This document shows, piece after piece, positions 1 to 64,000 of a stretch of DNA of 64,000 nucleotides. Made by a program: the position numbers and the translations under genes. The notes below the pieces were generated by a model that saw only the letters and a list, made by a program, of their open reading frames with translations, was not told the origin of the DNA and ran no database searches. The first letter of the stretch is position 1. Every line of letters starts with the position of its first letter. This DNA comes from Actinophytocola xinjiangensis (GTDB taxonomy: Bacteria > Actinomycetota > Actinomycetes > Mycobacteriales > Pseudonocardiaceae): the NCBI RefSeq assembly GCF_001921215.1, contig NZ_MSIF01000016.1, positions 124,001-188,000 on the forward strand, given 5' to 3'.

Positions 1-523
1 TCACGGTGGCTTCGCTGATGTGCAGTGCCTGGCCGATGTCGGCGTTGGACAGGCCGCGGGCGACGAGTTCGAGGACCGCGAGTTCGCGGCGGCTGGGGGT
101 TGGGGCCTGGATCGCGGTGACCAGGCGGGTGGCGATCGGGGCCGGCAGGACGGTTCGGCCTCGGGCGGTGGCTCGGACGGCGGCGACGACCTCGGGGCCG
201 GGTGTGTCCTTGAGCAGGTAGCCGGTGGCTCCGGCCTCGACGGCGCGGAGGATGTCGCCGTCGGTTTCGAAGGTGGTGAGGACCAGTACCTTGGCGCGGG
301 TGGACGCGACGACCTGGGCGGTCGCGGTGACGCCGTCCATGCCGGGCATCTTCAGGTCCATCAGGACGACGTCGGGCGCGAGGTCGGTGGCGAGCCGGAC
401 GGCGTCCTCGCCGTTGGCGCAGTCGGCGGTGACCTCGATGTCGGGTTCGGCGGACAGCAGGGCGCGCAGTCCCATGCGCACGACGGGGTGGTCGTCGGTG
501 ATGGCGACGCGGATGGCGGTCAT
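1..523 (-). CDS. NarL/FixJ-type response regulator (C-terminus cut by window edge)
   Basis: The protein starts MTAIRVAITDDHPVVRMGL. This is the receiver domain with its acidic pocket, and the phospho-acceptor Asp lies in the DVVLMDLKMPG segment. A linker follows and then the start of a LuxR-type helix-turn-helix (SRRELAVLELVARGLSNADIG). The last part of the HTH lies beyond base 1. It should be phosphorylated by the histidine kinase immediately upstream, whose stop overlaps this ATG in an ATGA junction, so the two are translationally coupled. The regulated genes are not identifiable here. The family call is firm; the signal is unknown. Confidence 0.93.
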   Translation of the reverse strand, partial: MTAIRVAITDDHPVVRMGLRALLSAEPDIEVTADCANGEDAVRLATDLAPDVVLMDLKMPGMDGVTATAQVVASTRAKVLVLTTFETDGDILRAVEAGATGYLLKDTPGPEVVAAVRATARGRTVLPAPIATRLVTAIQAPTPSRRELAVLELVARGLSNADIGQALHISEATV

Positions 524-1701
524 CGCGGGCACCCGCCGGTGAGGCGGACGAGCACCGTGACGCCGGCGCCGGGTGCCGTCCTGACGGTCAGCTCGCCGGC
601 GACGCGCTGCACCCGTTCGCGGAGTCCGTCGAGGCCGAAGCCGGTGGGTCGGTTCGCCGGGTCGTAGCCCCTGCCGTCGTCGGTGATGCGCAGCGTGATG
701 TGGTCGTCGGCGTAGGTGAGGGTCACGGTGGCCGTGGTGGCGCCGGAGTGCCGTCGGATGTTGGACAGCAGTTCCTGGGTGGCGCGCAGCAGCGTGACCT
801 CGCAGGGGGTCGGCAGTTCGCGGTGGGTGCCGGAGACGGCCGTCGTGGCGGCGATGCCGGTTTCGGTGTGGAGACGTTCGGTCAGGCGGGTCAGCGCGGC
901 GGGCAGGGACGACCCGTCGAGCTGGGCCGGGGTCAGTTCGGCGACCAGGGTGCGCAGTTCGGTGAGGTTCTCCCGCGTGGTCCGCTCGGCGAGGTCGAGG
1001 TGCCGCCCGGCCTCGGCCGGGTCCTGGCGCAGCGCCGACCTGGCGGAGGCGAGCAGGAACAGGACGCTGGTCGAACCCTGCGCCAGGGTGTCGTGCAGGT
1101 CCCTGGCGAGGCGCTCGCGCTCGGCGAGCACGCCGGCCTCGTGGCTGACCTGGGCGAGTTCGGTCCTGGTGGCGGCGAGTTCGGCGACCACCCTGGCCCG
1201 CTCCTGGCTCTGCTCGATGATCTTCGAGATCCACAGGCCGAGCACCGGGGCGACCACCAGCCCGACAGCGACACTGATCGCCGCGACGCCGAACTCGCCC
1301 ATGACCGCCACCACCACACCCACCGCGACGGTGACCGCCGAGGTCGCCCAGGCGGCGCGCCGGGCGGGCACCATGGACCAGATCTGCGGGTAGAGCGCGA
1401 ACAGCATCACCGAGGCCACCGGGGTCAACACGAACATCGCCACCGTCACCGGACCCGCGACCGCGAGATAGCCCCAGCTGCGCGGCGAGTCCGCCACCGT
1501 GTGCAGTACCCGCGCCCCGACCGAGGCGTACGCCCCGCACAACGTCGCCAGCAGCGCCAACGCGAGCCAATGCTGGGTCCCCGTCGTCGTACCGTCGGCG
1601 ACCAGCACCACCGCCGTGATGGCGACGAACACCCCGAAGACCACGTGCCAGCCGGCCCGCGTCCGCTCCCACACATCGGCCGATGCCCCCGCGTCCCGCA
1701 T
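520..1701 (-). CDS. DesK/NarX-family sensor histidine kinase
   Basis: About 393 residues. The N-terminal 160 residues hold roughly five hydrophobic membrane segments with no large extracellular loop. A HisKA_3 dimerisation helix follows, with ERERLARDLHDTLAQG and phospho-accepting His203. The C-terminal GHKL ATPase shows an N-box-like ELLSNIRRHS and DDGRGYDP. The frame stays open upstream to about 2085, but the extension is Arg/Pro rich and uncharacteristic, so I chose ATG 1701. Its TGA overlaps the ATG of the response regulator. It is probably an intramembrane-sensing kinase for envelope or lipid stress, as is common in this family; the ligand is unknown. Confidence 0.92.
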   Translation of the reverse strand: MRDAGASADVWERTRAGWHVVFGVFVAITAVVLVADGTTTGTQHWLALALLATLCGAYASVGARVLHTVADSPRSWGYLAVAGPVTVAMFVLTPVASVMLFALYPQIWSMVPARRAAWATSAVTVAVGVVVAVMGEFGVAAISVAVGLVVAPVLGLWISKIIEQSQERARVVAELAATRTELAQVSHEAGVLAERERLARDLHDTLAQGSTSVLFLLASARSALRQDPAEAGRHLDLAERTTRENLTELRTLVAELTPAQLDGSSLPAALTRLTERLHTETGIAATTAVSGTHRELPTPCEVTLLRATQELLSNIRRHSGATTATVTLTYADDHITLRITDDGRGYDPANRPTGFGLDGLRERVQRVAGELTVRTAPGAGVTVLVRLTGGCPR

Positions 1702-1849
1702 GGGCCCACCCTGCCAGGCCGCGCGCAGCGGCACAGCGAAACGCGGCGGTGGCCGCCGATCGGTCCAGCCGGTATCAGTCGATCGACTGATACCGCGACC
1801 CGTCGTCGCACCGATTCGGCCCGCCTGTCCACACGGCACCATTCGGCGC

Positions 1850-2032
1850 ATGGATCGCAAGCGTCTCAACGCAGTCATGCTCGTCGCCTCCCTGGTCTTC
1901 GGGCTCACCATCGGTGTCCTCGCGGTAACCGGCTCCGACGCGGTCGGCCTGGTCTCGATGATCGGCGGCGGACTCCTCGGCATCTGCTGGGCCACCAGCG
2001 GCCTGTTCACCAGCCGCGATCGCGCACAGTAG
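1850..2032 (+). CDS. small two-helix membrane protein, unknown function
   Basis: Sixty residues beginning MDRKRLNAVMLVASLVFG. Two hydrophobic stretches (about residues 8-25 and 31-50) are joined by a short loop, with a charged C-terminal SRDRAQ. It is divergent from the histidine kinase, with about 150 bp between the starts, so the two may share a promoter region. I do not recognise the family. The clean two-helix hydropathy and basic N-terminus favour a real gene. Confidence 0.6.
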   Translation: MDRKRLNAVMLVASLVFGLTIGVLAVTGSDAVGLVSMIGGGLLGICWATSGLFTSRDRAQ

Positions 2033-2062
2033 GGCCCCGGCCAAGGAACTAGGGTCAGGTGC

Positions 2063-2626
2063 ATGGCGCGCCTGATCCACCTCAACGGCCCTTCACGCGT
2101 GGGGAAGTCGACCCTCGCCCGCCGTTACGCCGACGACCACCCGGGGACGCTCGTCCTGGATCTGGATGTGCTGACGGGGCTGATCGGCGGGTGGAGGGAG
2201 GACTTCTACGTCGCGTTGGAGACGGCTCGCGGGCACGGACGGGAGTTGGCCACGCGGCACCTGCGCCACGGACACGACGTGATTCTCCCGCAACTGGTGA
2301 CCGTCCACGACCGCGACCCGGATCCGGCCTTCGAGGCCGCCGCCCGCGCGGTTGGTGCAAGCTACGTCGAAGTGGCCCTCACCGTCGACGAACGCGAACA
2401 TCGTCGGCGCCTGCACGGGAAGCGCCCGACCAACGATGTCGAGGACCGGATCCAGGCGGCGTTGGCGGATCCCGACTCCGACCTGTTCGTCAGGATCCGC
2501 CGTCACCTCGACGAGTACCTGGCCAGGCGTCCGCACGCGATCCGGATCGACACGACCGGCGTCGGGGAGAACACGTCCTACCAGCGTCTCCTCGACGCAC
2601 TCGACACCACGTTGTCCCTGGGCTGA
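2063..2626 (+). CDS. P-loop kinase-like NTPase (AAA_33 / shikimate-kinase-like fold)
   Basis: 187 residues. A Walker A motif GPSRVGKST lies at residues 9-17, directly after the first strand (MARLIHLN), as in small-molecule kinases and zeta-toxin-like phosphotransferases. An Asp in LVLDLDVL is a likely base. The Arg-rich REHRRRLHGKRP segment is a probable LID region. Family members phosphorylate small metabolites, antibiotics or nucleotides, and the substrate cannot be read from sequence. It stands alone between the small membrane gene and an SDR remnant. Confidence 0.75.
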   Translation: MARLIHLNGPSRVGKSTLARRYADDHPGTLVLDLDVLTGLIGGWREDFYVALETARGHGRELATRHLRHGHDVILPQLVTVHDRDPDPAFEAAARAVGASYVEVALTVDEREHRRRLHGKRPTNDVEDRIQAALADPDSDLFVRIRRHLDEYLARRPHAIRIDTTGVGENTSYQRLLDALDTTLSLG

Positions 2627-2669
2627 GATCCCGCCGTCGGTGGCGTCGGCCCCGGTGACCAGCGACACG

Positions 2670-2813
2670 GCCGACGACGAGCGCGCCTGGACCGCGCTCG
2701 GCCGCTACGGCAGGCCGGAGGAGATCGCCGCCACGGTCGCGTACCTGGCCGGCCAGGCATCCGCCAACACGACCGGCGCCGTGTTCACTGTGGACGGAGG
2801 CGCGAACGCCTGA
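2670..2813 (+). pseudogene. C-terminal remnant of a short-chain dehydrogenase
   Basis: The frame reads ERAWTALGRYGRPEEIAATV followed by a segment ending VDGGANA. This is the standard C-terminal end of classical SDR proteins (GRxxxPEEIA, then TGxxxxVDGG). No Rossmann TGxxxGIG motif or catalytic YxxxK precedes it. The upstream DNA is occupied by the end of the kinase gene, so only about 45 codons survive. It is a dead fragment. Confidence 0.8.
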
Positions 2814-3184
2814 CCGAGGTGGCACGGTGCCCGCATGACGTGGCCGGCGGGCGGTGACGGGCACGGCCGGCCGGACGGCTGATGGGTGCGGGGTCGAACC
2901 TGGGTGAACGGCCGCCGGTGTCCGGTGGGCCGGGGCGGGACGGGATGGCGCGGCGACTGAGGTGGGGGGACTCGGCGTTCCGGGCGTGGTTGGAGACCTC
3001 GGCCTCGGTGAGGCGGAGTTGGTGGCGGCGGTGGGTGAGTCGCCGGCAGGGTCGATCGGCCTGGGCGGGTCAGGTCGGAGCGGGTTGTGCTTCTGGCGCG
3101 GTCGAGGCGGTCCGTGGGCTCGGGTGGCGGGACGCGTTCGCGGTGCCGTTGGGCGTCCGCCGGGCGACCGGGCGGCTCGGCCGA
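2814..3184. other. no gene seen
   Basis: About 370 bp of very GC-rich sequence between two gene remnants. The open frames on both strands encode only Pro/Arg- or Gly/Trp-rich low-complexity peptides with no ribosome binding site or recognisable motif. It is probably decayed mobile-element flank. Confidence 0.6.
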
Positions 3185-3740
3185 CAGATCGGCGGGCATG
3201 ACCGTCCTCGGACACGTTCACCAACCACACGCGGTGAGGCCGACACATACACGGCCTGTTCCTGGGGTTCGTACCGGAGCTGCAACCGCAAACTCTCGTA
3301 AAGCCTGATCAGACCGTCCGGCGTGCGGCCCTTCAGGGTCGCGCCGACGTCGCCGAGTGAATCGATCATCGCGTACACCTCGGCATCGGTGAGCGCGTCA
3401 GTCCGGCCCACGGTCGCCAAGGTCGCCCGCACTGCTTCCCGTTCTGCTTGCGCGGCGTTGATCACCTCAAGGAGAGCCGCCGGGTCAACACCCGCTGCGA
3501 TGTCCTTGCCAGCTCGACGGAACCGCACCACGTGACCCGCCCCGACGTCCTCGGGGTCAAGCAACGTCTCGTGTTTCGTCCAGCGACCGAAGAACGCGTA
3601 CCCGGTGTATCGCGGGTTGTCCAAGATCGCCCGAACAGTGCTGCCCTGCCAACCATCCGCCAGTCGGTGCCTGTTCTGCTCCGGCAGCCGAGCCGACCAG
3701 TTGAAGCGGGGCCGCGGGGGCGCACCAGGACGGTCAACGC
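3185..3740 (-). pseudogene. truncated large serine recombinase (C-terminal half)
   Basis: The frame contains RHRLADGWQGSTVRAILDNP followed by RYTGYAFFGRWTKHE. This is the recombinase-domain signature of actinobacterial large serine recombinases. A helical coiled region follows (LLEVINAAQAEREAVRATLA) and then LRLQLRYEPQEQAVYVSASP, the usual C-terminus. The N-terminal catalytic resolvase domain with its nucleophilic serine is absent and no start codon is credible. The protein is dead, but it records an integrase-bearing element that once sat at this boundary next to the biosynthetic cluster. Confidence 0.85.
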
Positions 3741-3803
3741 GACGTGTGCGTTCATTTGCCGCTCAAGTGGGGTAAGCGCGCGCTCACTACCTGCGACTGA
3801 TGT

Positions 3804-4268
3804 CTAGTCGTCCTGTGCTGGGTAGAGAATCGGGTTGATCTCGGCAAGTGCGGCGATCAGCTGTTCCGCGCCGCGGCGCACCTGCTCGTCAGGATCCCGG
3901 GCCAGCACCTCGCACACCCGCACGGCCGCGTCCCGGTCGCGGGAGAACACCATGAACACGTCGTGTACAGCGGTGTGAATCCAGTCAATCTGGCTGGGAC
4001 TGTGATGGTCAGGGCCGATAGCGGCGAGCGCTGAGGCGACCACCGCGAACCCGGCCGAGTCTTGACGCCGGAGCAGGGCCTCCGCCGTCACACGGGTAAC
4101 GGACGTGTCGCGGTCGTCGAGCACGAGCTCCAACAACGGTCCCCGGGCCTCAGGCATCTCGGCGAAGCTCACCAGGCCCCGGCCTGCGTCCGCCCTGTCG
4201 CGATAGTCAGGGCTTCCCGCAAGCTCGATCAGCGTCGACACCACAGCATGCCTTGCCTCGTAGTTCAT
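3804..4268 (-). CDS. HEAT-repeat-like protein
   Basis: 154 residues starting MNYEARHAVVSTLIELAG; ATG 4268 is preferred over an upstream extension of mixed composition. It has alternating helical pairs typical of HEAT/PBS repeats: DAGRGLVSFAEMPEARGPLL, TAEALLRRQDSAGFAVVASA, and ACEVLARDPDEQVRRGAEQL-type units. Such proteins are usually scaffolds and have no predicted catalytic residue. It is a single gene next to recombinase debris. Related orphan HEAT proteins are common in actinomycete genomes. Confidence 0.7.
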   Translation of the reverse strand: MNYEARHAVVSTLIELAGSPDYRDRADAGRGLVSFAEMPEARGPLLELVLDDRDTSVTRVTAEALLRRQDSAGFAVVASALAAIGPDHHSPSQIDWIHTAVHDVFMVFSRDRDAAVRVCEVLARDPDEQVRRGAEQLIAALAEINPILYPAQDD

Positions 4269-4392
4269 GGACACAGTCTTCCGTGACCAACACGAAGGCG
4301 GCCAGACCATGCAGAAGCGGTCAATCACCCCAAAGGTAAGTCAAGTCGTGTGGTTAGTGCGCAACTCCGTCCGCGGATACGCGCGGGACTGC

Positions 4393-4433
4393 TGACCGGG
4401 CGCCGGCCGGCGGGGTGCGCCGGCGCCCGGTCA
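4393..4433 (-). terminator. strong GC hairpin ending the biosynthetic operon
   Basis: Perfect 15-bp inverted repeat with arms 4393-4407 and 4419-4433 and an 11-nt loop. It lies 14 nt past the stop of the last ACP gene. There is no T-tract, which is normal for high-GC actinobacterial terminators. It marks the left end of the cluster. Confidence 0.75.
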
Positions 4434-4446
4434 CGGGCACGCCCGG

Positions 4447-4683
4447 TCAGCTCGCGGCCAGTGCGGTGTCGACCAGCGCGGACAGCTGGCCGACGTCGGA
4501 CACCGCGAAGTAGGTCCGCAGGTCCAGGCGGACCCCGAACTCGTCCTCGATGTCGGCCAGCAGCCGCAGGGCGGACAGGCTGACCCAGTTGGGCAGCCCC
4601 TCGAACCTGGTGTGCTCGGTGACGTCCGGGTTCTCGGTCACCCGTTCGACCAGGTCCACCAGGGTGGCGGTGATCTCAGACAT
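4447..4683 (-). CDS. discrete acyl carrier protein paired with FkbH
   Basis: 78 residues with the four-helix ACP pattern. The phosphopantetheine site is probably Ser35 in LPNWVSLSALRLL, where the usual D-S-L is V-S-L. ACPs that partner FkbH-type glyceryl transferases often carry a WxSL site like this. It ends with a helix (VGQLSALVDTALAAS). Its ATG overlaps the 3' end of the FkbH gene by 8 bp, so it is co-translated with it. Expected role: carrier of the three-carbon unit (glyceryl-S-ACP) made by FkbH. This is the last gene of the operon. Confidence 0.9.
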   Translation of the reverse strand: MSEITATLVDLVERVTENPDVTEHTRFEGLPNWVSLSALRLLADIEDEFGVRLDLRTYFAVSDVGQLSALVDTALAAS

Positions 4684-6541
4684 GGGCGGTCTGCTCCTTT
4701 CGACACAACTCGATCCAGGCGGGTGCCGGCGGCACGTCGGCGACCGCGACGCGGTACCGGGTGGCGCCCTCGTGCTCGTCAACCGGCTGGAAGCCGGTCA
4801 GCAGGCCCGACGCCGCCCGGTTGCGCTCCCCCGGCCGGTACAGCGCGTGCAGCGCGGACACGCCCGAGGCCGCCGCACGTTCGGCGAGGTCGGCCAGGAC
4901 CGCGTGCTCCACGCCTCGGGAGAACACCCGGCAGCTCATGACCATGTTCGTCACGGTCCACTCGGCACCGGTGCGCAGCCACACCGCCGACACCACACCC
5001 TCCCGGCCGAAGCGGTCCTCCACCTCGACGCCCAGCAGCAGCCGGTCGGGGTCGGCGGCATAGGCGAGGGTGTCGGCCTCGGTGTGCGCGCGCGGGTTGA
5101 GGTTGAACTGGTTGGTGCGCAGCCCCAGCTGCACCAGCCGGGGCAGGCTGTACTCGTCGGCCTCGGACACCGTGACCCGCAGCCCCAGGCTCGCCAGGTA
5201 GTCCGCCGGCGAGGACATCGACGCGGCGAACTCCTCACGCCGGGCCCGCGCCTGGTACAGAGCGGTGCGGTCGCGGTCGGTGGCCGTGGTGGCCAGGGTC
5301 GCGAACAACCCCGGCTCCAGCACCGCCAGCGCGTGTCCGGAGGGGTCGCCGGCGACCTGGACCACGGCCACCTCGGGCAGTTGCTCGCGCACCAGCGCGC
5401 ACTCGAAGGAGCTGTCGTCGACGAAGACCACCGAGTCCAGTCCGAGGTTCAGCGATGCCACGATCTGGCGGATGTTCTCGTCCTTGCGGCCCCAGTTCGC
5501 CACCGTGGTGACGAAGTCCTCCGGCTGGACGGTCAGCTCGGGATGGGTGGCCAGGACCTGTTCGACCAGCGCCGGTTCGTTCTTGCTGCACACCGCCAAC
5601 AGCACGCCCTGGCGCCGCAACGCCACCAGCGCCCGCTGCAACTCGGTGAAGCAGTTGCCGGGGTAGCGGCCACCGACCTCGATGCCGTGCGGCCCGTCGT
5701 CGCCGAGGACACCGCCCCACAACGTGTTGTCGAGGTCGACGACGACGAGCTTGCGGGCCCTGCCGGCCACCGCCCGGCACAACGCGGCGGCCTCCCGCAC
5801 GTACTCCCGTTCCACGCCGGGGGTCCAGGCCATGGACGCGAACCGGTACAGCCGTTCGTCGCGCAGGGCCGCGTCGTGGTCGGTGAGCAGTGCCTCCAGG
5901 TCGAGCACGTGCACCGACGGTGAGGTGTCGGCCAGCCCCAGCAGCCGCACGTTCAGGTCCCGCCACAGCGCGCCCAGCCGCGCGCGCTCGGCGAACCCGA
6001 CCACCTTGCGGCGTTCGCCGCGCGGCAGGGCGACGGTGTTGAGCACCACGGCGCCCGCCGAACGGGAACCGAACTCCGCGACGGCGCCGGCCAGCGCCGA
6101 AAGCCTGCTGCCGGCGAGGTCCGCGAGCCCGGCCAGCTCGGTCGGGTCCCAGGTCATGGGCATCAGGGCGCCGTCGTGGAGCAGGCACAGGGTCACGTCC
6201 GGCCCGAACCGCGCCAGTTCGGAGTCGGGGTCGGTCAACTGGGTCATCAGCTGGTCGAACCCGGTGACCAGCACCGTCGGGTCGATCCCGGCGCGCACCA
6301 GCTCGACGCGCAGCAGCGGGGCGACGTTCTCGGCGGTGAACGTGCCGACCACGGCGACCCGCAGCGGACGGGCCCGGTGCCCGGGCGGCGCGATCCGTGA
6401 CAGCGCCAGCCCGTCGAGCAGCCGGCCGGCGTCGCGGGTCTCGGCGAACCCGACCAGGTCGTCCAGGGCGGCGAGCACCCCCGGGTCGGCGTTCTCGCGC
6501 GCCGCCCGGATCCGCGCCGTGACGGGGTTGTCCTTGCTCAT
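4676..6541 (-). CDS. FkbH-family HAD-IIIC glyceryl transferase/phosphatase (intact)
   Basis: 621 residues, a normal length for FkbH proteins. The N-terminal alpha/beta domain begins RVAVVGTFTAENVAPLLR (about residue 60). The HAD domain carries VVVDLDNTLWGG with nucleophile/acid pair Asp269/Asp271. Motif II lies near LLAVCSKNEP and motif III near DENIRQIV...VFVDDSSFE. A C-terminal GNAT-like region contains TNQFNLNPR. Family members take 1,3-bisphosphoglycerate, dephosphorylate it and load glycerate onto an ACP, giving glyceryl-ACP for tetronates or for hydroxy/methoxymalonyl units. All key residues are present, unlike the decayed FkbH-like domains elsewhere in this cluster. Confidence 0.93.
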   Translation of the reverse strand: MSKDNPVTARIRAARENADPGVLAALDDLVGFAETRDAGRLLDGLALSRIAPPGHRARPLRVAVVGTFTAENVAPLLRVELVRAGIDPTVLVTGFDQLMTQLTDPDSELARFGPDVTLCLLHDGALMPMTWDPTELAGLADLAGSRLSALAGAVAEFGSRSAGAVVLNTVALPRGERRKVVGFAERARLGALWRDLNVRLLGLADTSPSVHVLDLEALLTDHDAALRDERLYRFASMAWTPGVEREYVREAAALCRAVAGRARKLVVVDLDNTLWGGVLGDDGPHGIEVGGRYPGNCFTELQRALVALRRQGVLLAVCSKNEPALVEQVLATHPELTVQPEDFVTTVANWGRKDENIRQIVASLNLGLDSVVFVDDSSFECALVREQLPEVAVVQVAGDPSGHALAVLEPGLFATLATTATDRDRTALYQARARREEFAASMSSPADYLASLGLRVTVSEADEYSLPRLVQLGLRTNQFNLNPRAHTEADTLAYAADPDRLLLGVEVEDRFGREGVVSAVWLRTGAEWTVTNMVMSCRVFSRGVEHAVLADLAERAAASGVSALHALYRPGERNRAASGLLTGFQPVDEHEGATRYRVAVADVPPAPAWIELCRKEQTAHV

Positions 6542-6553
6542 CTCTCTCCTTAC

Positions 6554-9109
6554 TCACACCCGCACCAGCGTGCAGATCCAGTGCATGCCGCTGCTCGTGC
6601 TGGTCAACGCCACCAGGTCGCCCGGCGACAGCTCACCGGCGGCCGTCAGCCGCCTCAACGCGAGCAGCTGGTCGGCGCAGCCGACGTGTCCGTGGTCGAG
6701 CGCGGTCTCGATGTTCGTGTCCGCCAGCGGCACCCCGAGATCCTTCGCGAGGTCGGCGAGCTGGCGCATGTTGTCGTTGAAGTGCAACACCTTCCGCAGG
6801 TCCGAACGGGACACCCCGGCCCGGGCGCACGCCCGGTCGACGACCTCGCGGCCGCGTTCGCGGATCATCGACACGAACGCGAACATCCGCCGCACGTCGC
6901 CGGCGAAGAAGGCGTCCAGGCGGTCCTGCGGGTTGCCGACGACGGGCTGGTCCGCCTCGCCGGCCAGGAACGGCCGGGCGCCCGCGCCGACCTCCATCCG
7001 CATGAAGTCGGCGTACTCGCCGTCGGTGAGCACCTCGGTCACCAGCCACCGGCAGGTGCCGTGGTCGCGGCGCACCACGGCGGCGGCGGCGCCGTCGGAG
7101 TACACGCTGGTGTTCATCGCCATCCGGTTCCAGTACGGGTCGACGACGCGGTTGGCGCCGATCACCACCGCCGTGTGGTACTCGGGGTGCACGGCGAACT
7201 TGCCGGCCACGAGGTCGAACGCGGCCACCCCGCCGCCGCAGGCCTGGTTCACCAGCAGCGCCTCGGCGTTACGGGCGCCGAGCCGGGCCTGGGTGGCCGC
7301 CGCCGGATCCCAGTACAGATACTCGGCGAGGTCGGCGATCGCGAGCACCACCAGGTCGACCTCGGCGGGGTCGACACCGGCGTCGGCCAGTGCCCGCTCC
7401 CCCGCCTCGACGGCCAGGTCGGTGAGCCCGACGCCCTCGGGCGCGCGGTGGAAGCGGCGGTAGCCCCAGCCGTTCACGCGGTCGAGCTCGTCGGTGTAGG
7501 TGGGGGCGTGCTCGGCGACCTCCGACGGTTCGGGCAGGGCGGCGCCGAACGCGACGATGCCCAGGTCGACCGCCGGACCGTTCTCGGCCCGTGCCGGGGC
7601 CGGGGCGGGTTGGTCCCAGGTCAGCACGTGGATCCCGGTGTGCTGGGCCGCCGCGTCGCGCAGGAACGTGCGGGCGACGGAGTTGTGCCTGGTCTCGGTG
7701 AGGCGGAACACGAGGCCGGGGCACCCGTGTTCCGCGCCGCGCCGACGCAGCTCGGTGAGCACCGCGTCCTCGACGCGCCGGCCCAGGACCGGGCAGGACA
7801 GCGAGAACACCTCCACCGTGCCGTACCCGTCCGCCCAGGTGACCGCGACCGCGCCGCTGACCCCGTGGTCGCCGAACCGGTCCCGGACCGAGACCGCGAC
7901 CAGCTCACCGCCGTGGCCGGCGAGCTGGTCGGCCGTGCGGTCGTTGCCGAGGGTGAAGTCCTTGGCACGGCTGACGGTCTCGGCCACGGCCGCGAGGTGG
8001 TCGGTTCCCGGCGCGAAGGTCACCTCGACGTCGAGGCTCGCGACGAAGTCGTCCAGGGCGACCGACTCCGGCACGGCGACCAGCGGCCGTGGTGCCCGTT
8101 CCGTTCGCCGCTGCCGGGCCGGCGGGGGCCGGTCGAACAACGCGGTGTCGAGGAGTTCGGTCTCCCACAGCTCGGGGCGTTCGCCGAGTAGCACGCCGCC
8201 GTGGCGCTGGTGGCGCGCGGGGTCGGTGGTGACCACCGCCACCGACGCCGGTGGCAGCCCGAGCGCGACGGCCGGGTGCTCGCCTCCGTCGTGGACGGTC
8301 AGCTCGCTGTGGGCGACCAGCTCCGGGCAGTCGGCCGCGAGCCGGCCCCACAGCTCGCCCGGGTCCCCGGCCGCCAGGACCGCGAGCCTGGTGCCGCCCT
8401 CGTGCCAACCGCGGACCGCCGGCCGCAGCGCGGCGGCTCCGGCGGCGCCCAGGGCGGCGCCGTCGACCACCACCGCGCGGCAGGCGGCACCGAGGCGGGT
8501 CAGGACCAGCCGGGCGAGGCGGGTGCCGAGCAGACTGAACAGCTGCTCGGTGTAGGGCACCCTGGCGAGGGCGAACATGGTCGGGTGGTGGGCGGCGCCC
8601 TCGCCCAGCGCGCGGACCGGCTCGTCGAGGTCGGCGAGCAGCACGTTGGGCAGGCCGGTCAGCCGCTCCCGCACGGCCTGTCTGGCACGGGCGGCCTCGG
8701 CGGCCTCACCGGCGCCGAAGGTCCGCCTCGGTGTGGCCGGCAGGACGAAGACCAGCGCACCCGCCCACCGGTCGACCGTCGCCGCCGCCGCGTCGGCGAG
8801 GTCGAGCAGGTCGTTCGTCCACTGTGGATTGTCTGCCAGTTCCTCGAAGCGGGGCGAGACCACCAGCACGTCGGGCCGGAAGGCGGCCGTCCGGGCGGAG
8901 TCGTCCAGGCACTGGCGCATGATCTGGTCGATCGGGCCGACCAGGTGGTGCGACGGAAGGCCGGCGTCGTGCAGGGCGATGCCCAGGTAGGGCAGGAGCG
9001 GGTCGGCGGTGTAGCTGGCGAGCACGGCGACGGCCAGCCCGTCGGACCGGTCCCGGTCCGACACCGCCCGCCACGCGGTCCGCGCCTCCAACGGGGTGCG
9101 GGGGGTCAT
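6554..9109 (-). CDS. fusion: decayed FkbH-like domain + KASIII-like ketosynthase
   Basis: 851 residues from ATG 9109, in an ATGA overlap with the upstream ACP. Residues 20-500 follow the FkbH fold (VAVLASYTADPLLPYLGIAL, later FTLGNDRTADQLA and VFSLSCPVLGRRVEDAVL). The catalytic DxDxTLWGG is replaced by VVVDGAALG (about 213-221), so the HAD site is dead. From about 513 the protein is a KASIII: acyl-binding Cys624 in NQACGGGV and His776 in VLHFNDN. At the position of the usual Asn (GNTSAAS) there is DHGHVG with His808. Tetronate-type KASIII enzymes join glyceryl-ACP to a beta-ketoacyl chain; other KASIII relatives are O-acyltransferases. I know of no characterised FkbH-KASIII fusion. Confidence 0.85.
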   Translation of the reverse strand: MTPRTPLEARTAWRAVSDRDRSDGLAVAVLASYTADPLLPYLGIALHDAGLPSHHLVGPIDQIMRQCLDDSARTAAFRPDVLVVSPRFEELADNPQWTNDLLDLADAAAATVDRWAGALVFVLPATPRRTFGAGEAAEAARARQAVRERLTGLPNVLLADLDEPVRALGEGAAHHPTMFALARVPYTEQLFSLLGTRLARLVLTRLGAACRAVVVDGAALGAAGAAALRPAVRGWHEGGTRLAVLAAGDPGELWGRLAADCPELVAHSELTVHDGGEHPAVALGLPPASVAVVTTDPARHQRHGGVLLGERPELWETELLDTALFDRPPPARQRRTERAPRPLVAVPESVALDDFVASLDVEVTFAPGTDHLAAVAETVSRAKDFTLGNDRTADQLAGHGGELVAVSVRDRFGDHGVSGAVAVTWADGYGTVEVFSLSCPVLGRRVEDAVLTELRRRGAEHGCPGLVFRLTETRHNSVARTFLRDAAAQHTGIHVLTWDQPAPAPARAENGPAVDLGIVAFGAALPEPSEVAEHAPTYTDELDRVNGWGYRRFHRAPEGVGLTDLAVEAGERALADAGVDPAEVDLVVLAIADLAEYLYWDPAAATQARLGARNAEALLVNQACGGGVAAFDLVAGKFAVHPEYHTAVVIGANRVVDPYWNRMAMNTSVYSDGAAAAVVRRDHGTCRWLVTEVLTDGEYADFMRMEVGAGARPFLAGEADQPVVGNPQDRLDAFFAGDVRRMFAFVSMIRERGREVVDRACARAGVSRSDLRKVLHFNDNMRQLADLAKDLGVPLADTNIETALDHGHVGCADQLLALRRLTAAGELSPGDLVALTSTSSGMHWICTLVRV

Positions 9110-9345
9110 CGCGCGCACCCCTTCGTGGCGAGCACCGCGCGCAACGCGCCGACGGTCGGCACGGACCGCACCTCCTCGAACGCGAACGACACGCCGTAGG
9201 CCTCCTCCAGGGTCACCACCAGCTCCAGGTGGCGCAGGCTGGTCCACTCCGGCAGGGTGGCCGGCCCGTCCTCGTCGGTGACGCTGGTGACCGGCACCGC
9301 GAGCACGGCGGCGACCAGTTCGTTGAGCTGGGCCGACGCACTCAT
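9106..9345 (-). CDS. second discrete acyl carrier protein
   Basis: 79 residues. The four-helix ACP profile has a probable phosphopantetheine Ser36 in LPEWTSLRHLELV, then the usual acidic helix II (TLEEAYGVSF) and SVPTVGALRAVL. It sits between the MFS exporter and the FkbH-KASIII fusion with ATGA-type overlaps on both sides, which suggests fixed stoichiometry with the fusion. It resembles the FkbH-partner ACP at 4447-4683 more than the NRPS carrier domains. It could be the acceptor or donor carrier for the KASIII step. Confidence 0.88.
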   Translation of the reverse strand: MSASAQLNELVAAVLAVPVTSVTDEDGPATLPEWTSLRHLELVVTLEEAYGVSFAFEEVRSVPTVGALRAVLATKGCAR

Positions 9346-10730
9346 CGCCGCACCCCGGCCGGCACGGCCGCGTCCTCGTCGGTGTCCACGTCCGTCGGCA
9401 CGGTCGACGCCTCCGCCGGCGGTTCGGTGTCCTGGTCGGGCAGCAGGGTCTCCACCCGGCGGACCGACGGCGAGAGGAACGCGGCCACGGCGAGCGCGGT
9501 GCCCAGCACACCGATGACCACGAACATCAGCCCGATCGCACCGGCCTGCCCGGTGCCCACGAGCCAGCCCAGCGACTCGGCGCCGCCACTGCCCGGCGTC
9601 ATCCACGGGGTGATCACCGACTCGATCAGCGGGCCGGCCATCACCGTGGCGATCGGGATGGACATCTCCTCGACGAACTGGCGGGCCGCGAACACCCGGC
9701 CCTGCATGTGCGGCTCCACCTTCTCCTGCCACACGGTGTTGGTGTACCCGTCGATGATCGGGATGCACAGGTGCACGACGATCAGCGCGACGCCCAGGAA
9801 CAGGATCATGTCGGTGACGCCGTAGAGCACGCGGCCGACGAGGCTGAACGCGACGGTCGCCCACAGCACGCGGACCATCTTGTCCTTGGGGGACTTCAGC
9901 ACGCCGATGAGCAGGGCGCCCGCGACCCCGCCGATCGCGCCGGTGGCCAGGACCAGCGCGAGCGAGCCGGCGTCGTCGCCGGTACGGGCCAGGGCCATCG
10001 GGCGCAGCAGCAGGTAGCCGACGGAGGCCAGGACGTTGATGCCGATCAGGAACAGCTCCACGTTGCGCAGCGACTTGTTGCGCAGGATGTAGCGGAAGCC
10101 GGTCAGGCAGTCCTGCCAGAACTTCGGGCGCTGCTCACCCTCCGGTGCCTTCGGTGTGGGCGGCAGGGTCACCAGCATCACCGTGCCCACGGCGAACAGG
10201 AACGTCACCAGGTCGATCAGCAGCACGGTCTCCAGGCTGGCGACGGTCAACAGCATCGCGGCCACCAGCGGTGCGAACAGCTCGGGGGTGGAGCGCACCG
10301 CGAACATCATCGCGTTGCCCCGGGTGTAGTTGGCCTTCGCGAGCATCGTGGTGATGGTCGCCTGGAACACCGGGACCTGGAACGCCATGAACGAGCCGGA
10401 CACGAAGTTGATCAGGTACAGGTGCCACATGGCGGTGGAGTCGGTGGCGAACAGCACGACCATGGTCACCGTCGCGAGCCCGGAACCGAGATCGGACAAC
10501 AACATCGTGAGTTTTCGGTTCCACCGGTCGATGAACGTGCCGGCGACCGGGCTGAAGATCACCGTGCCGGCGAAGGCGAAGAACATGGTGAGGGCGAACT
10601 CGGTCGTGCTCCCGGTCGCGTCCCACACCCAGATACTGATGGCGAAGTTCGTCATCCTGGTGCCGATGACCGACAGGAACTGTCCGCACCAGAGGACGAA
10701 GAACGCGGCGAAACCGCTTGGTCGCAACAT
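9342..10730 (-). CDS. MFS transporter, probable product exporter
   Basis: 462 residues from ATG 10730 (MLRPSGFAAFFVLWCGQFLS). Twelve hydrophobic segments and the MFS loop 2-3 signature region around FIDRWNRKLTMLLSDLGSG place it with drug/macrolide-type MFS efflux proteins. A long hydrophilic tail rich in Pro, Thr and Asp (about the last 45 residues) follows the final helix. It lies inside the biosynthetic operon, 25 nt after the NRPS stop and overlapping the next ACP, so it probably exports the product and gives self-resistance. Confidence 0.9.
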   Translation of the reverse strand: MLRPSGFAAFFVLWCGQFLSVIGTRMTNFAISIWVWDATGSTTEFALTMFFAFAGTVIFSPVAGTFIDRWNRKLTMLLSDLGSGLATVTMVVLFATDSTAMWHLYLINFVSGSFMAFQVPVFQATITTMLAKANYTRGNAMMFAVRSTPELFAPLVAAMLLTVASLETVLLIDLVTFLFAVGTVMLVTLPPTPKAPEGEQRPKFWQDCLTGFRYILRNKSLRNVELFLIGINVLASVGYLLLRPMALARTGDDAGSLALVLATGAIGGVAGALLIGVLKSPKDKMVRVLWATVAFSLVGRVLYGVTDMILFLGVALIVVHLCIPIIDGYTNTVWQEKVEPHMQGRVFAARQFVEEMSIPIATVMAGPLIESVITPWMTPGSGGAESLGWLVGTGQAGAIGLMFVVIGVLGTALAVAAFLSPSVRRVETLLPDQDTEPPAEASTVPTDVDTDEDAAVPAGVRR

Positions 10731-10755
10731 GATCGTGCATTCCTTCCGTAAGGTT

Positions 10756-13700
10756 CTAGCGGTTGCGCAGGCGCAGGAGCGCGGCCTGGACGTCCCTCCG
10801 GAAACCGTCGGCGGTCTCCCGGTCGTAGACCTCGGCGTTGTAGCCGATGTCCAGCCGAAGCCGGCCGCCGACGATGACCCCGCCGACGTCCAGGTCGTAG
10901 GGCCACACACCGGTGCCGTCGTCGGTCGGGCCGTAGTCGGCCTGGCACACGGCGAACAGGTCGTCGGTCCCGGTGACCTCGTCGAAGCCGAAGTCGCCCA
11001 TGTAGTTGACGGCGAGCCGGGGGGCCCGCACCTCGGCGAGCCGCGCGCGGGACTCGCTGCCCGGCCCGGCGAAACGCAGGTGCCCGTAGCCGATCCCGTT
11101 GCGGGGCACCGCGGCCAGCTGCGCGGCCACCTCCGCGACGCCGGCCTCGTCGCCGGTCCCGGGAGTGAGGCGGACCAGCACCGGGTACAGCACCTGGAAC
11201 CAGCCGACCGTGCGGGAGGGATCCAGGTCGGCGAACAGGTCCTCCCGGCCGTGCCCGGTGGTCGCGAGCAGACAGCTGTCGCCGCCGGTTCGCGCGGCGA
11301 CGGCGCCGGCCACCGCCCAGACGATCAGGTCACGCACGCCGACCCGAAGCCGCCGGGTGAGGTCGTGCAGCCCGACGGTCTGCTCGACGGTCAGGGTGCC
11401 GCTGACCGCCGCGTCGGCGGCGAGCCGGGCCACCGCGTCCGGGCGGTCCCTGGGCACCGAGGCGTCCTCGGCGCAGGTCTGGGCGAGCCAGTACGGCAGC
11501 TCCGCCGAGGCATCCCAGGTGGACAGTCGGGTGGCCCAGGCGCCGTAGGAGGCGGGCAGGGCCGCGAGATCGGGCCGCTCCCCTCCCGCGCACAGCGCCT
11601 GGAGGTCGCCGAGCAGCACGTCGCGGGAGATCGCGTCGGTGACCAGGTGGTGGGCCACGACCAGCAGACGGTCGGGCCGGTCCGCGCCGGTCGCGAAGTG
11701 CTCCACCCGGCAGGTCGGTCCCTCGGCGAGGTCGAGCGATCCCTGTGCCGAGGCGGCGAGCCTCGCCGCCTCGGCGTCCAGCTCGGCACCGCGCAGCCCG
11801 CTCAGGTCGTGGCTGGTGAACGGGACCGCGTCGGCACCCTCGGCGCGGAACTGGGTGACGGTGCCCTCGGCGTCCCGGCGGAACCGCAGGCCCAGGGCGG
11901 CATGCCGGCCGGCCAGCGCGGTCACCGCCTCGGCCAGCGTGGACACCGGCAGGGGACGCCGGACCTCCAGGTAGTAGGGATGGTTGAACCACGCCGGGTC
12001 GGTCATGCTCGGCGCGACGCACTCGAACCACCACCGCTGCGCGGGGGTCAGCGGGACCTCACCGCCGGGCTCCTCGTGGCACACCGGCGCCACCGGAACA
12101 TCCTGGGCCCTCGCGTCGAGGTCGAGCGCGGCGATGGTGCGCCGCTCGGTCAGCTCCCGCGCCGAGAGCCGCAGCCCGGCGTCGACCGCGTGGAAGGCCA
12201 CCGCGATGGCCTGCAGGGAGTCGCCGCCCAACTCGTAGAAGTCGTCGTGGATCCCGACGACCGGCACCCGGAGGACCTCGCGGAGGATCGCGGCCAGGGT
12301 GCGTTCCCGTTCGGTGCGGGGCTCGTTGTCGCCGCGTCCCGGGGAGAACCCGGTGGCCACGGCGTCGGCGATCCGCGCCGCGGTGGTCAGCTCGCCGGCG
12401 ACGTCGAGCGCGAGAGGGTTCGGCTGACCGGGGGTGCCGGTGGGAGGCGCGTCCAACGTCCAGAGACGCTGCGCGTAGCCGAGCGGGGTGTCCCGGGGCA
12501 GCTCGACGGCACCCTCGGGAACCGCGCCCACCCGGGCGGCGCCGACGGCGACCAGTGCCGCCAGCTCGGGGTCGGTGGGCGTCGAGCTGAACACCACCGC
12601 CCGCCCGGCGGCGGCCTGGGCACGCACCAGCCGGGCCGTCTCCCCCGCGCCCGAGCCGGCGGGATCGAGCGCGAGCGCCGGCACCGGGCCGTGCGTGTCC
12701 CGGTAGGCCGTCCTGGCGACCCAGGTGGCGACGGCCGTCGCGACCTGGGCGGGATCGTGCTCGTCCACGCCGTAGCGACGCGTCCAGCCGGCCAGGTCGA
12801 TCACCTCGGCGACCTCGCCGAGGCGTGCGGTGAGTCCGGCGAGGACACCTGCCCACGACTGGCCGGCGAGGGCCGGCGACGGTGGACAGAGCCCGACGAC
12901 GAGCCCGGCGGCGGTGCGTTCGCGGTAGCCGGCCACGGCGTCGAGCAGGTCCGCCAGCGCCCGTTCCAGGACCGCGACCCCGGCCACCAGGTCGGTCGTG
13001 CCGGCCAGCAGGTCCTCCCAGCGCAGCAACAGCACGTGCAGCGCGGCCGGATCGTCGCCGAACGGGCCGTCCTGGTCCAGCAGCGGACGCAGAACCTGGC
13101 CGGGGGTCGAGCGGCGCACCGACAGGCCGGGGGCGCCGAGCAGGTCCGACCAGAACCGCAGCGTGGGCGCCAGGTCGTCCGGCCCGAACGGCGACCCGAA
13201 CGCCGACCGGAACGACGATGCGAGCACGACCGGGCGGCCGGGGCCGGCGGCGGTCGCGGCGGCTCCGACGGCCGAGTCCGGCGCGGCGGTGAGCCGGTCC
13301 ACCAGGTCGCAGTAGGCGGCGACCAACCGGCCCGCCTCGTCCGGCCCGTACTGGTCGAGCGGGTGGCTCAGATCGACCTCCAGCTCGTCGCCCTGCCAGT
13401 TCAGGGTGAGCAGCGCGTCGAAGTCCGCGACGGCCGACCCGATCGGCAGCGCCGTCACGTCGAGGCCGGCGAAGTCCGGGTCCTCGTCGGGGAGGTCGGC
13501 GTAGTTCAGCACGCACCGCAGCGGGTTGCGCGCCGTCGCCGGTGACACGCGCATCGGCAGGGGGAACGGCAGTTGGTGCGCCTGCGCCTGGGTCACCACC
13601 TGGTGCACGCGCCGGGCCAGGCCACGGAAACTGGGGCGGCCGGCGACGTCGAGCCGCAGCGGCACCAGGTCGGCGAAGCAGCCCGGCACGTCCCGCGACT

Positions 13701-16700
13701 CCGGGGCGTCCCGGCCGAGCACCGGCATGCCGACCACGAGGTCGGACTCGCCGGTCTCGGCATGCAGCAGCGTCGCGAACACCGCGAGCAGCACCGCGTG
13801 CGGGGTCACGCCCTCCCCGCGGGCCAGCTCACGCACGGCCAGGCCGGTGGCGGCCGGCAACCGCCGGGTGACCCGCCCGCCGACCCCACCGGCCGCCGGC
13901 GCGCTCCCGGCCGGCAGGGCGACCGGCGCCGGCGCGTCGCGCAGCGCCGTACGCCAGAAGTCGAGCGTGGTGTCGAGCTCCGGGCCGGACAGGCGCCGCT
14001 GCTGGTGATGGGCGAAGTCCCGGTACCGCAGCACCGGCTCGGCCAGCGGACTCGGCGCACCGGCGGCGAACGCGTCGTACAGTGTGGACAGTTCGGTGAG
14101 CAGGATCCCCCACGAGGCGGCGTCGCACACGATGTGGTGCATGCCGACCAGCAGGTAGTGGTCGGTGTCGGTGGCCCGCAACAACTCCACCCGCAGCAGC
14201 GGCCCCTCATCGAGCGGGTACCGGTACTCCGCGTGGGCCGACACGTGCGCCGCGACCTCACGGTCCACGTCCGCGCCGAGCGCGCGCACCCCGCACCACA
14301 CCGGCAGCGCGTCCCGCACGACCGGGACGGGCACGCCGTCGCGCTCGGCGAAGGTCGTGCGCAACACCTCGTGCCGGCGGGCCACCTCCACGACGGCGGC
14401 CTCGAACGCGGCCACGTCCAGCGGGCCGCGCAGGCGTGCGGCGAACGTCGTGTTGCCGCCGGTCCCGTCCTCGCCGAGCCGGCCCGCCGCCCACAGCCGT
14501 CGCTGCACGGCCGAGGCGACCGGCTCGGCGTCCACCCTGGACAGGGCCGGGGTCGACGCCGGGGGCGCGTCGGCCGCACCGTCGAGCACGGCGGCGAGGC
14601 CGGCGACGGTGGGATGGGTGAACAGGTCGTGGAGCGTCACCTCGGTGCCGAACTCGCCGCGCACGCGCGAAAGCAGTTGGGTGGCGAGCAGGGAGTGGCC
14701 GCCGAGCGCGAAGAAGTCCGAGTTCGCCGCCACGTCCGCGACGCCGAGCACCTCGCACCACACCGCCGCGAGGCGGCGCTGGGTCTCCGTGGCCGGGGCG
14801 ACCGCCTCGCCGGTCTGGCCGGTCCCGCTCAACCGGGGCCGGCTCCGCGCCGCCACCACGGCTGGGTCGGCGACCTGCTCGGCGAGGAACGCGGCCCGTT
14901 CGGGATCCGGTTCGGGCAGCGGCAGCCGGCCGGTCACGATCACGGCGAGGGCGGCGAAGTACTCCGGCGTGTACGGGATGTGCGCGAGCGCGTCGGTGGC
15001 CTGGTCGAAACCGGCCGGCGCCGGGTGGTCCTCCGCCCAGTCGACCGTCACGCCCGTGACCCGTGCCCGCAGCACCGCGAGCCGGTCGTCGAGCCGGGCG
15101 AACAGCCCCTCCCAGCCGCGGGACGCCGCCTCCGGCGAGGCCGGGCAGCGCACCAGCGCCAGCGGCGCCGTGCCGCGCGCGCGGAACGCGGTGACCGCCT
15201 GGGCGAGGTCGGTGAACGCCGCGTCGAGCACGGCCGCCACCTCCTGGTCCCCGGCCTCGTCACCGAGGTGGCGCAACCAGTCCTCCCAGCGCAGCAACGC
15301 GATCGTCGTCTCGTCGGAGGTCAGCAGGTGCTGGACCAGCTGGCCGTACGGGGCGGCGACGACGTCCGTGGCGTGGCGGCGCAGGTCGAGCACGAACCGC
15401 AGCGGGTCCAGCAGCGGGGCGGCCGTGAACGTCGCGGCCACCGCGACCCGGTCACGGCGGACCGACGGGAGCGTCACGAGCGCGACGTCGGGGGCGGCGG
15501 TCAGCTCGGTGAGGGTGGCCAGCACCCGGTCGGCGAGCCCGGCGGCGGTGCCGTCCAGGTACAGGTCGGCGTCGTGGTCGAGGACCAGCTCGAACCGGTC
15601 GCCGTCGCGGACCAGGGTGACGAACAGGTCGAAGTCGGTGAGCTGGTTGTCGACCAGGGCTGGGGCGAACCGCACCCCGGCCGCGCTCCCCGGCTCCCCG
15701 CCGGCGTCCGCGACGGTGAACATGACCTGGAACAACGGGTTCACGCCGGGGTCGCGGACGGGCGCGAGCTCCTCCACGACCCGCGCGTAGGGCGCGGCCT
15801 GGTGGCGGAACGCGTCGCCGACCGTGCGGTGCGCGCGCCGGGCGAGGTCACGCCCGGTCGGTTCCCCGGACAGGTCCAGGCGCAGCACGAGCATGTTCGC
15901 GAACGAGCCGATCAGCGGCTCCAGCGCCACCTCGGTCCGGCCGGCCGACGGCATGCCGATCACGAGGTCGTCCTGGCCGGTGGCCTGCCACAGCGCCGAG
16001 GTCAGCCCGGCGAGGGCCACGGCGTTCACCGTCACCCCGGATTCCCTGGCGAACGCCAGCACCGCCGAGCACAGCGCGGCCGGCAGCGGCCGGACGGTAC
16101 GACCGCCCCGGTGTCCCTGGACGACCGGCCGGGGACGGTCGGGCCGAAGGGTGGAGGTCGCGGGCGCGCCGGCGAGCACGTCGCGCCAGTGGTCCAGGTG
16201 GGAGCGCAGCTCCGCCCGCACCCCCGGGCGGGCCTGGCGGGCGGCGAACGCGGTGAAGCTGTCCCGCGGCTCGGGCAGCCGGGCGGGTGCGCCGGCGGCG
16301 TGCTGTCCGTACAGCGCGACGAGGTCGGTGGTGAACACGCCGCCGGACCAGGCGTCGAACACGATGTGGTGCGCGGTGCCGAGCAGCAGGTGCTCCTCGG
16401 TGTCGAGCACCAGCAGCCGGGTCACCAGCAGCGGGCCGGTCCGCAGGTCCAGCGGGGTGGCGCCGAGGTCGGCGGCCTCGCGGTCCTCGGCCTCGGCCCG
16501 CTCCCGGGTGGACAGTCCGGTCAGGTCGACCACCGGCAGCTCGACGGCGACGTGGTCCCGCACGGTCTGGAAGGGACCGTCGGCGTCCTCGCCGAACACC
16601 AGCCGCAGCGACTCCTGCCGGCCGACCAGCGCGGTCAGCGCGGCTCGCAGCGCGGTGACGTCGAGGGGGCCGGTGAGCCGCAGGGCGAACGGGATGTTGT

Positions 16701-16881
16701 AGGCGGCGCGGTCCGGGGCGAGTTGGTCGAGGAACCACAGCTGCGCCTGGGTGAACGACAGGGGTAGGCGGTGCGGGGCGGGAAGGGCGGCGCCGAGCCG
16801 GCGCGACAGCAGCTCACGCTGGTCGGGGCGTAACTCTGCCAGCTCGGCCGACAGATCGGCGAGATCGGTGAGGTCGGTCAT
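10756..16881 (-). CDS. adenylation-less NRPS: C-X-T-C-X-T-E with FkbH-N-like X domains
   Basis: 2041 residues. C1 (about 38-470) has HHIVFDAWS (His171-172, Asp176). X1 (about 478-660) begins VAVAATFTAAPLLDPLRFVL and contains PYGQLVQHLL and LLRWEDWL. T1 carries Ser730 in GGHSLLA. C2 (about 785-1200) has HHIVCDAAS (Asp920). X2 (about 1217-1500) repeats the X signature (SSFRSAFG, LLLRWEDLL) and ends with a decayed HAD-like stretch, PALALDPAG. T2 carries Ser1555 in GGDSLQA. The last domain is epimerisation-like: HHLVTDAIS (Asp1749), TVGWFQVLYPVL, GIGYGHLRF and NYMGDFGF. No A domain (no TSGSTGRPK) and no thioesterase are present. X resembles the N-terminal domain of FkbH at 4676-6541. Loading in trans is implied. 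Leu17 is a rare TTA codon. Confidence 0.88.
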   Translation of the reverse strand: MTDLTDLADLSAELAELRPDQRELLSRRLGAALPAPHRLPLSFTQAQLWFLDQLAPDRAAYNIPFALRLTGPLDVTALRAALTALVGRQESLRLVFGEDADGPFQTVRDHVAVELPVVDLTGLSTRERAEAEDREAADLGATPLDLRTGPLLVTRLLVLDTEEHLLLGTAHHIVFDAWSGGVFTTDLVALYGQHAAGAPARLPEPRDSFTAFAARQARPGVRAELRSHLDHWRDVLAGAPATSTLRPDRPRPVVQGHRGGRTVRPLPAALCSAVLAFARESGVTVNAVALAGLTSALWQATGQDDLVIGMPSAGRTEVALEPLIGSFANMLVLRLDLSGEPTGRDLARRAHRTVGDAFRHQAAPYARVVEELAPVRDPGVNPLFQVMFTVADAGGEPGSAAGVRFAPALVDNQLTDFDLFVTLVRDGDRFELVLDHDADLYLDGTAAGLADRVLATLTELTAAPDVALVTLPSVRRDRVAVAATFTAAPLLDPLRFVLDLRRHATDVVAAPYGQLVQHLLTSDETTIALLRWEDWLRHLGDEAGDQEVAAVLDAAFTDLAQAVTAFRARGTAPLALVRCPASPEAASRGWEGLFARLDDRLAVLRARVTGVTVDWAEDHPAPAGFDQATDALAHIPYTPEYFAALAVIVTGRLPLPEPDPERAAFLAEQVADPAVVAARSRPRLSGTGQTGEAVAPATETQRRLAAVWCEVLGVADVAANSDFFALGGHSLLATQLLSRVRGEFGTEVTLHDLFTHPTVAGLAAVLDGAADAPPASTPALSRVDAEPVASAVQRRLWAAGRLGEDGTGGNTTFAARLRGPLDVAAFEAAVVEVARRHEVLRTTFAERDGVPVPVVRDALPVWCGVRALGADVDREVAAHVSAHAEYRYPLDEGPLLRVELLRATDTDHYLLVGMHHIVCDAASWGILLTELSTLYDAFAAGAPSPLAEPVLRYRDFAHHQQRRLSGPELDTTLDFWRTALRDAPAPVALPAGSAPAAGGVGGRVTRRLPAATGLAVRELARGEGVTPHAVLLAVFATLLHAETGESDLVVGMPVLGRDAPESRDVPGCFADLVPLRLDVAGRPSFRGLARRVHQVVTQAQAHQLPFPLPMRVSPATARNPLRCVLNYADLPDEDPDFAGLDVTALPIGSAVADFDALLTLNWQGDELEVDLSHPLDQYGPDEAGRLVAAYCDLVDRLTAAPDSAVGAAATAAGPGRPVVLASSFRSAFGSPFGPDDLAPTLRFWSDLLGAPGLSVRRSTPGQVLRPLLDQDGPFGDDPAALHVLLLRWEDLLAGTTDLVAGVAVLERALADLLDAVAGYRERTAAGLVVGLCPPSPALAGQSWAGVLAGLTARLGEVAEVIDLAGWTRRYGVDEHDPAQVATAVATWVARTAYRDTHGPVPALALDPAGSGAGETARLVRAQAAAGRAVVFSSTPTDPELAALVAVGAARVGAVPEGAVELPRDTPLGYAQRLWTLDAPPTGTPGQPNPLALDVAGELTTAARIADAVATGFSPGRGDNEPRTERERTLAAILREVLRVPVVGIHDDFYELGGDSLQAIAVAFHAVDAGLRLSARELTERRTIAALDLDARAQDVPVAPVCHEEPGGEVPLTPAQRWWFECVAPSMTDPAWFNHPYYLEVRRPLPVSTLAEAVTALAGRHAALGLRFRRDAEGTVTQFRAEGADAVPFTSHDLSGLRGAELDAEAARLAASAQGSLDLAEGPTCRVEHFATGADRPDRLLVVAHHLVTDAISRDVLLGDLQALCAGGERPDLAALPASYGAWATRLSTWDASAELPYWLAQTCAEDASVPRDRPDAVARLAADAAVSGTLTVEQTVGLHDLTRRLRVGVRDLIVWAVAGAVAARTGGDSCLLATTGHGREDLFADLDPSRTVGWFQVLYPVLVRLTPGTGDEAGVAEVAAQLAAVPRNGIGYGHLRFAGPGSESRARLAEVRAPRLAVNYMGDFGFDEVTGTDDLFAVCQADYGPTDDGTGVWPYDLDVGGVIVGGRLRLDIGYNAEVYDRETADGFRRDVQAALLRLRNR
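16831..16833 (-). promoter_or_regulatory. TTA leucine codon in the A-less NRPS
   Basis: In-frame codon 17 (Leu in AELRPDQ) is TTA on the coding strand. TTA is read by the bldA tRNA in streptomycetes and relatives, and its rarity at this GC content suggests developmental gating of translation near the start of the longest gene. Confidence 0.7.
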
Positions 16882-16893
16882 CTCGTTCCCTGG

Positions 16894-17090
16894 TCAGCGG
16901 ACGCTGCGCGGCCGGAGGTCGGTCCACACCTGCTCGATGTGGTCGAGGCAGTCGGCGCGCGGGCCGGTGAACCCCGCGTCGCGCCACCCCTCGGGGATCT
17001 CGCGCTCGACCGGCCAGAGCGAGTACTGGTCCTCGTGGTTGCGCACCACGCGGAAGCCGGGCTCGGCCGCGGTGGCCGGAACTGACGTGT

Positions 17091-17094
<4 letters not shown>
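16894..17094 (-). CDS. MbtH-like NRPS chaperone
   Basis: 66 residues with the family core: [15 protein letters not shown], then [12 protein letters not shown] and the C-terminal [14 protein letters not shown]. MbtH-like proteins bind NRPS adenylation domains and are needed for their folding or activity. The only A domains here are in the A-T and C-A-T proteins upstream in the operon, so one or both are its probable partners. The ATG overlaps the PKS stop (ATGA), and 12 nt separate it from the large NRPS. Confidence 0.97.
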
Positions 17095-20110
<3,016 letters not shown>

Positions 20111-20114
<4 letters not shown>

Positions 20115-23100
20115 CGCGGCCCCGCCTCCCCGGCGATCCGCCGCGCGCGGGCCGCCATCGCCCGCCGGCCGGCCCCGGAGGACGCGGGAACGGGTTGCTG
20201 GTCCCGTTCGCCGCGCTCGATGAACTCCGCGAGCCGCGCGACCGTCGGGTACCGGAACAGCTCCACCGCCGCCACGGCCACGCCCAGCGCCGCCTTCAGT
20301 CCGGAGTGGACCTGGACGAGCAGCATCGAGTTGCCGCCGAGGTCGAAGAAGTTGTCGTCGGCACCGACCTCGTCGAGCGCGAGCGTCGCCCGCCACACGC
20401 CCGCGATGGTCTGCTCCACGGGACCGCGCGGCGCGCGGAACGCGGTACTGAGCGCGGGCCGTTCCACGGTCGGCGCGGGCAGGCGCCGGTGGTCGAGCTT
20501 GCCGTTGGCCGTGGTCGGCAGGTCCGCCAGCGTGACGAACGCGGACGGCACGAGGTAGTCCGGCAGGACCCGCGACAGCTGGGCGCGCACCGCGTCCGCC
20601 GCCACCTCCGCACCCGCCTCCGGCACGACGTAGCCGACGAGGCGCCTGTCCCCCGGCCGGTCCTCGCGCACCACCACCGCGCAGCGCGCCACCCCGGCGC
20701 AGTCACCGAGCCTGGCCTGCGCCTCGCCCGGCTCGACCCGGTTGCCCCGGATCTTCACCTGGCCGTCGGAGCGCCCGAGGAACTCCAGGGTCCCGTCGGG
20801 CCGCCACCGGGCGAGGTCGCCGGTGCGGTACATCCGCGCGCCGGGTTCGGGCGCGTACGGGTCGGGGACGAACGCGGCGGCCGTGGCCCCCGGCCGGTCC
20901 AGGTACCCGCGACCGACCGGGGCGCCGCCGACACACAGCTCGCCGGCGATCCCGTCCGGCACCGGGCGCAGCCACTCGTCGAGCACGTGGATCCGGGCGC
21001 CGGTCATCGGCTCGCCGAGGGGGACGACCGGGCCGCCGGGATACCGCCCGGCGACGACCATGACCGCCGTCTCGGTGGGGCCGTAGGTGTTGCGGAACTC
21101 CCGGCCGGCCGACCACGCGGCGGCGACGTCGGCCGGGCAGGTCTCCCCGCCCACGGTCACCATCCGCAGCTCCGGCAGCTCGGCGGGGTCCATGGCCTGC
21201 AACGCGACCGGCGGCACGTCAAGGAAGGTGATCCGCCGCTGCCGCAGTGTGCGGGTCAGGTCGGGGCCGGGGACCCGGTCGTGCCGGCCCACCACGTGCA
21301 GTTGCGCGCCGGCCGCCAGCGCGGTCACGAAGTCGGACACGACGGCGTCGAAGCCCGGCGAGTGGAACTGGAGCACCCGGTCGTCCGGTCCCACCGGCAG
21401 CAGGTCGCCGATCGCGGCGCTCACCCCCGCCAGGCCCCGGTGGGTACTCACCACGCCCTTGGGCCGGCCGGTCGAGCCGGAGGTGTAGATGACGTACGCG
21501 GCCTGGTCGGGGTGGACGGGTACGGCGGGGGGCGGCGCCGGGGCGGGAGCGAGGGTGTCGAGGCGGTGCGTGTCCAGTCCCCCGGGCAGGCGCGTCCCGG
21601 TCGCGGTGTGCGCCAGCACGGTCGACACGCCCGCGTCCGCGATCAGCAGGCCGATCCGCTCCTCGGGCAGGTCCGGGTCGATCGGCACGTACACCGCGCC
21701 GGCGCGCAGCACTCCCAGGAAGGCGGCGACGGCGTCAGCGCACGCCGGCAGGCACACCCCGACCGGTGTCTCACGCCCCGCCCCGCCGGCGAGCAGCAGC
21801 GCGGCGAGCTGGTCGGCGCGGGCCATCAGCTCCCCGTAGGTGAGCCGTTCGGTGTCGGTCACCACCGCGATCCGGTCCGGTGCGCCGGCGGCGACCTCCG
21901 CGACCAGATCGGCCACCGGGCGGAACGGCGGTGCCGCCCGGCCCGCGCCCCGGCCTGCCGGCTCCCCAGGGGCGAGCAGCGGCAGGTCGGCGACCCGACG
22001 GTCCGGGTCAGCCAGCGCGGCGGTCAGCAGGGTGCGGACGTGGCCGGCGACCCGCCGCGCGGTGGCCTCGTCGAACAGCGAGGTCCGGTACTCCAGGCGA
22101 CCGTCGATGCCGTCGGGGCCGGGCACGAGGGTCAGGGTCAGGTCGAACACCGACGTGCCGGTGGCCACCTCGCGGCCGGTGACGGTGACCCCGGGCAGCA
22201 CCAGCTGCCGGGTCCAGGCGCTCTCCACGGCGAACATCACCTGCGCGAGCGGGGTGTTGCCGGGGTCGCGGTCGGGTCGCAGCCGGTGCACGAGCGTGTC
22301 GTAGGGCAGTTGCTGGTGGGTGATCGCCGCCAGCGTGGTGTCCCTGGCCCTGGCCAGCAGCTCCCGGAAGGTGGTGGTGTCGTCCATGGTGGCGCGCAGC
22401 GGCACGGTGTTGACGAACAGGCCGACCGCGTCCTCGGACGAGCGGGTGGTGCGCCCGGCGACCGGCGTCGCCACCACCACGTCGCGGTCGCGGCCGTACC
22501 GCAGCAGGGTGGCCTGCCACGCCGTGAGCAGCACCATGAACGGTGTGGCGTCGCACGCGGCGGCCAGGCGCCCGGCGCCGGTGGCCAGGTCGGCCGGCCA
22601 CCGGAACTCCAGCTCGGCGCCGGACTCGTCGAGGGTGAGCGGGCGGGGACGGTCCAGGGGCAGGTCGGTGGTGACCGGCGCGCCGGCCAGTTCGGCCCGC
22701 CAGAACGCCTCCAGCGCCGGGTCGTCGGACTCGGTCGCCACGTCGACGTGCCGTGGCGCCGGGTCGGGGACCGCACCGGCGTAGCAGCGGGACAGGTCGT
22801 CGAAGATCAGGCCCATGGTCCAGCCGTCACACGCGATGTGGTGCAGCCGCAGGTGGAACCGCCACCGCCCCGGCCCCTCTGGCACCAGGGTCGCGCGCAC
22901 CGGCGGGCCGGCGGTGAGGTCGAAGACCTCGTCGGCACCGGTCTCCTCGTCGGCGACGGTGAGCCGGGTCCTCGGGGACGCCTCGGGCAGCACGAGCTGC
23001 CACTGCTCGCCGTCGATCTCGGCGTAGAGCGTGCGCAGCGCCTGGTGTCGGGCCAGCACCAGGTCGAAGGCGCGCACCAGCGCGGCCACGTCGAGGTCAC

Positions 23101-23299
23101 CGGTCAGGGTCAGGTCGAAGTGCACCAGGCACATCGGGCTGCCGGGGTAGAGCTTGTCGTGCAACCACATCCGGCGCTGCGCGGAGGTGAGCGGGTGCAG
23201 GTCGTAGCGCGCGGGATCGTGGCGCAGGGCGCGCAGCAGCGCGATCCGCCGGCGCTCGGGCAACGCGTGCAACCGGTCGAGCAGGTCGGGTGTGGTCAT
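20111..23299 (-). CDS. NRPS module C-A-T
   Basis: 1062 residues. C (about 33-445) has HHIACDGW (His153-154, Asp158, Gly159) and the amide-forming pattern. A (about 460-890) has A3 YTSGSTGRPKG near 605-616, A5 NTYGPTE, A7 YRTGDLARW, A8 GRSDGQVKIRGNRVE and A10 NGKLD. T has GGNSM with Ser991. The tail RRAMAARARRIAG resembles NRPS ends that dock to a ketosynthase, matching the downstream PKS. A hand-read specificity code is D-A-S-D-T-G-T-V-M-K. It matches no code I can name, so the substrate is left open. It adds the second amino acid. Confidence 0.95.
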
Positions 23300-25152
23300 A
23301 ACGGCAGGTCCTCGTTCTCGAACTCGGCGAGCAGGTCGGCGATCCCGCTCGGGTCGGCCGGCGCGGGGACGACCGTCAACGTGACCGGGGCGGGCCGCGC
23401 CAGGCGGCCCAGCGCCTCGGCCTGCCCGGCGACGGTCGGGTGGTCGAACACCAGCCGCACCGGAACGTCCACTCCGGACAGTGCGGTCAGTCGCGTGCGC
23501 ACCCGCGCCGCGGCCAGGGAGTTGCCGCCCAGCTCGAAGAAGCTGGCCCCGGCGCCGGGCACCGCGACACCCAGCACCTCCTGCCAGACCAGGCGCACCC
23601 GCTCCTGGTCCCCGGTCAGCTCCTGGCTCGGCGCGCTCCGCTCCGGCGGCGCGGGCAGGGCCGCGCCGTCCACCTTGCCGTTGGCGTTCAACGGAATCCG
23701 GTCGATCTCGACGAACACGGCGGGCACCAGGTAGGCCGGAACGCGGTCCGCCAGCCGCGCGCGGACGTCCAGGGCGCAGACCCGCTCGCCGAGCACCACG
23801 TAGGCCAGCAACCGCGCGTCGCCGTGGGCATCCCGGTCGGCCACGACCACCACGTCGCGTACGTCCCCGTCGCCCCGCAGCGCCTCCTCGACCTCGCCCG
23901 GCTCGACCCGGTGTCCCCGCACCTTCACCTGCCGGTCGACCCGGCCGAGGAACACCAGCGCGCCGTCGGGGCGGCGGCGGACCAGATCGCCGGTGCGGTA
24001 CATCCGCGCCCCCGGCTCCCCGGCGTACGGGTCGGGCAGGAAGCGGGCCGCGGTGTCCGCCGCCCGGCCCAGATAGCCCCGGGCGACACCGTCGCCGCCG
24101 ACGAACAGCTCACCGGGCGTGTCGCCCTCGACCGGCCGCAGGTGCTCGTCGAGCACGTAGGCTCCGCTGTTGGTCCTCGGCACGCCGATCGGCACCACCG
24201 CCGACGCGTCGGTGGTCCCGTCGCAGCGGTGCGCGGTGGCGTAGGTGGTGATCTCGGTGGGGCCGTAGACGTTGAGCAGTTCGGTGTCCGGGCAGTGCTC
24301 GGCCAGGCCGGTGACGGTCCGGCCGTCGACCTGCTCACCGCCGAAGGACAGGTGGCGCACCGCGCGGAACACCGTGGGGTCCTCGGCGGTGAGCTGACGC
24401 AGCAACGCGGTCGGCAGGAACAGGACGTCGACGCCGTGCTCGGCGAGCACGTTCCGCAGCCGGTCCGGCACGAGCATGGCGTCCGGGTCGACACCGGTGA
24501 CCACGCTCGCGCCGTTGAGCAGGGCGCCCCACAGCTCCAGCGTCGCCGCGTCGAACGACACGGTGGCCGCCTGCAACGCGACGTCGCCGGGCCGCACGAC
24601 GATCGAGTCACCGCTGCGCACCAACCGCACGATGTTGCGGTGCCCCACGGCGACCGCCTTGGGCCGGCCGGTGGACCCGGAGGTGAACATGACGTAGGCC
24701 AGCGACAGCGGGCCGGCGGTCACCACCGGACGGGTGTCGGGCTCGTCGAGCGTGTCGGTGTCCGGGAAGTCCAGCCACCCCGGCCGGCCGGCGCCGAGGA
24801 CGACCTCCGCGCCGGCCTCGGCACACATGTGATCGAGCCGCTCGACCGGGTAGGCGGGGTCCAGCGGCACGTAGGCGCCACCGGCCTTCAGCACCGCCAG
24901 CGCGCCGATCACCCAGCGGCTGTCCCGCACGCACAACCCGACCCGGCTCTCCCGGCCGACGCCGAGTCGGCGCAGCCGGTGAGCCAGCCGGTTCGCGCGC
25001 CGGTCCAGTTCGCCGTAGTCGAGGGTGCGGTCACCGGTCCGCAACGCCGGTGCCGTCGGGGTCCGGTCCGCCCATTCCTCGAACAGGCCGTGCACCGTGC
25101 TCTCGCGTGGGTAGGGCGTGCGGTGCACCCGTTGGTCGTGTTCGCCTCTCAC
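23296..25152 (-). CDS. NRPS initiation module A-T
   Basis: 618 residues. GTG 25152 is chosen because a strong AGGGAGG ribosome site lies just upstream; the frame is open further but without such a site. The adenylation domain has FTSGSTGRPKA (about 156-166), NVYGPTE, YRTGDLVRRR, GRVDRQVKVRGHRVE and NGKVD. The carrier is GGNSLAA with Ser545, followed by an acidic tail (LLAEFENEDLPL) that may act as a docking element. The code read by eye is D-A-L-F-S-G-V-T-Y-K, which loosely suggests an aliphatic residue (low certainty). There is no C domain, so it starts the chain. The last sense codon is TTA. Confidence 0.94.
   Translation of the reverse strand: MRGEHDQRVHRTPYPRESTVHGLFEEWADRTPTAPALRTGDRTLDYGELDRRANRLAHRLRRLGVGRESRVGLCVRDSRWVIGALAVLKAGGAYVPLDPAYPVERLDHMCAEAGAEVVLGAGRPGWLDFPDTDTLDEPDTRPVVTAGPLSLAYVMFTSGSTGRPKAVAVGHRNIVRLVRSGDSIVVRPGDVALQAATVSFDAATLELWGALLNGASVVTGVDPDAMLVPDRLRNVLAEHGVDVLFLPTALLRQLTAEDPTVFRAVRHLSFGGEQVDGRTVTGLAEHCPDTELLNVYGPTEITTYATAHRCDGTTDASAVVPIGVPRTNSGAYVLDEHLRPVEGDTPGELFVGGDGVARGYLGRAADTAARFLPDPYAGEPGARMYRTGDLVRRRPDGALVFLGRVDRQVKVRGHRVEPGEVEEALRGDGDVRDVVVVADRDAHGDARLLAYVVLGERVCALDVRARLADRVPAYLVPAVFVEIDRIPLNANGKVDGAALPAPPERSAPSQELTGDQERVRLVWQEVLGVAVPGAGASFFELGGNSLAAARVRTRLTALSGVDVPVRLVFDHPTVAGQAEALGRLARPAPVTLTVVPAPADPSGIADLLAEFENEDLPL
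23299..23301 (-). promoter_or_regulatory. TTA leucine codon, last codon of the A-T gene
   Basis: Codon 618 is TTA, directly followed by TGA. It sits in the 4-bp overlap with the ATG of the C-A-T gene, so bldA-type tRNA supply could affect both termination and coupled re-initiation on the next cistron. Confidence 0.65.
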
Positions 25153-25273
25153 CGTGGTCCTCCCTGCGTCATCGCGTCCAGGGAGGAGTCTCGGCACGCT
25201 GCCTTCGATTACCTGCCGGCAGCGTTTCGCCGATGTTGCGGTTTCGTTCGACCGGTGCCGATGACCAGCGGTG

Positions 25274-27259
25274 TCAACGAGTTCCGAGCTGTTCGCGGCG
25301 GACGGCCGGGGAGACACCGATCTCGCGCATGCTGGCGAGGTAGAGGTCGTAACGCCGGCGGGCCTCGCCGTGGCGGCCGGCGCGGCGCAGCTCGGTGACC
25401 AGTTCCAGGTGCGCGCCCTCGTCGTAGGGGTCGCGCGCGAGGATCCGCCGCAGGCAGGAGGTGCGGTGGTCGAAGTCGGGGACCGACGCCGCCCGCGCCC
25501 GCAGCACCTCGCCGTAGACCGCGTCCACCTCGTCGCGCAGCTCGTAGGTCCAGGTGGCGTAGGGCTCGTCGGGCATGAACTCGCCGGTGTGCAGGTCCTC
25601 GGCGAGCGCGAGCAGGTCCGGTGTGTTCGCCGCGCCCCCACGGAAGGCGACCAGCGCCTCCCGGGCCGCCCCGAGGAACCGCTCGGCGTCGATGGCCACC
25701 ACGTCGGTGTTGAGCGACACCGTCCTGCGGTCGGCGACCAGCGGATCCACGGTTCTGCCGGGGCCGGTGACCGCGAGCGCCCGGCGCAGGACCGAGAGCT
25801 GGACCGACAGCCGCCGCCCGCCGGCCGCCGAGGGCAGGCCCGGCCACAGCAGCTCCATCAGCCTGGCTCTTGGCACCGGCCCGCCGCGCGAGCAGACGAG
25901 GATGCGCAGCAGGTCCCTGGCCTTTCTGGACTGCCACTCGTGTGCCTTGACCTCCTCGTCGTCGCGGACGACCCGGAACCCCCCGAGCGCCTGGACAACG
26001 ATCCGCGGTCCCCGGCCCAGCACGACCGTCAACGCGTCCGCCACGCCCCGACCGGCCAGGATCCCGTGACCACGCAGGAGTTCGTGGTCGGCGGGGGTGA
26101 GCTGGTGGCCGGGCCCCCGGCGCAGCGCCGTGCCGACGACCCGCGCCACGGCCTCGCCCGCGACGTCGGGCACCTGCCGGTAGGCCATGACGGCCTCCCG
26201 CAGCCCCTCGCGGGTGGCGCCCTCGCTTCCCGCCGCGAGCGCCTGCAGTTCCCACGCCTCGCCGGTGCTCGCCGGACAGCTGTCCGACCGCGCGGCCGCG
26301 CGGACCGCCGCCGCGTCGGCTGCCGCGGTGACGAGGTCACCCGCCGCGAGCGCAACCCATCCCCGGGCCAGCAGCGCGGCCCGCCGCCCGCCGCCGGTCG
26401 CCGTCGCGACCGACCGGTCGGCATACCCCCTGGCGACCGCCGCGTCGTCCCGCGCGCACGTCCTGGCCAGTTCGGCCAGCACCGCCGGCGCCAGCGCCGC
26501 CCGCTCCACGTCGCCGGGCAGGAACTTCAGCGCCGCGTCGAGGGCTGCCCGCGCACCGGCCCCGTCCCGGCGGCGGCGGTGCACCGTGCCGAGGGTGAGC
26601 AGGCCGTACACCCGGTCGGCGGTGCCCTGCCCGCGTTCGGCGAGCAGGGCGTCCAGCAGGGCGTCGTCGAGCCGGCCGAGCCCGGCCAGGGCGCGGGCCC
26701 GCAGGGACAGGGCGTAGGGCCCGAACCCGCGTAACCCGGCCGTCCCGCACAGATCCACCGCGGTCTCCGCCCGGTCGAGGGCCACGTCGACGCTCTCGCG
26801 GTCCAGCGCGCAGCGGGCGCCGTGGAGCACCGCGATCACGGTCGCGACCGTGGTGTCCCGGTCGGCCGCCGGCGCGCGCCCCGGCACCCCGAACAGCGCG
26901 GCGGCGGGCCCGAACTCCGGCAGCCCGGCGGCGACGTCGACGGCCCGTGCGACGCGCTCGGTGGCGCCGTCGCAGTCGCCGGACGCCCGCACCAACACCG
27001 CCTCGGTGAACGACAGCCGCGCCACGTCCGGCGGCGCACCGGCGTTCGCCCGCCGGACCGCGACGCGCGCGATGGTGTCCTCGAATCCGTCGCGGATGGT
27101 GGCCTGGAGAACCCGCTGCCACCCACCCGGCTCCCGAGTACCCGCGCCGCCCCCGCCGGCGAGCATCAGCTCGGTGGCCAACCGGTCTCCCCGGGACACC
27201 GGATCGGTGGACACCGTCCGGACCTCGGAGTCACACACAAGATCATGAGTACTGGACAT
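25274..27259 (-). CDS. SARP-type transcriptional activator with N-terminal TPR region (cluster regulator)
   Basis: 661 residues from ATG 27259, preceded by a GGGGGG site. Residues 1-420 are alpha-helical with TPR-like pairs (AERGQGTADRVYGLL, LARTCARDDAAVARG). From about 425 there is an OmpR-like winged helix (VVQALGGFRVVRDDEE, RKARDLLRILVCSRG) and then a BTAD domain (YATWTYELRDEV, LRRILARDPYDEGAHLELV, ARRRYDLYLASM). SARP proteins normally carry the DNA-binding part at the N-terminus; here it is C-terminal. It lies 121 bp upstream of the first NRPS gene in the same direction and is presumably the pathway activator. Leu176 is a TTA codon. Confidence 0.88.
   Translation of the reverse strand: MSSTHDLVCDSEVRTVSTDPVSRGDRLATELMLAGGGGAGTREPGGWQRVLQATIRDGFEDTIARVAVRRANAGAPPDVARLSFTEAVLVRASGDCDGATERVARAVDVAAGLPEFGPAAALFGVPGRAPAADRDTTVATVIAVLHGARCALDRESVDVALDRAETAVDLCGTAGLRGFGPYALSLRARALAGLGRLDDALLDALLAERGQGTADRVYGLLTLGTVHRRRRDGAGARAALDAALKFLPGDVERAALAPAVLAELARTCARDDAAVARGYADRSVATATGGGRRAALLARGWVALAAGDLVTAAADAAAVRAAARSDSCPASTGEAWELQALAAGSEGATREGLREAVMAYRQVPDVAGEAVARVVGTALRRGPGHQLTPADHELLRGHGILAGRGVADALTVVLGRGPRIVVQALGGFRVVRDDEEVKAHEWQSRKARDLLRILVCSRGGPVPRARLMELLWPGLPSAAGGRRLSVQLSVLRRALAVTGPGRTVDPLVADRRTVSLNTDVVAIDAERFLGAAREALVAFRGGAANTPDLLALAEDLHTGEFMPDEPYATWTYELRDEVDAVYGEVLRARAASVPDFDHRTSCLRRILARDPYDEGAHLELVTELRRAGRHGEARRRYDLYLASMREIGVSPAVRREQLGTR
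26732..26734 (-). promoter_or_regulatory. TTA leucine codon in the SARP regulator
   Basis: Codon 176 (Leu in GTAGLRGFG) is TTA in frame with the chosen start. A TTA codon in a pathway-specific activator is the classical route by which bldA couples antibiotic clusters to development in Streptomyces; the same is inferred here. Confidence 0.75.
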
Positions 27260-27463
27260 GAAATCGCATCCCCCCGTCGAACCGTGAAACAGACCGTTCG
27301 TACGGAACAGCACACGATCACATGCGACAGAGCCGACACATGGGTGACCAGTACCCAGATTCCACACCCGGCGGACCGGCACGCGGTTCGATCACCGATA
27401 CCGACCAGTTTGCCGGAATTGGCCTCACCGCGTCGGCGAGCTCAGTGCTCCCGTTCGAACGCG
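27260..27463. promoter_or_regulatory. divergent intergenic region upstream of the SARP regulator
   Basis: About 200 bp, clearly less GC-rich than its flanks (for example ccgttcgtacggaacag and gatcacatgcgacag). It separates the minus-strand SARP gene from the plus-strand membrane gene and should hold both promoters. The cgttcgtacggaacg-like segment near 27295-27308 is a short imperfect dyad that could be an operator. No -10/-35 pair is clear enough to name. Confidence 0.4.
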
Positions 27464-27871
27464 ATGACCGCCGTCAGGGTGCCGCGCAGGGTCGCCGGAA
27501 TCGGCGCGGCCTTCGAGAAACCTGTGGGGGACAACGAGAGCGTGGCCACCATCGCCAGCCTGACGGTCGGCGGGCTGGTCGTCGTGCTCGGTGTCGCGCT
27601 CATGTGCCGGCTCGACGCGGCCCGCCGGATCCTCGGCGGCACCGGCACGCTGCTCACCCTGCACTACGTCCTGGCCCTGGTCATCGCTCTGCTCGACGAC
27701 CGGACCTCCGAGTACGCCGTCATGCAGATCATCTGCCTGGTGTCCTGGCCCCTGGCCACGCTGCTGGTGCTGCTCCCCCCGGCCGGCCGGACCATGCGCG
27801 GCGCCCGCCGCCGCCAGACGACCACGACACCGCACGGGATCACCCCACCAGGACACGTCAGACCCTGGTGA
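27464..27871 (+). CDS. small integral membrane protein, unknown
   Basis: 135 residues from ATG 27464, or about 109 from GTG 27542, which has a GGGGGA site 12 nt upstream. Three to four hydrophobic segments (LTVGGLVVVLGVALMCRL, LLTLHYVLALVIALL, IICLVSWPLATLLVLLPP) are followed by a basic, Thr-rich cytoplasmic tail. I do not recognise the family. It is divergent from the cluster regulator; whether it belongs to the cluster is unknown. Confidence 0.6.
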   Translation: MTAVRVPRRVAGIGAAFEKPVGDNESVATIASLTVGGLVVVLGVALMCRLDAARRILGGTGTLLTLHYVLALVIALLDDRTSEYAVMQIICLVSWPLATLLVLLPPAGRTMRGARRRQTTTTPHGITPPGHVRPW

Positions 27872-27919
27872 CGACCACGCACCCCGTCACAGGGTGGCCA
27901 CACCCTGCCGGGTGAACGG

Positions 27920-28034
27920 TTTCAAGCCGTTCGGGGCTGGTGAGCGCATCCCAGACGTCCTCGATCGGCACGTCGTAGCGGCGCCGCGGCTCGACGGTGT
28001 ACGCGTCGCCGGCGGGCAGGCTGCCCGTGCCCAT
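27920..28034 (-). pseudogene. N-terminal remnant of an SRPBCC/AHSA1 protein
   Basis: The frame reads GTGSLPAGDAYTVEPRRRYD then VPIEDVWDALTSPERL. This is the opening strand/helix of polyketide-cyclase/AHSA1-type START proteins, which usually continues into RWFxP. Here it degenerates directly into unrelated sequence, and no full domain remains. The surrounding 27.9-28.2 kb has no other coding signal. Confidence 0.65.
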
Positions 28035-28263
28035 CGCGCGGCGGCCAGTTCGTCGGCACGATCCCCTCGCAGGTGGATCAGCCCCGGGCCAGTTCGGTTC
28101 CAGGGCGCCACAGCGTTGTACCGGCCGCCGCACAGAAAAGTCACCATGCGCATATTCGGTCAGGCCGCTACGGCTGGGATCACTCGGACGGGTGATCTGT
28201 GGTGCTCGGCGGCAACGGGTCGACGGGAGTGCGCGATGGGGGTGGTGACTGTGGGAGGTAGTT

Positions 28264-28656
28264 GTGCGGACTGTGGCATCGATCGTCGTCGGGGTTGCCG
28301 TCGTGGTGGCGGTGTCCGGGTGTGGTGGGGCGTCGCGGGCGGATCAGGACGAGGTGGCAACACCGGTCGAGACGCGGGAGTCGCCGGCAGCACCGGCAGG
28401 TGAGCAGCCGGCCCAGCAGTGGGTCATGCCGAACCTCGTCGGCGCGGTTCTGCAGGATGCCCAGGACCAGATCCAGGGACTGACCGGGAGCGCGATCCAC
28501 TTCACCGGCTCCCATGACCTCGGCGGGCAGGACCGCAACCAGGTGCTCGACGCGAACTGGCAGGTGTGCACCCAGAACATCGCGCCGGGAGCGGCGCTGA
28601 CCCCCGGGTCACGGGTCGACTTCGGGGTCGTCAAGCTCGACGAGGTCTGTCCCTGA
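28264..28656 (+). CDS. lipoprotein with a PASTA-like domain
   Basis: 130 residues from GTG 28264, with GGGAGG five bases upstream. A type II signal peptide ends at VSGC (Cys20). A linker rich in Pro, Ala and Glu is followed by one PASTA-like unit: VMPNLVGAVLQDAQDQIQGL, then the usual turn and GAALTPGSRVDFGVVK. PASTA units bind muropeptides or act as spacers. It is probably a surface lipoprotein anchored in the cytoplasmic membrane. A strong terminator follows directly. Confidence 0.85.
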   Translation: MRTVASIVVGVAVVVAVSGCGGASRADQDEVATPVETRESPAAPAGEQPAQQWVMPNLVGAVLQDAQDQIQGLTGSAIHFTGSHDLGGQDRNQVLDANWQVCTQNIAPGAALTPGSRVDFGVVKLDEVCP

Positions 28657-28662
28657 CCGAGG

Positions 28663-28699
28663 CACCGTGCCGGTCCGCAACGGCCGGACCGGCACGGTG
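28663..28699 (+). terminator. intrinsic terminator after the PASTA lipoprotein gene
   Basis: Perfect 15-bp stem (28663-28677 with 28685-28699), 7-nt loop, followed by tttg. It begins seven bases past the stop codon. Confidence 0.88.
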
Positions 28700-28776
28700 T
28701 TTGCCCAGCGCGGGGCGTAGGCGTGGGTTCGGGGCCGCCCAGGGCCTCGTACATTTGCAGGACGGAAGGTGTGGCC

Positions 28777-28998
28777 GTGGACCCGGCCGAAGAAGACTTC
28801 GGCCACGAGTTCGCGGGGCTTTTCCGTGGCGTAGCCGCTCATGAACACAAGATCTGCTACAGGTTCCGGGGCGCGGTGCCGCCGAACCTCCTGAGCGAAC
28901 TCACCAACGCCGCCGAGGCCGCCACCCACCTCGACGAGACGACGGAAGGCCTGCACCGGCTCGTCGACCACACCAGCGACCCCGACGAGGTCAGCTGA
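28777..28998 (+). CDS. small acidic helical protein, unknown
   Basis: 73 residues if translation starts at GTG 28777, which has GGAAGG seven bases upstream; an in-frame GTG lies six bases earlier. The sequence is helical and amphipathic (EEDFGHEFAGLFRGVAAHEH, then PNLLSELTNAAEAATHLDE, and EGLHRLVDHTSDPDEVS). It has no signal peptide and no motif I recognise. It converges on, and overlaps by 8 bp, the beta-helix protein gene on the other strand. Confidence 0.6.
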   Translation: MDPAEEDFGHEFAGLFRGVAAHEHKICYRFRGAVPPNLLSELTNAAEAATHLDETTEGLHRLVDHTSDPDEVS

Positions 28999-31072
28999 CC
29001 AGCAGCCGCGGGCCGATACCTGTGGCGGTGGTCCGGGAGTCCGCCACCACGACCGGCACCTGGGCGGACCTGCCCACCAGGACGAAGCTGACCGTCCGTC
29101 GCCCCGCCGCCAGCTCCGCGCGCACCCAACCGGTCACGTCCCACTCGAACGCGGCCGCCGGGCCAGCGACCGGGTTGCTGCTCAACAGCCGCGCGTCCGG
29201 GGCGGGCCTGGTGTCCCAGGTGATGGCGGACTCCGACCACCCGGTGTCCGGCACGCCGTGGACGCCGACCCACAGCGCCGTGGTCCCCGACGTCATGCCC
29301 GCGTTCAGCCGCAGCCGGGCGACGCGCACCGAGGTCTCCCCGGCCAGGGTGAACTTCAGGTAGACCTGCCGGCGCACGTCCGCCGACTCGGACTCCTTGA
29401 TCAGCAGCTCACCCGCACCGCCGAAGTTCCGCGTGCGGTACGCGCCGCCACGGACGTACGCGTCGGCCATGCACCCGTGGTGCCGGTAGGGGGTGCCGAC
29501 GCGGTACTCCCGCTGCGCCCGGTACAGCGACACCGGCGTGAGGTCCGCCTGGTTCGCGCCCTCGATCCGGCCCGCCGGCTGGTCGAACGGACCGTCACCG
29601 GTCACCGTGCCGGCACAGCCGATCGCCCAGTTCTGGGCGGTCGGCGGTTTCTGCACGACGATGTGGTGACCGACCGGTGTCGCACAGTTCCAGGCGACCG
29701 AGTGCACGGCGCCCCACCCGTGGCTGGTGCCGTAGTTCCCCCGGTTGTGCAGACCCAGGACCGCCTCGCGGTCGGGTGACGGCTCACGGAAGCCGTCGAA
29801 GAGCAGGCCCTGGCTCCACCGCCGGTGGCCCTCGCTCGCGGCCAGGTTGTGCTGGGACACGCAATCCAGGAACACCACCCCGGACACCGTGCTCGTCCCG
29901 TTCGACACGTAGGCGTGCCGCCCGTGGCTGGCGACGCAGTCGACGAACAGGAGTTGCTGGGAATGGGGCCAGCAGCCGAAGTTGTACCGCTTCCCCCCTT
30001 CCACCACCGAGACCGGGTCCAACGCCTTGCAGTTCTGGATGGTGGACCGGGTCGTGCCGTCGGTCTGGATTCCGGACAGCGAGAAGTGCAGCGTCGTGCA
30101 GTCCCTGACCCAGCAGTCCTGCGCGTTGCCGAGCCGGATCGCGTTCCGCGCGTGGTTCTCGTCCTGGGGGTTGCCGGTGTCGTGGGCGATGTCGACGCGC
30201 AGCGACTCGATCCCGGACTCGGTGATCAGACCGGCCCGGTCCCACCGGTACACGAAGCTCTGCGCGAGACCACGGTCGAGGTGGTTGAACACGGGCGCGT
30301 CGATCGACACCACGTCGCCGGTGACAGCGGTGACGAACCGGTTGTACCGCAGGGGGTGCGCGCCGGGCTGCCACGGCGGGGACCCCGCTGTGCCGCCACC
30401 GTCGACGGCGTCGAGCCACGCCTGCGTGCACGGGTGCTCGATGACGATGTTGTGCCCCACCGCCAGTCCACTCGCGTCAATGACCCGGAAGGTCCGGGCG
30501 CCCACCGGCACGAAGTCGGTCGTGACGTCCACCCGCTCGCCGATCCGGCCCGACCACGGGTTGGCCGTGTACGCGCCGAGCCGGACCACCGTCCGCTCCG
30601 GGTCGGTGCCGGTGGCCCGCAGCACGGTGTTCGTGGCCGGGTCGGCGCCGTCGCCCGCGCCGCGCAGGACCACGCCGCTGGCGCGGATGTCGAGCACGCC
30701 GCGCACCTCGTAGGTGCCGGGCGCGAGCAGCACGCACCCGCGTTCGGCCCTGGGGAGCGCGCTGACCTCGTCGATCGCGTCCTGGATGCGCGCGGTGTTG
30801 TCCCCGGCGACCGGACCGACCCGGCGCACGACCGGCCGCACCGGCAGCGGGGCGCCGTAGCGGTAGCCGGCGTAGCCGAAGTCGGGGATCCGGTTGCCCT
30901 CCAGGTCCGACCGGTAGACGAGCGCGCCGCTCGCGTCCCGCCACAGCCAGGCCGAACTCCACGCCTCCCGTGGCTGCGCCGCGACGTCACCGACCGCCCC
31001 GGCCACCGCGACGGCGGCCAGCCCGCCGCCGGCTCCCCACAGAAAGACCCGCCGTCGCACACCCCGACCCAC
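28991..31072 (-). CDS. Tat-exported right-handed beta-helix protein with C-terminal DNRLRE module
   Basis: About 693 residues. GTG 31072 is my preferred start, eleven bases from a GGGGAG site; GTG 31081/31084 are alternatives. The N-terminus RGVRRRVFLWGAGGGLAAVA is a twin-arginine signal. The middle is a pectate-lyase-like beta helix (GDNTARIQDAIDEVSALP, CVLLAPGTYEVRGVLDI, repeated N-rich turns such as RSTIQNCKALDPV). The last 160 residues form a DNRLRE/CBM96-like sandwich (KESESADVRRQVYLKF, ESAITWDTRPAP, WDVTGWVRAELAAG). Such proteins bind or cleave cell-surface polysaccharide; the catalytic residues are not assignable by eye. Confidence 0.85.
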   Translation of the reverse strand: MGRGVRRRVFLWGAGGGLAAVAVAGAVGDVAAQPREAWSSAWLWRDASGALVYRSDLEGNRIPDFGYAGYRYGAPLPVRPVVRRVGPVAGDNTARIQDAIDEVSALPRAERGCVLLAPGTYEVRGVLDIRASGVVLRGAGDGADPATNTVLRATGTDPERTVVRLGAYTANPWSGRIGERVDVTTDFVPVGARTFRVIDASGLAVGHNIVIEHPCTQAWLDAVDGGGTAGSPPWQPGAHPLRYNRFVTAVTGDVVSIDAPVFNHLDRGLAQSFVYRWDRAGLITESGIESLRVDIAHDTGNPQDENHARNAIRLGNAQDCWVRDCTTLHFSLSGIQTDGTTRSTIQNCKALDPVSVVEGGKRYNFGCWPHSQQLLFVDCVASHGRHAYVSNGTSTVSGVVFLDCVSQHNLAASEGHRRWSQGLLFDGFREPSPDREAVLGLHNRGNYGTSHGWGAVHSVAWNCATPVGHHIVVQKPPTAQNWAIGCAGTVTGDGPFDQPAGRIEGANQADLTPVSLYRAQREYRVGTPYRHHGCMADAYVRGGAYRTRNFGGAGELLIKESESADVRRQVYLKFTLAGETSVRVARLRLNAGMTSGTTALWVGVHGVPDTGWSESAITWDTRPAPDARLLSSNPVAGPAAAFEWDVTGWVRAELAAGRRTVSFVLVGRSAQVPVVVADSRTTATGIGPRLLVS

Positions 31073-31288
31073 AGCGATCACCACTCCCCGATCCGGAAAC
31101 GCGACGAACCTAACAGCGCGGGACGGGCGGCGGGACGGTATGCCGGCCGCGCGGGCGGGCCGCGCTGGGCAGCGGCGGACGTCGTTGGGACGCAACGAAA
31201 GGGCCAGTGCCCTGAGCACGGCCACGACGCCTATCATGGCGCCACCTCCCCCACGAAGTCGTCGCTCACGCAAAGGGGTTCACCGATC

Positions 31289-31750
31289 ATGTCCGAGACC
31301 GTCAGCAGCTTCTTAGGCCACGTCACGCCCGTCCCGACCGACGACACCCCCGACACCCCCGACACCACTGACGCCACGCCCACCGACGACGCCGAACCCG
31401 GCGACGGTCCCGCCGCCGACGCGGACGCCGCCGGGGAGCCCGCGCCGGCGCATGCCCGGCCCGCGCCGGGTCTGCGCGGCACCACCACCGTGGCCGACGC
31501 CGTGACCTCCAAGGTCGTGACCTTCGTCGCCGCCGGCATCGACGGCGTGCACAACCTCGACGACCTCACGATCGACGTGGCCGACGAGGTCGCCTCGATC
31601 ACCGTGCCGCTCGTGGTCGAGTACGGGCGCCCGGTCAAGGCACTGGCCGAGCAGGTCCGGGTCGCCGTGATCGAGGCCGTCGAGCAGATCCTCGGCCTGG
31701 ACGTCGCGACCGTGGACGTCCACGTCACCGACATCCACCTGGCGGCCTGA
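31289..31750 (+). CDS. Asp23/Gls24-family envelope stress protein
   Basis: 153 residues. The first 60 are disordered and rich in Asp, Thr and Pro (DDTPDTPDTTDATPTDD). The folded Asp23 domain begins LRGTTTVADAVTSKVVTFVA and continues through LTIDVADEVASITVPLVVEYGR to VDVHVTDIHLAA. Family members sit at the membrane in Firmicutes and are envelope-stress-associated in Actinobacteria, often together with Amaf-type partners. No partner gene is adjacent here, so it is a stand-alone copy. Confidence 0.88.
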   Translation: MSETVSSFLGHVTPVPTDDTPDTPDTTDATPTDDAEPGDGPAADADAAGEPAPAHARPAPGLRGTTTVADAVTSKVVTFVAAGIDGVHNLDDLTIDVADEVASITVPLVVEYGRPVKALAEQVRVAVIEAVEQILGLDVATVDVHVTDIHLAA

Positions 31751-31771
31751 CCGACGCGGCCGCGTCAGGCC
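31744..31771. terminator. bidirectional hairpin between convergent genes
   Basis: 8-bp arms (31744-31751 and 31764-31771) around a 12-nt loop that itself contains the palindrome gcggccgc. It overlaps the ends of the Asp23-family gene and the PstS remnant. Confidence 0.55.
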
Positions 31772-32175
31772 AGCGCGTCGATGGCGGCCATCGCCCGGTC
31801 GCGGATCCGTTCCGGCAGCTGGCTGTGGCCCAGCCTGGACGCCGCCCGTTGACCGTCCTCCCCCGCCGCGTACCGCAGGAACGCCTTCACCAGATCGAGC
31901 GACTTCGATCGGGTGCCCCGCTCACACACCACCTCGTAGGCCACCGGCACGATCGGATACGCCCCCGGCCCGACGAACTCGCCGACAACCACCTCGGGGG
32001 CAGGGCGCGCCCTGCCCCCGAGGCATGCCTCAGCGTCGACCGAGAACACGGCCCTATCCTCCGCGACGTCGAGCTTCAGGACGTTCACGCTGGGGTAGCC
32101 CAGAACCCCGAGGCCACGGCCGCCGGTGTCCTCCTCGACCAGTGCCCGGACGCGGTCCTCGGACAGACCGGCCAC
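31765..32175 (-). pseudogene. C-terminal remnant of a PstS-like phosphate-binding protein
   Basis: The C-terminal half reads GAYPIVPVAYEVVCERGTRS then LVKAFLRYAAGEDGQRAAS and LPERIRDRAMAAIDAL, the usual end of PstS-type binding proteins. The domain that contacts phosphate and the lipoprotein signal are missing. The first 60 residues are atypical and include the stretch encoded by a 32-bp perfect palindrome. There is no pst transporter nearby. I regard it as decayed. Confidence 0.75.
31992..32023. repeat. 32-bp perfect palindrome
   Basis: Sixteen-base arms (31992-32007 and 32008-32023), centred on gcgcgc, with no loop and no mismatch. It lies inside the PstS remnant and encodes LGGRARPAP-type residues at a point where the family similarity begins. 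It may be an inserted repeat or the scar of a rearrangement. Confidence 0.9.
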
Positions 32176-32448
32176 CCGAGCGACCCGAGACCCGCTCGGG
32201 CATGCCCGGCATCATCGGCAGAACCGGCTGAGAACGGTCCATCGCCTGTATCTGACTCGCCGTCAGAAATGATCTCCGCGACCGCACCTCCTGCGCGGGT
32301 TCAGCCGCGGCGCTCTCGCCGTAGTGGCGGGCATGTCCTCCGATGTCCAACCCAGCAACAGCATCAGGTTGCCCGTGTCACCGCCGGCCCGTTCCACCGC
32401 GGGCCCGGTGGGCGATCCGCGGGGCGGGTGGGGTTACGGACGGACGAC

Positions 32449-33072
32449 TCAGTCCCAGCGCCACAGCGAAGGCGGGCGCCCGCCCTTCGGCAGCGCGGCC
32501 GCGTGCTCGGCCGTCCGCCGCAACCCCGGGACGCGTTCCATGGTCCGGCCCAGGTTCGCCGGGTACGGCCGTTCCCCGGTCAGCGCCTCGGTCACGTCCA
32601 GTGCCTGTGCCGTGGTGAACCCGTTCCCCATCAGGCCCGCGGTGAACTCGACGTCGCGCCACAGCCGGTTCGCCAGCAGCGGGCGACAGTCCGCCACGAT
32701 CCGGTCGTGGTCGAAGGCCAGCGGGGGCACGGCGTCCAGCCGGTACCACCGCACGCCCTCACCCGAGGACGTGGCGGTCGCCCACAACGCGATGGACAGG
32801 GTAGGGCCGCGCGGGTCGCGGGACGGTTCGTCGAAGGTGGTCAGCTGGCCGGTGCCGGACAGCGCCTCCGACGACAGCCCCAACTTGGTGACGACCGCCC
32901 TGGTGCTCGCCTCCCGCAACCGTTCCCCGACCCTGAGCAGCACCCCGGGCAGCGCGAGCTTCCCCTGGAACGGTGCGGCGGCCCGTGGCGCGACCCCGAG
33001 CAGCACCGTCCGCTCCCCCGGGTCGAACCGCACGACCAGCACATCCACGGACACCGGCGTCGACTCGATCAC
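32449..33072 (-). CDS. NrtR-like Nudix-related transcriptional regulator
   Basis: 207 residues from GTG 33072, which overlaps the stop of the upstream PurA-like gene. The N-terminal Nudix fold (SVDVLVVRFDPGERTVLLGV, FQGKLALPGVLLRVGE) has a degenerate Nudix box: the REUxEExGU core reads RAVVTKLGL, so hydrolysis is unlikely. The C-terminal winged-helix-like part (LLANRLWRDVEFTAGL, FTTAQALDVTEALTGE, LGRTMERVPGLRRT) matches the layout of NrtR regulators, which sense ADP-ribose or related NAD metabolites. It is the last gene of its operon and is likely to autoregulate through the palindrome at 36171-36185. Confidence 0.78.
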   Translation of the reverse strand: MIESTPVSVDVLVVRFDPGERTVLLGVAPRAAAPFQGKLALPGVLLRVGERLREASTRAVVTKLGLSSEALSGTGQLTTFDEPSRDPRGPTLSIALWATATSSGEGVRWYRLDAVPPLAFDHDRIVADCRPLLANRLWRDVEFTAGLMGNGFTTAQALDVTEALTGERPYPANLGRTMERVPGLRRTAEHAAALPKGGRPPSLWRWD

Positions 33073-34202
33073 ACGCCGATTGTGACCGGTGTCCGGTAGT
33101 CCGCGCGGTCCGGGCCGTACCCGGCGAGCGCGACCGGCCGCCGGGCACCGAACCACGCCAGCGGGTCGTCCAGTTCGACCGCGGGTGAGCCGTGCTCAAG
33201 CACCACGCGCGGCCGGTCGGCGTCGAGGTGGGTCACCGCGAGCGCGTCCACGCCGTCGCAGGCCGCGATCGCGTAGTCCAGCAGCGTCGCGTCGAGGTGC
33301 CCCGCCCGCCACGCGCCCTGGTACCTCCCGGTGCCGTTGTGGCGTTCGGGGTGGCGCGCGAGCACGGCCGAGTCCTCGGTCGGGAACGGTCCCGCGCCGT
33401 GGCGCGTGTGGTAGGTCCGCACAACCCCCAGTACCGTGTGCGGACGCCCGTCCAGCAGCTCACGTGCGTTGTGCGGCGTGGTGGTCGACCAGGTCGTGTG
33501 CGGGTGGAAGCCATGATGCTCGTCGAGGAGAACCCCCTGCGCTCCCTCGAAGACCACCCGGCCGCGATCGGTCAGCCGCCCGGTCTCACCGCCATCGGTG
33601 AACCGGACCGCGTCGGCGAAATCGAGGTACAGCGACACCAGTTCGTCGACGCTGTGCGGCGGTGGGGTGAGCGGATCGTAGAATCGGGCCAGAGCGTCGA
33701 GCTTGCGCGTCAGCACGGCCGGCCGAGCGCAGTCGGCGACGGTGGGGGCGTCCGTCCGCGCTCGCAGCGAGTACCGGACGGTCTCGCCGATGCCCTTGCC
33801 ACACGACCCGTGCCGCGCGTCTCCTCGGGCGTCCTCGCGGGCCCGGTTGGCGTGAATGTGGAACGGCGTGGTGAGCAGCGCCCGGTCGTCCACGCTCAGC
33901 AGCGCCAGTGGGTCGCGAATCCCGACGGCTTCGAGTTGTCTGGCTTCGGTGGCCAGCGCGAACGGCTCGACCAGCATGAATCGCGACAGGTGGGTGGGCA
34001 CCCCGGCGAAGGTGCCCGCCCCGAACTGGCTGAACGTGTGGTGCCGTCCGTCGACGACCACATTGTGCGCGGCCTGCGCACCGCCGTTGAACCGGATGAC
34101 CGCGGTGGTGGGCCGGGCCGCGCACAGGGCGTCGACCACGGCGCCCTTGCCCTCGTCGCCGAACCCGAGCCCGACCACCACCACGTGCCCGTCGAGGTTC
34201 AC
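33069..34202 (-). CDS. adenylosuccinate synthetase (PurA) paralogue, short form
   Basis: 377 residues against about 430 for housekeeping PurA. The GTP/IMP-site loop VVVVGLGFGDEGKGAVVDAL is intact, with Phe for the usual Trp. The His equivalent of NAGHT appears in FNGGAQAAHNVVVDG. SCGKGIGETVRY follows where PurA has its Gly-rich IMP loop. Context (VWA protein, J-domain pseudokinase, NrtR-like sensor) argues against a purine-housekeeping role. It may ligate aspartate or another amine to a purine nucleotide to make a signal or modified base, as phage PurZ does for 2-aminoadenine. The substrate is unproven. Confidence 0.85.
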   Translation of the reverse strand: MNLDGHVVVVGLGFGDEGKGAVVDALCAARPTTAVIRFNGGAQAAHNVVVDGRHHTFSQFGAGTFAGVPTHLSRFMLVEPFALATEARQLEAVGIRDPLALLSVDDRALLTTPFHIHANRAREDARGDARHGSCGKGIGETVRYSLRARTDAPTVADCARPAVLTRKLDALARFYDPLTPPPHSVDELVSLYLDFADAVRFTDGGETGRLTDRGRVVFEGAQGVLLDEHHGFHPHTTWSTTTPHNARELLDGRPHTVLGVVRTYHTRHGAGPFPTEDSAVLARHPERHNGTGRYQGAWRAGHLDATLLDYAIAACDGVDALAVTHLDADRPRVVLEHGSPAVELDDPLAWFGARRPVALAGYGPDRADYRTPVTIGV

Positions 34203-35173
34203 CGCAGCACCACATCGTCGGGACCGCCGGGGTCGGGCACCGCCGAGGTGACCACCGATCGCCCGCCCAGTCTGGTCAGCGCCTTGCCGACCGCCTCGCC
34301 CTCGGCGGCCGAGCCGACGTCGGCGAGGTCAGCCAGCGCCTGGTCGACGTCGACCACCTGTTCCTCCAGCCCGATCGTGGCCGCGATCAGCTCGCACACC
34401 GCGCCGGGGTCGTCGAGTTTGAGGAAGTTCTGGCCGAGCAGGCCGCTCCAGTGCTCCCCGATGTCCGGGTCGTCGTAGTACGACGACTGGTTGGGCAGCA
34501 CGAAGTAGACGTGCCACCTGCGCGCCAGTTCCCGGTACACCGAGGCGGGATCGATGTTCTCGTGGATGTCGTCGCCGATGATCCGGCGAATGTGCTTCGC
34601 CTCCAGCGATGGCTTGTTCAGCTCGTCGCCGATGACGAACAGGTAGCCCTTGCGACCGCGCTTGTGCCACGCGTCGGTGACCACGTGCCGCGCCATGAAG
34701 TAGGCGGCCAGCTCGTAGGACTCGCTCTTCTGCCCACCGCCCCCGCCTTCGAGGAAGATCGTGCGCAACTGCTCGTCCATCCTGTTGTCCGACTCGAACT
34801 GCCCGATCTGCAACGGGACCCGATCGCTGTCGGCGTCGCCGATGGCGCCGAAGAGCACCTGCGGATCGGCCAGGTAGCCCCGGCGCTTGATCAGACCGTG
34901 CAGCTTGCCGAGCTTGCCCTGCATGATCCGCGGCACCCGGCGCATCGAGCCGGTGACGTCGAACAACACGGCGATCGGCGTCGAATCGCTGTGGTCGGCC
35001 GAGTCACGGCACTCGCGGATCGCGTTCGCCGGGTCGAGCGCGGGTGCGACCTTCCAGTCGCTCGACGGCCGACCACGGAGGTCGGCGGTGTAGCCGAAAT
35101 CGTCCTCGCCCCTTGCCGCGCGGAAGGTCTTCGCCGCGGCGTAGGCGTTGTCGTCCCAGTGTCCGTGTCCCAT
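34199..35173 (-). CDS. VWA-domain protein
   Basis: 324 residues. The N-terminal 60 residues (MGHGHWDDNAYAAAKTFRAA, ADLRGRPSSDWKV) precede a von Willebrand A domain. Its MIDAS reads FDVTGSM (Asp72, Thr74, Ser76); later DADS and GDELNKPS regions fit the metal-binding loops. A C-terminal helical part follows (LEEQVVDVDQALADLADVG). It is cytoplasmic. The stop overlaps the PurA-like start and it lies 2 bp after the J-domain protein, so all four genes form one tight unit. VWA proteins often act as metal-dependent scaffolds beside kinases or chaperones. Confidence 0.88.
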   Translation of the reverse strand: MGHGHWDDNAYAAAKTFRAARGEDDFGYTADLRGRPSSDWKVAPALDPANAIRECRDSADHSDSTPIAVLFDVTGSMRRVPRIMQGKLGKLHGLIKRRGYLADPQVLFGAIGDADSDRVPLQIGQFESDNRMDEQLRTIFLEGGGGGQKSESYELAAYFMARHVVTDAWHKRGRKGYLFVIGDELNKPSLEAKHIRRIIGDDIHENIDPASVYRELARRWHVYFVLPNQSSYYDDPDIGEHWSGLLGQNFLKLDDPGAVCELIAATIGLEEQVVDVDQALADLADVGSAAEGEAVGKALTRLGGRSVVTSAVPDPGGPDDVVLR

Positions 35174-35175
35174 GG

Positions 35176-36165
35176 TCAGGCTCCTGTCTCGGGAAGAGTG
35201 AATGGTCTGAAGGTGCGCGGGCCGTACAGCTCGTCGAGCAGTTGGTCGTACTCGTCAAGCAGGTCGGCCGCGGCGGGCCGTTGTGCCGGGGAGTCCTGAG
35301 TGCACCAGGTGGCGAACGTGCGTTGCCGCTTTTCGCCCGGTGCCAGCAGATCCGCCATCATCGTGTGGAGCATGTGGACGTCAGTGGCCGTGGTCACTGG
35401 TTGTCCCCTGTGGACCTCCGGCGGGTAGTTGACGGCGTTGTCCACCGCGACCGGGAGTTCACCGTCGCCGACCGCGAACGACCAGCCGACGAGCACGATC
35501 CCGTGTTGTTCCGGCTGTACCAGAACGTTGTCCGCGGTGAGGTGCCCGTGGACGATGCCCGCGCGGTGCGCTCCGGCCACCGCACGCAGGAGACGGCGGT
35601 GCATCCAGGCGTAGTCGCGCCCGTCGAGGCCCCCGGGGAACGCCGTGCGGATCTCGGCGAGCGTGGTGAACCCGTCGACGAGTGGGTTGAGCACGGTGAA
35701 CGCGTGATCACCACGCGCCACCGGGCCGGAGGTGTCGATCAGGCGCGGGAAGTACGGGCGCAGCCAGCGGTGCCGCTCGGTCAGATCGTCGAGAGCGCGC
35801 AACGCGGCCCATTCGGCGTGGAGCAGCGTGTTGAACACCGGGTTCCGGACGAGTTTGACCAGGCAAGGACCGGTGGTGCGGTAGGTCGTGGCAATGCTGC
35901 CGACCGCGTGTGGCGGACGGGTCAGCGTGTAGCTGGAGGTCGCCGTGGTCACGGTCAGGTGGCGCGGTCGCTTCCAGTCGTCGTAGAGGCGGTTGAGCGT
36001 GACGACGGCCCGGTGTGCGCGCTCGTTGCCGGGGTTCCGATCGGGGTGCAGCGCGGCCGCCAGTTCACGGTAGCGGCGGTGAGCGCGTGCGGTATCGGCG
36101 CCGAACAGCGCGGTGGCGCCCTCGGCCTTCTCGATGACCGCGATGGCGTCGTCCCAGGTGAGCAT
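35176..36165 (-). CDS. J-domain plus pseudokinase fusion
   Basis: 329 residues. The J-domain-like N-terminus has HPDRN (HPD at 40-42) followed by LNRLYDDWKRP, so it could recruit DnaK. From about 100 a protein-kinase fold is visible: CLVKLVRN supplies the lysine strand, and GIVHGHLTADNVLV occupies the catalytic loop. There the HRD Asp is replaced (HGH). The DFG site reads LVGWSF. It is therefore probably catalytically dead and acts as a nucleotide-binding or scaffold module. First gene of the operon; the 15-bp palindrome begins 6 bp upstream of its ATG. Confidence 0.82.
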   Translation of the reverse strand: MLTWDDAIAVIEKAEGATALFGADTARAHRRYRELAAALHPDRNPGNERAHRAVVTLNRLYDDWKRPRHLTVTTATSSYTLTRPPHAVGSIATTYRTTGPCLVKLVRNPVFNTLLHAEWAALRALDDLTERHRWLRPYFPRLIDTSGPVARGDHAFTVLNPLVDGFTTLAEIRTAFPGGLDGRDYAWMHRRLLRAVAGAHRAGIVHGHLTADNVLVQPEQHGIVLVGWSFAVGDGELPVAVDNAVNYPPEVHRGQPVTTATDVHMLHTMMADLLAPGEKRQRTFATWCTQDSPAQRPAAADLLDEYDQLLDELYGPRTFRPFTLPETGA

Positions 36166-36170
36166 GGTTT

Positions 36171-36185
36171 GAGTCTATAAGACTC
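36171..36185. promoter_or_regulatory. 15-bp operator-like palindrome between divergent operons
   Basis: gagtctataagactc: 6-bp perfect arms with a 3-nt centre. It lies between the ATG of the J-domain gene (36165) and the RBS/GTG of the plus-strand small gene (36204), so a bound protein would block both. It is the natural candidate site for the NrtR-like regulator encoded at the end of the minus operon. Confidence 0.65.
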
Positions 36186-36203
36186 TTACCTGAGGAGCAA
36201 GGG

Positions 36204-36392
36204 GTGGCCGAGGCGATAGCGACACCAACCACGGAGGCCACCGAGTCGGTCCAGTGGCCCGAGCACGACCGACCACGCCGGGTGACCTTGACCCCGTTCA
36301 CCGGACGGGGCAATGCCACCCTGTCCAAATTCAGGGGAACTCAAGCAGCTCAGCGGGGTCGAGGTGTCACCCTGGTCGGGTCTGTGCGGTAG
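36204..36392 (+). CDS. small basic protein, unknown
   Basis: 62 residues from GTG 36204, six bases after AGGAG. It begins MAEAIATPTTEATESVQWPE and continues into a basic RVTLTPFTGRGNATLSKFRG segment. There is no hydrophobic segment and no family I recognise. It precedes the STAND NTPase gene by 9 bp and is likely co-transcribed. It could be truncated, since the Thr/Glu-rich start resembles the N-terminus of a longer protein. Confidence 0.5.
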   Translation: MAEAIATPTTEATESVQWPEHDRPRRVTLTPFTGRGNATLSKFRGTQAAQRGRGVTLVGSVR

Positions 36393-36401
36393 TAATGGGT
36401 C

Positions 36402-39400
36402 ATGGTCCACGACCCGGAGCAGTCACCGGACGCGGTGAACAACGTCGTGGCGGGCACCGTGTACGGACCTGTGGTCCAGGCGGGCAACATCGCTGGTGGC
36501 GTCCAGATCAACTGTGGGGCCCGCCGCCACGTCATCGAGCCGGTCCACGAGCCGGATCGGCCTGACGCGACCTGGCTGATGGACCAGCCGAGCAGGCTGC
36601 TGGACGCCCGCAGCCAGGTCGTTCCGTTCACCGGCCGGGACACCGAACTCCACGCGCTGCGGGACTGGCGGGACCGCCAGGACGCGCGGTGTGCGGTTCG
36701 GCTGCTCCACGCGCCGGGTGGGCAGGGCAAGACCCGGCTCGCCGCCGAGTTCGCCAAGCGGTCCCGCGACGGGTGGACCGTCGCGCAGGCGAGAGTCCCC
36801 GACGTCGTGTCGGGAGCCGGGGACGCGCCGGACCTCGCGGGCGGAGCTGGGCTGCTGCTGATCGTCGACTACGCCGACCGGTGGGCGCACAGCGAGCTGA
36901 CCCGCCTGCTGACCGACCCCGTCCTGCACCAGCGGCAGGCCGTCAGAGTCCTCCTGATCGGCCGGACCGTCCGCTGGTACGCGGCCATCCGCGCGGAGCT
37001 CGCCGAGCTCCGCGCCGCCACCGACGACCTGCCGCTGCCGCCGCTGGCCGACGACCGGTCCGTGATGTTTGCCGCGGCCCGCGACCGCTATGCCCAGCCG
37101 GACCTGTACGACGTGCCCGACGCGAGCGGCATTCAACCGCCCACGGAACTGGGCCACGACGACTTCGGGCTGACCCTGACCCTGCACATGGCCGCCCTGG
37201 TCGCCGTCGACGCCCGCAAACGCGGCCAGCGGACGCCCTCAGCGCCGCACGAGCTGTCCGCCTACCTCCTCGACCGCGAGTACCAGGCGTGGCAGCAACT
37301 GCACGACGCGGGCGACCACGGCCAGGACTACCGGACCCGGCCCGCTGTCATGGCCAGGACCGTGTTCACCGCCGCCCTCGTCGGCGCGGTCAGCCACGAC
37401 ACCGGAACCCGCACCCTGCAAGCGGTCGACCTGCCGGGACATCCCCAGGACCTGCTCCTCGACCACCGCTTCTGCTACCCGCCCGCAGACCGCACCCTGG
37501 TCCTGGAGCCTCTCTACCCCGACCGCCTAGCCGAGGACTTCCTCGGCCTGCTCACCCCCGGCCACGACCTCACCGCCTACGACCCCGACCCCTGGACGGG
37601 CACTGTCCCGGCCACGCTGCTCACCACAGACGGACTCCGTCAAGCCACCGTCAACCGGGCCGTCACCTTCCTGGCCTCCGCCGCCGCGCGCTGGCCGCAC
37701 CTGGCCGACGCGGTCCTGTACCCCCTGCTGCGCCAGGATCCCGGTCTGGCCATCGAAGCGGGTGGCAACGCCCTCGCCACGCTCGCCGACCTCGACCTCC
37801 CGATCGATGTCCTCGATCCGGTCTACGTCGCCCTGCCCGCAGGGTCGCGGATCGACATCGACGTCGGCGCCGCGGCGATCACCGGCGCCTACGTGACCCG
37901 CATGCTCAAGGTCGCCGACGACCTCGAGCACCGAGCCGAGCTCCACATCGACTACAGCAACCGCCTCAGCTCCGCCGGGCAACGGCAACAGTCACTGGAC
38001 CACTCATGGCGTGCCGTCGAGTGCTACCGCGAACTGTGCGCGAGCGACCCGACCCACGAGTTCAACCTCGCCAGGGCGGCGCACAACCACGCGGAGGGCT
38101 TGGCAGCGGTCGGATTGCGCGACGACGCCCTGACGTACTCACGGCAGGCCGTCTCCATCCGCGAGCGCCTGGCAGCGAGCGACCGCACCGCGCACCTCCA
38201 GGATCTCGCGCGGTCGGTCAGCAGCCACGCTGTACGGCTGGCGGAGAACGGGCAACGCGCGCTGGCGCTGGAGTACTCCCGACGCTCGGTCGACCTCAAC
38301 CTCGAGTTGGCCGAGGGTGACCACCCGGAACACCGCCGTGGCCTGGCCAGATCATCCGACAGCCACGCGGCGCGGCTGGCGGAGGTCGGACGCTCCGCCG
38401 AGGCTCTTGAGCACTCAGAGCGCGCCGTCACGCTCTACCGTCAACTGGCCGCGAGTGACCCCGACGCCGATCTCAAGCCCCTGGCCCAAGCGCATGACCA
38501 CCACTCGTGGTGGCTGGCGGAGGCGGGAAGGCAGGAGGAGGCACTGGACCACTCCCGGCAGGCGGTCGAGATCTTCGAGAAGCTGACCAACGTCAACCGT
38601 GTGGCCTTCCTCGCCGATCTCGCCGCGGCGGTGGCCAACCTCGCGAACCGGCTGGCGGAGGCGGGACAGCGGGACGAGGCGTTGGCTCGCTCCGGGGAGG
38701 CCGTCGACCTGGGCGAGGAACTCGTCGAGGGCAACCGCATTGCCCACCTCCCGCGCCTGGCGATGTTCGTGAGCAACCACGCGGTCCGGCTGCCGGACCG
38801 CGCGAAAGCGCTGGAGTGGTGCTGGCGCGCGGTCGAACTGCGCGAGGAACTGGTCAACGACCACCGCGCCGCCCACCTGCCCGACCTTGCCGCGTCGGTC
38901 GGCAACTACGCCCAGACACTGGTGAAGGCGGGCAGGCTCACGGAGGCTCTGGGGCACTCCAGGCGCGCGACGGAGTTGTGGGAAGAACTGGCAGGCGATC
39001 ACCGGTCCGCGCACCTCGCCGCGCTCATGGCCGCGACCCACAACCACGGCGTCTGGCTGTCCCTGGCCGACCACCAGGATGAAGCCTGGCACTACACCCA
39101 ACGCGCCATGCGGTTGCGGGCCGAGCTGGCCAGAGACCACCGCGCCGCCCGCCCACCCGACCCCGCGGCGCCGACGCCCGGCCTCGCGCCGCGCCTGAAC
39201 GACCACGCGGACCAGCTCGCATGGGCCGGACACAACGCCGAGGCGCTGGAGCTCTCCAGCCAGACAGTCGAGCAGTACCGCGCACTGGCCGGAGCAGACC
39301 CGCACACCTACCTGGTCGACCTGGCCACCGCCCTCGCGGGATACGCCCAGCTCCGCCTCCAGCTGAAAGCCGACCTCGACGCCGCGCTATCCGCCTCCGA

Positions 39401-39581
39401 CGAGGCGTTGCGTACCTACCGGCAGCTCGCCGCCCACGACCCCGACTCCTTCACTGATGACACCCTCGACGCCGCCCATACCCTCGCCGCGGTGTTGAAG
39501 GCGCTCGGTCGCCCAGAACAGGCCGAGCGAGTCCACCGCGACATGACCGCCGAGTTCGGAGGATCTGATGCGAGCCGCTGA
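36402..39581 (+). CDS. STAND-type NTPase with C-terminal TPR array
   Basis: 1059 residues. The N-terminal tag NNVVAGTVYGPVVQAGNIAG is a strand-rich motif seen at the start of many actinobacterial conflict-type NTPases and TPR proteins. The P-loop HAPGGQGKTRLAAEF (Gly106-Thr111) and Walker B LLLIVDYAD (Asp156) follow, then an NB-ARC/STAND-like helical region to about 500. From about 505 there are about nine TPR-like repeats of 42 residues (AVRLAENGQRALALEYSRRS type). STAND proteins are signal-sensing switches, many of them antiphage. Here the TPRs would sense and oligomerise; no effector domain is visible, so the effector may be the partner gene. Confidence 0.85.
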   Translation: MVHDPEQSPDAVNNVVAGTVYGPVVQAGNIAGGVQINCGARRHVIEPVHEPDRPDATWLMDQPSRLLDARSQVVPFTGRDTELHALRDWRDRQDARCAVRLLHAPGGQGKTRLAAEFAKRSRDGWTVAQARVPDVVSGAGDAPDLAGGAGLLLIVDYADRWAHSELTRLLTDPVLHQRQAVRVLLIGRTVRWYAAIRAELAELRAATDDLPLPPLADDRSVMFAAARDRYAQPDLYDVPDASGIQPPTELGHDDFGLTLTLHMAALVAVDARKRGQRTPSAPHELSAYLLDREYQAWQQLHDAGDHGQDYRTRPAVMARTVFTAALVGAVSHDTGTRTLQAVDLPGHPQDLLLDHRFCYPPADRTLVLEPLYPDRLAEDFLGLLTPGHDLTAYDPDPWTGTVPATLLTTDGLRQATVNRAVTFLASAAARWPHLADAVLYPLLRQDPGLAIEAGGNALATLADLDLPIDVLDPVYVALPAGSRIDIDVGAAAITGAYVTRMLKVADDLEHRAELHIDYSNRLSSAGQRQQSLDHSWRAVECYRELCASDPTHEFNLARAAHNHAEGLAAVGLRDDALTYSRQAVSIRERLAASDRTAHLQDLARSVSSHAVRLAENGQRALALEYSRRSVDLNLELAEGDHPEHRRGLARSSDSHAARLAEVGRSAEALEHSERAVTLYRQLAASDPDADLKPLAQAHDHHSWWLAEAGRQEEALDHSRQAVEIFEKLTNVNRVAFLADLAAAVANLANRLAEAGQRDEALARSGEAVDLGEELVEGNRIAHLPRLAMFVSNHAVRLPDRAKALEWCWRAVELREELVNDHRAAHLPDLAASVGNYAQTLVKAGRLTEALGHSRRATELWEELAGDHRSAHLAALMAATHNHGVWLSLADHQDEAWHYTQRAMRLRAELARDHRAARPPDPAAPTPGLAPRLNDHADQLAWAGHNAEALELSSQTVEQYRALAGADPHTYLVDLATALAGYAQLRLQLKADLDAALSASDEALRTYRQLAAHDPDSFTDDTLDAAHTLAAVLKALGRPEQAERVHRDMTAEFGGSDASR

Positions 39582-40509
39582 CGAGCCCGCCAACCCGCAC
39601 TGGGTCCACACGCTCGCCTACCTCTTCGCCGCCGAGAATGGCGGCGACATCACCGATCCCGTCGTGAACAACGCTGCCCTGGCCGCGCTGAGCAGGTGCG
39701 AATCCCTGCTGGCCGACCTGCGCCGCTCGGCGCGCCTGCACTCCGCCACCCACACCACCGTTGTCTCGCACCTGGCCACCGTCACCCAGGCTCTGGCCGC
39801 GGCGTCGCGTCCCGGCGTCCTGCGACAAGCCCACACCTGCGCTTGTGGAGCGTTCAGGGGGCAGCCGCCCGCTCAGGCGGACGCCCCGAAGTCGCCCGAC
39901 TACGAGTTGCAGGAGATGGTGCGCGACGCAGGCGTGCTGGCCGCCGAAGGAGATCCAGCGGCGGATGAGTGCATCAGCAACGGTCTGACCTGGACCACTA
40001 TCACGCCGAACCAGCTGATCTACTTCGCCGCAGCCATGCTGGCGGCGAAGAACGCACCCGCCACCGACCGGCACGCCGACCACCCAGACAGCGACGAGCG
40101 CCTCGCGACCAGCATCCTCGCCACCTTGCTGCCCGCCGCCCGAGACCGAGCTACCGGCACCGCGGAACACGCCCTCGCCGCACTCCACCACCCCGATCCG
40201 GTCCGACTCCGCCGACGTCAGCACATCCTGTTGCGACGAATCCTCACCACGCTGGGCGGTCTCGTTCTCGACCAGGCAGCCGCGGTCGAACGCGGTTTCC
40301 GCGAAGCCGGAGGTGGACAACTCACTGATCCGGCCGTACGGCAGGCAGCCGTGGCCGCGCTGAAGACCTTCGACAAGTTCATCTACGCCAACTGCCGCGT
40401 CACCGGCGTGCTGGACGAGGACACCTACCTGCTCATCGTCACCCAGTCGCTCACCGCGGAGCACGACTTCGAACAGGCCTCGCGATACGCATCACGTCAC
40501 GACCTCTGA
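39568..40509 (+). CDS. partner of the STAND NTPase, unknown
   Basis: 313 residues, overlapping the STAND gene by 14 bp, so the two are coupled. It is all-helical. Two related segments ([20 protein letters not shown] with TVTQALAA, and [20 protein letters not shown] with IVTQSLTA) suggest an internal duplication. It has CACGAF near residue 90 but no convincing metal site, no signal peptide and no membrane helix. I do not recognise a family. Its tight coupling suggests an effector or regulatory subunit. Confidence 0.75.
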
Positions 40510-40553
40510 CTGGTCCCGCGCCCTCGTCCACCTCGTCACGACAACATCCCGGG

Positions 40554-40745
40554 GTGGAAGTGAACTGCCGGGACCGGGCCGGACCCTATGCCGAAGGCGC
40601 GCGATCGGGTGAGCCAGACGGGATCCAAGTCGCGGATCGATCCCACTTGTGGAAGAACCTCGGCGAAGCCGTTGACGCCACCGTCGTCACACACCGCACC
40701 CGCCTGCGAGAGCCCGAGGCTGAGTTACCCGACGTCGAGACCACG
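40554..40745 (+). pseudogene. ISL3-family transposase fragment
   Basis: The frame [20 protein letters not shown] then [17 protein letters not shown] is the DDE-region signature of ISL3 transposases (xxRDRxxxYAxGxxxGAPxAxQVADRWHLxxNL). Both ends are missing. Confidence 0.85.
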
Positions 40746-40761
40746 GCTCCGATTTCTTCCT

Positions 40762-41199
40762 TCATTTCTCGTCGGTTGTGTCCAGCGCCGCTGGCGCGGC
40801 TTCTGGGTTGGGTCCGGTGTAGACGGGTTTGATGTCCCGTTTCAACGCGTCCCAGTCCAGGCGGGCGACCAGCCGGAACGTGTTCCGGATGAGGTGAACA
40901 ACGCAGGTCTGGACAACAGTTTGTGGCCACACGTTCGCCACGACTTCGGGGAGACCTCTCAGCCCGTCGCAGACGAGGAAGAACACGTCGGCGACGCCGC
41001 GGTTCTTGAGGTCGACCAGCACGCTCACCCAGAACTTCGCGCCTTCGCCGCCGGTGCCCATCCACAGCCCCAGGACGTCCTTGTGACCGTCCACGGTGAC
41101 TCCGATGGCGGCGTAGACAGGCCGGTTGGCGACCTGGCCGTCGCGGACCTTGACGTGGATCGCATCGATGAACACCGCCGACTCCGTAAGATCCACCAC
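40762..41199 (-). pseudogene. IS256-family (mutator-type) transposase fragment
   Basis: The internal part of an IS256 transposase: FIDAIHVKVRDGQVANRPVY, ALGVTxDGxKDVLGLW-type sequence, FLVCDGLRGLPEVVANVWP and VQTCVVHLIRNTFRLV. The first catalytic Asp (in FIDAIHVK) and the second (in VCDGLRG) are present. The N-terminus and the last third with the catalytic Glu are missing, so it is inactive. Confidence 0.9.
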
Positions 41200-41238
41200 T
41201 GGCGCAAACCCAGTGAGGTATTCACCGGACTCCTCGAC

Positions 41239-41640
41239 TCAGATGCTTCCACCCCCTGAACTCCCCCCCATCTTCTGAAGCGCATCAAAGACCGCCCACC
41301 CAACAGCCTGCACGTTTTCACTGTAGAAGCCGTATCTATTATGAAACGCTTCCTCCGAGGAGTGATTCAGGAAAGCGAACGCCAAGGAGCCACACAAGGC
41401 CCGAAGATCGGAGTGACTTAACGTCAATTCAACGCCACCTCGTGACTGAAAGTCCACTTCTCGACCCCTCAACTCGAGGAGCCCTTCTGAGGCATCTCCA
41501 GCCACCACGGAAACTACTTCTGCAGAATGACTGCCACCGTAGAGATTGACAAGAACTCTTCTGACCAGCTCGAACTGAGCCGGAGTGAGCGTGAGGACAT
41601 AACCATCACCCGCACTCCTGAGGTCAACTCTTCGATACAT
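41239..41640 (-). CDS. low-GC orphan protein, unknown
   Basis: 133 residues. The base composition is close to 50% GC, far below the roughly 72% around it, and TTA/AAT-type codons are used, so recent acquisition is likely. It begins MYRRVDLRSAGDGYVLTLTP, continues with a strand-rich GLLELRGREVDFQSRGGVEL, and ends with helices (LRALCGSLAFAFLNHSSEEA, ENVQAVGWAVFDALQKMG). It resembles immunity-protein-sized orphans in general shape only. No family is recognised. Confidence 0.6.
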   Translation of the reverse strand: MYRRVDLRSAGDGYVLTLTPAQFELVRRVLVNLYGGSHSAEVVSVVAGDASEGLLELRGREVDFQSRGGVELTLSHSDLRALCGSLAFAFLNHSSEEAFHNRYGFYSENVQAVGWAVFDALQKMGGSSGGGSI

Positions 41641-41783
41641 GTGACGTCACTTTACTGGATTGAAGATCCCGTTGGACTCGCCCAGCGACTGATGGTAGAC
41701 GTGAACCATGTAGGAGTTTTGGACAATCATCACACCTCTACCCTTGGAGGCGAGCCCGGATCGCCTGGCACAGAACGAAGACT

Positions 41784-41816
41784 GGCCCGGTCACGAGCAA
41801 AGCTCGTGACCGGGCC
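41784..41816 (-). terminator. strong hairpin after the SDR gene
   Basis: Perfect 15-bp stem (41784-41798 and 41802-41816) with an AAA loop, 34 bp past the SDR stop. Confidence 0.85.
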
Positions 41817-41849
41817 GGTCGTTCATGACTCGATCGCGGAGTCCGTCGT

Positions 41850-42641
41850 TCAGACGGTCTTGATGGTGCCGCCGTCGAGGACGTAGTCGGCACCGGTGAT
41901 GTTGGCCGCCTGGGAGGACGCGAGGAACAGCGCCAGGGACGCCACCTCCTCCGCCTCGCTGAACCGGCCGGTGAGAATGCCCAGCGCCTGCGGCACGACG
42001 TCGTCCACCGCCTGCTCCGGCGTGGTGCCGGCCGCGCCGGCCACCACGTGGGCGAAGCCGCCCGGCGCGGTCCAGAACGGCGTGCGCACCGGACCGGGTG
42101 AGATCTGGTTGACACGCACCTTGTGCGGCGCGAGCTCGATGGCGAGCGACTTGTTCAGATTGGACAATGCCGCCTTCGCCGCGCTGTAGTGCGCGATCGC
42201 CGGGTCGGGCAACCGGGCGTTGATCGACCCGATGTTCACGATCGCGCCTTCACGGGCGATCAGCGAGGGCAACGCGGCACGGGAGGTCCGCACGGTACTG
42301 AAGAACGTCACGTCGAAAATCCGCTGCCAAGCGTCGTCGTCGATATCGGCGAACGTCGGGCCGGGCTCGCTGGCGCCGACGTTGTTGATGAGGATGTCGA
42401 GTCCGCCGTGCGCGTCCACCGCCGCCGAGATCAGCTCGCCCGGCCCCTGGGCGGTGGCCAGGTCGACGGGAACGACCGAGACGCCCTGGTCGTCACGAAC
42501 GGCGGCGAGCTCGTCGGACACCGAGCGGGAACCGACCACGACGATGGCACCCTCGGCTGCCAGCCGGCTCGCGATCGCCAGCCCAATCCCCTTGCTGCCG
42601 CCGGTGACGACCGCGACCTTGTCTTTGAGGTTGAGATCCAT
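41850..42641 (-). CDS. short-chain dehydrogenase/reductase
   Basis: 263 residues from ATG 42641 (ATG 42650 is possible). It is a classical SDR: VAVVTGGSKGIGLAIA binds the cofactor, LDILINNVGAS follows, then IVNIGSINAR with the catalytic Ser region, and YSAAKAALSNLNK with Tyr/Lys. The end is ITGADYVLDGGTIKTV. The Arg/Ser residues after strand 2 (VVVGSRSVSDEL) suggest NADP preference. The substrate is unknown. It is monocistronic between mobile-element remnants. Confidence 0.93.
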   Translation of the reverse strand: MDLNLKDKVAVVTGGSKGIGLAIASRLAAEGAIVVVGSRSVSDELAAVRDDQGVSVVPVDLATAQGPGELISAAVDAHGGLDILINNVGASEPGPTFADIDDDAWQRIFDVTFFSTVRTSRAALPSLIAREGAIVNIGSINARLPDPAIAHYSAAKAALSNLNKSLAIELAPHKVRVNQISPGPVRTPFWTAPGGFAHVVAGAAGTTPEQAVDDVVPQALGILTGRFSEAEEVASLALFLASSQAANITGADYVLDGGTIKTV

Positions 42642-43529
42642 GCATCCCATTCTGACGCGCGGCGGTAGACAGCACTGGCGAGAATCGGCCACGTAGATCG
42701 GCGACACCCGAGTCATTCCCACCACACCGTCGCCGGCATACTGACCAGTCCTCATAGGCCGCCCGATACCGGTCCTCCGCCTCGGTTCACACATCTGGGT
42801 GATCAATTGGACCGATCGGAATTTCCACAGTTGACCGCGCCCACCGTGAGCACCGCAGATGAGGAATTCCGTGTCGGCCATGCTCCGGCGCCACCACACG
42901 AGCAGCAGCCGCGCGTAGCGCCCCTCATCCTCGCCACATGCCTTTCCGTACCTGACCAAGTGCGGGTGTCAGGCTCGGCTACGAGGAGGAGACTGATCGA
43001 GTTCGCCAATGGGTCTGTTCCCAATCCGAACGCACCATGTGTCGTAAGGCTCATGGGATCGAGCCACGGCGGCCGGGATGCGTCGACTCGCCTGGCGGAG
43101 CCCATGGGGTGATCCCTGGAAGTCATGGGTATCGTGCCGGCGGACTACCCCGATCACGCTCCAGTCAGGACTCCAGCAGGTCGGGGCGCCGACACGGCCT
43201 TCACACCGCCAGACTCGCATCGAGGTTCCGAACTCTCCGCCTTAGCTGCTCGTCACCCAACTACGTAGGGCACCGACGCCGCCCGGCAGGTCCGCGACGC
43301 CCTGCGCGGGGTGCGGCGTGAGCCTGATGGAGCAGAAGGACAGGCCGAGCGTGAATGGGTTGGATGTCGTGGACGTGGGATCGGCCGGTGCTGTGGGATC
43401 ACGGTCAGTGACTGCGGTCGAGAAGGGTAGGTCCTGCCGGCTCTGCCGGCCGTCGTGTACACAGTGCGTGGTCGCTCAGTGAACCGGCGCGGGCCTGTGG
43501 CGGCGGCTGCACCAAGTGGTCTGGACGAA
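42642..43529. other. no gene seen
   Basis: About 890 bp of lower-GC, mixed-composition DNA between the SDR start and an IS5 remnant. All open frames are short, lack ribosome sites and show no motif. The first 150 bp probably hold the SDR promoter; the rest looks like eroded mobile-element flank. Confidence 0.6.
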
Positions 43530-44057
43530 CTCGGGACCCGGGGTGAGATCCACTGGTCCAGAGCGATCCTGGACGCTGCGTCGGTGCGGGCGAAAAGGGG
43601 GGCGGTCTGACCGGTCCGAGCCCGGTCGACCGCGCCAACCCGGTTCGAAGATCCATGTGGTGTCCGACCAGGTGGTGTGCCGCTCGTGGTCGGGTGTCCG
43701 CGGCGAACCTGCACGACAGCCAGGCGTTCACACCGATGCTGATGGCGATCCCCCGTGTCCGCTCACGACGTGGACCGCGACGGTCCCGGCCAGTGAAAGT
43801 CCACGCGAACAAGGCCTACGACACCGACCAGCACCGCCGCTGGCTACGTCGCCGCGGCATCATGCCGCGGATCGCCCGCAAAGGCATTGAGCTGCCTCGG
43901 CCGGCACCGATGGGTCATCGAACGCACCATCTCCTGACTGAACCGGCTACCGCCGCCTGTCCATCCGCCACGAACGCCACCCCGACAACGATTGCGGCTT
44001 CCTCACCCTCGCCGCAGCCCTGACCTGCTCCAAACGACTCACCAAGATCACCACATG
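43530..44057 (+). pseudogene. IS5-family transposase remnant, frameshifted
   Basis: Pieces of one DDE transposase occur in at least two frames: PGSKIHVVSDQVV, then VSAANLHDSQAFTPMLMAIP, VRSRRGPRRSRPVKVHANKA, and YDTDQHRRWLRRRGIMPRIA with RKGIE. The catalytic YxxK-type end appears as frameshifted WVIERTIS/RLSIRHERHPDN-like DNA around 43910-43990. At least two frameshifts separate these parts, so it is dead. Confidence 0.85.
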
Positions 44058-44395
44058 AGACACGGTCCTGGTACGGCAACGGCACTTGTCTGACGTAGTG
44101 GATCATGTTGTGTGTGGTGACTGATCTCGAGATCGTCGAGCCGGACCAGTTGCTGGACACCGCCCTTGCGCCACGCCGGAGCGCTGAGCCAGGCCCCGGG
44201 CGAGGTGTACGCGCTGGCCAGCGGCGACCGGCACACGAACGCGTCGACGCGCACGAGGCGACCGACGACCCGCTGGTCGCCGAGATCTGGGGTGACGTGC
44301 GCACCGCCGAGGCGCGGCTGTCTGGCGTCACTCGCCGGAACTGAGTCGGGTTCCACTCAGTACAACTCTCGTTCCATTTCATCTACGCTGTCGCC
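44058..44395. other. no confident gene; amidohydrolase promoter at the right end
   Basis: An 80-codon open frame (44105-44344, +) has no clear ribosome site and no recognisable motif. The last 40 bases (lower GC, ccatttcatctacgctgtcg) lie directly before the amidohydrolase ATG and are probably its promoter. Confidence 0.5.
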
Positions 44396-45583
44396 ATGGG
44401 CTACCTCGCGCTGACCAACGGGCTCGTGTACCCGGCGACGGACGGAGCGGTCGCGGCGCCCGGCACCCTGCTCGTCGGCGACGGGCGGGTCGCCGGGATC
44501 CACGACACGCTGGCCGACGCCCAGCGGGCCGCCGACGGCACCGCCGAGGTGATCGACATCAGCGGGCGGACCGTGCTGCCCGGACTGTTCGACTGCCACG
44601 TGCACCTGTTCCTGTCCGGCGGACTCGACGCGATGGTCAACCGCGACGCGGACCTCGCCGGCGCGGCCGAACGCGCCACGGCCCACCTGCGCGCCGGGGT
44701 GACGACGGTGCGCGACCTCGGTGGGCCGACACCGCAGATCTTCCGGTTGCGCGACGAGATCGCCGCCGGCGAGCGGACCGGCCCTCGGGTCGTCGCGGCC
44801 GGACCCATCGTGACCGTCCCGGACGGACACGGCTGGTTCCTGGGCGAGATCGTCCGGGACGAACGGGAACTCGGGCAGGCGATCCGCCGGCTCGCCGGGC
44901 TCGGCGTCGACTGCGTCAAGATCGCGGTCAGCGGTGGGGTCAGCACGCCGACCTCGGACCTGTTCGCCGTGCAGTTCACCGAATCCCGGTTGCGCGCGGG
45001 CGTGGCCGTCGCCCACGAACTCGGCCTGCGGGTGGCCGCGCACGCGAGCAACCCCGAGGCCATCCGGATCGCGGCGACCGCCGGGGTGGACTCCGTCGAG
45101 CACGCCGTCATCCTCGACGACGCGGCGCTCGACGCGCTCGCGCACGGCACCACGGTGGTGGTGCCCACGCTGACGGCGACCAACAAGCCGCCGGAGTTCC
45201 TCGACGACGAGCGCATTCCCGCGTTCATCCGGGAGAAGGCGCGGATCACCGTGCCCGCCCACCGGGTCAGCATCCGCGAGGCGGTCGCGGCCGGCGTGCC
45301 GATGGCCGGCGGCACCGACGCCGGCACCACCGACGTCCCGCACGGCCAGGCCGCCACCGAGGCCGCCCAACTGGTGGCCTGTGGACTGTCCACGACCGAC
45401 GCCATCGCCGCGGTGACCAGGAACTCGGCGGCACTGCTCGGGCTCGGCGACCGGCTGGGCACGCTCGCGCCCGGCATGATCGCCGACGCGGTCGTCGTCG
45501 ACGGTGACCCCACGACCGACATCGACCGGCTGCGCGACGTGCGGCTGGTGCTGCGCGGCGGTGCCGTCGTGCACCGCGCCTGA
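44396..45583 (+). CDS. metal-dependent amidohydrolase (imidazolonepropionase-like)
   Basis: 395 residues. The amidohydrolase barrel has HxH in FDCHVHLFLSG (His68, His70), a candidate carbamylated Lys in VDCVKIAVSGG, further metal His in AAHASNPE and VEHAV, and Asp in GGTDAGTTD. The ending GxxADAVVVDGDP...V..VLRGGAVV is typical of this subgroup (Xaa-Pro-dipeptidase/imidazolonase-like). It likely hydrolyses a cyclic amide, peptide or N-acyl compound in the cytoplasm. It converges on the importer operon with only 4 bp between, so it probably belongs to the same catabolic unit. Confidence 0.9.
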   Translation: MGYLALTNGLVYPATDGAVAAPGTLLVGDGRVAGIHDTLADAQRAADGTAEVIDISGRTVLPGLFDCHVHLFLSGGLDAMVNRDADLAGAAERATAHLRAGVTTVRDLGGPTPQIFRLRDEIAAGERTGPRVVAAGPIVTVPDGHGWFLGEIVRDERELGQAIRRLAGLGVDCVKIAVSGGVSTPTSDLFAVQFTESRLRAGVAVAHELGLRVAAHASNPEAIRIAATAGVDSVEHAVILDDAALDALAHGTTVVVPTLTATNKPPEFLDDERIPAFIREKARITVPAHRVSIREAVAAGVPMAGGTDAGTTDVPHGQAATEAAQLVACGLSTTDAIAAVTRNSAALLGLGDRLGTLAPGMIADAVVVDGDPTTDIDRLRDVRLVLRGGAVVHRA

Positions 45584-45587
45584 GGGC

Positions 45588-46388
45588 TCAGCCCCGGTGC
45601 AGCACCGGGGCGGCGGCCAGCAGCGTCTTCGTGTAGTCGTGCCGGGGCGCGGTGTAGACCTCCTCGGTCGGACCTTCCTCGACGACGCGGCCCTGGTACA
45701 TCACCGCCGTGCGGTCGGCGAGGAACCTGATCACCCGCATGTCGTGCGACACGACCAGCAGCGCCAGGTTCCTGGTCGACCGGATCTGCCGCAACAGGTT
45801 GAGGATCTGCGCCTGCACCGACACGTCCAGCGCGGAGGTCGGCTCGTCGGCCACGATCAGGCTGGGTTCCACGGCCAGCGCCCTGGCCAGGGCCACCCGT
45901 TGCAGCTGTCCACCTGACAGCGCCCGAACCGGCCGGCGGGCCAGCGCAGCCGGCAGTCCGACGCTCTCCAGCAGTTCGGCCACGGCGACCCGCTGCGCCT
46001 CGCGGTCGCCGATCCGCTGCACGTGCAACGGATCGCGGACCACCGCGCCCACCGACAGCCGGGGATTCAACGAGCTGCGCGGATCCTGGAAGACCATCGC
46101 GGTGTCCCGGCCGAGCAGCCGGTGACGCGCGGTGGCGCCCAGTGCGTAGACGTCGCGGTCGCGGTAACGCACCTCACCGGCCGTCGGTGGCACGAGCCCG
46201 AGCAGCGTCCGGGCGAGCGTCGACTTCCCCGACCCGGACTCACCGATCAGCCCGACGGTCTCCCCTGGCTCGACCGACAGCGACACCTGGTCCAGCGCCC
46301 GGGTGTGGTGGCCACGGGAGTGGTAGTCGACGACGACCGCCCGCGCCTCGACCACCGGGGTCGTCGCCGGTGCGTCCACTGTGGTCAT
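45588..46388 (-). CDS. Dpp/Opp-type ABC importer ATPase (DppF-like)
   Basis: 266 residues. Walker A GESGSGKST, Q-loop VFQDPRSSLNPR, signature LSGGQLQRVALARAL, Walker B LIVADEPTSALDVSVQ and switch His VVSHD are all intact. The ending is short, without the C-terminal Cys cluster of its partner. It is the last gene of a five-gene importer operon (binding protein, two permeases, two ATPases). Its ATG overlaps the stop of the other ATPase. Confidence 0.95.
   Translation of the reverse strand: MTTVDAPATTPVVEARAVVVDYHSRGHHTRALDQVSLSVEPGETVGLIGESGSGKSTLARTLLGLVPPTAGEVRYRDRDVYALGATARHRLLGRDTAMVFQDPRSSLNPRLSVGAVVRDPLHVQRIGDREAQRVAVAELLESVGLPAALARRPVRALSGGQLQRVALARALAVEPSLIVADEPTSALDVSVQAQILNLLRQIRSTRNLALLVVSHDMRVIRFLADRTAVMYQGRVVEEGPTEEVYTAPRHDYTKTLLAAAPVLHRG
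45592..45610. terminator. hairpin between convergent amidohydrolase and importer genes
   Basis: 8-bp perfect stem (45592-45599 and 45603-45610) with a 3-nt loop, overlapping the last codons of the DppF-like gene and just past the amidohydrolase stop. It may terminate both transcripts. Confidence 0.5.
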
Positions 46389-47344
46389 GGGGTTTCCTCT
46401 TCCTTGGCCACCGGGTGGAAGCAGGCGAGCAGGCGGCCGGGACCGTCGGGGGCCAGTTCCGGCCGGTTCGCGCAGTCGTCGCGGGCGTTGCCGCACCGCT
46501 CCCGGAACCGGCAGCCGGCGACGAACTCGCCGGGCTGGCGCACGTGCCCGGGGATCGGGGTGAGCGTCTCCCGCCGCTCCTCCAGGCTGACGCTCGCGGC
46601 GAGCAGGCCGGCGGTGTAGGGGTGGCGCGGCCGGGCGAGGATCTCGGTCGTCGGGCCGCTCTCGACGACCTGTCCCGCGTACATCACCGTGGTCCGGCTG
46701 GCGAGTTCGGACACCAGCGCGAGGTCGTGGCTGACGAACAGCAGCGCGAAGTGGTGCTGTTCCTGCAGCTCCCGCAGCAACGCCACCACCTGGGCCTGGA
46801 CGGTGACGTCCAGGGCCGTCGTCGGCTCGTCGGCGATGACCAGGTCGGGGTCCCTGGCCAGCGCGAGCGCGATCAGCACGCGTTGGCGCTGGCCGCCGGA
46901 GAGCTGGTGGGGCTTGGCGCGCAGCACCCGCCCGGTGTCGGTGAGCCCGACGTCGACCAGCAGTCGCTCCGGTGTGGACGACGAGCCCAGCCGGCACACC
47001 TGCCGCAGCTGCGCGCCGACCGTCATCCCGGGGTTGAGGCTGGTGAGCGCGTCCTGGTAGACGACGCCGATGCCCGCGCCGCGCAGGGCGAACCGTTCGC
47101 GGCGCCCCATGGTGCGGACGTCCTTGCCACGGAAGGAGATCTGGCCGGTGACCTGTGCGGTGGGCGGCAGCAGGTCGGCGGCGGCGAGGCCGAGCAGCGA
47201 CTTCCCGCAACCGGACTCCCCCACGACGGCGACCCGCTCACCGGGTCCGATGTCGAGCGCGATGTTGTCGAGCACGTCGATCGCGCCGTACCGCTTCGGA
47301 AAACGCACGCTCAGGTTCGCGACGGACAGGACGGGAGTGGTCAT
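46385..47344 (-). CDS. Dpp/Opp-type ABC importer ATPase (DppD-like)
   Basis: 319 residues. Walker A GESGCGKSL, VYQDALTSLNPGM, signature LSGGQRQRVLIALAL, Walker B LVIADEPTTALDVTVQ and FVSHD are present. The C-terminal oligopeptide-transporter extension has the Cys pattern CRFRERC...CANRPELA...LLACFHPV, which in this family can bind an iron-sulfur cluster. It is coupled to the DppC-like permease by an ATGA-type overlap. Confidence 0.95.
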   Translation of the reverse strand: MTTPVLSVANLSVRFPKRYGAIDVLDNIALDIGPGERVAVVGESGCGKSLLGLAAADLLPPTAQVTGQISFRGKDVRTMGRRERFALRGAGIGVVYQDALTSLNPGMTVGAQLRQVCRLGSSSTPERLLVDVGLTDTGRVLRAKPHQLSGGQRQRVLIALALARDPDLVIADEPTTALDVTVQAQVVALLRELQEQHHFALLFVSHDLALVSELASRTTVMYAGQVVESGPTTEILARPRHPYTAGLLAASVSLEERRETLTPIPGHVRQPGEFVAGCRFRERCGNARDDCANRPELAPDGPGRLLACFHPVAKEEETP

Positions 47345-48189
47345 CGGGACCTCAGGTGAGCGCCGAGAGCCTCGGAGAACCGGTTCATCGCCAGGACGGC
47401 GAGCACGATGGCGAGGCCGGGGAACAGGGAGATCCACCACGCGCCGGCCTCGATCACCGTCTGGCCGTCCTTGATGATGTTGCCCCACGACGGCGCCGGC
47501 GGCCTGATCCCGGCCCCGAGGAAGGACAACGCGGCCTCGGCGACGATGGCGTCGGCCATGATCAACGTGGTGTACACGAGCACGGGCAGGGCCGCGTTGA
47601 CCCCGATGTGGTAGCCGACCAGCCGGACCCGGCTGGTGCCCAGCAGCCGCGCGGCGGTCACGTAGTCCGTGCCGTACTCGGCGAAGACCGCGGCGCGCAC
47701 CACGCGGGCCATGGACGGCGCGTAGATCACCGACAGCACGATCACCGTGGTGGTGAGGCTGGGACCGATCGCCGCCGCCAGCACGATCGCGAGCAGGATG
47801 CCGGGGAAGGCGAGCACGACGTCCAGCACGCGCATGATCACCTCGCCGAGCACGCCGCGCGAGCTGGCCGCGAGCGCGCCGAGCAGCCCGCCGACGATCA
47901 GCGCCGCGGCGGCGGACCCGGCCGCCACCAGCATGCTCAGCCGGGCGCCGTGCAGGACCCTGGCGGCCACGTCCCGGCCCAACTGGTCGGTGCCGAACCA
48001 GTGTTCGCCGCTGGGCGGCGCCAGCGGCGGCCCGGCGTTCAGCGCGGTCGGCGAGCCGGGAACCAGCAGCGGCAGCACGACGAGGACCGCGAAAAGCACC
48101 ACGACCACGCCGGTGACCCAGCGCACCATCGGTTCGGCGGCGAACGCCCGCGCGTACCTGACCGGCAGGGCCGGTGGCGCGGCGGTCAT
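47341..48189 (-). CDS. ABC importer permease (DppC-like)
   Basis: 282 residues, six membrane helices. The cytoplasmic EAA loop reads EYGTDYVTAARLLGTSRVRL. A DppC-type periplasmic segment (EHWFGTDQLGRDVAARVLHG) is the clearest family hallmark. It overlaps both neighbouring importer genes by 4 bp. Confidence 0.95.
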   Translation of the reverse strand: MTAAPPALPVRYARAFAAEPMVRWVTGVVVVLFAVLVVLPLLVPGSPTALNAGPPLAPPSGEHWFGTDQLGRDVAARVLHGARLSMLVAAGSAAAALIVGGLLGALAASSRGVLGEVIMRVLDVVLAFPGILLAIVLAAAIGPSLTTTVIVLSVIYAPSMARVVRAAVFAEYGTDYVTAARLLGTSRVRLVGYHIGVNAALPVLVYTTLIMADAIVAEAALSFLGAGIRPPAPSWGNIIKDGQTVIEAGAWWISLFPGLAIVLAVLAMNRFSEALGAHLRSR

Positions 48190-49193
48190 CGGGCGGCCTC
48201 CGCGCTACGGGGGTTCAGCGCGAGGTAGGCGAGGTCGACGAGCAGGTTGACCACGACGAACGCGACGGCGCCGACGATCGCCACCCCGCGCACCACCCCG
48301 AGGTCGCCCTGGTTCACGCCGGTGATCAGCAGGCTGCCCATGCCCGGCAGGTTGAACACGGTCTCGACAAGGATCGCGCCGGACATCAGCGCGCCGACGT
48401 GCACGCCGAGCACGGTCACCGGGGTGATCAGGGCGTTGCGCAGCACGTTGCGCAGCAGCACCGCGCGCCACGGCACGCCGGCGCCGACGGCGGTGCGCAC
48501 GTAGTCCTTGGCGAGTTCGTCGGCGACCGAGGCGCGCACGACCCTGGTCATCGCCGCCGCGAACGGCAGCGCGAGCACGATCGCCGGTCCGACGATCGAG
48601 GAGAACCAGAACGAGAACCCGGCCGATGGCGGCTGGTACCCGCCGGAGGGCAGGACCCCGAGTCCGACGGCGAACAACTGGATGAACAGCAAGCCGATCC
48701 AGAACTGCGGCGCTGACTGGAACACCGCCGCGACCGTGCTGATCGCCCGGTCCGGCCAGCGGCCCTCGGTGCGGGCCGCGACGATGCCGAGCACCAGCGA
48801 CAGCGCCACCGCGAGCACGGTGGCCAGCACCAGCAGCTGGACGGTGAGCGGCAGCGCCATCCCGACCAGGTGGCCGACCGACTCCGGCCGCACCACCGAG
48901 TCACCGAGGTCGAACCGGACGAGGTCGCCGAGGAACCGCACGAACCGCACCAGCAGTGGGTCGTCCAGGCCGTTCTCGGCGGCGAACGCGGCCCGGGACT
49001 GGGCGTCGGCGAACAGGCCGAGCGCGGCGCGGGCCGGATCGTTGGGTGACAGGTCGATCACGACGAACACCGCCAGGGCCACGCCGAGCAGGATCACCGG
49101 CGCGAGCAACAGTCTGCGCAGGATGAACCGTCCGATGTGGACGCCTTGGGGGCCGCGCCGCGCCGGCGCCACCGGCGCGGCGGCGGTGGTCAC
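48186..49193 (-). CDS. ABC importer permease (DppB-like)
   Basis: 335 residues. An N-terminal helix (FILRRLLLAPVILLGVALAV) precedes the characteristic periplasmic domain (PNDPARAALGLFADAQ, NGLDDPLLVRFVRFL). EAA loop: LAKDYVRTAVGAGVPWRAVL. The typical DppB end VDLAYLALNPRS is present. It pairs with the DppC-like permease to form the channel. Confidence 0.95.
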   Translation of the reverse strand: MTTAAAPVAPARRGPQGVHIGRFILRRLLLAPVILLGVALAVFVVIDLSPNDPARAALGLFADAQSRAAFAAENGLDDPLLVRFVRFLGDLVRFDLGDSVVRPESVGHLVGMALPLTVQLLVLATVLAVALSLVLGIVAARTEGRWPDRAISTVAAVFQSAPQFWIGLLFIQLFAVGLGVLPSGGYQPPSAGFSFWFSSIVGPAIVLALPFAAAMTRVVRASVADELAKDYVRTAVGAGVPWRAVLLRNVLRNALITPVTVLGVHVGALMSGAILVETVFNLPGMGSLLITGVNQGDLGVVRGVAIVGAVAFVVVNLLVDLAYLALNPRSAEAAR

Positions 49194-50806
49194 CCGCGCA
49201 CCCCGTCGACCACGAACCCGGCGGTCGGCGACGGGCGGAATCCCTGCAGATCCTTCGACCAGCCGGTGAGCTGCTCGGTGCGGTGCAGCCGGCCGATCGG
49301 CACCTCGTTCTGCACGAGGTTCTGCACCTGGCCGAGCAGGCGGGCGCGGGCGGCGTCGTCGGCCGCGGTGAGCGCCTCGTCGAGCAGCTTCTCCACCTGG
49401 GTGAGCGGCGCACCGTCCCAGTACAGGAAGCTGCGCGGGAAGTCGCCGTAGTAGAGCCAGCGCAACGCGAACTCGGCGTCGGTCGGACCGACGGCGCTCG
49501 TGTCGCCCTTCATCAGGAACACGTTGTACTCACCGGCGGTGACCCGGGAGTAGAGCGACTCGAGCTCACCGGGAATCACGTTGGGTTCGAACCCGACCGC
49601 GCGCAGGTTCTCCTCGATGATCGGGGTCTGCGAGGCGAGGTAGTCCAACGTCCCCGCGATGAGGTCGATCCGGATCCCGCCGCCGCCCAGGCCGGCCTCG
49701 GCGAGCAGTGCCTTGGCGCGCTCGGGGTCGTAGCTGTAGGTGATGTCGGGCGCGACGTGGTCCGGACTGGACTCCTGGATCACGCTGCCCCAGACCGGGC
49801 TCGCCTTGCCGAAGAAGCTGGTGTCGGTGATCGAGTCCCGGTCGATCGCGTACAGCACCGCCTGGCGCACCCGCACGTCGTCGAACGGCGGCTTGCCACA
49901 GTGGAACATCAGGCCGGTCAGGTGTTCCCCCGCCTCACCGGCCGCGGTCACCCCGTCGGCCTCGGCCAGGTTGGCGAACCCGCTGGCCGGCACGTCCTCG
50001 ATGATCTTCGTCTGCCCGGTGCGCAGCCCGGAGACCCGCGCGTTGGGGTCCGCGACGACACTGATCCGCAGGGTGTCGTAGTTGACCTTCCGTGGACCGG
50101 TGTAGCCGTCGAACCGGATCAGCTCCACCCGCTGTCCGGACACCGCCGAACCGATGCGGTAGGGCCCGGTGCCGACCGGCTTGAGCTTCAGCGCGTCCGG
50201 CGAACCCGTGATCGCGGCCTTGGACATGCCCTTCACCAGCATCAGGCGCTGGACGAGCAGCGTCGTCGGCGCGGCGAGGGTGAGCTCCAGCTCGTGCTCG
50301 CCGGTGGCCCGGACCTCGGTGATGACCTCGAAGAACCGGGTGAACAGCGACTTGGTGGCCGGGTCCTTGATCCGCTGGATGGTGAAGGCGACGTCCTCGG
50401 CGGTGAGCGGGCTGCCGTCGTGGAAGGTGACGCCCTCGCGCAGCCGGATCCGGTAGCCGGTCGGCGACAGCTCCTCGGGCAGGGCGGCGGCCAGTTCCGG
50501 GGTGATCTCGGTGCGCGGCGGGAACGGGTCGAGCCGGTAGAGGCCCTCGTAGACGTAGTCGTTGATCGCGATGGTGCCGACCTGACTACCGGTCGTCGGG
50601 TCGAGGTCGAGGAACGTGTTGGCGAAGGCCGCGGAGAGGGTGTCGGCCGCCTCGGCCTCGCCGCCGGGGGCCGCGGCCGTGCAGCCGGGGAGCACCGTGG
50701 CGACGGCGACCGCACCGGCGCCCAGGCCCGCGAAACGCAACAGTCGCCTGCGGGAAATCGGGTTCGCCCACAGTGCCGGGAACTCGTCGCGTGCTGGGTC
50801 GGTCAT
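49190..50806 (-). CDS. ABC importer substrate-binding lipoprotein (SBP_bac_5)
   Basis: 538 residues. A twin-arginine-like SRRRLLRFAGLGAGAVAVAT is followed by a lipobox with Cys42 (VLPGC), so Tat-dependent export as a lipoprotein is possible. The body carries the family pattern: VYEGLYRLDPFPPRTEITPE, YRIRLREGVTFHDGSPLTAE, VRQAVLYAIDRDSI and YDPERAKALLAEAGLGG. It binds peptides or other nitrogenous compounds and delivers them to the two permeases. First gene of the importer operon; its promoter lies in the IclR intergenic region. Confidence 0.95.
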   Translation of the reverse strand: MTDPARDEFPALWANPISRRRLLRFAGLGAGAVAVATVLPGCTAAAPGGEAEAADTLSAAFANTFLDLDPTTGSQVGTIAINDYVYEGLYRLDPFPPRTEITPELAAALPEELSPTGYRIRLREGVTFHDGSPLTAEDVAFTIQRIKDPATKSLFTRFFEVITEVRATGEHELELTLAAPTTLLVQRLMLVKGMSKAAITGSPDALKLKPVGTGPYRIGSAVSGQRVELIRFDGYTGPRKVNYDTLRISVVADPNARVSGLRTGQTKIIEDVPASGFANLAEADGVTAAGEAGEHLTGLMFHCGKPPFDDVRVRQAVLYAIDRDSITDTSFFGKASPVWGSVIQESSPDHVAPDITYSYDPERAKALLAEAGLGGGGIRIDLIAGTLDYLASQTPIIEENLRAVGFEPNVIPGELESLYSRVTAGEYNVFLMKGDTSAVGPTDAEFALRWLYYGDFPRSFLYWDGAPLTQVEKLLDEALTAADDAARARLLGQVQNLVQNEVPIGRLHRTEQLTGWSKDLQGFRPSPTAGFVVDGVRG

Positions 50807-50848
50807 GTCGTCGCCCTTCGTGCCACCCTGGTGACAAATAAAACCCCT

Positions 50849-50938
50849 GTTTCAAAAACCATAGAATCGCCTTTGGCGCCTTGTCAACGACCCGGACCAC
50901 TACTGAAGATGACGCCAATAACGGTAGGGTTGTGAAAC
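50849..50938. promoter_or_regulatory. inverted GTTTCA/TGAAAC half-sites between importer and IclR genes
   Basis: gtttcaaaaacc at 50849-50860 faces ggttgtgaaac at 50928-50938. They form an inverted pair in an A/T-rich 180-bp gap between the divergent binding-protein gene (start 50806) and the IclR gene (start 50988). They are candidate IclR operators controlling both transcripts. Confidence 0.5.
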
Positions 50939-50987
50939 ACGCTCTTCACTCAACGAGATCCCCAGCCGTAACAACGGAAGGACGCCC

Positions 50988-51770
50988 ATGGTCACGAGCC
51001 GCCCCACCGGCGAGCAGCGCACCGACGAGCGGGACTACTCGGTACGGGCCGTGGAGCGCGTGTGCGCGATCCTCAACCTCCTGCAGGAGTCGATCGACGG
51101 CGTCTCGCTGATCGAGATCGCGGAGGCCACCGAACTGCCCAAGTCCTCCGCGTTCCGCTACCTCTGGACCCTGGAGGCCTACCGCTACGTCGAACGGGAC
51201 GCGGAGGCCGGGATGTACCGGCTGGGCCTCGGGTTCGTCGGCATGCAGTCCCGCCAGGTCGAGGTGTTGCGGCAGCGGGCGCGGCCGGTACTGGAACGCC
51301 TGCGCGACGAGTTCGGCGAGACGGTGAACCTCGGGGTGCTGGACGGGGACTCGGCGATCTACCTGGAGATCGTGGAAAGCCGGCGATCCGTGCGGCTGGC
51401 CGCCAAGCGCGGCGACCGCGACCCGCTGCACGCGACCGCGCTGGGCAAGGCGATCGCCGCGTACCTGCCGGAGGAACGAGTTCGGGAACTCCTCGTCGCC
51501 TCCGGCATGCCCGCCCGCACGGTCAACACCATCACCTCGCCGACCGACTACCTCACCGAGCTCGCCACCGTGCGGCGGGTGGGCCACGCGCTCGACAACG
51601 GGGAGAACGAGGTCGACGGCCGCTGTGTCGCGGTGGTCATCCCCGGCACCCGGCTGCCCGCCGCGCTGAGCCTGTCGGCCCCCGCCGCCCGGCTGCCGAT
51701 GCAGGACATCGCCAAGGTGGCCACCGCGCTGCGGGCGGCGGCCGAACAGATCGCCGCCACCCCGGGCTGA
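50988..51770 (+). CDS. IclR-family transcriptional regulator
   Basis: 260 residues. The N-terminal winged HTH (VRAVERVCAILNLLQES, LIEIAEATELPKSSAFRYLW, RYVERDAEAGMYRLG) is followed by the IclR effector domain (VNLGVLDGDSAIYLEIVES, LHATALGKAIAAYLP, EVDGRCVAVVIP). A GGAAGGA site lies eight bases before the ATG. It is divergent from the importer operon and sits head-to-tail against the enzyme operon, so it is probably the local regulator of both, responding to the imported compound or a catabolite. Confidence 0.94.
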   Translation: MVTSRPTGEQRTDERDYSVRAVERVCAILNLLQESIDGVSLIEIAEATELPKSSAFRYLWTLEAYRYVERDAEAGMYRLGLGFVGMQSRQVEVLRQRARPVLERLRDEFGETVNLGVLDGDSAIYLEIVESRRSVRLAAKRGDRDPLHATALGKAIAAYLPEERVRELLVASGMPARTVNTITSPTDYLTELATVRRVGHALDNGENEVDGRCVAVVIPGTRLPAALSLSAPAARLPMQDIAKVATALRAAAEQIAATPG

Positions 51771-51786
51771 CCCCTCGGCGACCCGG

Positions 51787-52797
51787 TCACACCCGCGCCG
51801 GCACGTAGTCGTCGTGCACCGAGGCCACCATGCTCCGGTAGTCGTGCCGGGGCCGGTAGCCGAGCGTGTCCCGGGCCGCGTCGACGGTCATCTCCAGGCG
51901 CCACCGGATCGGCAGCTCCACGGTGAGCGTCGGCCCACCGTCGGCCAGCACCGCCGCCCCGTCGTCGAACGACGTCGGCGCCGGGCCGGCGATGTTGAAC
52001 GCGCGGCCCAGCGCGTCCGGGTGGGTGAGCGCGAGGTACACGCCCTCGACCGCGTCCCGCACGTCCACCAGGTGGATCGACCACGGCGCCCCGCCCGGCC
52101 CGGTGAGCACGGTGGGGGTGCTCGCCGGCGCGTCACCGGCAGCCTGGTCCAGGAGGGTGACCAGTTCGGGGTGCTCGCGGAACAGCTGCCAGAGGTTCGA
52201 GTCCCGGCCCAGCGCGACCCGGCCGAGCAACTCCCGCAGGTACCCGAGGGTGAACACCGCGCCCGCCTCCTCGGGGCTGACGACGGTGGCGAACCGGGTG
52301 ATGGCGAACGGGATGTCGAACTGGGCGGCGTGGTTGCGCAGGATCACCTCGCCGAGGAGCTTGGCGGTTCCGTAGTAGTCGGCGGGTTCCTGCGGCGTGC
52401 TCTCGTCCAACGGCACCCTCGGCGGGTCGCCGGGGCGGTAGGTGCCGTCGGTGCTCGCCAGCAGGAACCGTTCCACCCCGCCCGCCCGGACCGCCCCTTC
52501 GAGCAGCCGCAGCGTGCCGAACGCGTTCACGTCGAAGAACCGGTCGACGGGGGTGTCCCCGCGCACCAGCTGCGCGGCGAGGTGCACCACGTGCGTCACG
52601 CCCGCGCAGGCCGCGTCGATGGCCGCCTGGTCACCCAGGTCCGCCGGCACGACCTCCACATCGGACAGTCCGGCGAGCTTGGCCGCCTGCGGGTCGCCGG
52701 GCATCACCAGCGCCCGGACCTCCGCGTCCGCCGCGAGCAGCCGCCGGACCATGTTCGCGCCGACCCGGCCGCTCGCGCCGGTCACCAGTACCTTCAT
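51787..52797 (-). CDS. NAD-dependent epimerase/dehydratase
   Basis: 336 residues from ATG 52797 (MKVLVTGASGRVGANMVRRL). The extended-SDR dinucleotide motif is GASGRVG, with THVVHLAAQLV and a YYGTAKLLGEV segment carrying the catalytic Tyr/Lys. It is related to NAD-dependent sugar or uronate oxidoreductases and epimerases; the substrate is unassigned. Last gene of the seven-gene enzyme operon. It is 1 bp past the M81 gene and converges on the IclR gene. Confidence 0.9.
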   Translation of the reverse strand: MKVLVTGASGRVGANMVRRLLAADAEVRALVMPGDPQAAKLAGLSDVEVVPADLGDQAAIDAACAGVTHVVHLAAQLVRGDTPVDRFFDVNAFGTLRLLEGAVRAGGVERFLLASTDGTYRPGDPPRVPLDESTPQEPADYYGTAKLLGEVILRNHAAQFDIPFAITRFATVVSPEEAGAVFTLGYLRELLGRVALGRDSNLWQLFREHPELVTLLDQAAGDAPASTPTVLTGPGGAPWSIHLVDVRDAVEGVYLALTHPDALGRAFNIAGPAPTSFDDGAAVLADGGPTLTVELPIRWRLEMTVDAARDTLGYRPRHDYRSMVASVHDDYVPARV

Positions 52798-52798
52798 G

Positions 52799-54298
52799 TC
52801 ACACACCGTCTTCTTCCGGGTAGGTCGTTTCTGGTTCGAACGGGAACATCGGCCGGCGGCGGTGCCGGAGGGCGAACCGGCGCGGGTCCGCGCTCGTCAC
52901 CCCGGGGGTGTCGACCCGGACCACCTCGGTGACGTGCGGTCGGTAGCCGGCGAGCGGGGAGTGCACGCCCTTGGCCACGATGGCCGCGAAGTCACCGGGC
53001 GCCAGCCCGACGGTCGCCAGCGTCGCGGTGCTGAACGGCGGCACGACCTTGCTGGTGAGGATCACCGTCTGGCCGCTGTCGAGCCGGACCGCGGCGGTGG
53101 GGCCGCCGTCGAAACTGCTCAGTCCGGCGTGCACCGGCTCGGTGGCCTCGTGCACCCCGTGGTGCAGGGCAAGCACGGTGGCGGTCGCGGTCACCGGCGG
53201 CCCGGTCTCCGGGTCGGTCCGTGCGCCGATCGACAGCGTCACCCGCGCGTCGACGCCGGCCTCGACGCAGTGCGCCGCCGACACCGGGTCCCACACGATC
53301 GTCAGCAGGTTCGCCAACCCCGCGTCCCGGGCGGCGTTGAGCAGGACCACCGAGTCCCCCGGCGAGCCGCCGCCGATGTTGTCACCGACGTCGAGCAGCA
53401 ACACCGGTCCCGCCGGTGCCGCCGCCGCGAGCGCCACGGCCTCGGCCGCGCCGGGGGCGGTGGTGTCGAACCCCGCCCGGCGCGCCCACACCCGTTCGGC
53501 CAGCGCCCTGGCGTGCCGCCCGGCGGCGGCCTGGTCGTCGTCGGTCACCACGACGACCGCCATGCCCATCTCCGGCACGTCCGCGTACGGGTAGCCCTCG
53601 GCGACCGACACCGACAGCACCCCCGCCTGGGCCATCGTCGCCCGCGCGTCCGCCAGGGCGTCGCGCATCGGCGACTCGCCGGTGTTCTGGCACAGGATGT
53701 TGATCGCGGCGGGCAGCGGCGCGAACGCCTGGGTGGGCCGGAGCTCGCCGCGGACCGTGCGGATCACCAGTTCGGCGACCTCCTGCGCCACCTCCCTGGC
53801 GTCCACGTGCGGGTTGGTGCGGTAGGTGTTGAGCACGTCGGAGTGCGCACACATCGCCGCGCTGACGTTGGCGTGCAGGTCCAGGGACACCCCGATCGGC
53901 ACGTCCGGTCCGACGGCGTCCCGGAACCGGCCGAGCAGGAAGCCGTCCACGTCGAGCACGTCCTCGGCGACCGCGGCGCCGTGCAGGGCGGCGAGCACGC
54001 CGTCGAACGGCCCGCCGGCGGTGAGCGCGGCGACCATCTCGTCGACGAGCGGGTGCAGGGCCGCCGAGGTGATCGGCCCCGCCGGCACGAGCGTCGTCAT
54101 CACCAGCGGCACCAGCTCGACGTCGGCGTGCCGGGCGCCGGCCGCGAGGTAGCCGGCGACCGTCGTCGTCCCGCCGTCGTGGCGCGCGACGATCTCCGGA
54201 CCGCGCAGCACCCCCGCCGCCTCGACGTAGGCGCTGTCGGCGAGGACCGACGCGAACGTGTTGGCCTCGTGCCACAGACCGAGCACCGCGAGCCGCAT
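52799..54298 (-). CDS. M81-family metallopeptidase (MlrC-like)
   Basis: 499 residues, full length for the family. It starts MRLAVLGLWHEANTFA, the His-Glu metal motif of MlrC proteins. SLDLHANVS with further ligands follows, then TYRTNPHVD and, in the C-terminal half, LLDVGDNIGGGSPGDS. MlrC hydrolyses small linear peptides from microcystin degradation; relatives sit in catabolic operons and probably cleave unusual amides or dipeptides. ATG and the upstream stop overlap by one base (TGATG). Its context, a peptide-type importer and amidohydrolase, supports an amide-cleaving role. Confidence 0.92.
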   Translation of the reverse strand: MRLAVLGLWHEANTFASVLADSAYVEAAGVLRGPEIVARHDGGTTTVAGYLAAGARHADVELVPLVMTTLVPAGPITSAALHPLVDEMVAALTAGGPFDGVLAALHGAAVAEDVLDVDGFLLGRFRDAVGPDVPIGVSLDLHANVSAAMCAHSDVLNTYRTNPHVDAREVAQEVAELVIRTVRGELRPTQAFAPLPAAINILCQNTGESPMRDALADARATMAQAGVLSVSVAEGYPYADVPEMGMAVVVVTDDDQAAAGRHARALAERVWARRAGFDTTAPGAAEAVALAAAAPAGPVLLLDVGDNIGGGSPGDSVVLLNAARDAGLANLLTIVWDPVSAAHCVEAGVDARVTLSIGARTDPETGPPVTATATVLALHHGVHEATEPVHAGLSSFDGGPTAAVRLDSGQTVILTSKVVPPFSTATLATVGLAPGDFAAIVAKGVHSPLAGYRPHVTEVVRVDTPGVTSADPRRFALRHRRRPMFPFEPETTYPEEDGV

Positions 54299-55383
54299 CA
54301 GGACCGCACCTCCCCGGCCCAGCGGTCGACCCGCTCGGCGACGCCGCCGAGCCCGACCTCCGGGATCCGCTCGGCGGCCGCGGCGAACCGGTCGAGGTCC
54401 TTCCAGCCGGCCCCGGTCAGGACCAGCACCGGGTGGTCGGTCCCGCCGAGTCGGCCGGCGGCCACGTCCCGGATCACCGCGGCGAGCCCGGTCGCCGACG
54501 CCGGCTCCACGAACAGGCCCTCAGTCGCCGCCAGCAACCGTTGCGCGGCAAGGGTTTCCTCGTCGGACACGCTGGTACCCCAGCCACCGGAGCCGATGAC
54601 GGCGGCCACCGCGAGGTCGCCGTCGGGCGGCTCGGGCAGTTGCAGCGCCGAGACGCGGGTGTCGCAGCGCTCGATCACCGGGCGCGCCAGCTCACCGTCG
54701 AGGAACCGCACGATCGGCGCGCACCCGGCCGGCTGGCACGCGACGACCGCCGCGGGAACGCCCCGGTGCGCCAGACCCCGGGCCAGGGACGCGAGCAGTC
54801 CGCCGCCGCCGGTCGGCACGTACACCTGGGTCGTGTCCGGAAGCTGTTCGGCCAGTTCGTAGCCGATCGTCTCGATGCCCCGCATCCCGTCGGGGTTGTA
54901 CCGGTTCGCGGTGATGCCCAGGAACAGCTCGTGCCGGCGCGCGGCGTCGCGCACCAGCTCCATCAGCCCGGCCCCCGACCGGCCGCTGCCGCCGTCGCCG
55001 ACGTCGGTCACCGCGGCGAGCCCGATGCCGTAGGGGACGAGCGGGATCAGCTTGCCGGGGGGCGCGCCCGCCACGACGCACAGGAATCCCGGCAGCCCGG
55101 CCCGGACCCCGTAGGCGGCGAAGGCCAGTCCGGCGTTCCCCGAGGAGGTGGCGATCCAGCCGGGGTTGCCCCGGTCGAGCGCCAGCGACAGGGACATCGC
55201 GGCCACCCGGTCCTTGTAGGAACCGGTCGGATTGGCGGACTCCACCTTGGCCGACAGTCCCGCCAGCCCGAACCGGGCGGCGAGCCGGTCGAGCGCCAGC
55301 AACGGTGTGCCGCCCTCACCGAGGGTCACGTACCGGGACACGGCCGGCAGATCGGCCGCGAACCGGCCAAGGCCCGACATCAT
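54298..55383 (-). CDS. threonine-synthase-like PLP enzyme (fold type II)
   Basis: 361 residues. The PLP lysine is Lys57 in NPTGSYKDRV. SSGNAGLAFAAYG binds substrate carboxylate, PTGGGGLLASLARG binds the PLP phosphate, and the C-terminal EPASATGLA fits threonine synthase or diaminopropionate/serine-dehydratase relatives. It may eliminate phosphate or an amine from an amino acid produced by the upstream hydrolases. ATGATG gives two possible starts. A tandem 16-bp repeat lies directly upstream. Confidence 0.9.
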   Translation of the reverse strand: MMSGLGRFAADLPAVSRYVTLGEGGTPLLALDRLAARFGLAGLSAKVESANPTGSYKDRVAAMSLSLALDRGNPGWIATSSGNAGLAFAAYGVRAGLPGFLCVVAGAPPGKLIPLVPYGIGLAAVTDVGDGGSGRSGAGLMELVRDAARRHELFLGITANRYNPDGMRGIETIGYELAEQLPDTTQVYVPTGGGGLLASLARGLAHRGVPAAVVACQPAGCAPIVRFLDGELARPVIERCDTRVSALQLPEPPDGDLAVAAVIGSGGWGTSVSDEETLAAQRLLAATEGLFVEPASATGLAAVIRDVAAGRLGGTDHPVLVLTGAGWKDLDRFAAAAERIPEVGLGGVAERVDRWAGEVRS

Positions 55384-55391
55384 CAGTACCT

Positions 55392-55423
55392 CATTCCTTC
55401 GCTACCGCATTCCTTCGCTACCG
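55392..55423. repeat. tandem 16-bp direct repeat
   Basis: Two identical 16-base copies (55392-55407, 55408-55423). In the minus sense each unit contains GAAGGAATG, an RBS-like run plus ATG. The distal copy covers the stop of the SDR gene and the proximal one lies before the PLP-enzyme start. Confidence 0.9.
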
Positions 55424-56173
55424 AGGAACCCAGCCGCCGTCGACGCAGAGGGTCTGGCCGGTGACGAACGCGGCGTCCGGTCCGGCGAGAAAGGCGACCG
55501 CCCCGGCCACGTCCTCGGCCGTGCCCCGGCGGCGCAGCGCCTGTACGGCGAACACCTCCCGGGCGACGGCGTCCTGGTCCGGGTGGTGCTCCAGTTCGTG
55601 CTCGGTGCGGATGGCGCCGGGCATCACGCAGTTGACCCGAACCCCGGCCGGGCCCAGCGCCCGCGCCAGCGAGCGGGTGAACCCGATGACGCCGGCCTTG
55701 GTCGTGGCGTAGGGCAGGGCGTCGGCGACCCCGAGCGCGGCCTGCACACTGCTCACGGTGACGACGGCGCCGTCGGCCGGTGGCCGGTCGGCGAACACCC
55801 GGCGGGCGCACAGGAACGCGCCCTTGAGGTTGACCGCCGAGGTCGCGTCCCATTCGGCCTCGGTGACCTCGTGCCACGGCCGCAGCGCCGAGGCGGCCGC
55901 GTTGAGCACCAACACGTGCACCCGGCCCAGCTCGGCGCTCGCCCGGGCCACCATCGCGTCCACCTCGGCGGCGGCGCTGATGTCGGCCGGGTACACCGCC
56001 GCGGCCCCACCCGCGGCGCGGATGTCCTCGGCCACCGCCTCGGCCGCGGCGACCATGCCGGCGGCGGGCAGGCTGTTGAGCGCCACCGCGAACCCCTCGC
56101 GGGCGAGCCGGCGGGCCACGGCGGCGCCGATGCCCCGGGAGGCGCCGGTGACCAGCGCGGTCCGCGTGCTCAT
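55418..56173 (-). CDS. short-chain dehydrogenase/reductase
   Basis: 251 residues. TALVTGASRGIGAAVA binds the cofactor. VHVLVLNAAAS, VVTVSSVQ and catalytic YATTKAGVIGFTR follow, and the end is TGQTLCVDGGWVPR. The stop is TAG within the tandem repeat. ATG overlaps the SMP-30 gene stop. With the lactonase next door, a dehydrogenase-lactonase sugar or polyol oxidation step is a reasonable reading, though the substrate is unknown. Confidence 0.93.
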   Translation of the reverse strand: MSTRTALVTGASRGIGAAVARRLAREGFAVALNSLPAAGMVAAAEAVAEDIRAAGGAAAVYPADISAAAEVDAMVARASAELGRVHVLVLNAAASALRPWHEVTEAEWDATSAVNLKGAFLCARRVFADRPPADGAVVTVSSVQAALGVADALPYATTKAGVIGFTRSLARALGPAGVRVNCVMPGAIRTEHELEHHPDQDAVAREVFAVQALRRRGTAEDVAGAVAFLAGPDAAFVTGQTLCVDGGWVPR

Positions 56174-57003
56174 CGGCCGGCCCCGGCGAACCGGTGCGGC
56201 AGCCGACCGACGGCGGGCACGTCGGCGGCGTACACGTGTCCGCCCGGCCGCGCGGTGGTGACGTGGAGCGTGCCCAGGTCGGGTCCGCCGAAGGCGCAAC
56301 TGGTCGGGTGGGGTGTCGGCACGGCGACGATCTCGGTGGTCTCCCCGGTGTCCGGGTCCAGCCGCCACACCTGGCCGGCTCCCCACACCGCGAGCCACAC
56401 CCCGCCGTCCCGCGCCACCGTCAGCCCGTCGGGCAGGCCCACCGTGGCCGGCACGGTACGCAGCACCCGCCGGCCGCCGAGGTCACCGGTCGCCGGGTCG
56501 TAGGCGTGGGCCCGCAGCTCGCCGACCGCACTGTCCACGTGGTACATCACCGTGCCCGACGGCGACCAGTCGATGCCGTTGGACATGCCCAGCCCGCCCT
56601 CGCACATGGTCACACTGTGCTCGTCGAGCCGGTAGAGCGCACCACGGAAGCTGTCGTCGCGCACCGCGGAGCCGGCCCAGCACCGTCCGCTCGGGTCGAC
56701 GGCGGCGTCGTTCATCGCGACCCCGTCCTGGCTGACCGCCGCCGCGAACGGGGTGAGGGCGCCGGTGTCCGGGTCCAGCAGGGCGAACCCGGTGGCGGTG
56801 ACCGCGAGCAGGGTCGCGCCGGTGGTCGGCTCGACGGCGCTGACGGTCTCCGGCAGCGCCACCACCGACTCGCCGCCGTCGAGGCCGATCGTGTGCAGCG
56901 CGCGGCCGGGCACGTCCAGCCAGCGCAGGCCGACGCCGGTGTCCCACAGGGGTGACTCGCCGAGTTCCGCCCTGGCCACGCTCACCCGCTCGGCGGTGAT
57001 CAC
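56170..57003 (-). CDS. SMP-30/gluconolactonase-family protein
   Basis: 277 residues from GTG 57003, in a GTGA overlap with the RidA gene. It is a six-bladed propeller: LGESPLWDTGVGLRWLDVPG carries the first metal Glu, AMNDAAVDPSGRCWAGS the Asn, and GMSNGIDWSPSG and LPDGLTVARDGGVWLAVWG the further Asn/Asp ligands. The enzyme is a calcium- or zinc-dependent lactonase. It sits between RidA and an SDR in the catabolic operon. Confidence 0.93.
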   Translation of the reverse strand: MITAERVSVARAELGESPLWDTGVGLRWLDVPGRALHTIGLDGGESVVALPETVSAVEPTTGATLLAVTATGFALLDPDTGALTPFAAAVSQDGVAMNDAAVDPSGRCWAGSAVRDDSFRGALYRLDEHSVTMCEGGLGMSNGIDWSPSGTVMYHVDSAVGELRAHAYDPATGDLGGRRVLRTVPATVGLPDGLTVARDGGVWLAVWGAGQVWRLDPDTGETTEIVAVPTPHPTSCAFGGPDLGTLHVTTARPGGHVYAADVPAVGRLPHRFAGAGR

Positions 57004-57356
57004 CGCCGGCTCGGGTGGGCGACGACGTCGAGCTCGAACTTGATCGCGTCGGTGAGACAGCTCGTGATGGTCGTGCGGGCCGGTCGCGGCCACGGGAAGT
57101 ACGTCGGGTAGAGCCGGTTGTACTCGGCCAGGTCCGCCGGATCGTGCACGTACGCGTTCACCTTGACCACGTCGGACAGTGTGAGCCCCTTCGCCTCGAG
57201 GACCCGGCGCACGTTCTCGATGGACCGGTGCATCTCCTCGGCGAACGTGCCGGGGACGATGGCACCGGTCTCGTCGACCGACGCCTGCCCGGAGACGTAG
57301 ACGAACTCACCGGCACGAACGGCCGGCGGAAACAACGGACCGTCGGAAATGGACAC
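57000..57356 (-). CDS. RidA/YjgF-family protein
   Basis: 118 residues, normal length. Core motifs are GEFVYVSGQASVDETGAI, ENVRRVLEAKGLTLSDVVKV, and the catalytic-type Arg in WPRPARTTITSCL. RidA enzymes hydrolyse reactive enamines/imines such as 2-aminoacrylate released by PLP enzymes. That fits its place between a PLP aminotransferase and a PLP lyase-type enzyme. It is 9 bp after the aminotransferase gene. Confidence 0.95.
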   Translation of the reverse strand: MSISDGPLFPPAVRAGEFVYVSGQASVDETGAIVPGTFAEEMHRSIENVRRVLEAKGLTLSDVVKVNAYVHDPADLAEYNRLYPTYFPWPRPARTTITSCLTDAIKFELDVVAHPSRR

Positions 57357-57365
57357 CTGGACTCC

Positions 57366-58625
57366 TCACAGCCAGTCGGTCAGGGTCTGGTCGAACCGGG
57401 CCAGCGTGGCATCCAGCTCGGCGGGGCCGTGACTCGCCGAGACGTACCAGACGCCGCGCCCCGCGACCCAGACGCCGTGCGCCACCAGCGCTTCGGCGAA
57501 CTTCGTGTACCGATCGAGGCCCAGTCGCCGCAACGACCGGTGGTCGGTGGCGTCCTGCTCGCCGAAGGACACGTGGAACGCGGCCGGCAACCCCTGCACG
57601 TGCAGGGCGACCCCGTGTCGGGCGCCCAGTTCGCGGATGCCCGTCATGAGCGCGGTGCCGTGGTCGGCGATCCGCGCGTACGGCGGGTCGTCGCGCAGCG
57701 ACCGGATGGTCGCCACGGTGGCGGCCATGGTCATCACCGACGCGTTGAACGTGCCGGAGTGGTTCACCTCGCCGGTGCCGAAGCCCGCCATCAGGTCGGC
57801 CCGCCCGGCGAGCGCGGACACCGGCCAGCCGCCGGCGAGCGCCTTGCCGTAGGTGGCGAGGTCCGGCACGACACCGTACCGGCCGGCCGCGCCGGCGAGT
57901 CCCAGCCGGAAGCCGGAGATGACCTCGTCGAAGATCAGCACCACACCGCGCGCGTCGCACAGCTCGCGGACCCGCTCCAGGTAGCCGGGCGCCGGCTCGA
58001 TGACCCCGGCGTTGATCATGATCGGTTCCATGATCACGGCGGCGACGTCGTCGCCGATCGCCGCCTCGACCGCCGCCGGGTCGTTCCACGGCACCAGCAC
58101 GAAGTCGTCGTGGTGGTGGGGCAGCTGCCCCGCACTGGCCACGCCCCAGGCGTCGTCGCGCTGCCCGAGCAGGACGTTGTCCAGCCAGCCGTGGTAATGG
58201 CCCTCGAACCGGATCACCTTCGTCCGCCCGGTCACCGCCCGCGCCAGCCGCAGCGCCGCCTGCACCGACTCGGTGCCGGAGACGCCGAAGCGGACCATCT
58301 CGGCCCAGCCCAACGCCTCGCAGACCAGTTCGGACGCCTCGACCTCGAGCGCGTGCTGACCGCCGTAGACCATCCCGCGCCGGCAGGCCCGCTCCACCGC
58401 CGACAGCACCACGTCCGGTGCGTGCCCCAGGAAGTTGGGTCCCTGCCCGAGCAGGTAGTCGACGTAGTCCGTGCCGTCGACGCCCCACATCCACGCGCCC
58501 TTCGCGCGGTCGATGAACACCTTCGGCCCGGCGAGCCGGACGTTGGAATGAACGCCGCCCGGTGTCCGCGCGAGCGCACGCCGCCGCAGGTCGTCGTCGG
58601 ACGTCTCAACAGTCGGCTCGGTCAT
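57366..58625 (-). CDS. class III aminotransferase / glutamate-1-semialdehyde aminomutase-like
   Basis: 419 residues from ATG 58625, with GGGAGG upstream. The PLP fold type I site is Lys261 in TYGKALAGGWP, with Asp233 in LIFDEVISGFR and GVSGTESVQAALRLAR for the phosphate. N-terminal TPGGVHSNVRLAGPKVFIDR resembles HemL, but the position in a catabolic operon argues against haem synthesis. It probably transaminates an amino acid or amine from the imported compound. First gene of the operon; a GTTTTA..TGAAAC dyad lies about 90 bp upstream. Confidence 0.92.
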   Translation of the reverse strand: MTEPTVETSDDDLRRRALARTPGGVHSNVRLAGPKVFIDRAKGAWMWGVDGTDYVDYLLGQGPNFLGHAPDVVLSAVERACRRGMVYGGQHALEVEASELVCEALGWAEMVRFGVSGTESVQAALRLARAVTGRTKVIRFEGHYHGWLDNVLLGQRDDAWGVASAGQLPHHHDDFVLVPWNDPAAVEAAIGDDVAAVIMEPIMINAGVIEPAPGYLERVRELCDARGVVLIFDEVISGFRLGLAGAAGRYGVVPDLATYGKALAGGWPVSALAGRADLMAGFGTGEVNHSGTFNASVMTMAATVATIRSLRDDPPYARIADHGTALMTGIRELGARHGVALHVQGLPAAFHVSFGEQDATDHRSLRRLGLDRYTKFAEALVAHGVWVAGRGVWYVSASHGPAELDATLARFDQTLTDWL

Positions 58626-58715
58626 GACCGTTTCGCCTCCCTGGCATCGACCCGGGTCGTCCGCACCGTCCACATCGGTGCCGTCTGCCGGCCGGGATGT
58701 GCCGCGTTCGTCGCC

Positions 58716-58732
58716 GTTTTATCTAGTGAAAC
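58716..58732. promoter_or_regulatory. imperfect dyad GTTTTA...GTGAAAC upstream of the enzyme operon
   Basis: A 17-bp dyad with 4-bp outer arms (GTTT/AAAC), sharing the half-site TGAAAC with the importer/IclR gap. It lies 91 bp before the aminotransferase ATG in a locally A/T-rich stretch, so it is a candidate site for the same IclR regulator. Confidence 0.45.
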
Positions 58733-58827
58733 GACCGCTCCACCTATCGAAGCACAATACGATCAGGCTCGCGAGACTGTCAACGAGCGCGTGCTCACCC
58801 CCACGACCGACCCCATATGACCAGCCG

Positions 58828-59010
58828 GGTGACGGAGCGGCCACCGCCGTCGCCTTCGGCCGGAAGCCCGCGCGGGTCTGCCTGACCTACAAGGAAACAG
58901 GCAAGCCGCCGAGCACGTCGCCGCGCAGATCGAGCGAGCCGGCGGCCTGCCCTTCGACCTCGAGGACAACACGGCACCCGACCGGCTGGGTGCGGCTCAT
59001 CGACACCGAC
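58828..59010 (+). pseudogene. N-terminal remnant of a short-chain dehydrogenase, frameshifted
   Basis: One frame gives GAATAVAFGRKPARVCLTYK (after the GxxxGxG region), then a one-base shift gives AEHVAAQIERAGGLPFDLE. Both match the first third of classical SDR proteins. No start, catalytic Tyr/Lys or C-terminus is present. Confidence 0.75.
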
Positions 59011-59167
59011 GTCACCGCGCAGCCACGGGTGCCGCGCTCCCGGCCGTCCGGGCCGGCGACGGCGGCTGGATCGTCACCGGGTCCACGTCCCTGGTCGAGC
59101 ACCGGGGGAAGCTCAACCTGGGCACCCACCGGCCCGCACGCCTCACTGGCCAGACGACAATGTGGAC

Positions 59168-59647
59168 ATGGGATATTGCCTGCAGGCAGTCATCGCCAGC
59201 GAACCCGTACTTCGCGACCTGGCCGACACCATCGAGGAGGCACGCATCGGGCCCCTCGGCCAACACCTGTGGCTGTTGCCCATGACCGACGCGTTCTTCG
59301 ACGCGGTCACCGTTGCTGGGGCTCCAAAACTCGACGGGTTCTGGAAGGCTCCTGCTGGCTTCGGCAGTGCGCTGGCAGCGTGTTCGGCGAAGGGCCCCGC
59401 GGCCTATGTCGAGGCCGAGTTCTTCGGCGGAAACGGCACACAGATCGCGCAGATATGGAACGACGGGAACGTGGTCCTTGGACCTCTGCACCTGGCAGAG
59501 GACGAACCATTCCCGGCCATCGGTAGCCCGATCTCCCAAGCACTGCGGCAACTCGGCGTCGCGAAAGGCGAGCACTTCGACGAGTTCGACGCAGTCGGGC
59601 TCGGCCGTCACCGCGACACCAACGACTGGCTTGCGGCCATGGACTGA
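59168..59647 (+). CDS. conserved actinobacterial hypothetical protein
   Basis: 159 residues from ATG 59168 (ATG 59162 in frame gives two more). It begins MGYCLQAVIASEPVLRDLAD. Internal features are LGQHLWLLPMTDAFFDAV, ACSAKGPAAYVEAEFFGGNG and LRQLGVAKGEHFDEFDAVGL, with alternating strands and helices as in a compact alpha/beta domain. I recall similar proteins as unannotated in actinomycetes; no catalytic motif is evident. It is monocistronic. Confidence 0.75.
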   Translation: MGYCLQAVIASEPVLRDLADTIEEARIGPLGQHLWLLPMTDAFFDAVTVAGAPKLDGFWKAPAGFGSALAACSAKGPAAYVEAEFFGGNGTQIAQIWNDGNVVLGPLHLAEDEPFPAIGSPISQALRQLGVAKGEHFDEFDAVGLGRHRDTNDWLAAMD

Positions 59648-59999
59648 TCGAGACACGCCGCGTTCGCACTTGACTTGGTGCAGAGAAGCGGGCGCGGGTC
59701 GTAGTACGCCTACACAACCAACATCACGAAGTGTGACTGGAGCACTGGTCCACAATGAACCGGACCTCATCGGTCATCGGTGTACCAGTTTCTACAAATC
59801 GCTCAACACACGTGCTGGGTTCGCGGTGTCAGGGACGTCTCGAGGCGCCGGCGACGGCGGCGGCGACCGCGTTCAGCAGGCCGGTGATCGTGGTCAGGCC
59901 AGTCGCGACTCCGGTGGCCTTGTGGAAGCCGAACACGAAGGTCATGCGGGCGCTGAGGCTCTCCCCGCGTAGCAGCGGCGAGATGACGATCATGATCAT
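59648..59999. other. no confident gene
   Basis: About 350 bp after the hypothetical gene. On the minus strand the frame continuing from the regulator remnant reads LSARMTFVFGFHKATGVATG and then an Ala/Gly-rich hydrophobic stretch, but with no start or known family. I see nothing else. Confidence 0.5.
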
Positions 60000-60461
60000 C
60001 TCCGCCCGGTCGAGGGCCACGTCGACGCTCTCCCGGTCGCGCGCAGCGGGCACTGTGGAGCACCGACAGCACGGTCGCGACCGCGGATCGACCGCCCGCT
60101 CGTGTTCGGGCACCCCGAACAACGCGACGGAGGGTCCGAACCCCCGCCCGAACCAGCGGCGGCAGCCCCGAGGTGACGTCCGCGGCAGGCGCCGTGTGAC
60201 CCCGGCGCCTGCACCGGACGCCCGCATCAGCACCTGCTCGGTGAACGACAATCGCGCCACGTCCTACCGCACGGTCACGTTCGCACGCCGGACGGCGACC
60301 AGCGCGATGGTGTTCCCAGAACCGTCACGCGTGGCGGCAAGGAGGACCCGTTGCCAACCTCCCGTCTCCCGCGAGCCCCCGTCCGCGAGCATCAACTCAG
60401 TGGCGAATCGATCTCCCCGTGCCACCGGGTCGGTCGGCACGGACCGAACACCCGGGGTCAC
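60000..60461 (-). pseudogene. decayed partial copy of the SARP-type cluster regulator
   Basis: The first piece (60264-60461) carries VPTDPVARGDRFATELMLAD and GGWQRVLLAATRDGSGNTIA. These match residues about 15-75 of the regulator at 25274-27259 (VSTDPVSRGDRLATELMLAG, GGWQRVLQATIRDGFEDTIA). After a stop, the second piece gives ARLSFTEQVLMRASG, ALFGVPEHE and DRESVDVALDRAE, matching residues 80-165. DNA identity is high: over 30 identical bases from 60001 and from 26766. The DNA-binding domain is absent. Confidence 0.92.
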
Positions 60462-60747
60462 ATATCCATCCCCTCAACCTGCGCAGTACGTGGCGGGCGT
60501 CCACGAACAACAAGCACGCCAACCCACCGCCGCACCAGGTCGACCCCGGGCTTCTTGCCGGGTAGAGCAGGTGGGTGAGCGGCTCCGGGTTCTGGCCACC
60601 GGGCCGTGCGGAGTACACGACCGGCACGCCGAGCGCGCGGCCGGCGCCGGTGATCCGGGCGAGCACGACGTGCAGCTGACTGACGCCGGATGTGACAGTT
60701 TCGCGAAAAACGCCACATACCGGCGCGGTTCTCGGTATGAATCTCAC

Positions 60748-61230
60748 ATGGGATCAGCACAGGGATCGCCGTCGCCAACTGGGGACGGCGTGGTGGAGAT
60801 CGAACGGGTCCTCGAGCGGCTCCAGGAGCGCGCGGAACGGCGAGCCAGCGCCGCCGACCTGGCGAAACAGGCGCTGGCCACCCTCACCTCGACCGCGGAG
60901 TCGGCCGGCGGTGCGGTGCGGGCGACGGTGACCGCCAGTGGCGGGCTGTCGGACCTGGAGCTCGGCGAAACGACCCGGCACTGGGCGCCGGCGAAGGTCG
61001 CGCAGGAGGTTCTGCGGTGCGTGCGGCTCGCCCAGGCGCGGTTGGCCGAGGTCGCTGCCGACACTCTCGCCGACGGGGCGAACGAGGATCCTCTCGCCGA
61101 CTACGTCGTCGACCGGCTGCGCGATGGCTTTCCTTCGCCCGAGCCTCCGGACTCGCCGCCGCCCGCCCGCGAGAAGAGCGACGACGAGTACTTCGATGAG
61201 CACAGCGTGCGTCCGAAAAACGAATGGTGA
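60748..61230 (+). CDS. YbaB/EbfC-like protein of the ESX-associated type
   Basis: 160 residues. An N-terminal coiled helix (IERVLERLQERAERRASAAD) is followed by YbaB-like strands (GGAVRATVTASGGLSDLELG) and a second helix (AQEVLRCVRLAQARLAEVAA). The tail is disordered, acidic and Pro-rich, ending VRPKNEW. In actinomycetes this type commonly precedes WXG100-like secretion substrates, as here (16 bp to the next ATG). Its role is unknown; nucleoid YbaB binds DNA. Confidence 0.8.
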   Translation: MGSAQGSPSPTGDGVVEIERVLERLQERAERRASAADLAKQALATLTSTAESAGGAVRATVTASGGLSDLELGETTRHWAPAKVAQEVLRCVRLAQARLAEVAADTLADGANEDPLADYVVDRLRDGFPSPEPPDSPPPAREKSDDEYFDEHSVRPKNEW

Positions 61231-61246
61231 GAGCGGGGCTGTTGAC

Positions 61247-62344
61247 ATGACGGGATTCAAGTGGAGCCCACGGGCCTTCACCCTGGCGCAAGACCGATTC
61301 GAGAAGCTCGCCGACGATTCGGACGGGTATCTGTACGACATGCTGCGCAAACCCGTCTTCGAATCGGGCAAAGCGGGATTGCTGAACCTTCTGCTCATCC
61401 ACCACGACAAGCTGATCAAGGAAGTTGCGGTGTCGGCCGGCTGCACGCCGGCGATGCTCCGCAAGATCAATTCGAATCTCGCCGAGGTCGGGACGCTCTA
61501 CGCGAACTCGAACGACAGGTCGCGAGAACGCATCGAGAAGGTGTGGGACGATCTCGGCTTCGACCTGCCGACCAGCGGGGACGCCAATCTCGAACAGTAC
61601 GATCAGGGCGCTTACAACTTCGGCTCCGACTACCCGCCACACGGATACCCCGGCAAGGGGGACTTCTCGATCCAGGACACCGTCAACTTCATCCTCGGTC
61701 TGCCCAAGTCGGCGGTCCTCCCCCAGGGAGGACTGAAGAACCCGGCACTGCAAGCGATCTGGGACATGACCTGCGGGCTGTGGGAAGAGCTCTGCACCCT
61801 GATCGCATCGCTGCTCTCGGGGGACTGGGACACCATCTACACGGCCGGCGACGCGATGACCAACGCAAGTGACTACTGGATCAATCTGGGCGCGATCACC
61901 CGCCGCGCCGCCGGCACGCTGTTCTCCACCTGGGACGGCAACGCGTCGGAGCACGCCGAACACTTCGTCGCGAAAATCTGCGACCTGTACGACGAAGCGG
62001 CGCGAGACATCTCCGAATGCGGGGAGAGCTACAAGCTGCACGCCCACGGCTGCTACGTGGTGTTCAACGAGGTGAAGGGAGTTATTCCCGGAATTCCGGA
62101 CTCGATGAAGATGCTGTTCCAGTTCCTCGACAAGGCCGACAAGAACGCGTCGCCCATCGGCATCCCACTGCCGGACCTGTCCGCGATCAACGACCTGATC
62201 AAGATGATCAACAAGAGTATCGCGGAAGTGACCAGCACACTGCTCAAGGTCATCCAGGTCATCAAGGCCATCGTCGGGGTCGCCCTCGCCGCCCAGGGCC
62301 TGTTCGCCGACTACAACAACGAGATGAAGGGCGCACTGGGCTGA
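61247..62344 (+). CDS. WXG-type protein, probable type VII secretion-related
   Basis: 365 residues. The N-terminal half is mixed (WSPRAFTLAQDRFEKLADDS). A helical hairpin in the second half carries the W-x-G turn: Trp229-Asp230-Gly231 in FSTWDGNASEHAEHF, flanked by long helices. The C-terminus is hydrophobic and helical (LLKVIQVIKAIVGVALAAQG). No toxin domain is seen. Cys residues are unusually frequent for the family (CGLWEELC, KICDLYDE, ECGESYKL, HGCYVVF). It follows the YbaB-like gene in one operon; there is no ESX secretion gene in the window. Confidence 0.75.
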   Translation: MTGFKWSPRAFTLAQDRFEKLADDSDGYLYDMLRKPVFESGKAGLLNLLLIHHDKLIKEVAVSAGCTPAMLRKINSNLAEVGTLYANSNDRSRERIEKVWDDLGFDLPTSGDANLEQYDQGAYNFGSDYPPHGYPGKGDFSIQDTVNFILGLPKSAVLPQGGLKNPALQAIWDMTCGLWEELCTLIASLLSGDWDTIYTAGDAMTNASDYWINLGAITRRAAGTLFSTWDGNASEHAEHFVAKICDLYDEAARDISECGESYKLHAHGCYVVFNEVKGVIPGIPDSMKMLFQFLDKADKNASPIGIPLPDLSAINDLIKMINKSIAEVTSTLLKVIQVIKAIVGVALAAQGLFADYNNEMKGALG

Positions 62345-62424
62345 CCCCGGCCCGTCGACCTGCTCGACCGCCGCAGCGATCCCGCAGCGTCCGCGTCCGC
62401 GCTGACGGACCACTCAACGTTCAT

Positions 62425-62448
62425 TGACTCAAGGACAAACTTGAGTCA
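62425..62448. terminator. bidirectional terminator hairpin between convergent genes
   Basis: Perfect 9-bp stem (62425-62433 and 62440-62448) with a 6-nt gacaaa loop, between the WXG-type gene and the M50-type gene, which converge. Confidence 0.8.
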
Positions 62449-62449
62449 G

Positions 62450-63616
62450 CTACCTCCGGGACAGGCGTTCCCGGACGGCGAGCACGGTGACCGAGACGAA
62501 CGGCAGGTACAGCAGCGTCGAGCCGAGCAGCGTCCACCAGAACCGTGTGCCGGTGCCGGTCGTGAGGCCCGCCACGGTCCACGTCGCCGTCGTGTGCAGC
62601 AGCGGGAGGTAGAAGACGGCGAAGTACGCCAGACCGACGGCGACGCCCGCCAGCCACAGCCAGCGGAACCACGTGCCGATCCGGACGTCCCTCGGGTCGG
62701 CTGCCGCGAGTTCGGCCGTGCCGGACGCGTCCAGCCTGCCGAACGCCTGGCGCAGCAGCAGCGTCTTCACCCGCCACAGGTCACGGCAGCCGGTCGCCGT
62801 CACGAACACCCCGTACAGGTCGGTGCGCAGGAAGATCATGCACTGCCACAGCGTCGTCGACACGACCGCGAACACCAGGCCGGGCACCAGCCACACACCG
62901 GGCCAGACCAGTTCGACCGACAGGAACACCGCCAGGAGCACCAGGTCGATCGCGAGCCCGGCCAGCTGCGGGCCGTACCTCGCGCGCCGGGGAACGCTCC
63001 ACAGCTGCGAGAGGTCGGTCTCGAACACGAGGAAGTACAGCCGCCGGTCCACGCCGAACCGGGAGCGCAGGCCCAGCGCCCGCGCGGCGAACCAGTGCCA
63101 CAGCTCGTGCACCCCCACCAGCAGGAACGCCAGCGGCACCAGCACGACGAGGCTGAGACCGGCGTCCGGCAACACCATCGCGTCAGCCGGCCCGGGGAAC
63201 AGGTCGGGCCGCAGCGCGAAGACCGTCACGCAGAACGCGGCGGCCAGGCCGTACACCGTCCAGGCGACGCGGCCGAACAGCGGCCGGACCACCCGCGTCG
63301 GCGGCCCGGTCAGCCAGCCACGGTGCTGCACGGTCGCGGTGCGTTCCGGTGCGACCTCCTCGTCGCCGACGACGAAACCCATAGCGGTCAACGTCTGGAC
63401 GAACGCGTCGACGTCGACCGGCTGACCCGCCTCGCGTTCGGCCAGTTCGGCCGTCTCGGCCAGGGTCCGGCCGGCCAGCAGCGCCCGAACCACCACGCCG
63501 CCGACCGGTGGGACGGCGACGAACGTGGCCCGCTCCGGGTCGCCGATCAGCACGTCGTCACCGTCGGGCACCACGGTCAGCTGGCGCAGGGTGACCCGCC
63601 GCGCCTCGACGCTCAT
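62450..63616 (-). CDS. PqqD-like domain fused to an M50-type membrane metallopeptidase
   Basis: 388 residues from ATG 63616. The first 95 residues look PqqD/RRE-like (VTLRQLTVVPDGDDVLIGDP, GRTLAETAELAEREAG, VDAFVQTLTAMGFV). The rest is a polytopic membrane protein with HELWH at 170-174 after a hydrophobic segment (LVVLVPLAFLLVGV), the zinc site of S2P/M50 proteases. About six further helices follow. Such proteins occur in RiPP-type clusters as peptide-processing or export proteases. The ATG overlaps the stop of the ThiF-like gene. Confidence 0.8.
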   Translation of the reverse strand: MSVEARRVTLRQLTVVPDGDDVLIGDPERATFVAVPPVGGVVVRALLAGRTLAETAELAEREAGQPVDVDAFVQTLTAMGFVVGDEEVAPERTATVQHRGWLTGPPTRVVRPLFGRVAWTVYGLAAAFCVTVFALRPDLFPGPADAMVLPDAGLSLVVLVPLAFLLVGVHELWHWFAARALGLRSRFGVDRRLYFLVFETDLSQLWSVPRRARYGPQLAGLAIDLVLLAVFLSVELVWPGVWLVPGLVFAVVSTTLWQCMIFLRTDLYGVFVTATGCRDLWRVKTLLLRQAFGRLDASGTAELAAADPRDVRIGTWFRWLWLAGVAVGLAYFAVFYLPLLHTTATWTVAGLTTGTGTRFWWTLLGSTLLYLPFVSVTVLAVRERLSRR

Positions 63617-64000
63617 CCGCCCGCCGCCCGCGCGCACACCGGGCAGCCGGGGTCCCGGGGCCACTCCTCACGCCGCTGCGCGCACCCACCGGTCACCTCG
63701 ACCAGCACGTCCGCCCCCGCGCCGAACGGCGGCTCGTAGCCGGTGAGGTAACGCATCGCCTCGAACGCGACCAGCGAGCCGATCAGCGCCGCCGCCGGCC
63801 CGACGGCCCGGTTGACCCTGGGCACCGCGGCACTGAGCCGTTGGGCGACCGCCTGCCGGCCGTCGAGCACCGTGGGCGCGCGGTCGATCCCGTCGCCGTA
63901 GGCGGTGATCCGGCAGGCGTAGCACGCGCTCACGCCCGGCCGCACGGAGAAGTAGACCAGCCGGGAACCGGACATCCCGCCCCGGATCCACGGCACCCCG
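63613..64000 (-). CDS. ThiF/E1-like protein, C-terminal part (continues beyond the window)
   Basis: The visible 128 residues read PWIRGGMSGSRLVYFSVRPG, then a zinc-type Cys pair CYAC and a second pair CPVC near the end, and between them RAVGPAAALIGSLVAFEAMR. This is the C-terminal half of ThiF/MoeB-type adenylating enzymes. The nucleotide-binding GxGxxG part lies past base 64000. With the PqqD-like M50 protein it forms an adenylation/protease pair, typical of peptide-modifying (RiPP) or ubiquitin-like systems. Confidence 0.8.
   Translation of the reverse strand, partial: GVPWIRGGMSGSRLVYFSVRPGVSACYACRITAYGDGIDRAPTVLDGRQAVAQRLSAAVPRVNRAVGPAAALIGSLVAFEAMRYLTGYEPPFGAGADVLVEVTGGCAQRREEWPRDPGCPVCARAAGG

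Follow-up and report, generated by a model that had tools for sequence, protein, structure and literature searches.

An actinobacterial NRPS with two C-NEX-T modules and a split FkbH system predicted to load its carrier domains in trans

The window (the whole stretch of DNA analysed, 64,000 nucleotides long) encodes an NRPS in which the place of the A domain is taken, in both modules, by a domain of the type found at the N-terminus of FkbH (NEX). We lean towards a reading in which a split FkbH system loads the T domains of the two C-NEX-T modules in trans. Because the NRPS holds the front part of an FkbH and a companion protein, psFkbH, keeps the missing loading part, the sequences suggest that the building blocks are brought to the NRPS by a separate partner. 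The features are listed in Table 1.

Table 1. Features of the gene cluster in the window.
Feature	Position	Strand	Basis
ACP2	4447..4683	(-)	reading frame
Canonical FkbH, DLDNTLWGG (residue 269), SCRVF (residue 536); predicted maker of glyceryl-ACP2	4676..6541	(-)	Pfam, 3slr match, motifs
KASIII-like domain, C-terminal part of the 851-residue psFkbH ORF	6554..7561	(-)	Pfam, PDB search
psFkbH: NEX, dead HAD and FkbH-type acyltransferase part with Cys439; N-terminal half of the 851-residue fusion; predicted trans-loader	7571..9109	(-)	
ACP1	9106..9345	(-)	reading frame; conserved next to psFkbH
MFS exporter (start inferred)	9342..10730	(-)	Pfam
NRPS, 2041 residues, C1-X1-T1-C2-X2-T2-(E-like)	10756..16881	(-)	Pfam, motifs
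Terminal E-like condensation domain, TGHGR instead of EGHGR	10777..12051	(-)	Pfam, TIGR01720, motifs
T2 carrier domain, GGDS	12112..12306 (limits approximate)	(-)	Pfam, motifs
X2: decayed NEX domain, then relic of the FkbH HAD phosphatase	12304..13257	(-)	hhalign, residue table, AF2
C2 condensation domain, HHIVCD	13252..14526	(-)	Pfam, motifs
T1 carrier domain, GGHS	14587..14775	(-)	Pfam, motifs
X1: NEX domain (FkbH N-terminal type, SGNH-like fold) in the A-domain place	14800..15477	(-)	hhalign, AF2, Foldseek, residue table
C1 condensation domain, HHIVFD	15472..16767	(-)	Pfam, motifs
MbtH-like protein (named from sequence reading; homologues adjoin relatives)	16894..17094	(-)	
PKS module KS-AT-T, no KR found (start inferred)	17091..20114	(-)	Pfam, motifs
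NRPS C-A-T	20111..23299	(-)	Pfam
NRPS A-T (true start further downstream, uncertain)	23296..25641	(-)	Pfam

The reading frame of the NRPS is uninterrupted over its 2041 residues, and Pfam finds in it three condensation domains, two PP-binding domains and no AMP-binding domain, bearing out the C-X-T-C-X-T layout without A domains given in a preliminary description of this DNA. HHxxxD is kept in every condensation domain (residues 171, 915 and 1744), as stated there, and so are the serines of T1 and T2 (residues 727 and 1552). NRPS E domains carry the motif EGHGR with its catalytic Glu. The terminal domain, previously called an E domain, is indeed of the epimerase type (54 bits against TIGR01720, under the cut-off of 74); its epimerase activity is doubtful, because TGHGR replaces EGHGR, and the Glu position is likewise T or A in the 11 relatives listed.

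By profile comparison, X1 and X2 are homologues of the NEX domain of FkbH, with a resemblance above chance, as had been supposed. In hhalign, the profile of the X1 family matches that of 57 FkbH sequences with a probability of 100% (E 1.5e-42, 177 columns); X2 alone reaches 98.8% (E 4.2e-17), and adding one relative to X2 raises this to 99.5% (E 4.5e-23), with 301 aligned columns extending through the HAD region, which upholds the earlier view that X2 ends in a decayed HAD-like stretch. The length of 200-280 residues once given for X does not hold for X2, which has about 318 as cut in this analysis. Pfam gives no match for X1 at E up to 5, and for X2 a single sub-threshold match to an unrelated family (18 bits, cut-off 25); its FkbH_N model reports neither, and scores the canonical FkbH of the window at 24.5 bits (cut-off 27) in one scan and at 27 bits, over the cut-off, in another. 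A truncated A domain is ruled out for X by the missing AMP-binding match in Pfam and by hhalign, where the probability against A domains is 0.1% for the X1 family and 0.07% for X2 plus its relative. Structure prediction, proposed earlier as a test of that reading, gave an SGNH-like fold for X1 (AF2, pLDDT 92.9), with an FkbH-like protein among the best PDB matches in Foldseek. The model of X2 is moderately confident (pLDDT 75.5) and has no Foldseek match at E up to 0.001; the NEX alignment profile searched against PDB sequences yielded two matches, both at chance level.

The two domains retain different amounts of FkbH. The region of the HAD motif DLDNTLW is absent from X1 and reads ALALDPAG in X2, and the C-terminal acyltransferase part with its SC motif is absent from both. 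Foldseek also matched X1 to GDSL esterases, and one may therefore ask whether NEX is itself catalytic, an SGNH-type transacylase that accepts the unit on a Ser/Thr-Asp-His set and gives it to its own T domain. Among 43 aligned NEX rows, 42 have S/T16, 34 have H166 and 33 have D162, with E at that last position in 4; X1 carries the majority residue at the signature positions. However, the full set is missing in the window's X2 and eight other rows, residue 16 is mostly Thr, and DxxxH has one residue more than the DxxH of the SGNH active site; we consider a catalytic NEX quite unlikely. In a tree of 66 chosen NEX domains, X1 and X2 fall with the in-line FkbH domains. The C-domain tree, built from 84 of 108 C domains after removal of near-copies from L047-L049 and Microbispora, places C1 and C2 in separate clades, neither grouping with the C domains that precede in-line FkbH; with both in clades of their own, phylogeny was uninformative on whether they are ester-type. 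G142, G400, G429 and G845 contig 30 are absent from both trees.

The loading part that the NRPS lacks is present in its neighbour. The preliminary description named a single FkbH in the cluster; the canonical enzyme (4676-6541) stands, holding NEX, HAD motif and Cys motif together, and is joined by a second FkbH, which has a dead phosphatase and is fused with a KASIII-like domain (6554-9109). In this psFkbH the HAD motif is lost (it reads VVVDGAAL), and the HAD model has no match in its relatives. S438 and C439 of its acyltransferase part are invariant in 10 aligned rows, and because of this conservation the Cys is the putative nucleophile. Stand-alone proteins with an FkbH-type acyltransferase part (FAT) present a similar picture: among the matches listed, the Cys motif is kept in all, and DLDNTLW is lost in the HAD-less ones.

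The KASIII-like domain has as its nearest solved relative ChlB3 (7eqi, E 9.7e-20), an acyl shuttle. The active site of FabH (KASIII) is Cys-His-Asn, and the domain does not carry this set: the Cys is kept, the Asn position is His, and when aligned with FabH 2ebd the domain has Phe where the His belongs and a His immediately before it. A Cys-His-His triad was considered and dropped, since this His is one residue off that of FabH. The domain, fused to psFkbH and akin to a shuttle, could itself be the loader, carrying glyceryl straight from ACP2 to the T domains with psFkbH as no more than its scaffold, and the dnacin KASIII DinQ has been assigned an acyl-unit-loading role on an ACP (PMC7570522, in the part available). 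However, DinQ's proposed target there is an ACP and not an NRPS carrier, and 8 of the 19 clusters that share this type of NRPS and psFkbH yielded no KASIII; we regard this route as unlikely.

A search for further C-X-T NRPSs, suggested beforehand, turned up 20 distinct actinobacterial clusters with the two-module C-NEX-T layout. The model failed to call the second X of L052 (C-NEX-T-C-T), which was recognised by eye via its RWADL stretch, and the L053 sequence stops before T2. A psFkbH relative (phosphatase-dead, acyltransferase part kept) and an ACP are encoded in 19/19 clusters with downstream sequence, with L051 (running off its locus) and L059 (frame-broken) as weaker cases and psFkbH based on model matches only in L136, L137 and L135. 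The G050 (L217) copy has NEX and no FAT domain in its frame. No separate HAD-less FkbH was found at the 59 other NEX loci, where a distant partner could be missed because 27 of them are shorter than 20 kb. Conversely, 297 family genomes searched at E up to 1e-80 hold at least 12 psFkbH-like loci; 11 of the 12 adjoin such an NRPS, and the twelfth adjoins a stand-alone NEX protein, ACP1 and E1/E2. The genome-search tallies (query A5) are lower bounds, 3-4 candidates being scored per genome.

Trans-loading, as the preliminary description had it, best fits these conserved gene neighbours, with psFkbH and an ACP as the constant partner and not the canonical FkbH, which is seen in 10/19 clusters. 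As a universal loader the latter was rejected, since the other nine clusters showed none next to the NRPS; of nine genomes searched whole, two (those of L061 and L051) gave psFkbH itself as their only match. The supply genes differ by cluster: FkbH+ACP+KASIII, E1/E2 enzymes, both, or none found. The first set would supply a glyceryl unit and E1/E2 probably a C2 unit. The glyceryl load proposed earlier is likely in the window cluster, where no E1/E2 match lies near the NRPS, but related NRPSs adjoin E1/E2 genes instead. Three Streptomyces clusters have no supply cassette in the loci seen; their genomes hold E1 homologues elsewhere (31-37% identity), none at the listed places of the cluster contigs.

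Two further explanations concern the cluster as a whole. First, the chemistry may be that of ordinary tetronates, the KASIII condensing glyceryl-ACP2 with the beta-ketoacyl chain and releasing it, so that the C-NEX-T modules are passive relics. FkbH, an ACP and a FabH-like enzyme are members of tetronate glycerate operons (PMC7489565, in part), X2 is decayed, and Pfam detects no TE domain in any of the window's four assembly-line proteins. Against this, the window retains intact HHxxxD motifs and T serines and the two-module layout is kept in 20 clusters, eight of them without KASIII, which makes such relics very unlikely. Second, the A domains of the A-T and C-A-T proteins, with the MbtH gene in the same cluster, might load the T domains with amino acids, as the preliminary description allowed. 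We found no support for this because these enzymes are modules with their own T domains; it would also leave the constant psFkbH, ACP1 and NEX unexplained, and is highly improbable.

We propose the following course for the split FkbH system, inferring the order of acyl transfer, the docking role of NEX, the glyceryl unit and the ester. The ancestral module would have been C-FkbH-T, of which only the SGNH-fold NEX domain was retained as a platform, intact in X1 and decayed in X2; the acyltransferase half would come from psFkbH, a separate relative of FkbH in which the phosphatase motif is gone and the conserved Cys remains. Glyceryl, the probable unit here, would be formed on ACP2 by FkbH and relayed by the KASIII-like domain; the small hydroxyacyl unit would then pass from ACP1 to psFkbH and on to the T domains, docking via NEX. 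C1 would form an ester between the hydroxyl of the unit and the beta-ketoacyl chain from the KS-AT-T module. In AT domains, the motif HAFH denotes malonyl. More tentatively, these proteins may form a trans-loading NRPS class comparable to the trans-AT PKSs, with NEX-only modules, a phosphatase-dead FkbH as shared acyltransferase, and interchangeable cassettes (the bisphosphoglycerate or the E1/E2 route) choosing the hydroxyacyl unit. If so, exchangeable supply genes and not A domains would set monomer choice in these NRPSs, with a bearing on product prediction and engineering; after a beta-ketoacyl module, the products would be peptide tetronates or beta-ketoesters.

The comparisons that follow draw on the available parts of the cited papers. 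The nearest precedent is BurF of malleicyprol biosynthesis (2025), whose terminal C-NEX-T-Red module has a NEX of about 244 residues between C and T, takes an alpha-hydroxy acid loaded in trans, and forms an ester through its C domain (PMC12304814). Compared by description, both place NEX where an A domain would sit, with no A domain present; trans-loading and esterification with a beta-ketoacyl chain have predicted counterparts here. However, BurF has one module and a reductase, in contrast to two tandem modules and an E-like end, and is loaded by BurJ/BurH with ATP, whereas the constant partner of the window's family is a HAD-dead FkbH with an ACP. In the literature found, that paper alone describes NEX replacing A, and we found no description of a phosphatase-dead FkbH as a trans-loader. 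FkbH replacing A in NRPSs loads glycerate (PMC8949500), and the vioprolide, cystomanamide and corramycin NRPSs (PMC8949500, PMC10099666) share the C-X-T layout; their FkbH has phosphatase and acyltransferase in line, unlike X, which is NEX only (plus a HAD relic in X2). In the C2-unit system of dnacin and naphthyridinomycin, the NRPS module lacks a functional A domain and receives a hydroxy unit from E1/E2-like enzymes, an ACP and a KASIII (PMC7570522). Similar KASIII-ACP1-E1-E2 sets occur in L138-L141, but an inactive A domain fills the place in those two pathways, with no NEX or psFkbH reported in the part of that paper available. The tetromadurin glycerate operon (PMC7489565) likewise unites FkbH, ACP and a FabH-like enzyme, to which the window cluster adds psFkbH and the C-NEX-T modules; genes of the Agg4/Agg5 type were not noticed in the window cluster.

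The malleicyprol authors left the role of NEX open and, in the available text, reported no residue suited to mutation (PMC12304814). The present family offers many naturally occurring NEX domains, a constant partner for which a single catalytic Cys is predicted, and natural fusions, NEX-deadHAD-FAT-T-E adjoining E1/E2 genes (L221) and C-NEX-FAT-T without HAD (L063); the question is therefore testable in actinomycete proteins. Some clusters may have an inactive second module, since X2 of the window is decayed and the second C domain is without HHxxxD in L052 and L055.

As the preliminary description had read it, the NRPS lacks any adenylation domain recognised by Pfam and keeps HHxxxD in all three C-type domains; the serine is intact in both carriers. 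The domain separating C from T is X1 in the first module (226 aa as delimited, inside the 200-280 residues proposed in that description) and X2 in the second (318 aa, exceeding that range). Pfam assigns nothing to X1 at E<=5 and gives X2 a single sub-threshold match. Against a 57-sequence FkbH profile, hhalign aligns the X1 family to the N-terminal part (probability 100%, E 1.5e-42) and also picks up X2, both alone (98.8%, E 4.2e-17) and paired with one relative (99.5%, E 4.5e-23); the A domains of the window reach 0.1% against the X1 family and 0.07% against X2 plus relative. The likeness of X to the FkbH N-terminal domain (NEX) is thus confirmed, and so is the HAD-like stretch ending X2, since the match of X2 plus relative spans the phosphatase region as far as the LWTLD stretch. 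Structure prediction, suggested earlier as a check, gave an AlphaFold2 model of X1 (mean pLDDT 92.9) whose top three PDB chains (E 7.6e-5 to 2.2e-4) comprise the GDSL esterases 7e16 and 8ik1 and an FkbH-like protein, 3slr, which the FkbH of the window also matches in sequence; two more matches below 0.001 have TM-scores of about 0.3 and are probably fortuitous.

The genes upstream, on the same strand, encode A-T, C-A-T, KS-AT-T (without a KR match) and MbtH; downstream come an MFS exporter, the carrier ACP1, an 851-aa fusion, a canonical FkbH and a second carrier, ACP2. The fusion joins a HAD-dead FkbH (psFkbH) to a KASIII-like domain. In its psFkbH part, VVVDGAAL stands at the position of FkbH's DLDNTLWGG; the N-terminal domain is retained, as is SCPVLGR, a motif of the acyltransferase part (FAT). 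For KASIII, the best solved relative is ChlB3, and His occupies the FabH Asn position. A possible SARP-type regulator adjoins the cluster (BTAD 21.4 bits, cut-off 22.1).

A search for other C-X-T NRPSs, also suggested earlier, found X1 matches in 14/200 family genomes and, with five aligned X1 sequences as query, 75 loci in a genome-contig scan. With layouts called by purpose-built domain models and duplicates between collections removed on the basis of contig position and length, C-NEX-T-C-NEX-T occurs in 20 distinct clusters, window included. Of 18 clusters inspected on the upstream side, 17 have KS-AT-T there; the exception is L054, with none in the nearest 8.5 kb. In six Lentzea relatives (L045-L050), a tandem pair of T domains follows X2 in the C-terminal region. 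HHxxxD of the second C domain is altered to HQAVCD in L052 and HPIVCD in L055, so their second module may be inactive.

Clusters with the C-NEX-T-C-NEX-T layout (20) and positions of other features
Feature	Locus or position	Strand	Remark
NRPS ORF, 2041 aa	window 10756-16881	(-)	Pfam: 3 condensation, 2 carrier domains
psFkbH	window 7571-9109	(-)
SARP-type regulator, possible	window 25274-27382	(-)
Actinophytocola xinjiangensis	the window		among the 20
Lentzea	L045-L050, L055		among the 20
Streptosporangium	L051		among the 20
Amycolatopsis	L052		among the 20; second X recognised by eye only
S. diastatochromogenes	L053		among the 20; contig ends before T2
Actinomycete MAG	L054=L135		among the 20
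Saccharothrix	L056		among the 20
Streptomyces	L059-L061		among the 20
Four further members	G142, G400, G429, G845 contig 30		among the 20
psFkbH gene, three overlapping frames	L059:13346-16693
NEX-T protein	L074:9626-12313		Ramlibacter MAG
NEX-dead HAD-FAT-T-E fusion	L221:7831-12414		G1056
Stand-alone NEX	L057:9875-11368
Stand-alone NEX	L217:8961-10052		G050
Second NRPS/PKS cluster	L043:6350-20000		window genome, contig C1

Across 43 aligned NEX sequences, X1 conforms at the signature positions ([ST]FTA.P, APY.Q, R.ED.W, D...D...H.PYT), carrying there either the majority residue or the common alternative. X2 retains Q46, L51, R63 and D66 and lacks S/T16, T18, D158, D162, Y169 and T170, though near 166 and 168 it does have an aligned His and Pro. 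Eight of the nine clusters represented by both domains in this alignment pair an intact NEX with a decayed one, which is X2 in the window, L045, L046, L054, L055 and L056 and X1 in L059 and L060; L051 keeps both.

Every cluster with downstream sequence (19/19) has an ACP1 match and a HAD-less NEX-FAT protein. Two of these proteins are weaker cases: the L051 gene extends past the end of its locus, with the second half seen only in a separate genome search, and the L059 gene is spread over frames by a sequencing error or because it is broken. The comparison set was the other 59 of the 75 scan loci, with L057, which has a stand-alone NEX protein, ACP1, psFkbH and E1/E2 (probable C2-unit enzymes), set aside. 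HAD is present in 57 of these (absent from L063 and L074), and a separate HAD-less FkbH in none, 27/59 being shorter than 20 kb. Against 297 family genomes, the psFkbH alignment gave at least 13 matches at E<=1e-80, one of which, from the window's own genome with its HAD motif intact, was set aside; among the matches listed, a C-NEX-T NRPS adjoins 11 of the remaining 12. The twelfth (G050), which shows no FAT part in frame, neighbours genes for ACP1, E1/E2 and a stand-alone NEX protein. In the phylum, at least 1/396 genomes matches at 1e-40, the window's own; in the class, at least 27/394 match at 1e-30, and among the matches listed only G1056 besides the window genome reaches 1e-80. G1056 encodes a NEX-dead HAD-FAT-T-E-like fusion adjoining E1/E2 genes, with its Cys within TCPVLGKGVE, and L063 encodes C-NEX-FAT-T without the HAD region; in both fusions, an NRPS carrier domain is joined to a HAD-less FkbH. 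In L057 and L217, the stand-alone NEX is followed by an apparent second, decayed NEX; these are free X domains outside an NRPS, encoded together with ACP1, E1/E2 and psFkbH.

From the homology, motif loss and retention, and gene association established by these comparisons, we infer the chemistry. Most likely, psFkbH would use its Cys to carry a hydroxyacyl unit from ACP1 to the T domains, NEX would serve as a recognition platform during loading, and C1 would then esterify the beta-ketoacyl chain using the hydroxyl of the loaded unit. For the malleicyprol enzyme BurF, published work showed that a C-NEX-T module couples a beta-ketoacyl chain with a trans-loaded alpha-hydroxy acid and that mutating the C-domain active-site His abolishes product; the authors suggested a contact between NEX and the transfer protein (PMC12304814). 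C-NEX-T is already known from BurF (PMC12304814), and FkbH at the A-domain place from vioprolide, corramycin and others (PMC8949500, PMC10099666); in the literature searched, we found no published description of the tandem C-NEX-T family, nor of its HAD-dead FkbH partner or exchangeable supply genes. The L074 protein has NEX-T followed by an apparent reductase domain, a domain order resembling the way BurF ends; the carrier motif of this protein, GGNVH, is missing the serine.

The supply genes vary among the 19 clusters with downstream sequence: FkbH, ACP2 and KASIII in seven, window included; this set plus E1a/E1b/E2 in three; E1/E2 without FkbH in six, with KASIII in G142; and neither, within the loci seen, in three. 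E1/E2 were identified by Pfam in one cluster and elsewhere by models built from it. FkbH, ACP and a FabH-like protein form the core of the tetronate glycerate operon (PMC7489565). For dnacin, the unit derived from hydroxyethyl is supplied by two-component transketolases and an ACP, and KASIII is proposed as ACP loader (PMC7570522). Gene sets of KASIII, ACP1-like protein, E1 and E2 near NRPSs without NEX (L138-L141) recall the naphthyridinomycin/dnacin C2-unit genes.

In the C-domain tree (84/108 rows used), a single branch separates each of C1, C2 and the terminal domains from the rest (SH-aLRT 98, 100 and 100); judged by this tree, the layout therefore had a single origin among the sampled clusters. 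The NEX tree (66 rows) places X1 and X2 together (support 88, unstarred) on the side of in-line FkbH (92, unstarred), and psFkbH with a stand-alone FkbH from the window's own genome (99, starred). This fits a C-FkbH-T ancestor that shed its HAD and acyltransferase parts once a stand-alone FkbH served as trans partner. The second NRPS/PKS cluster of the window genome, L043, encodes an ACP1-like protein and a HAD-intact stand-alone FkbH that is the closest relative of psFkbH. It also has an in-line C-FkbH, the acyltransferase part of which is read from another frame that overlaps the first.
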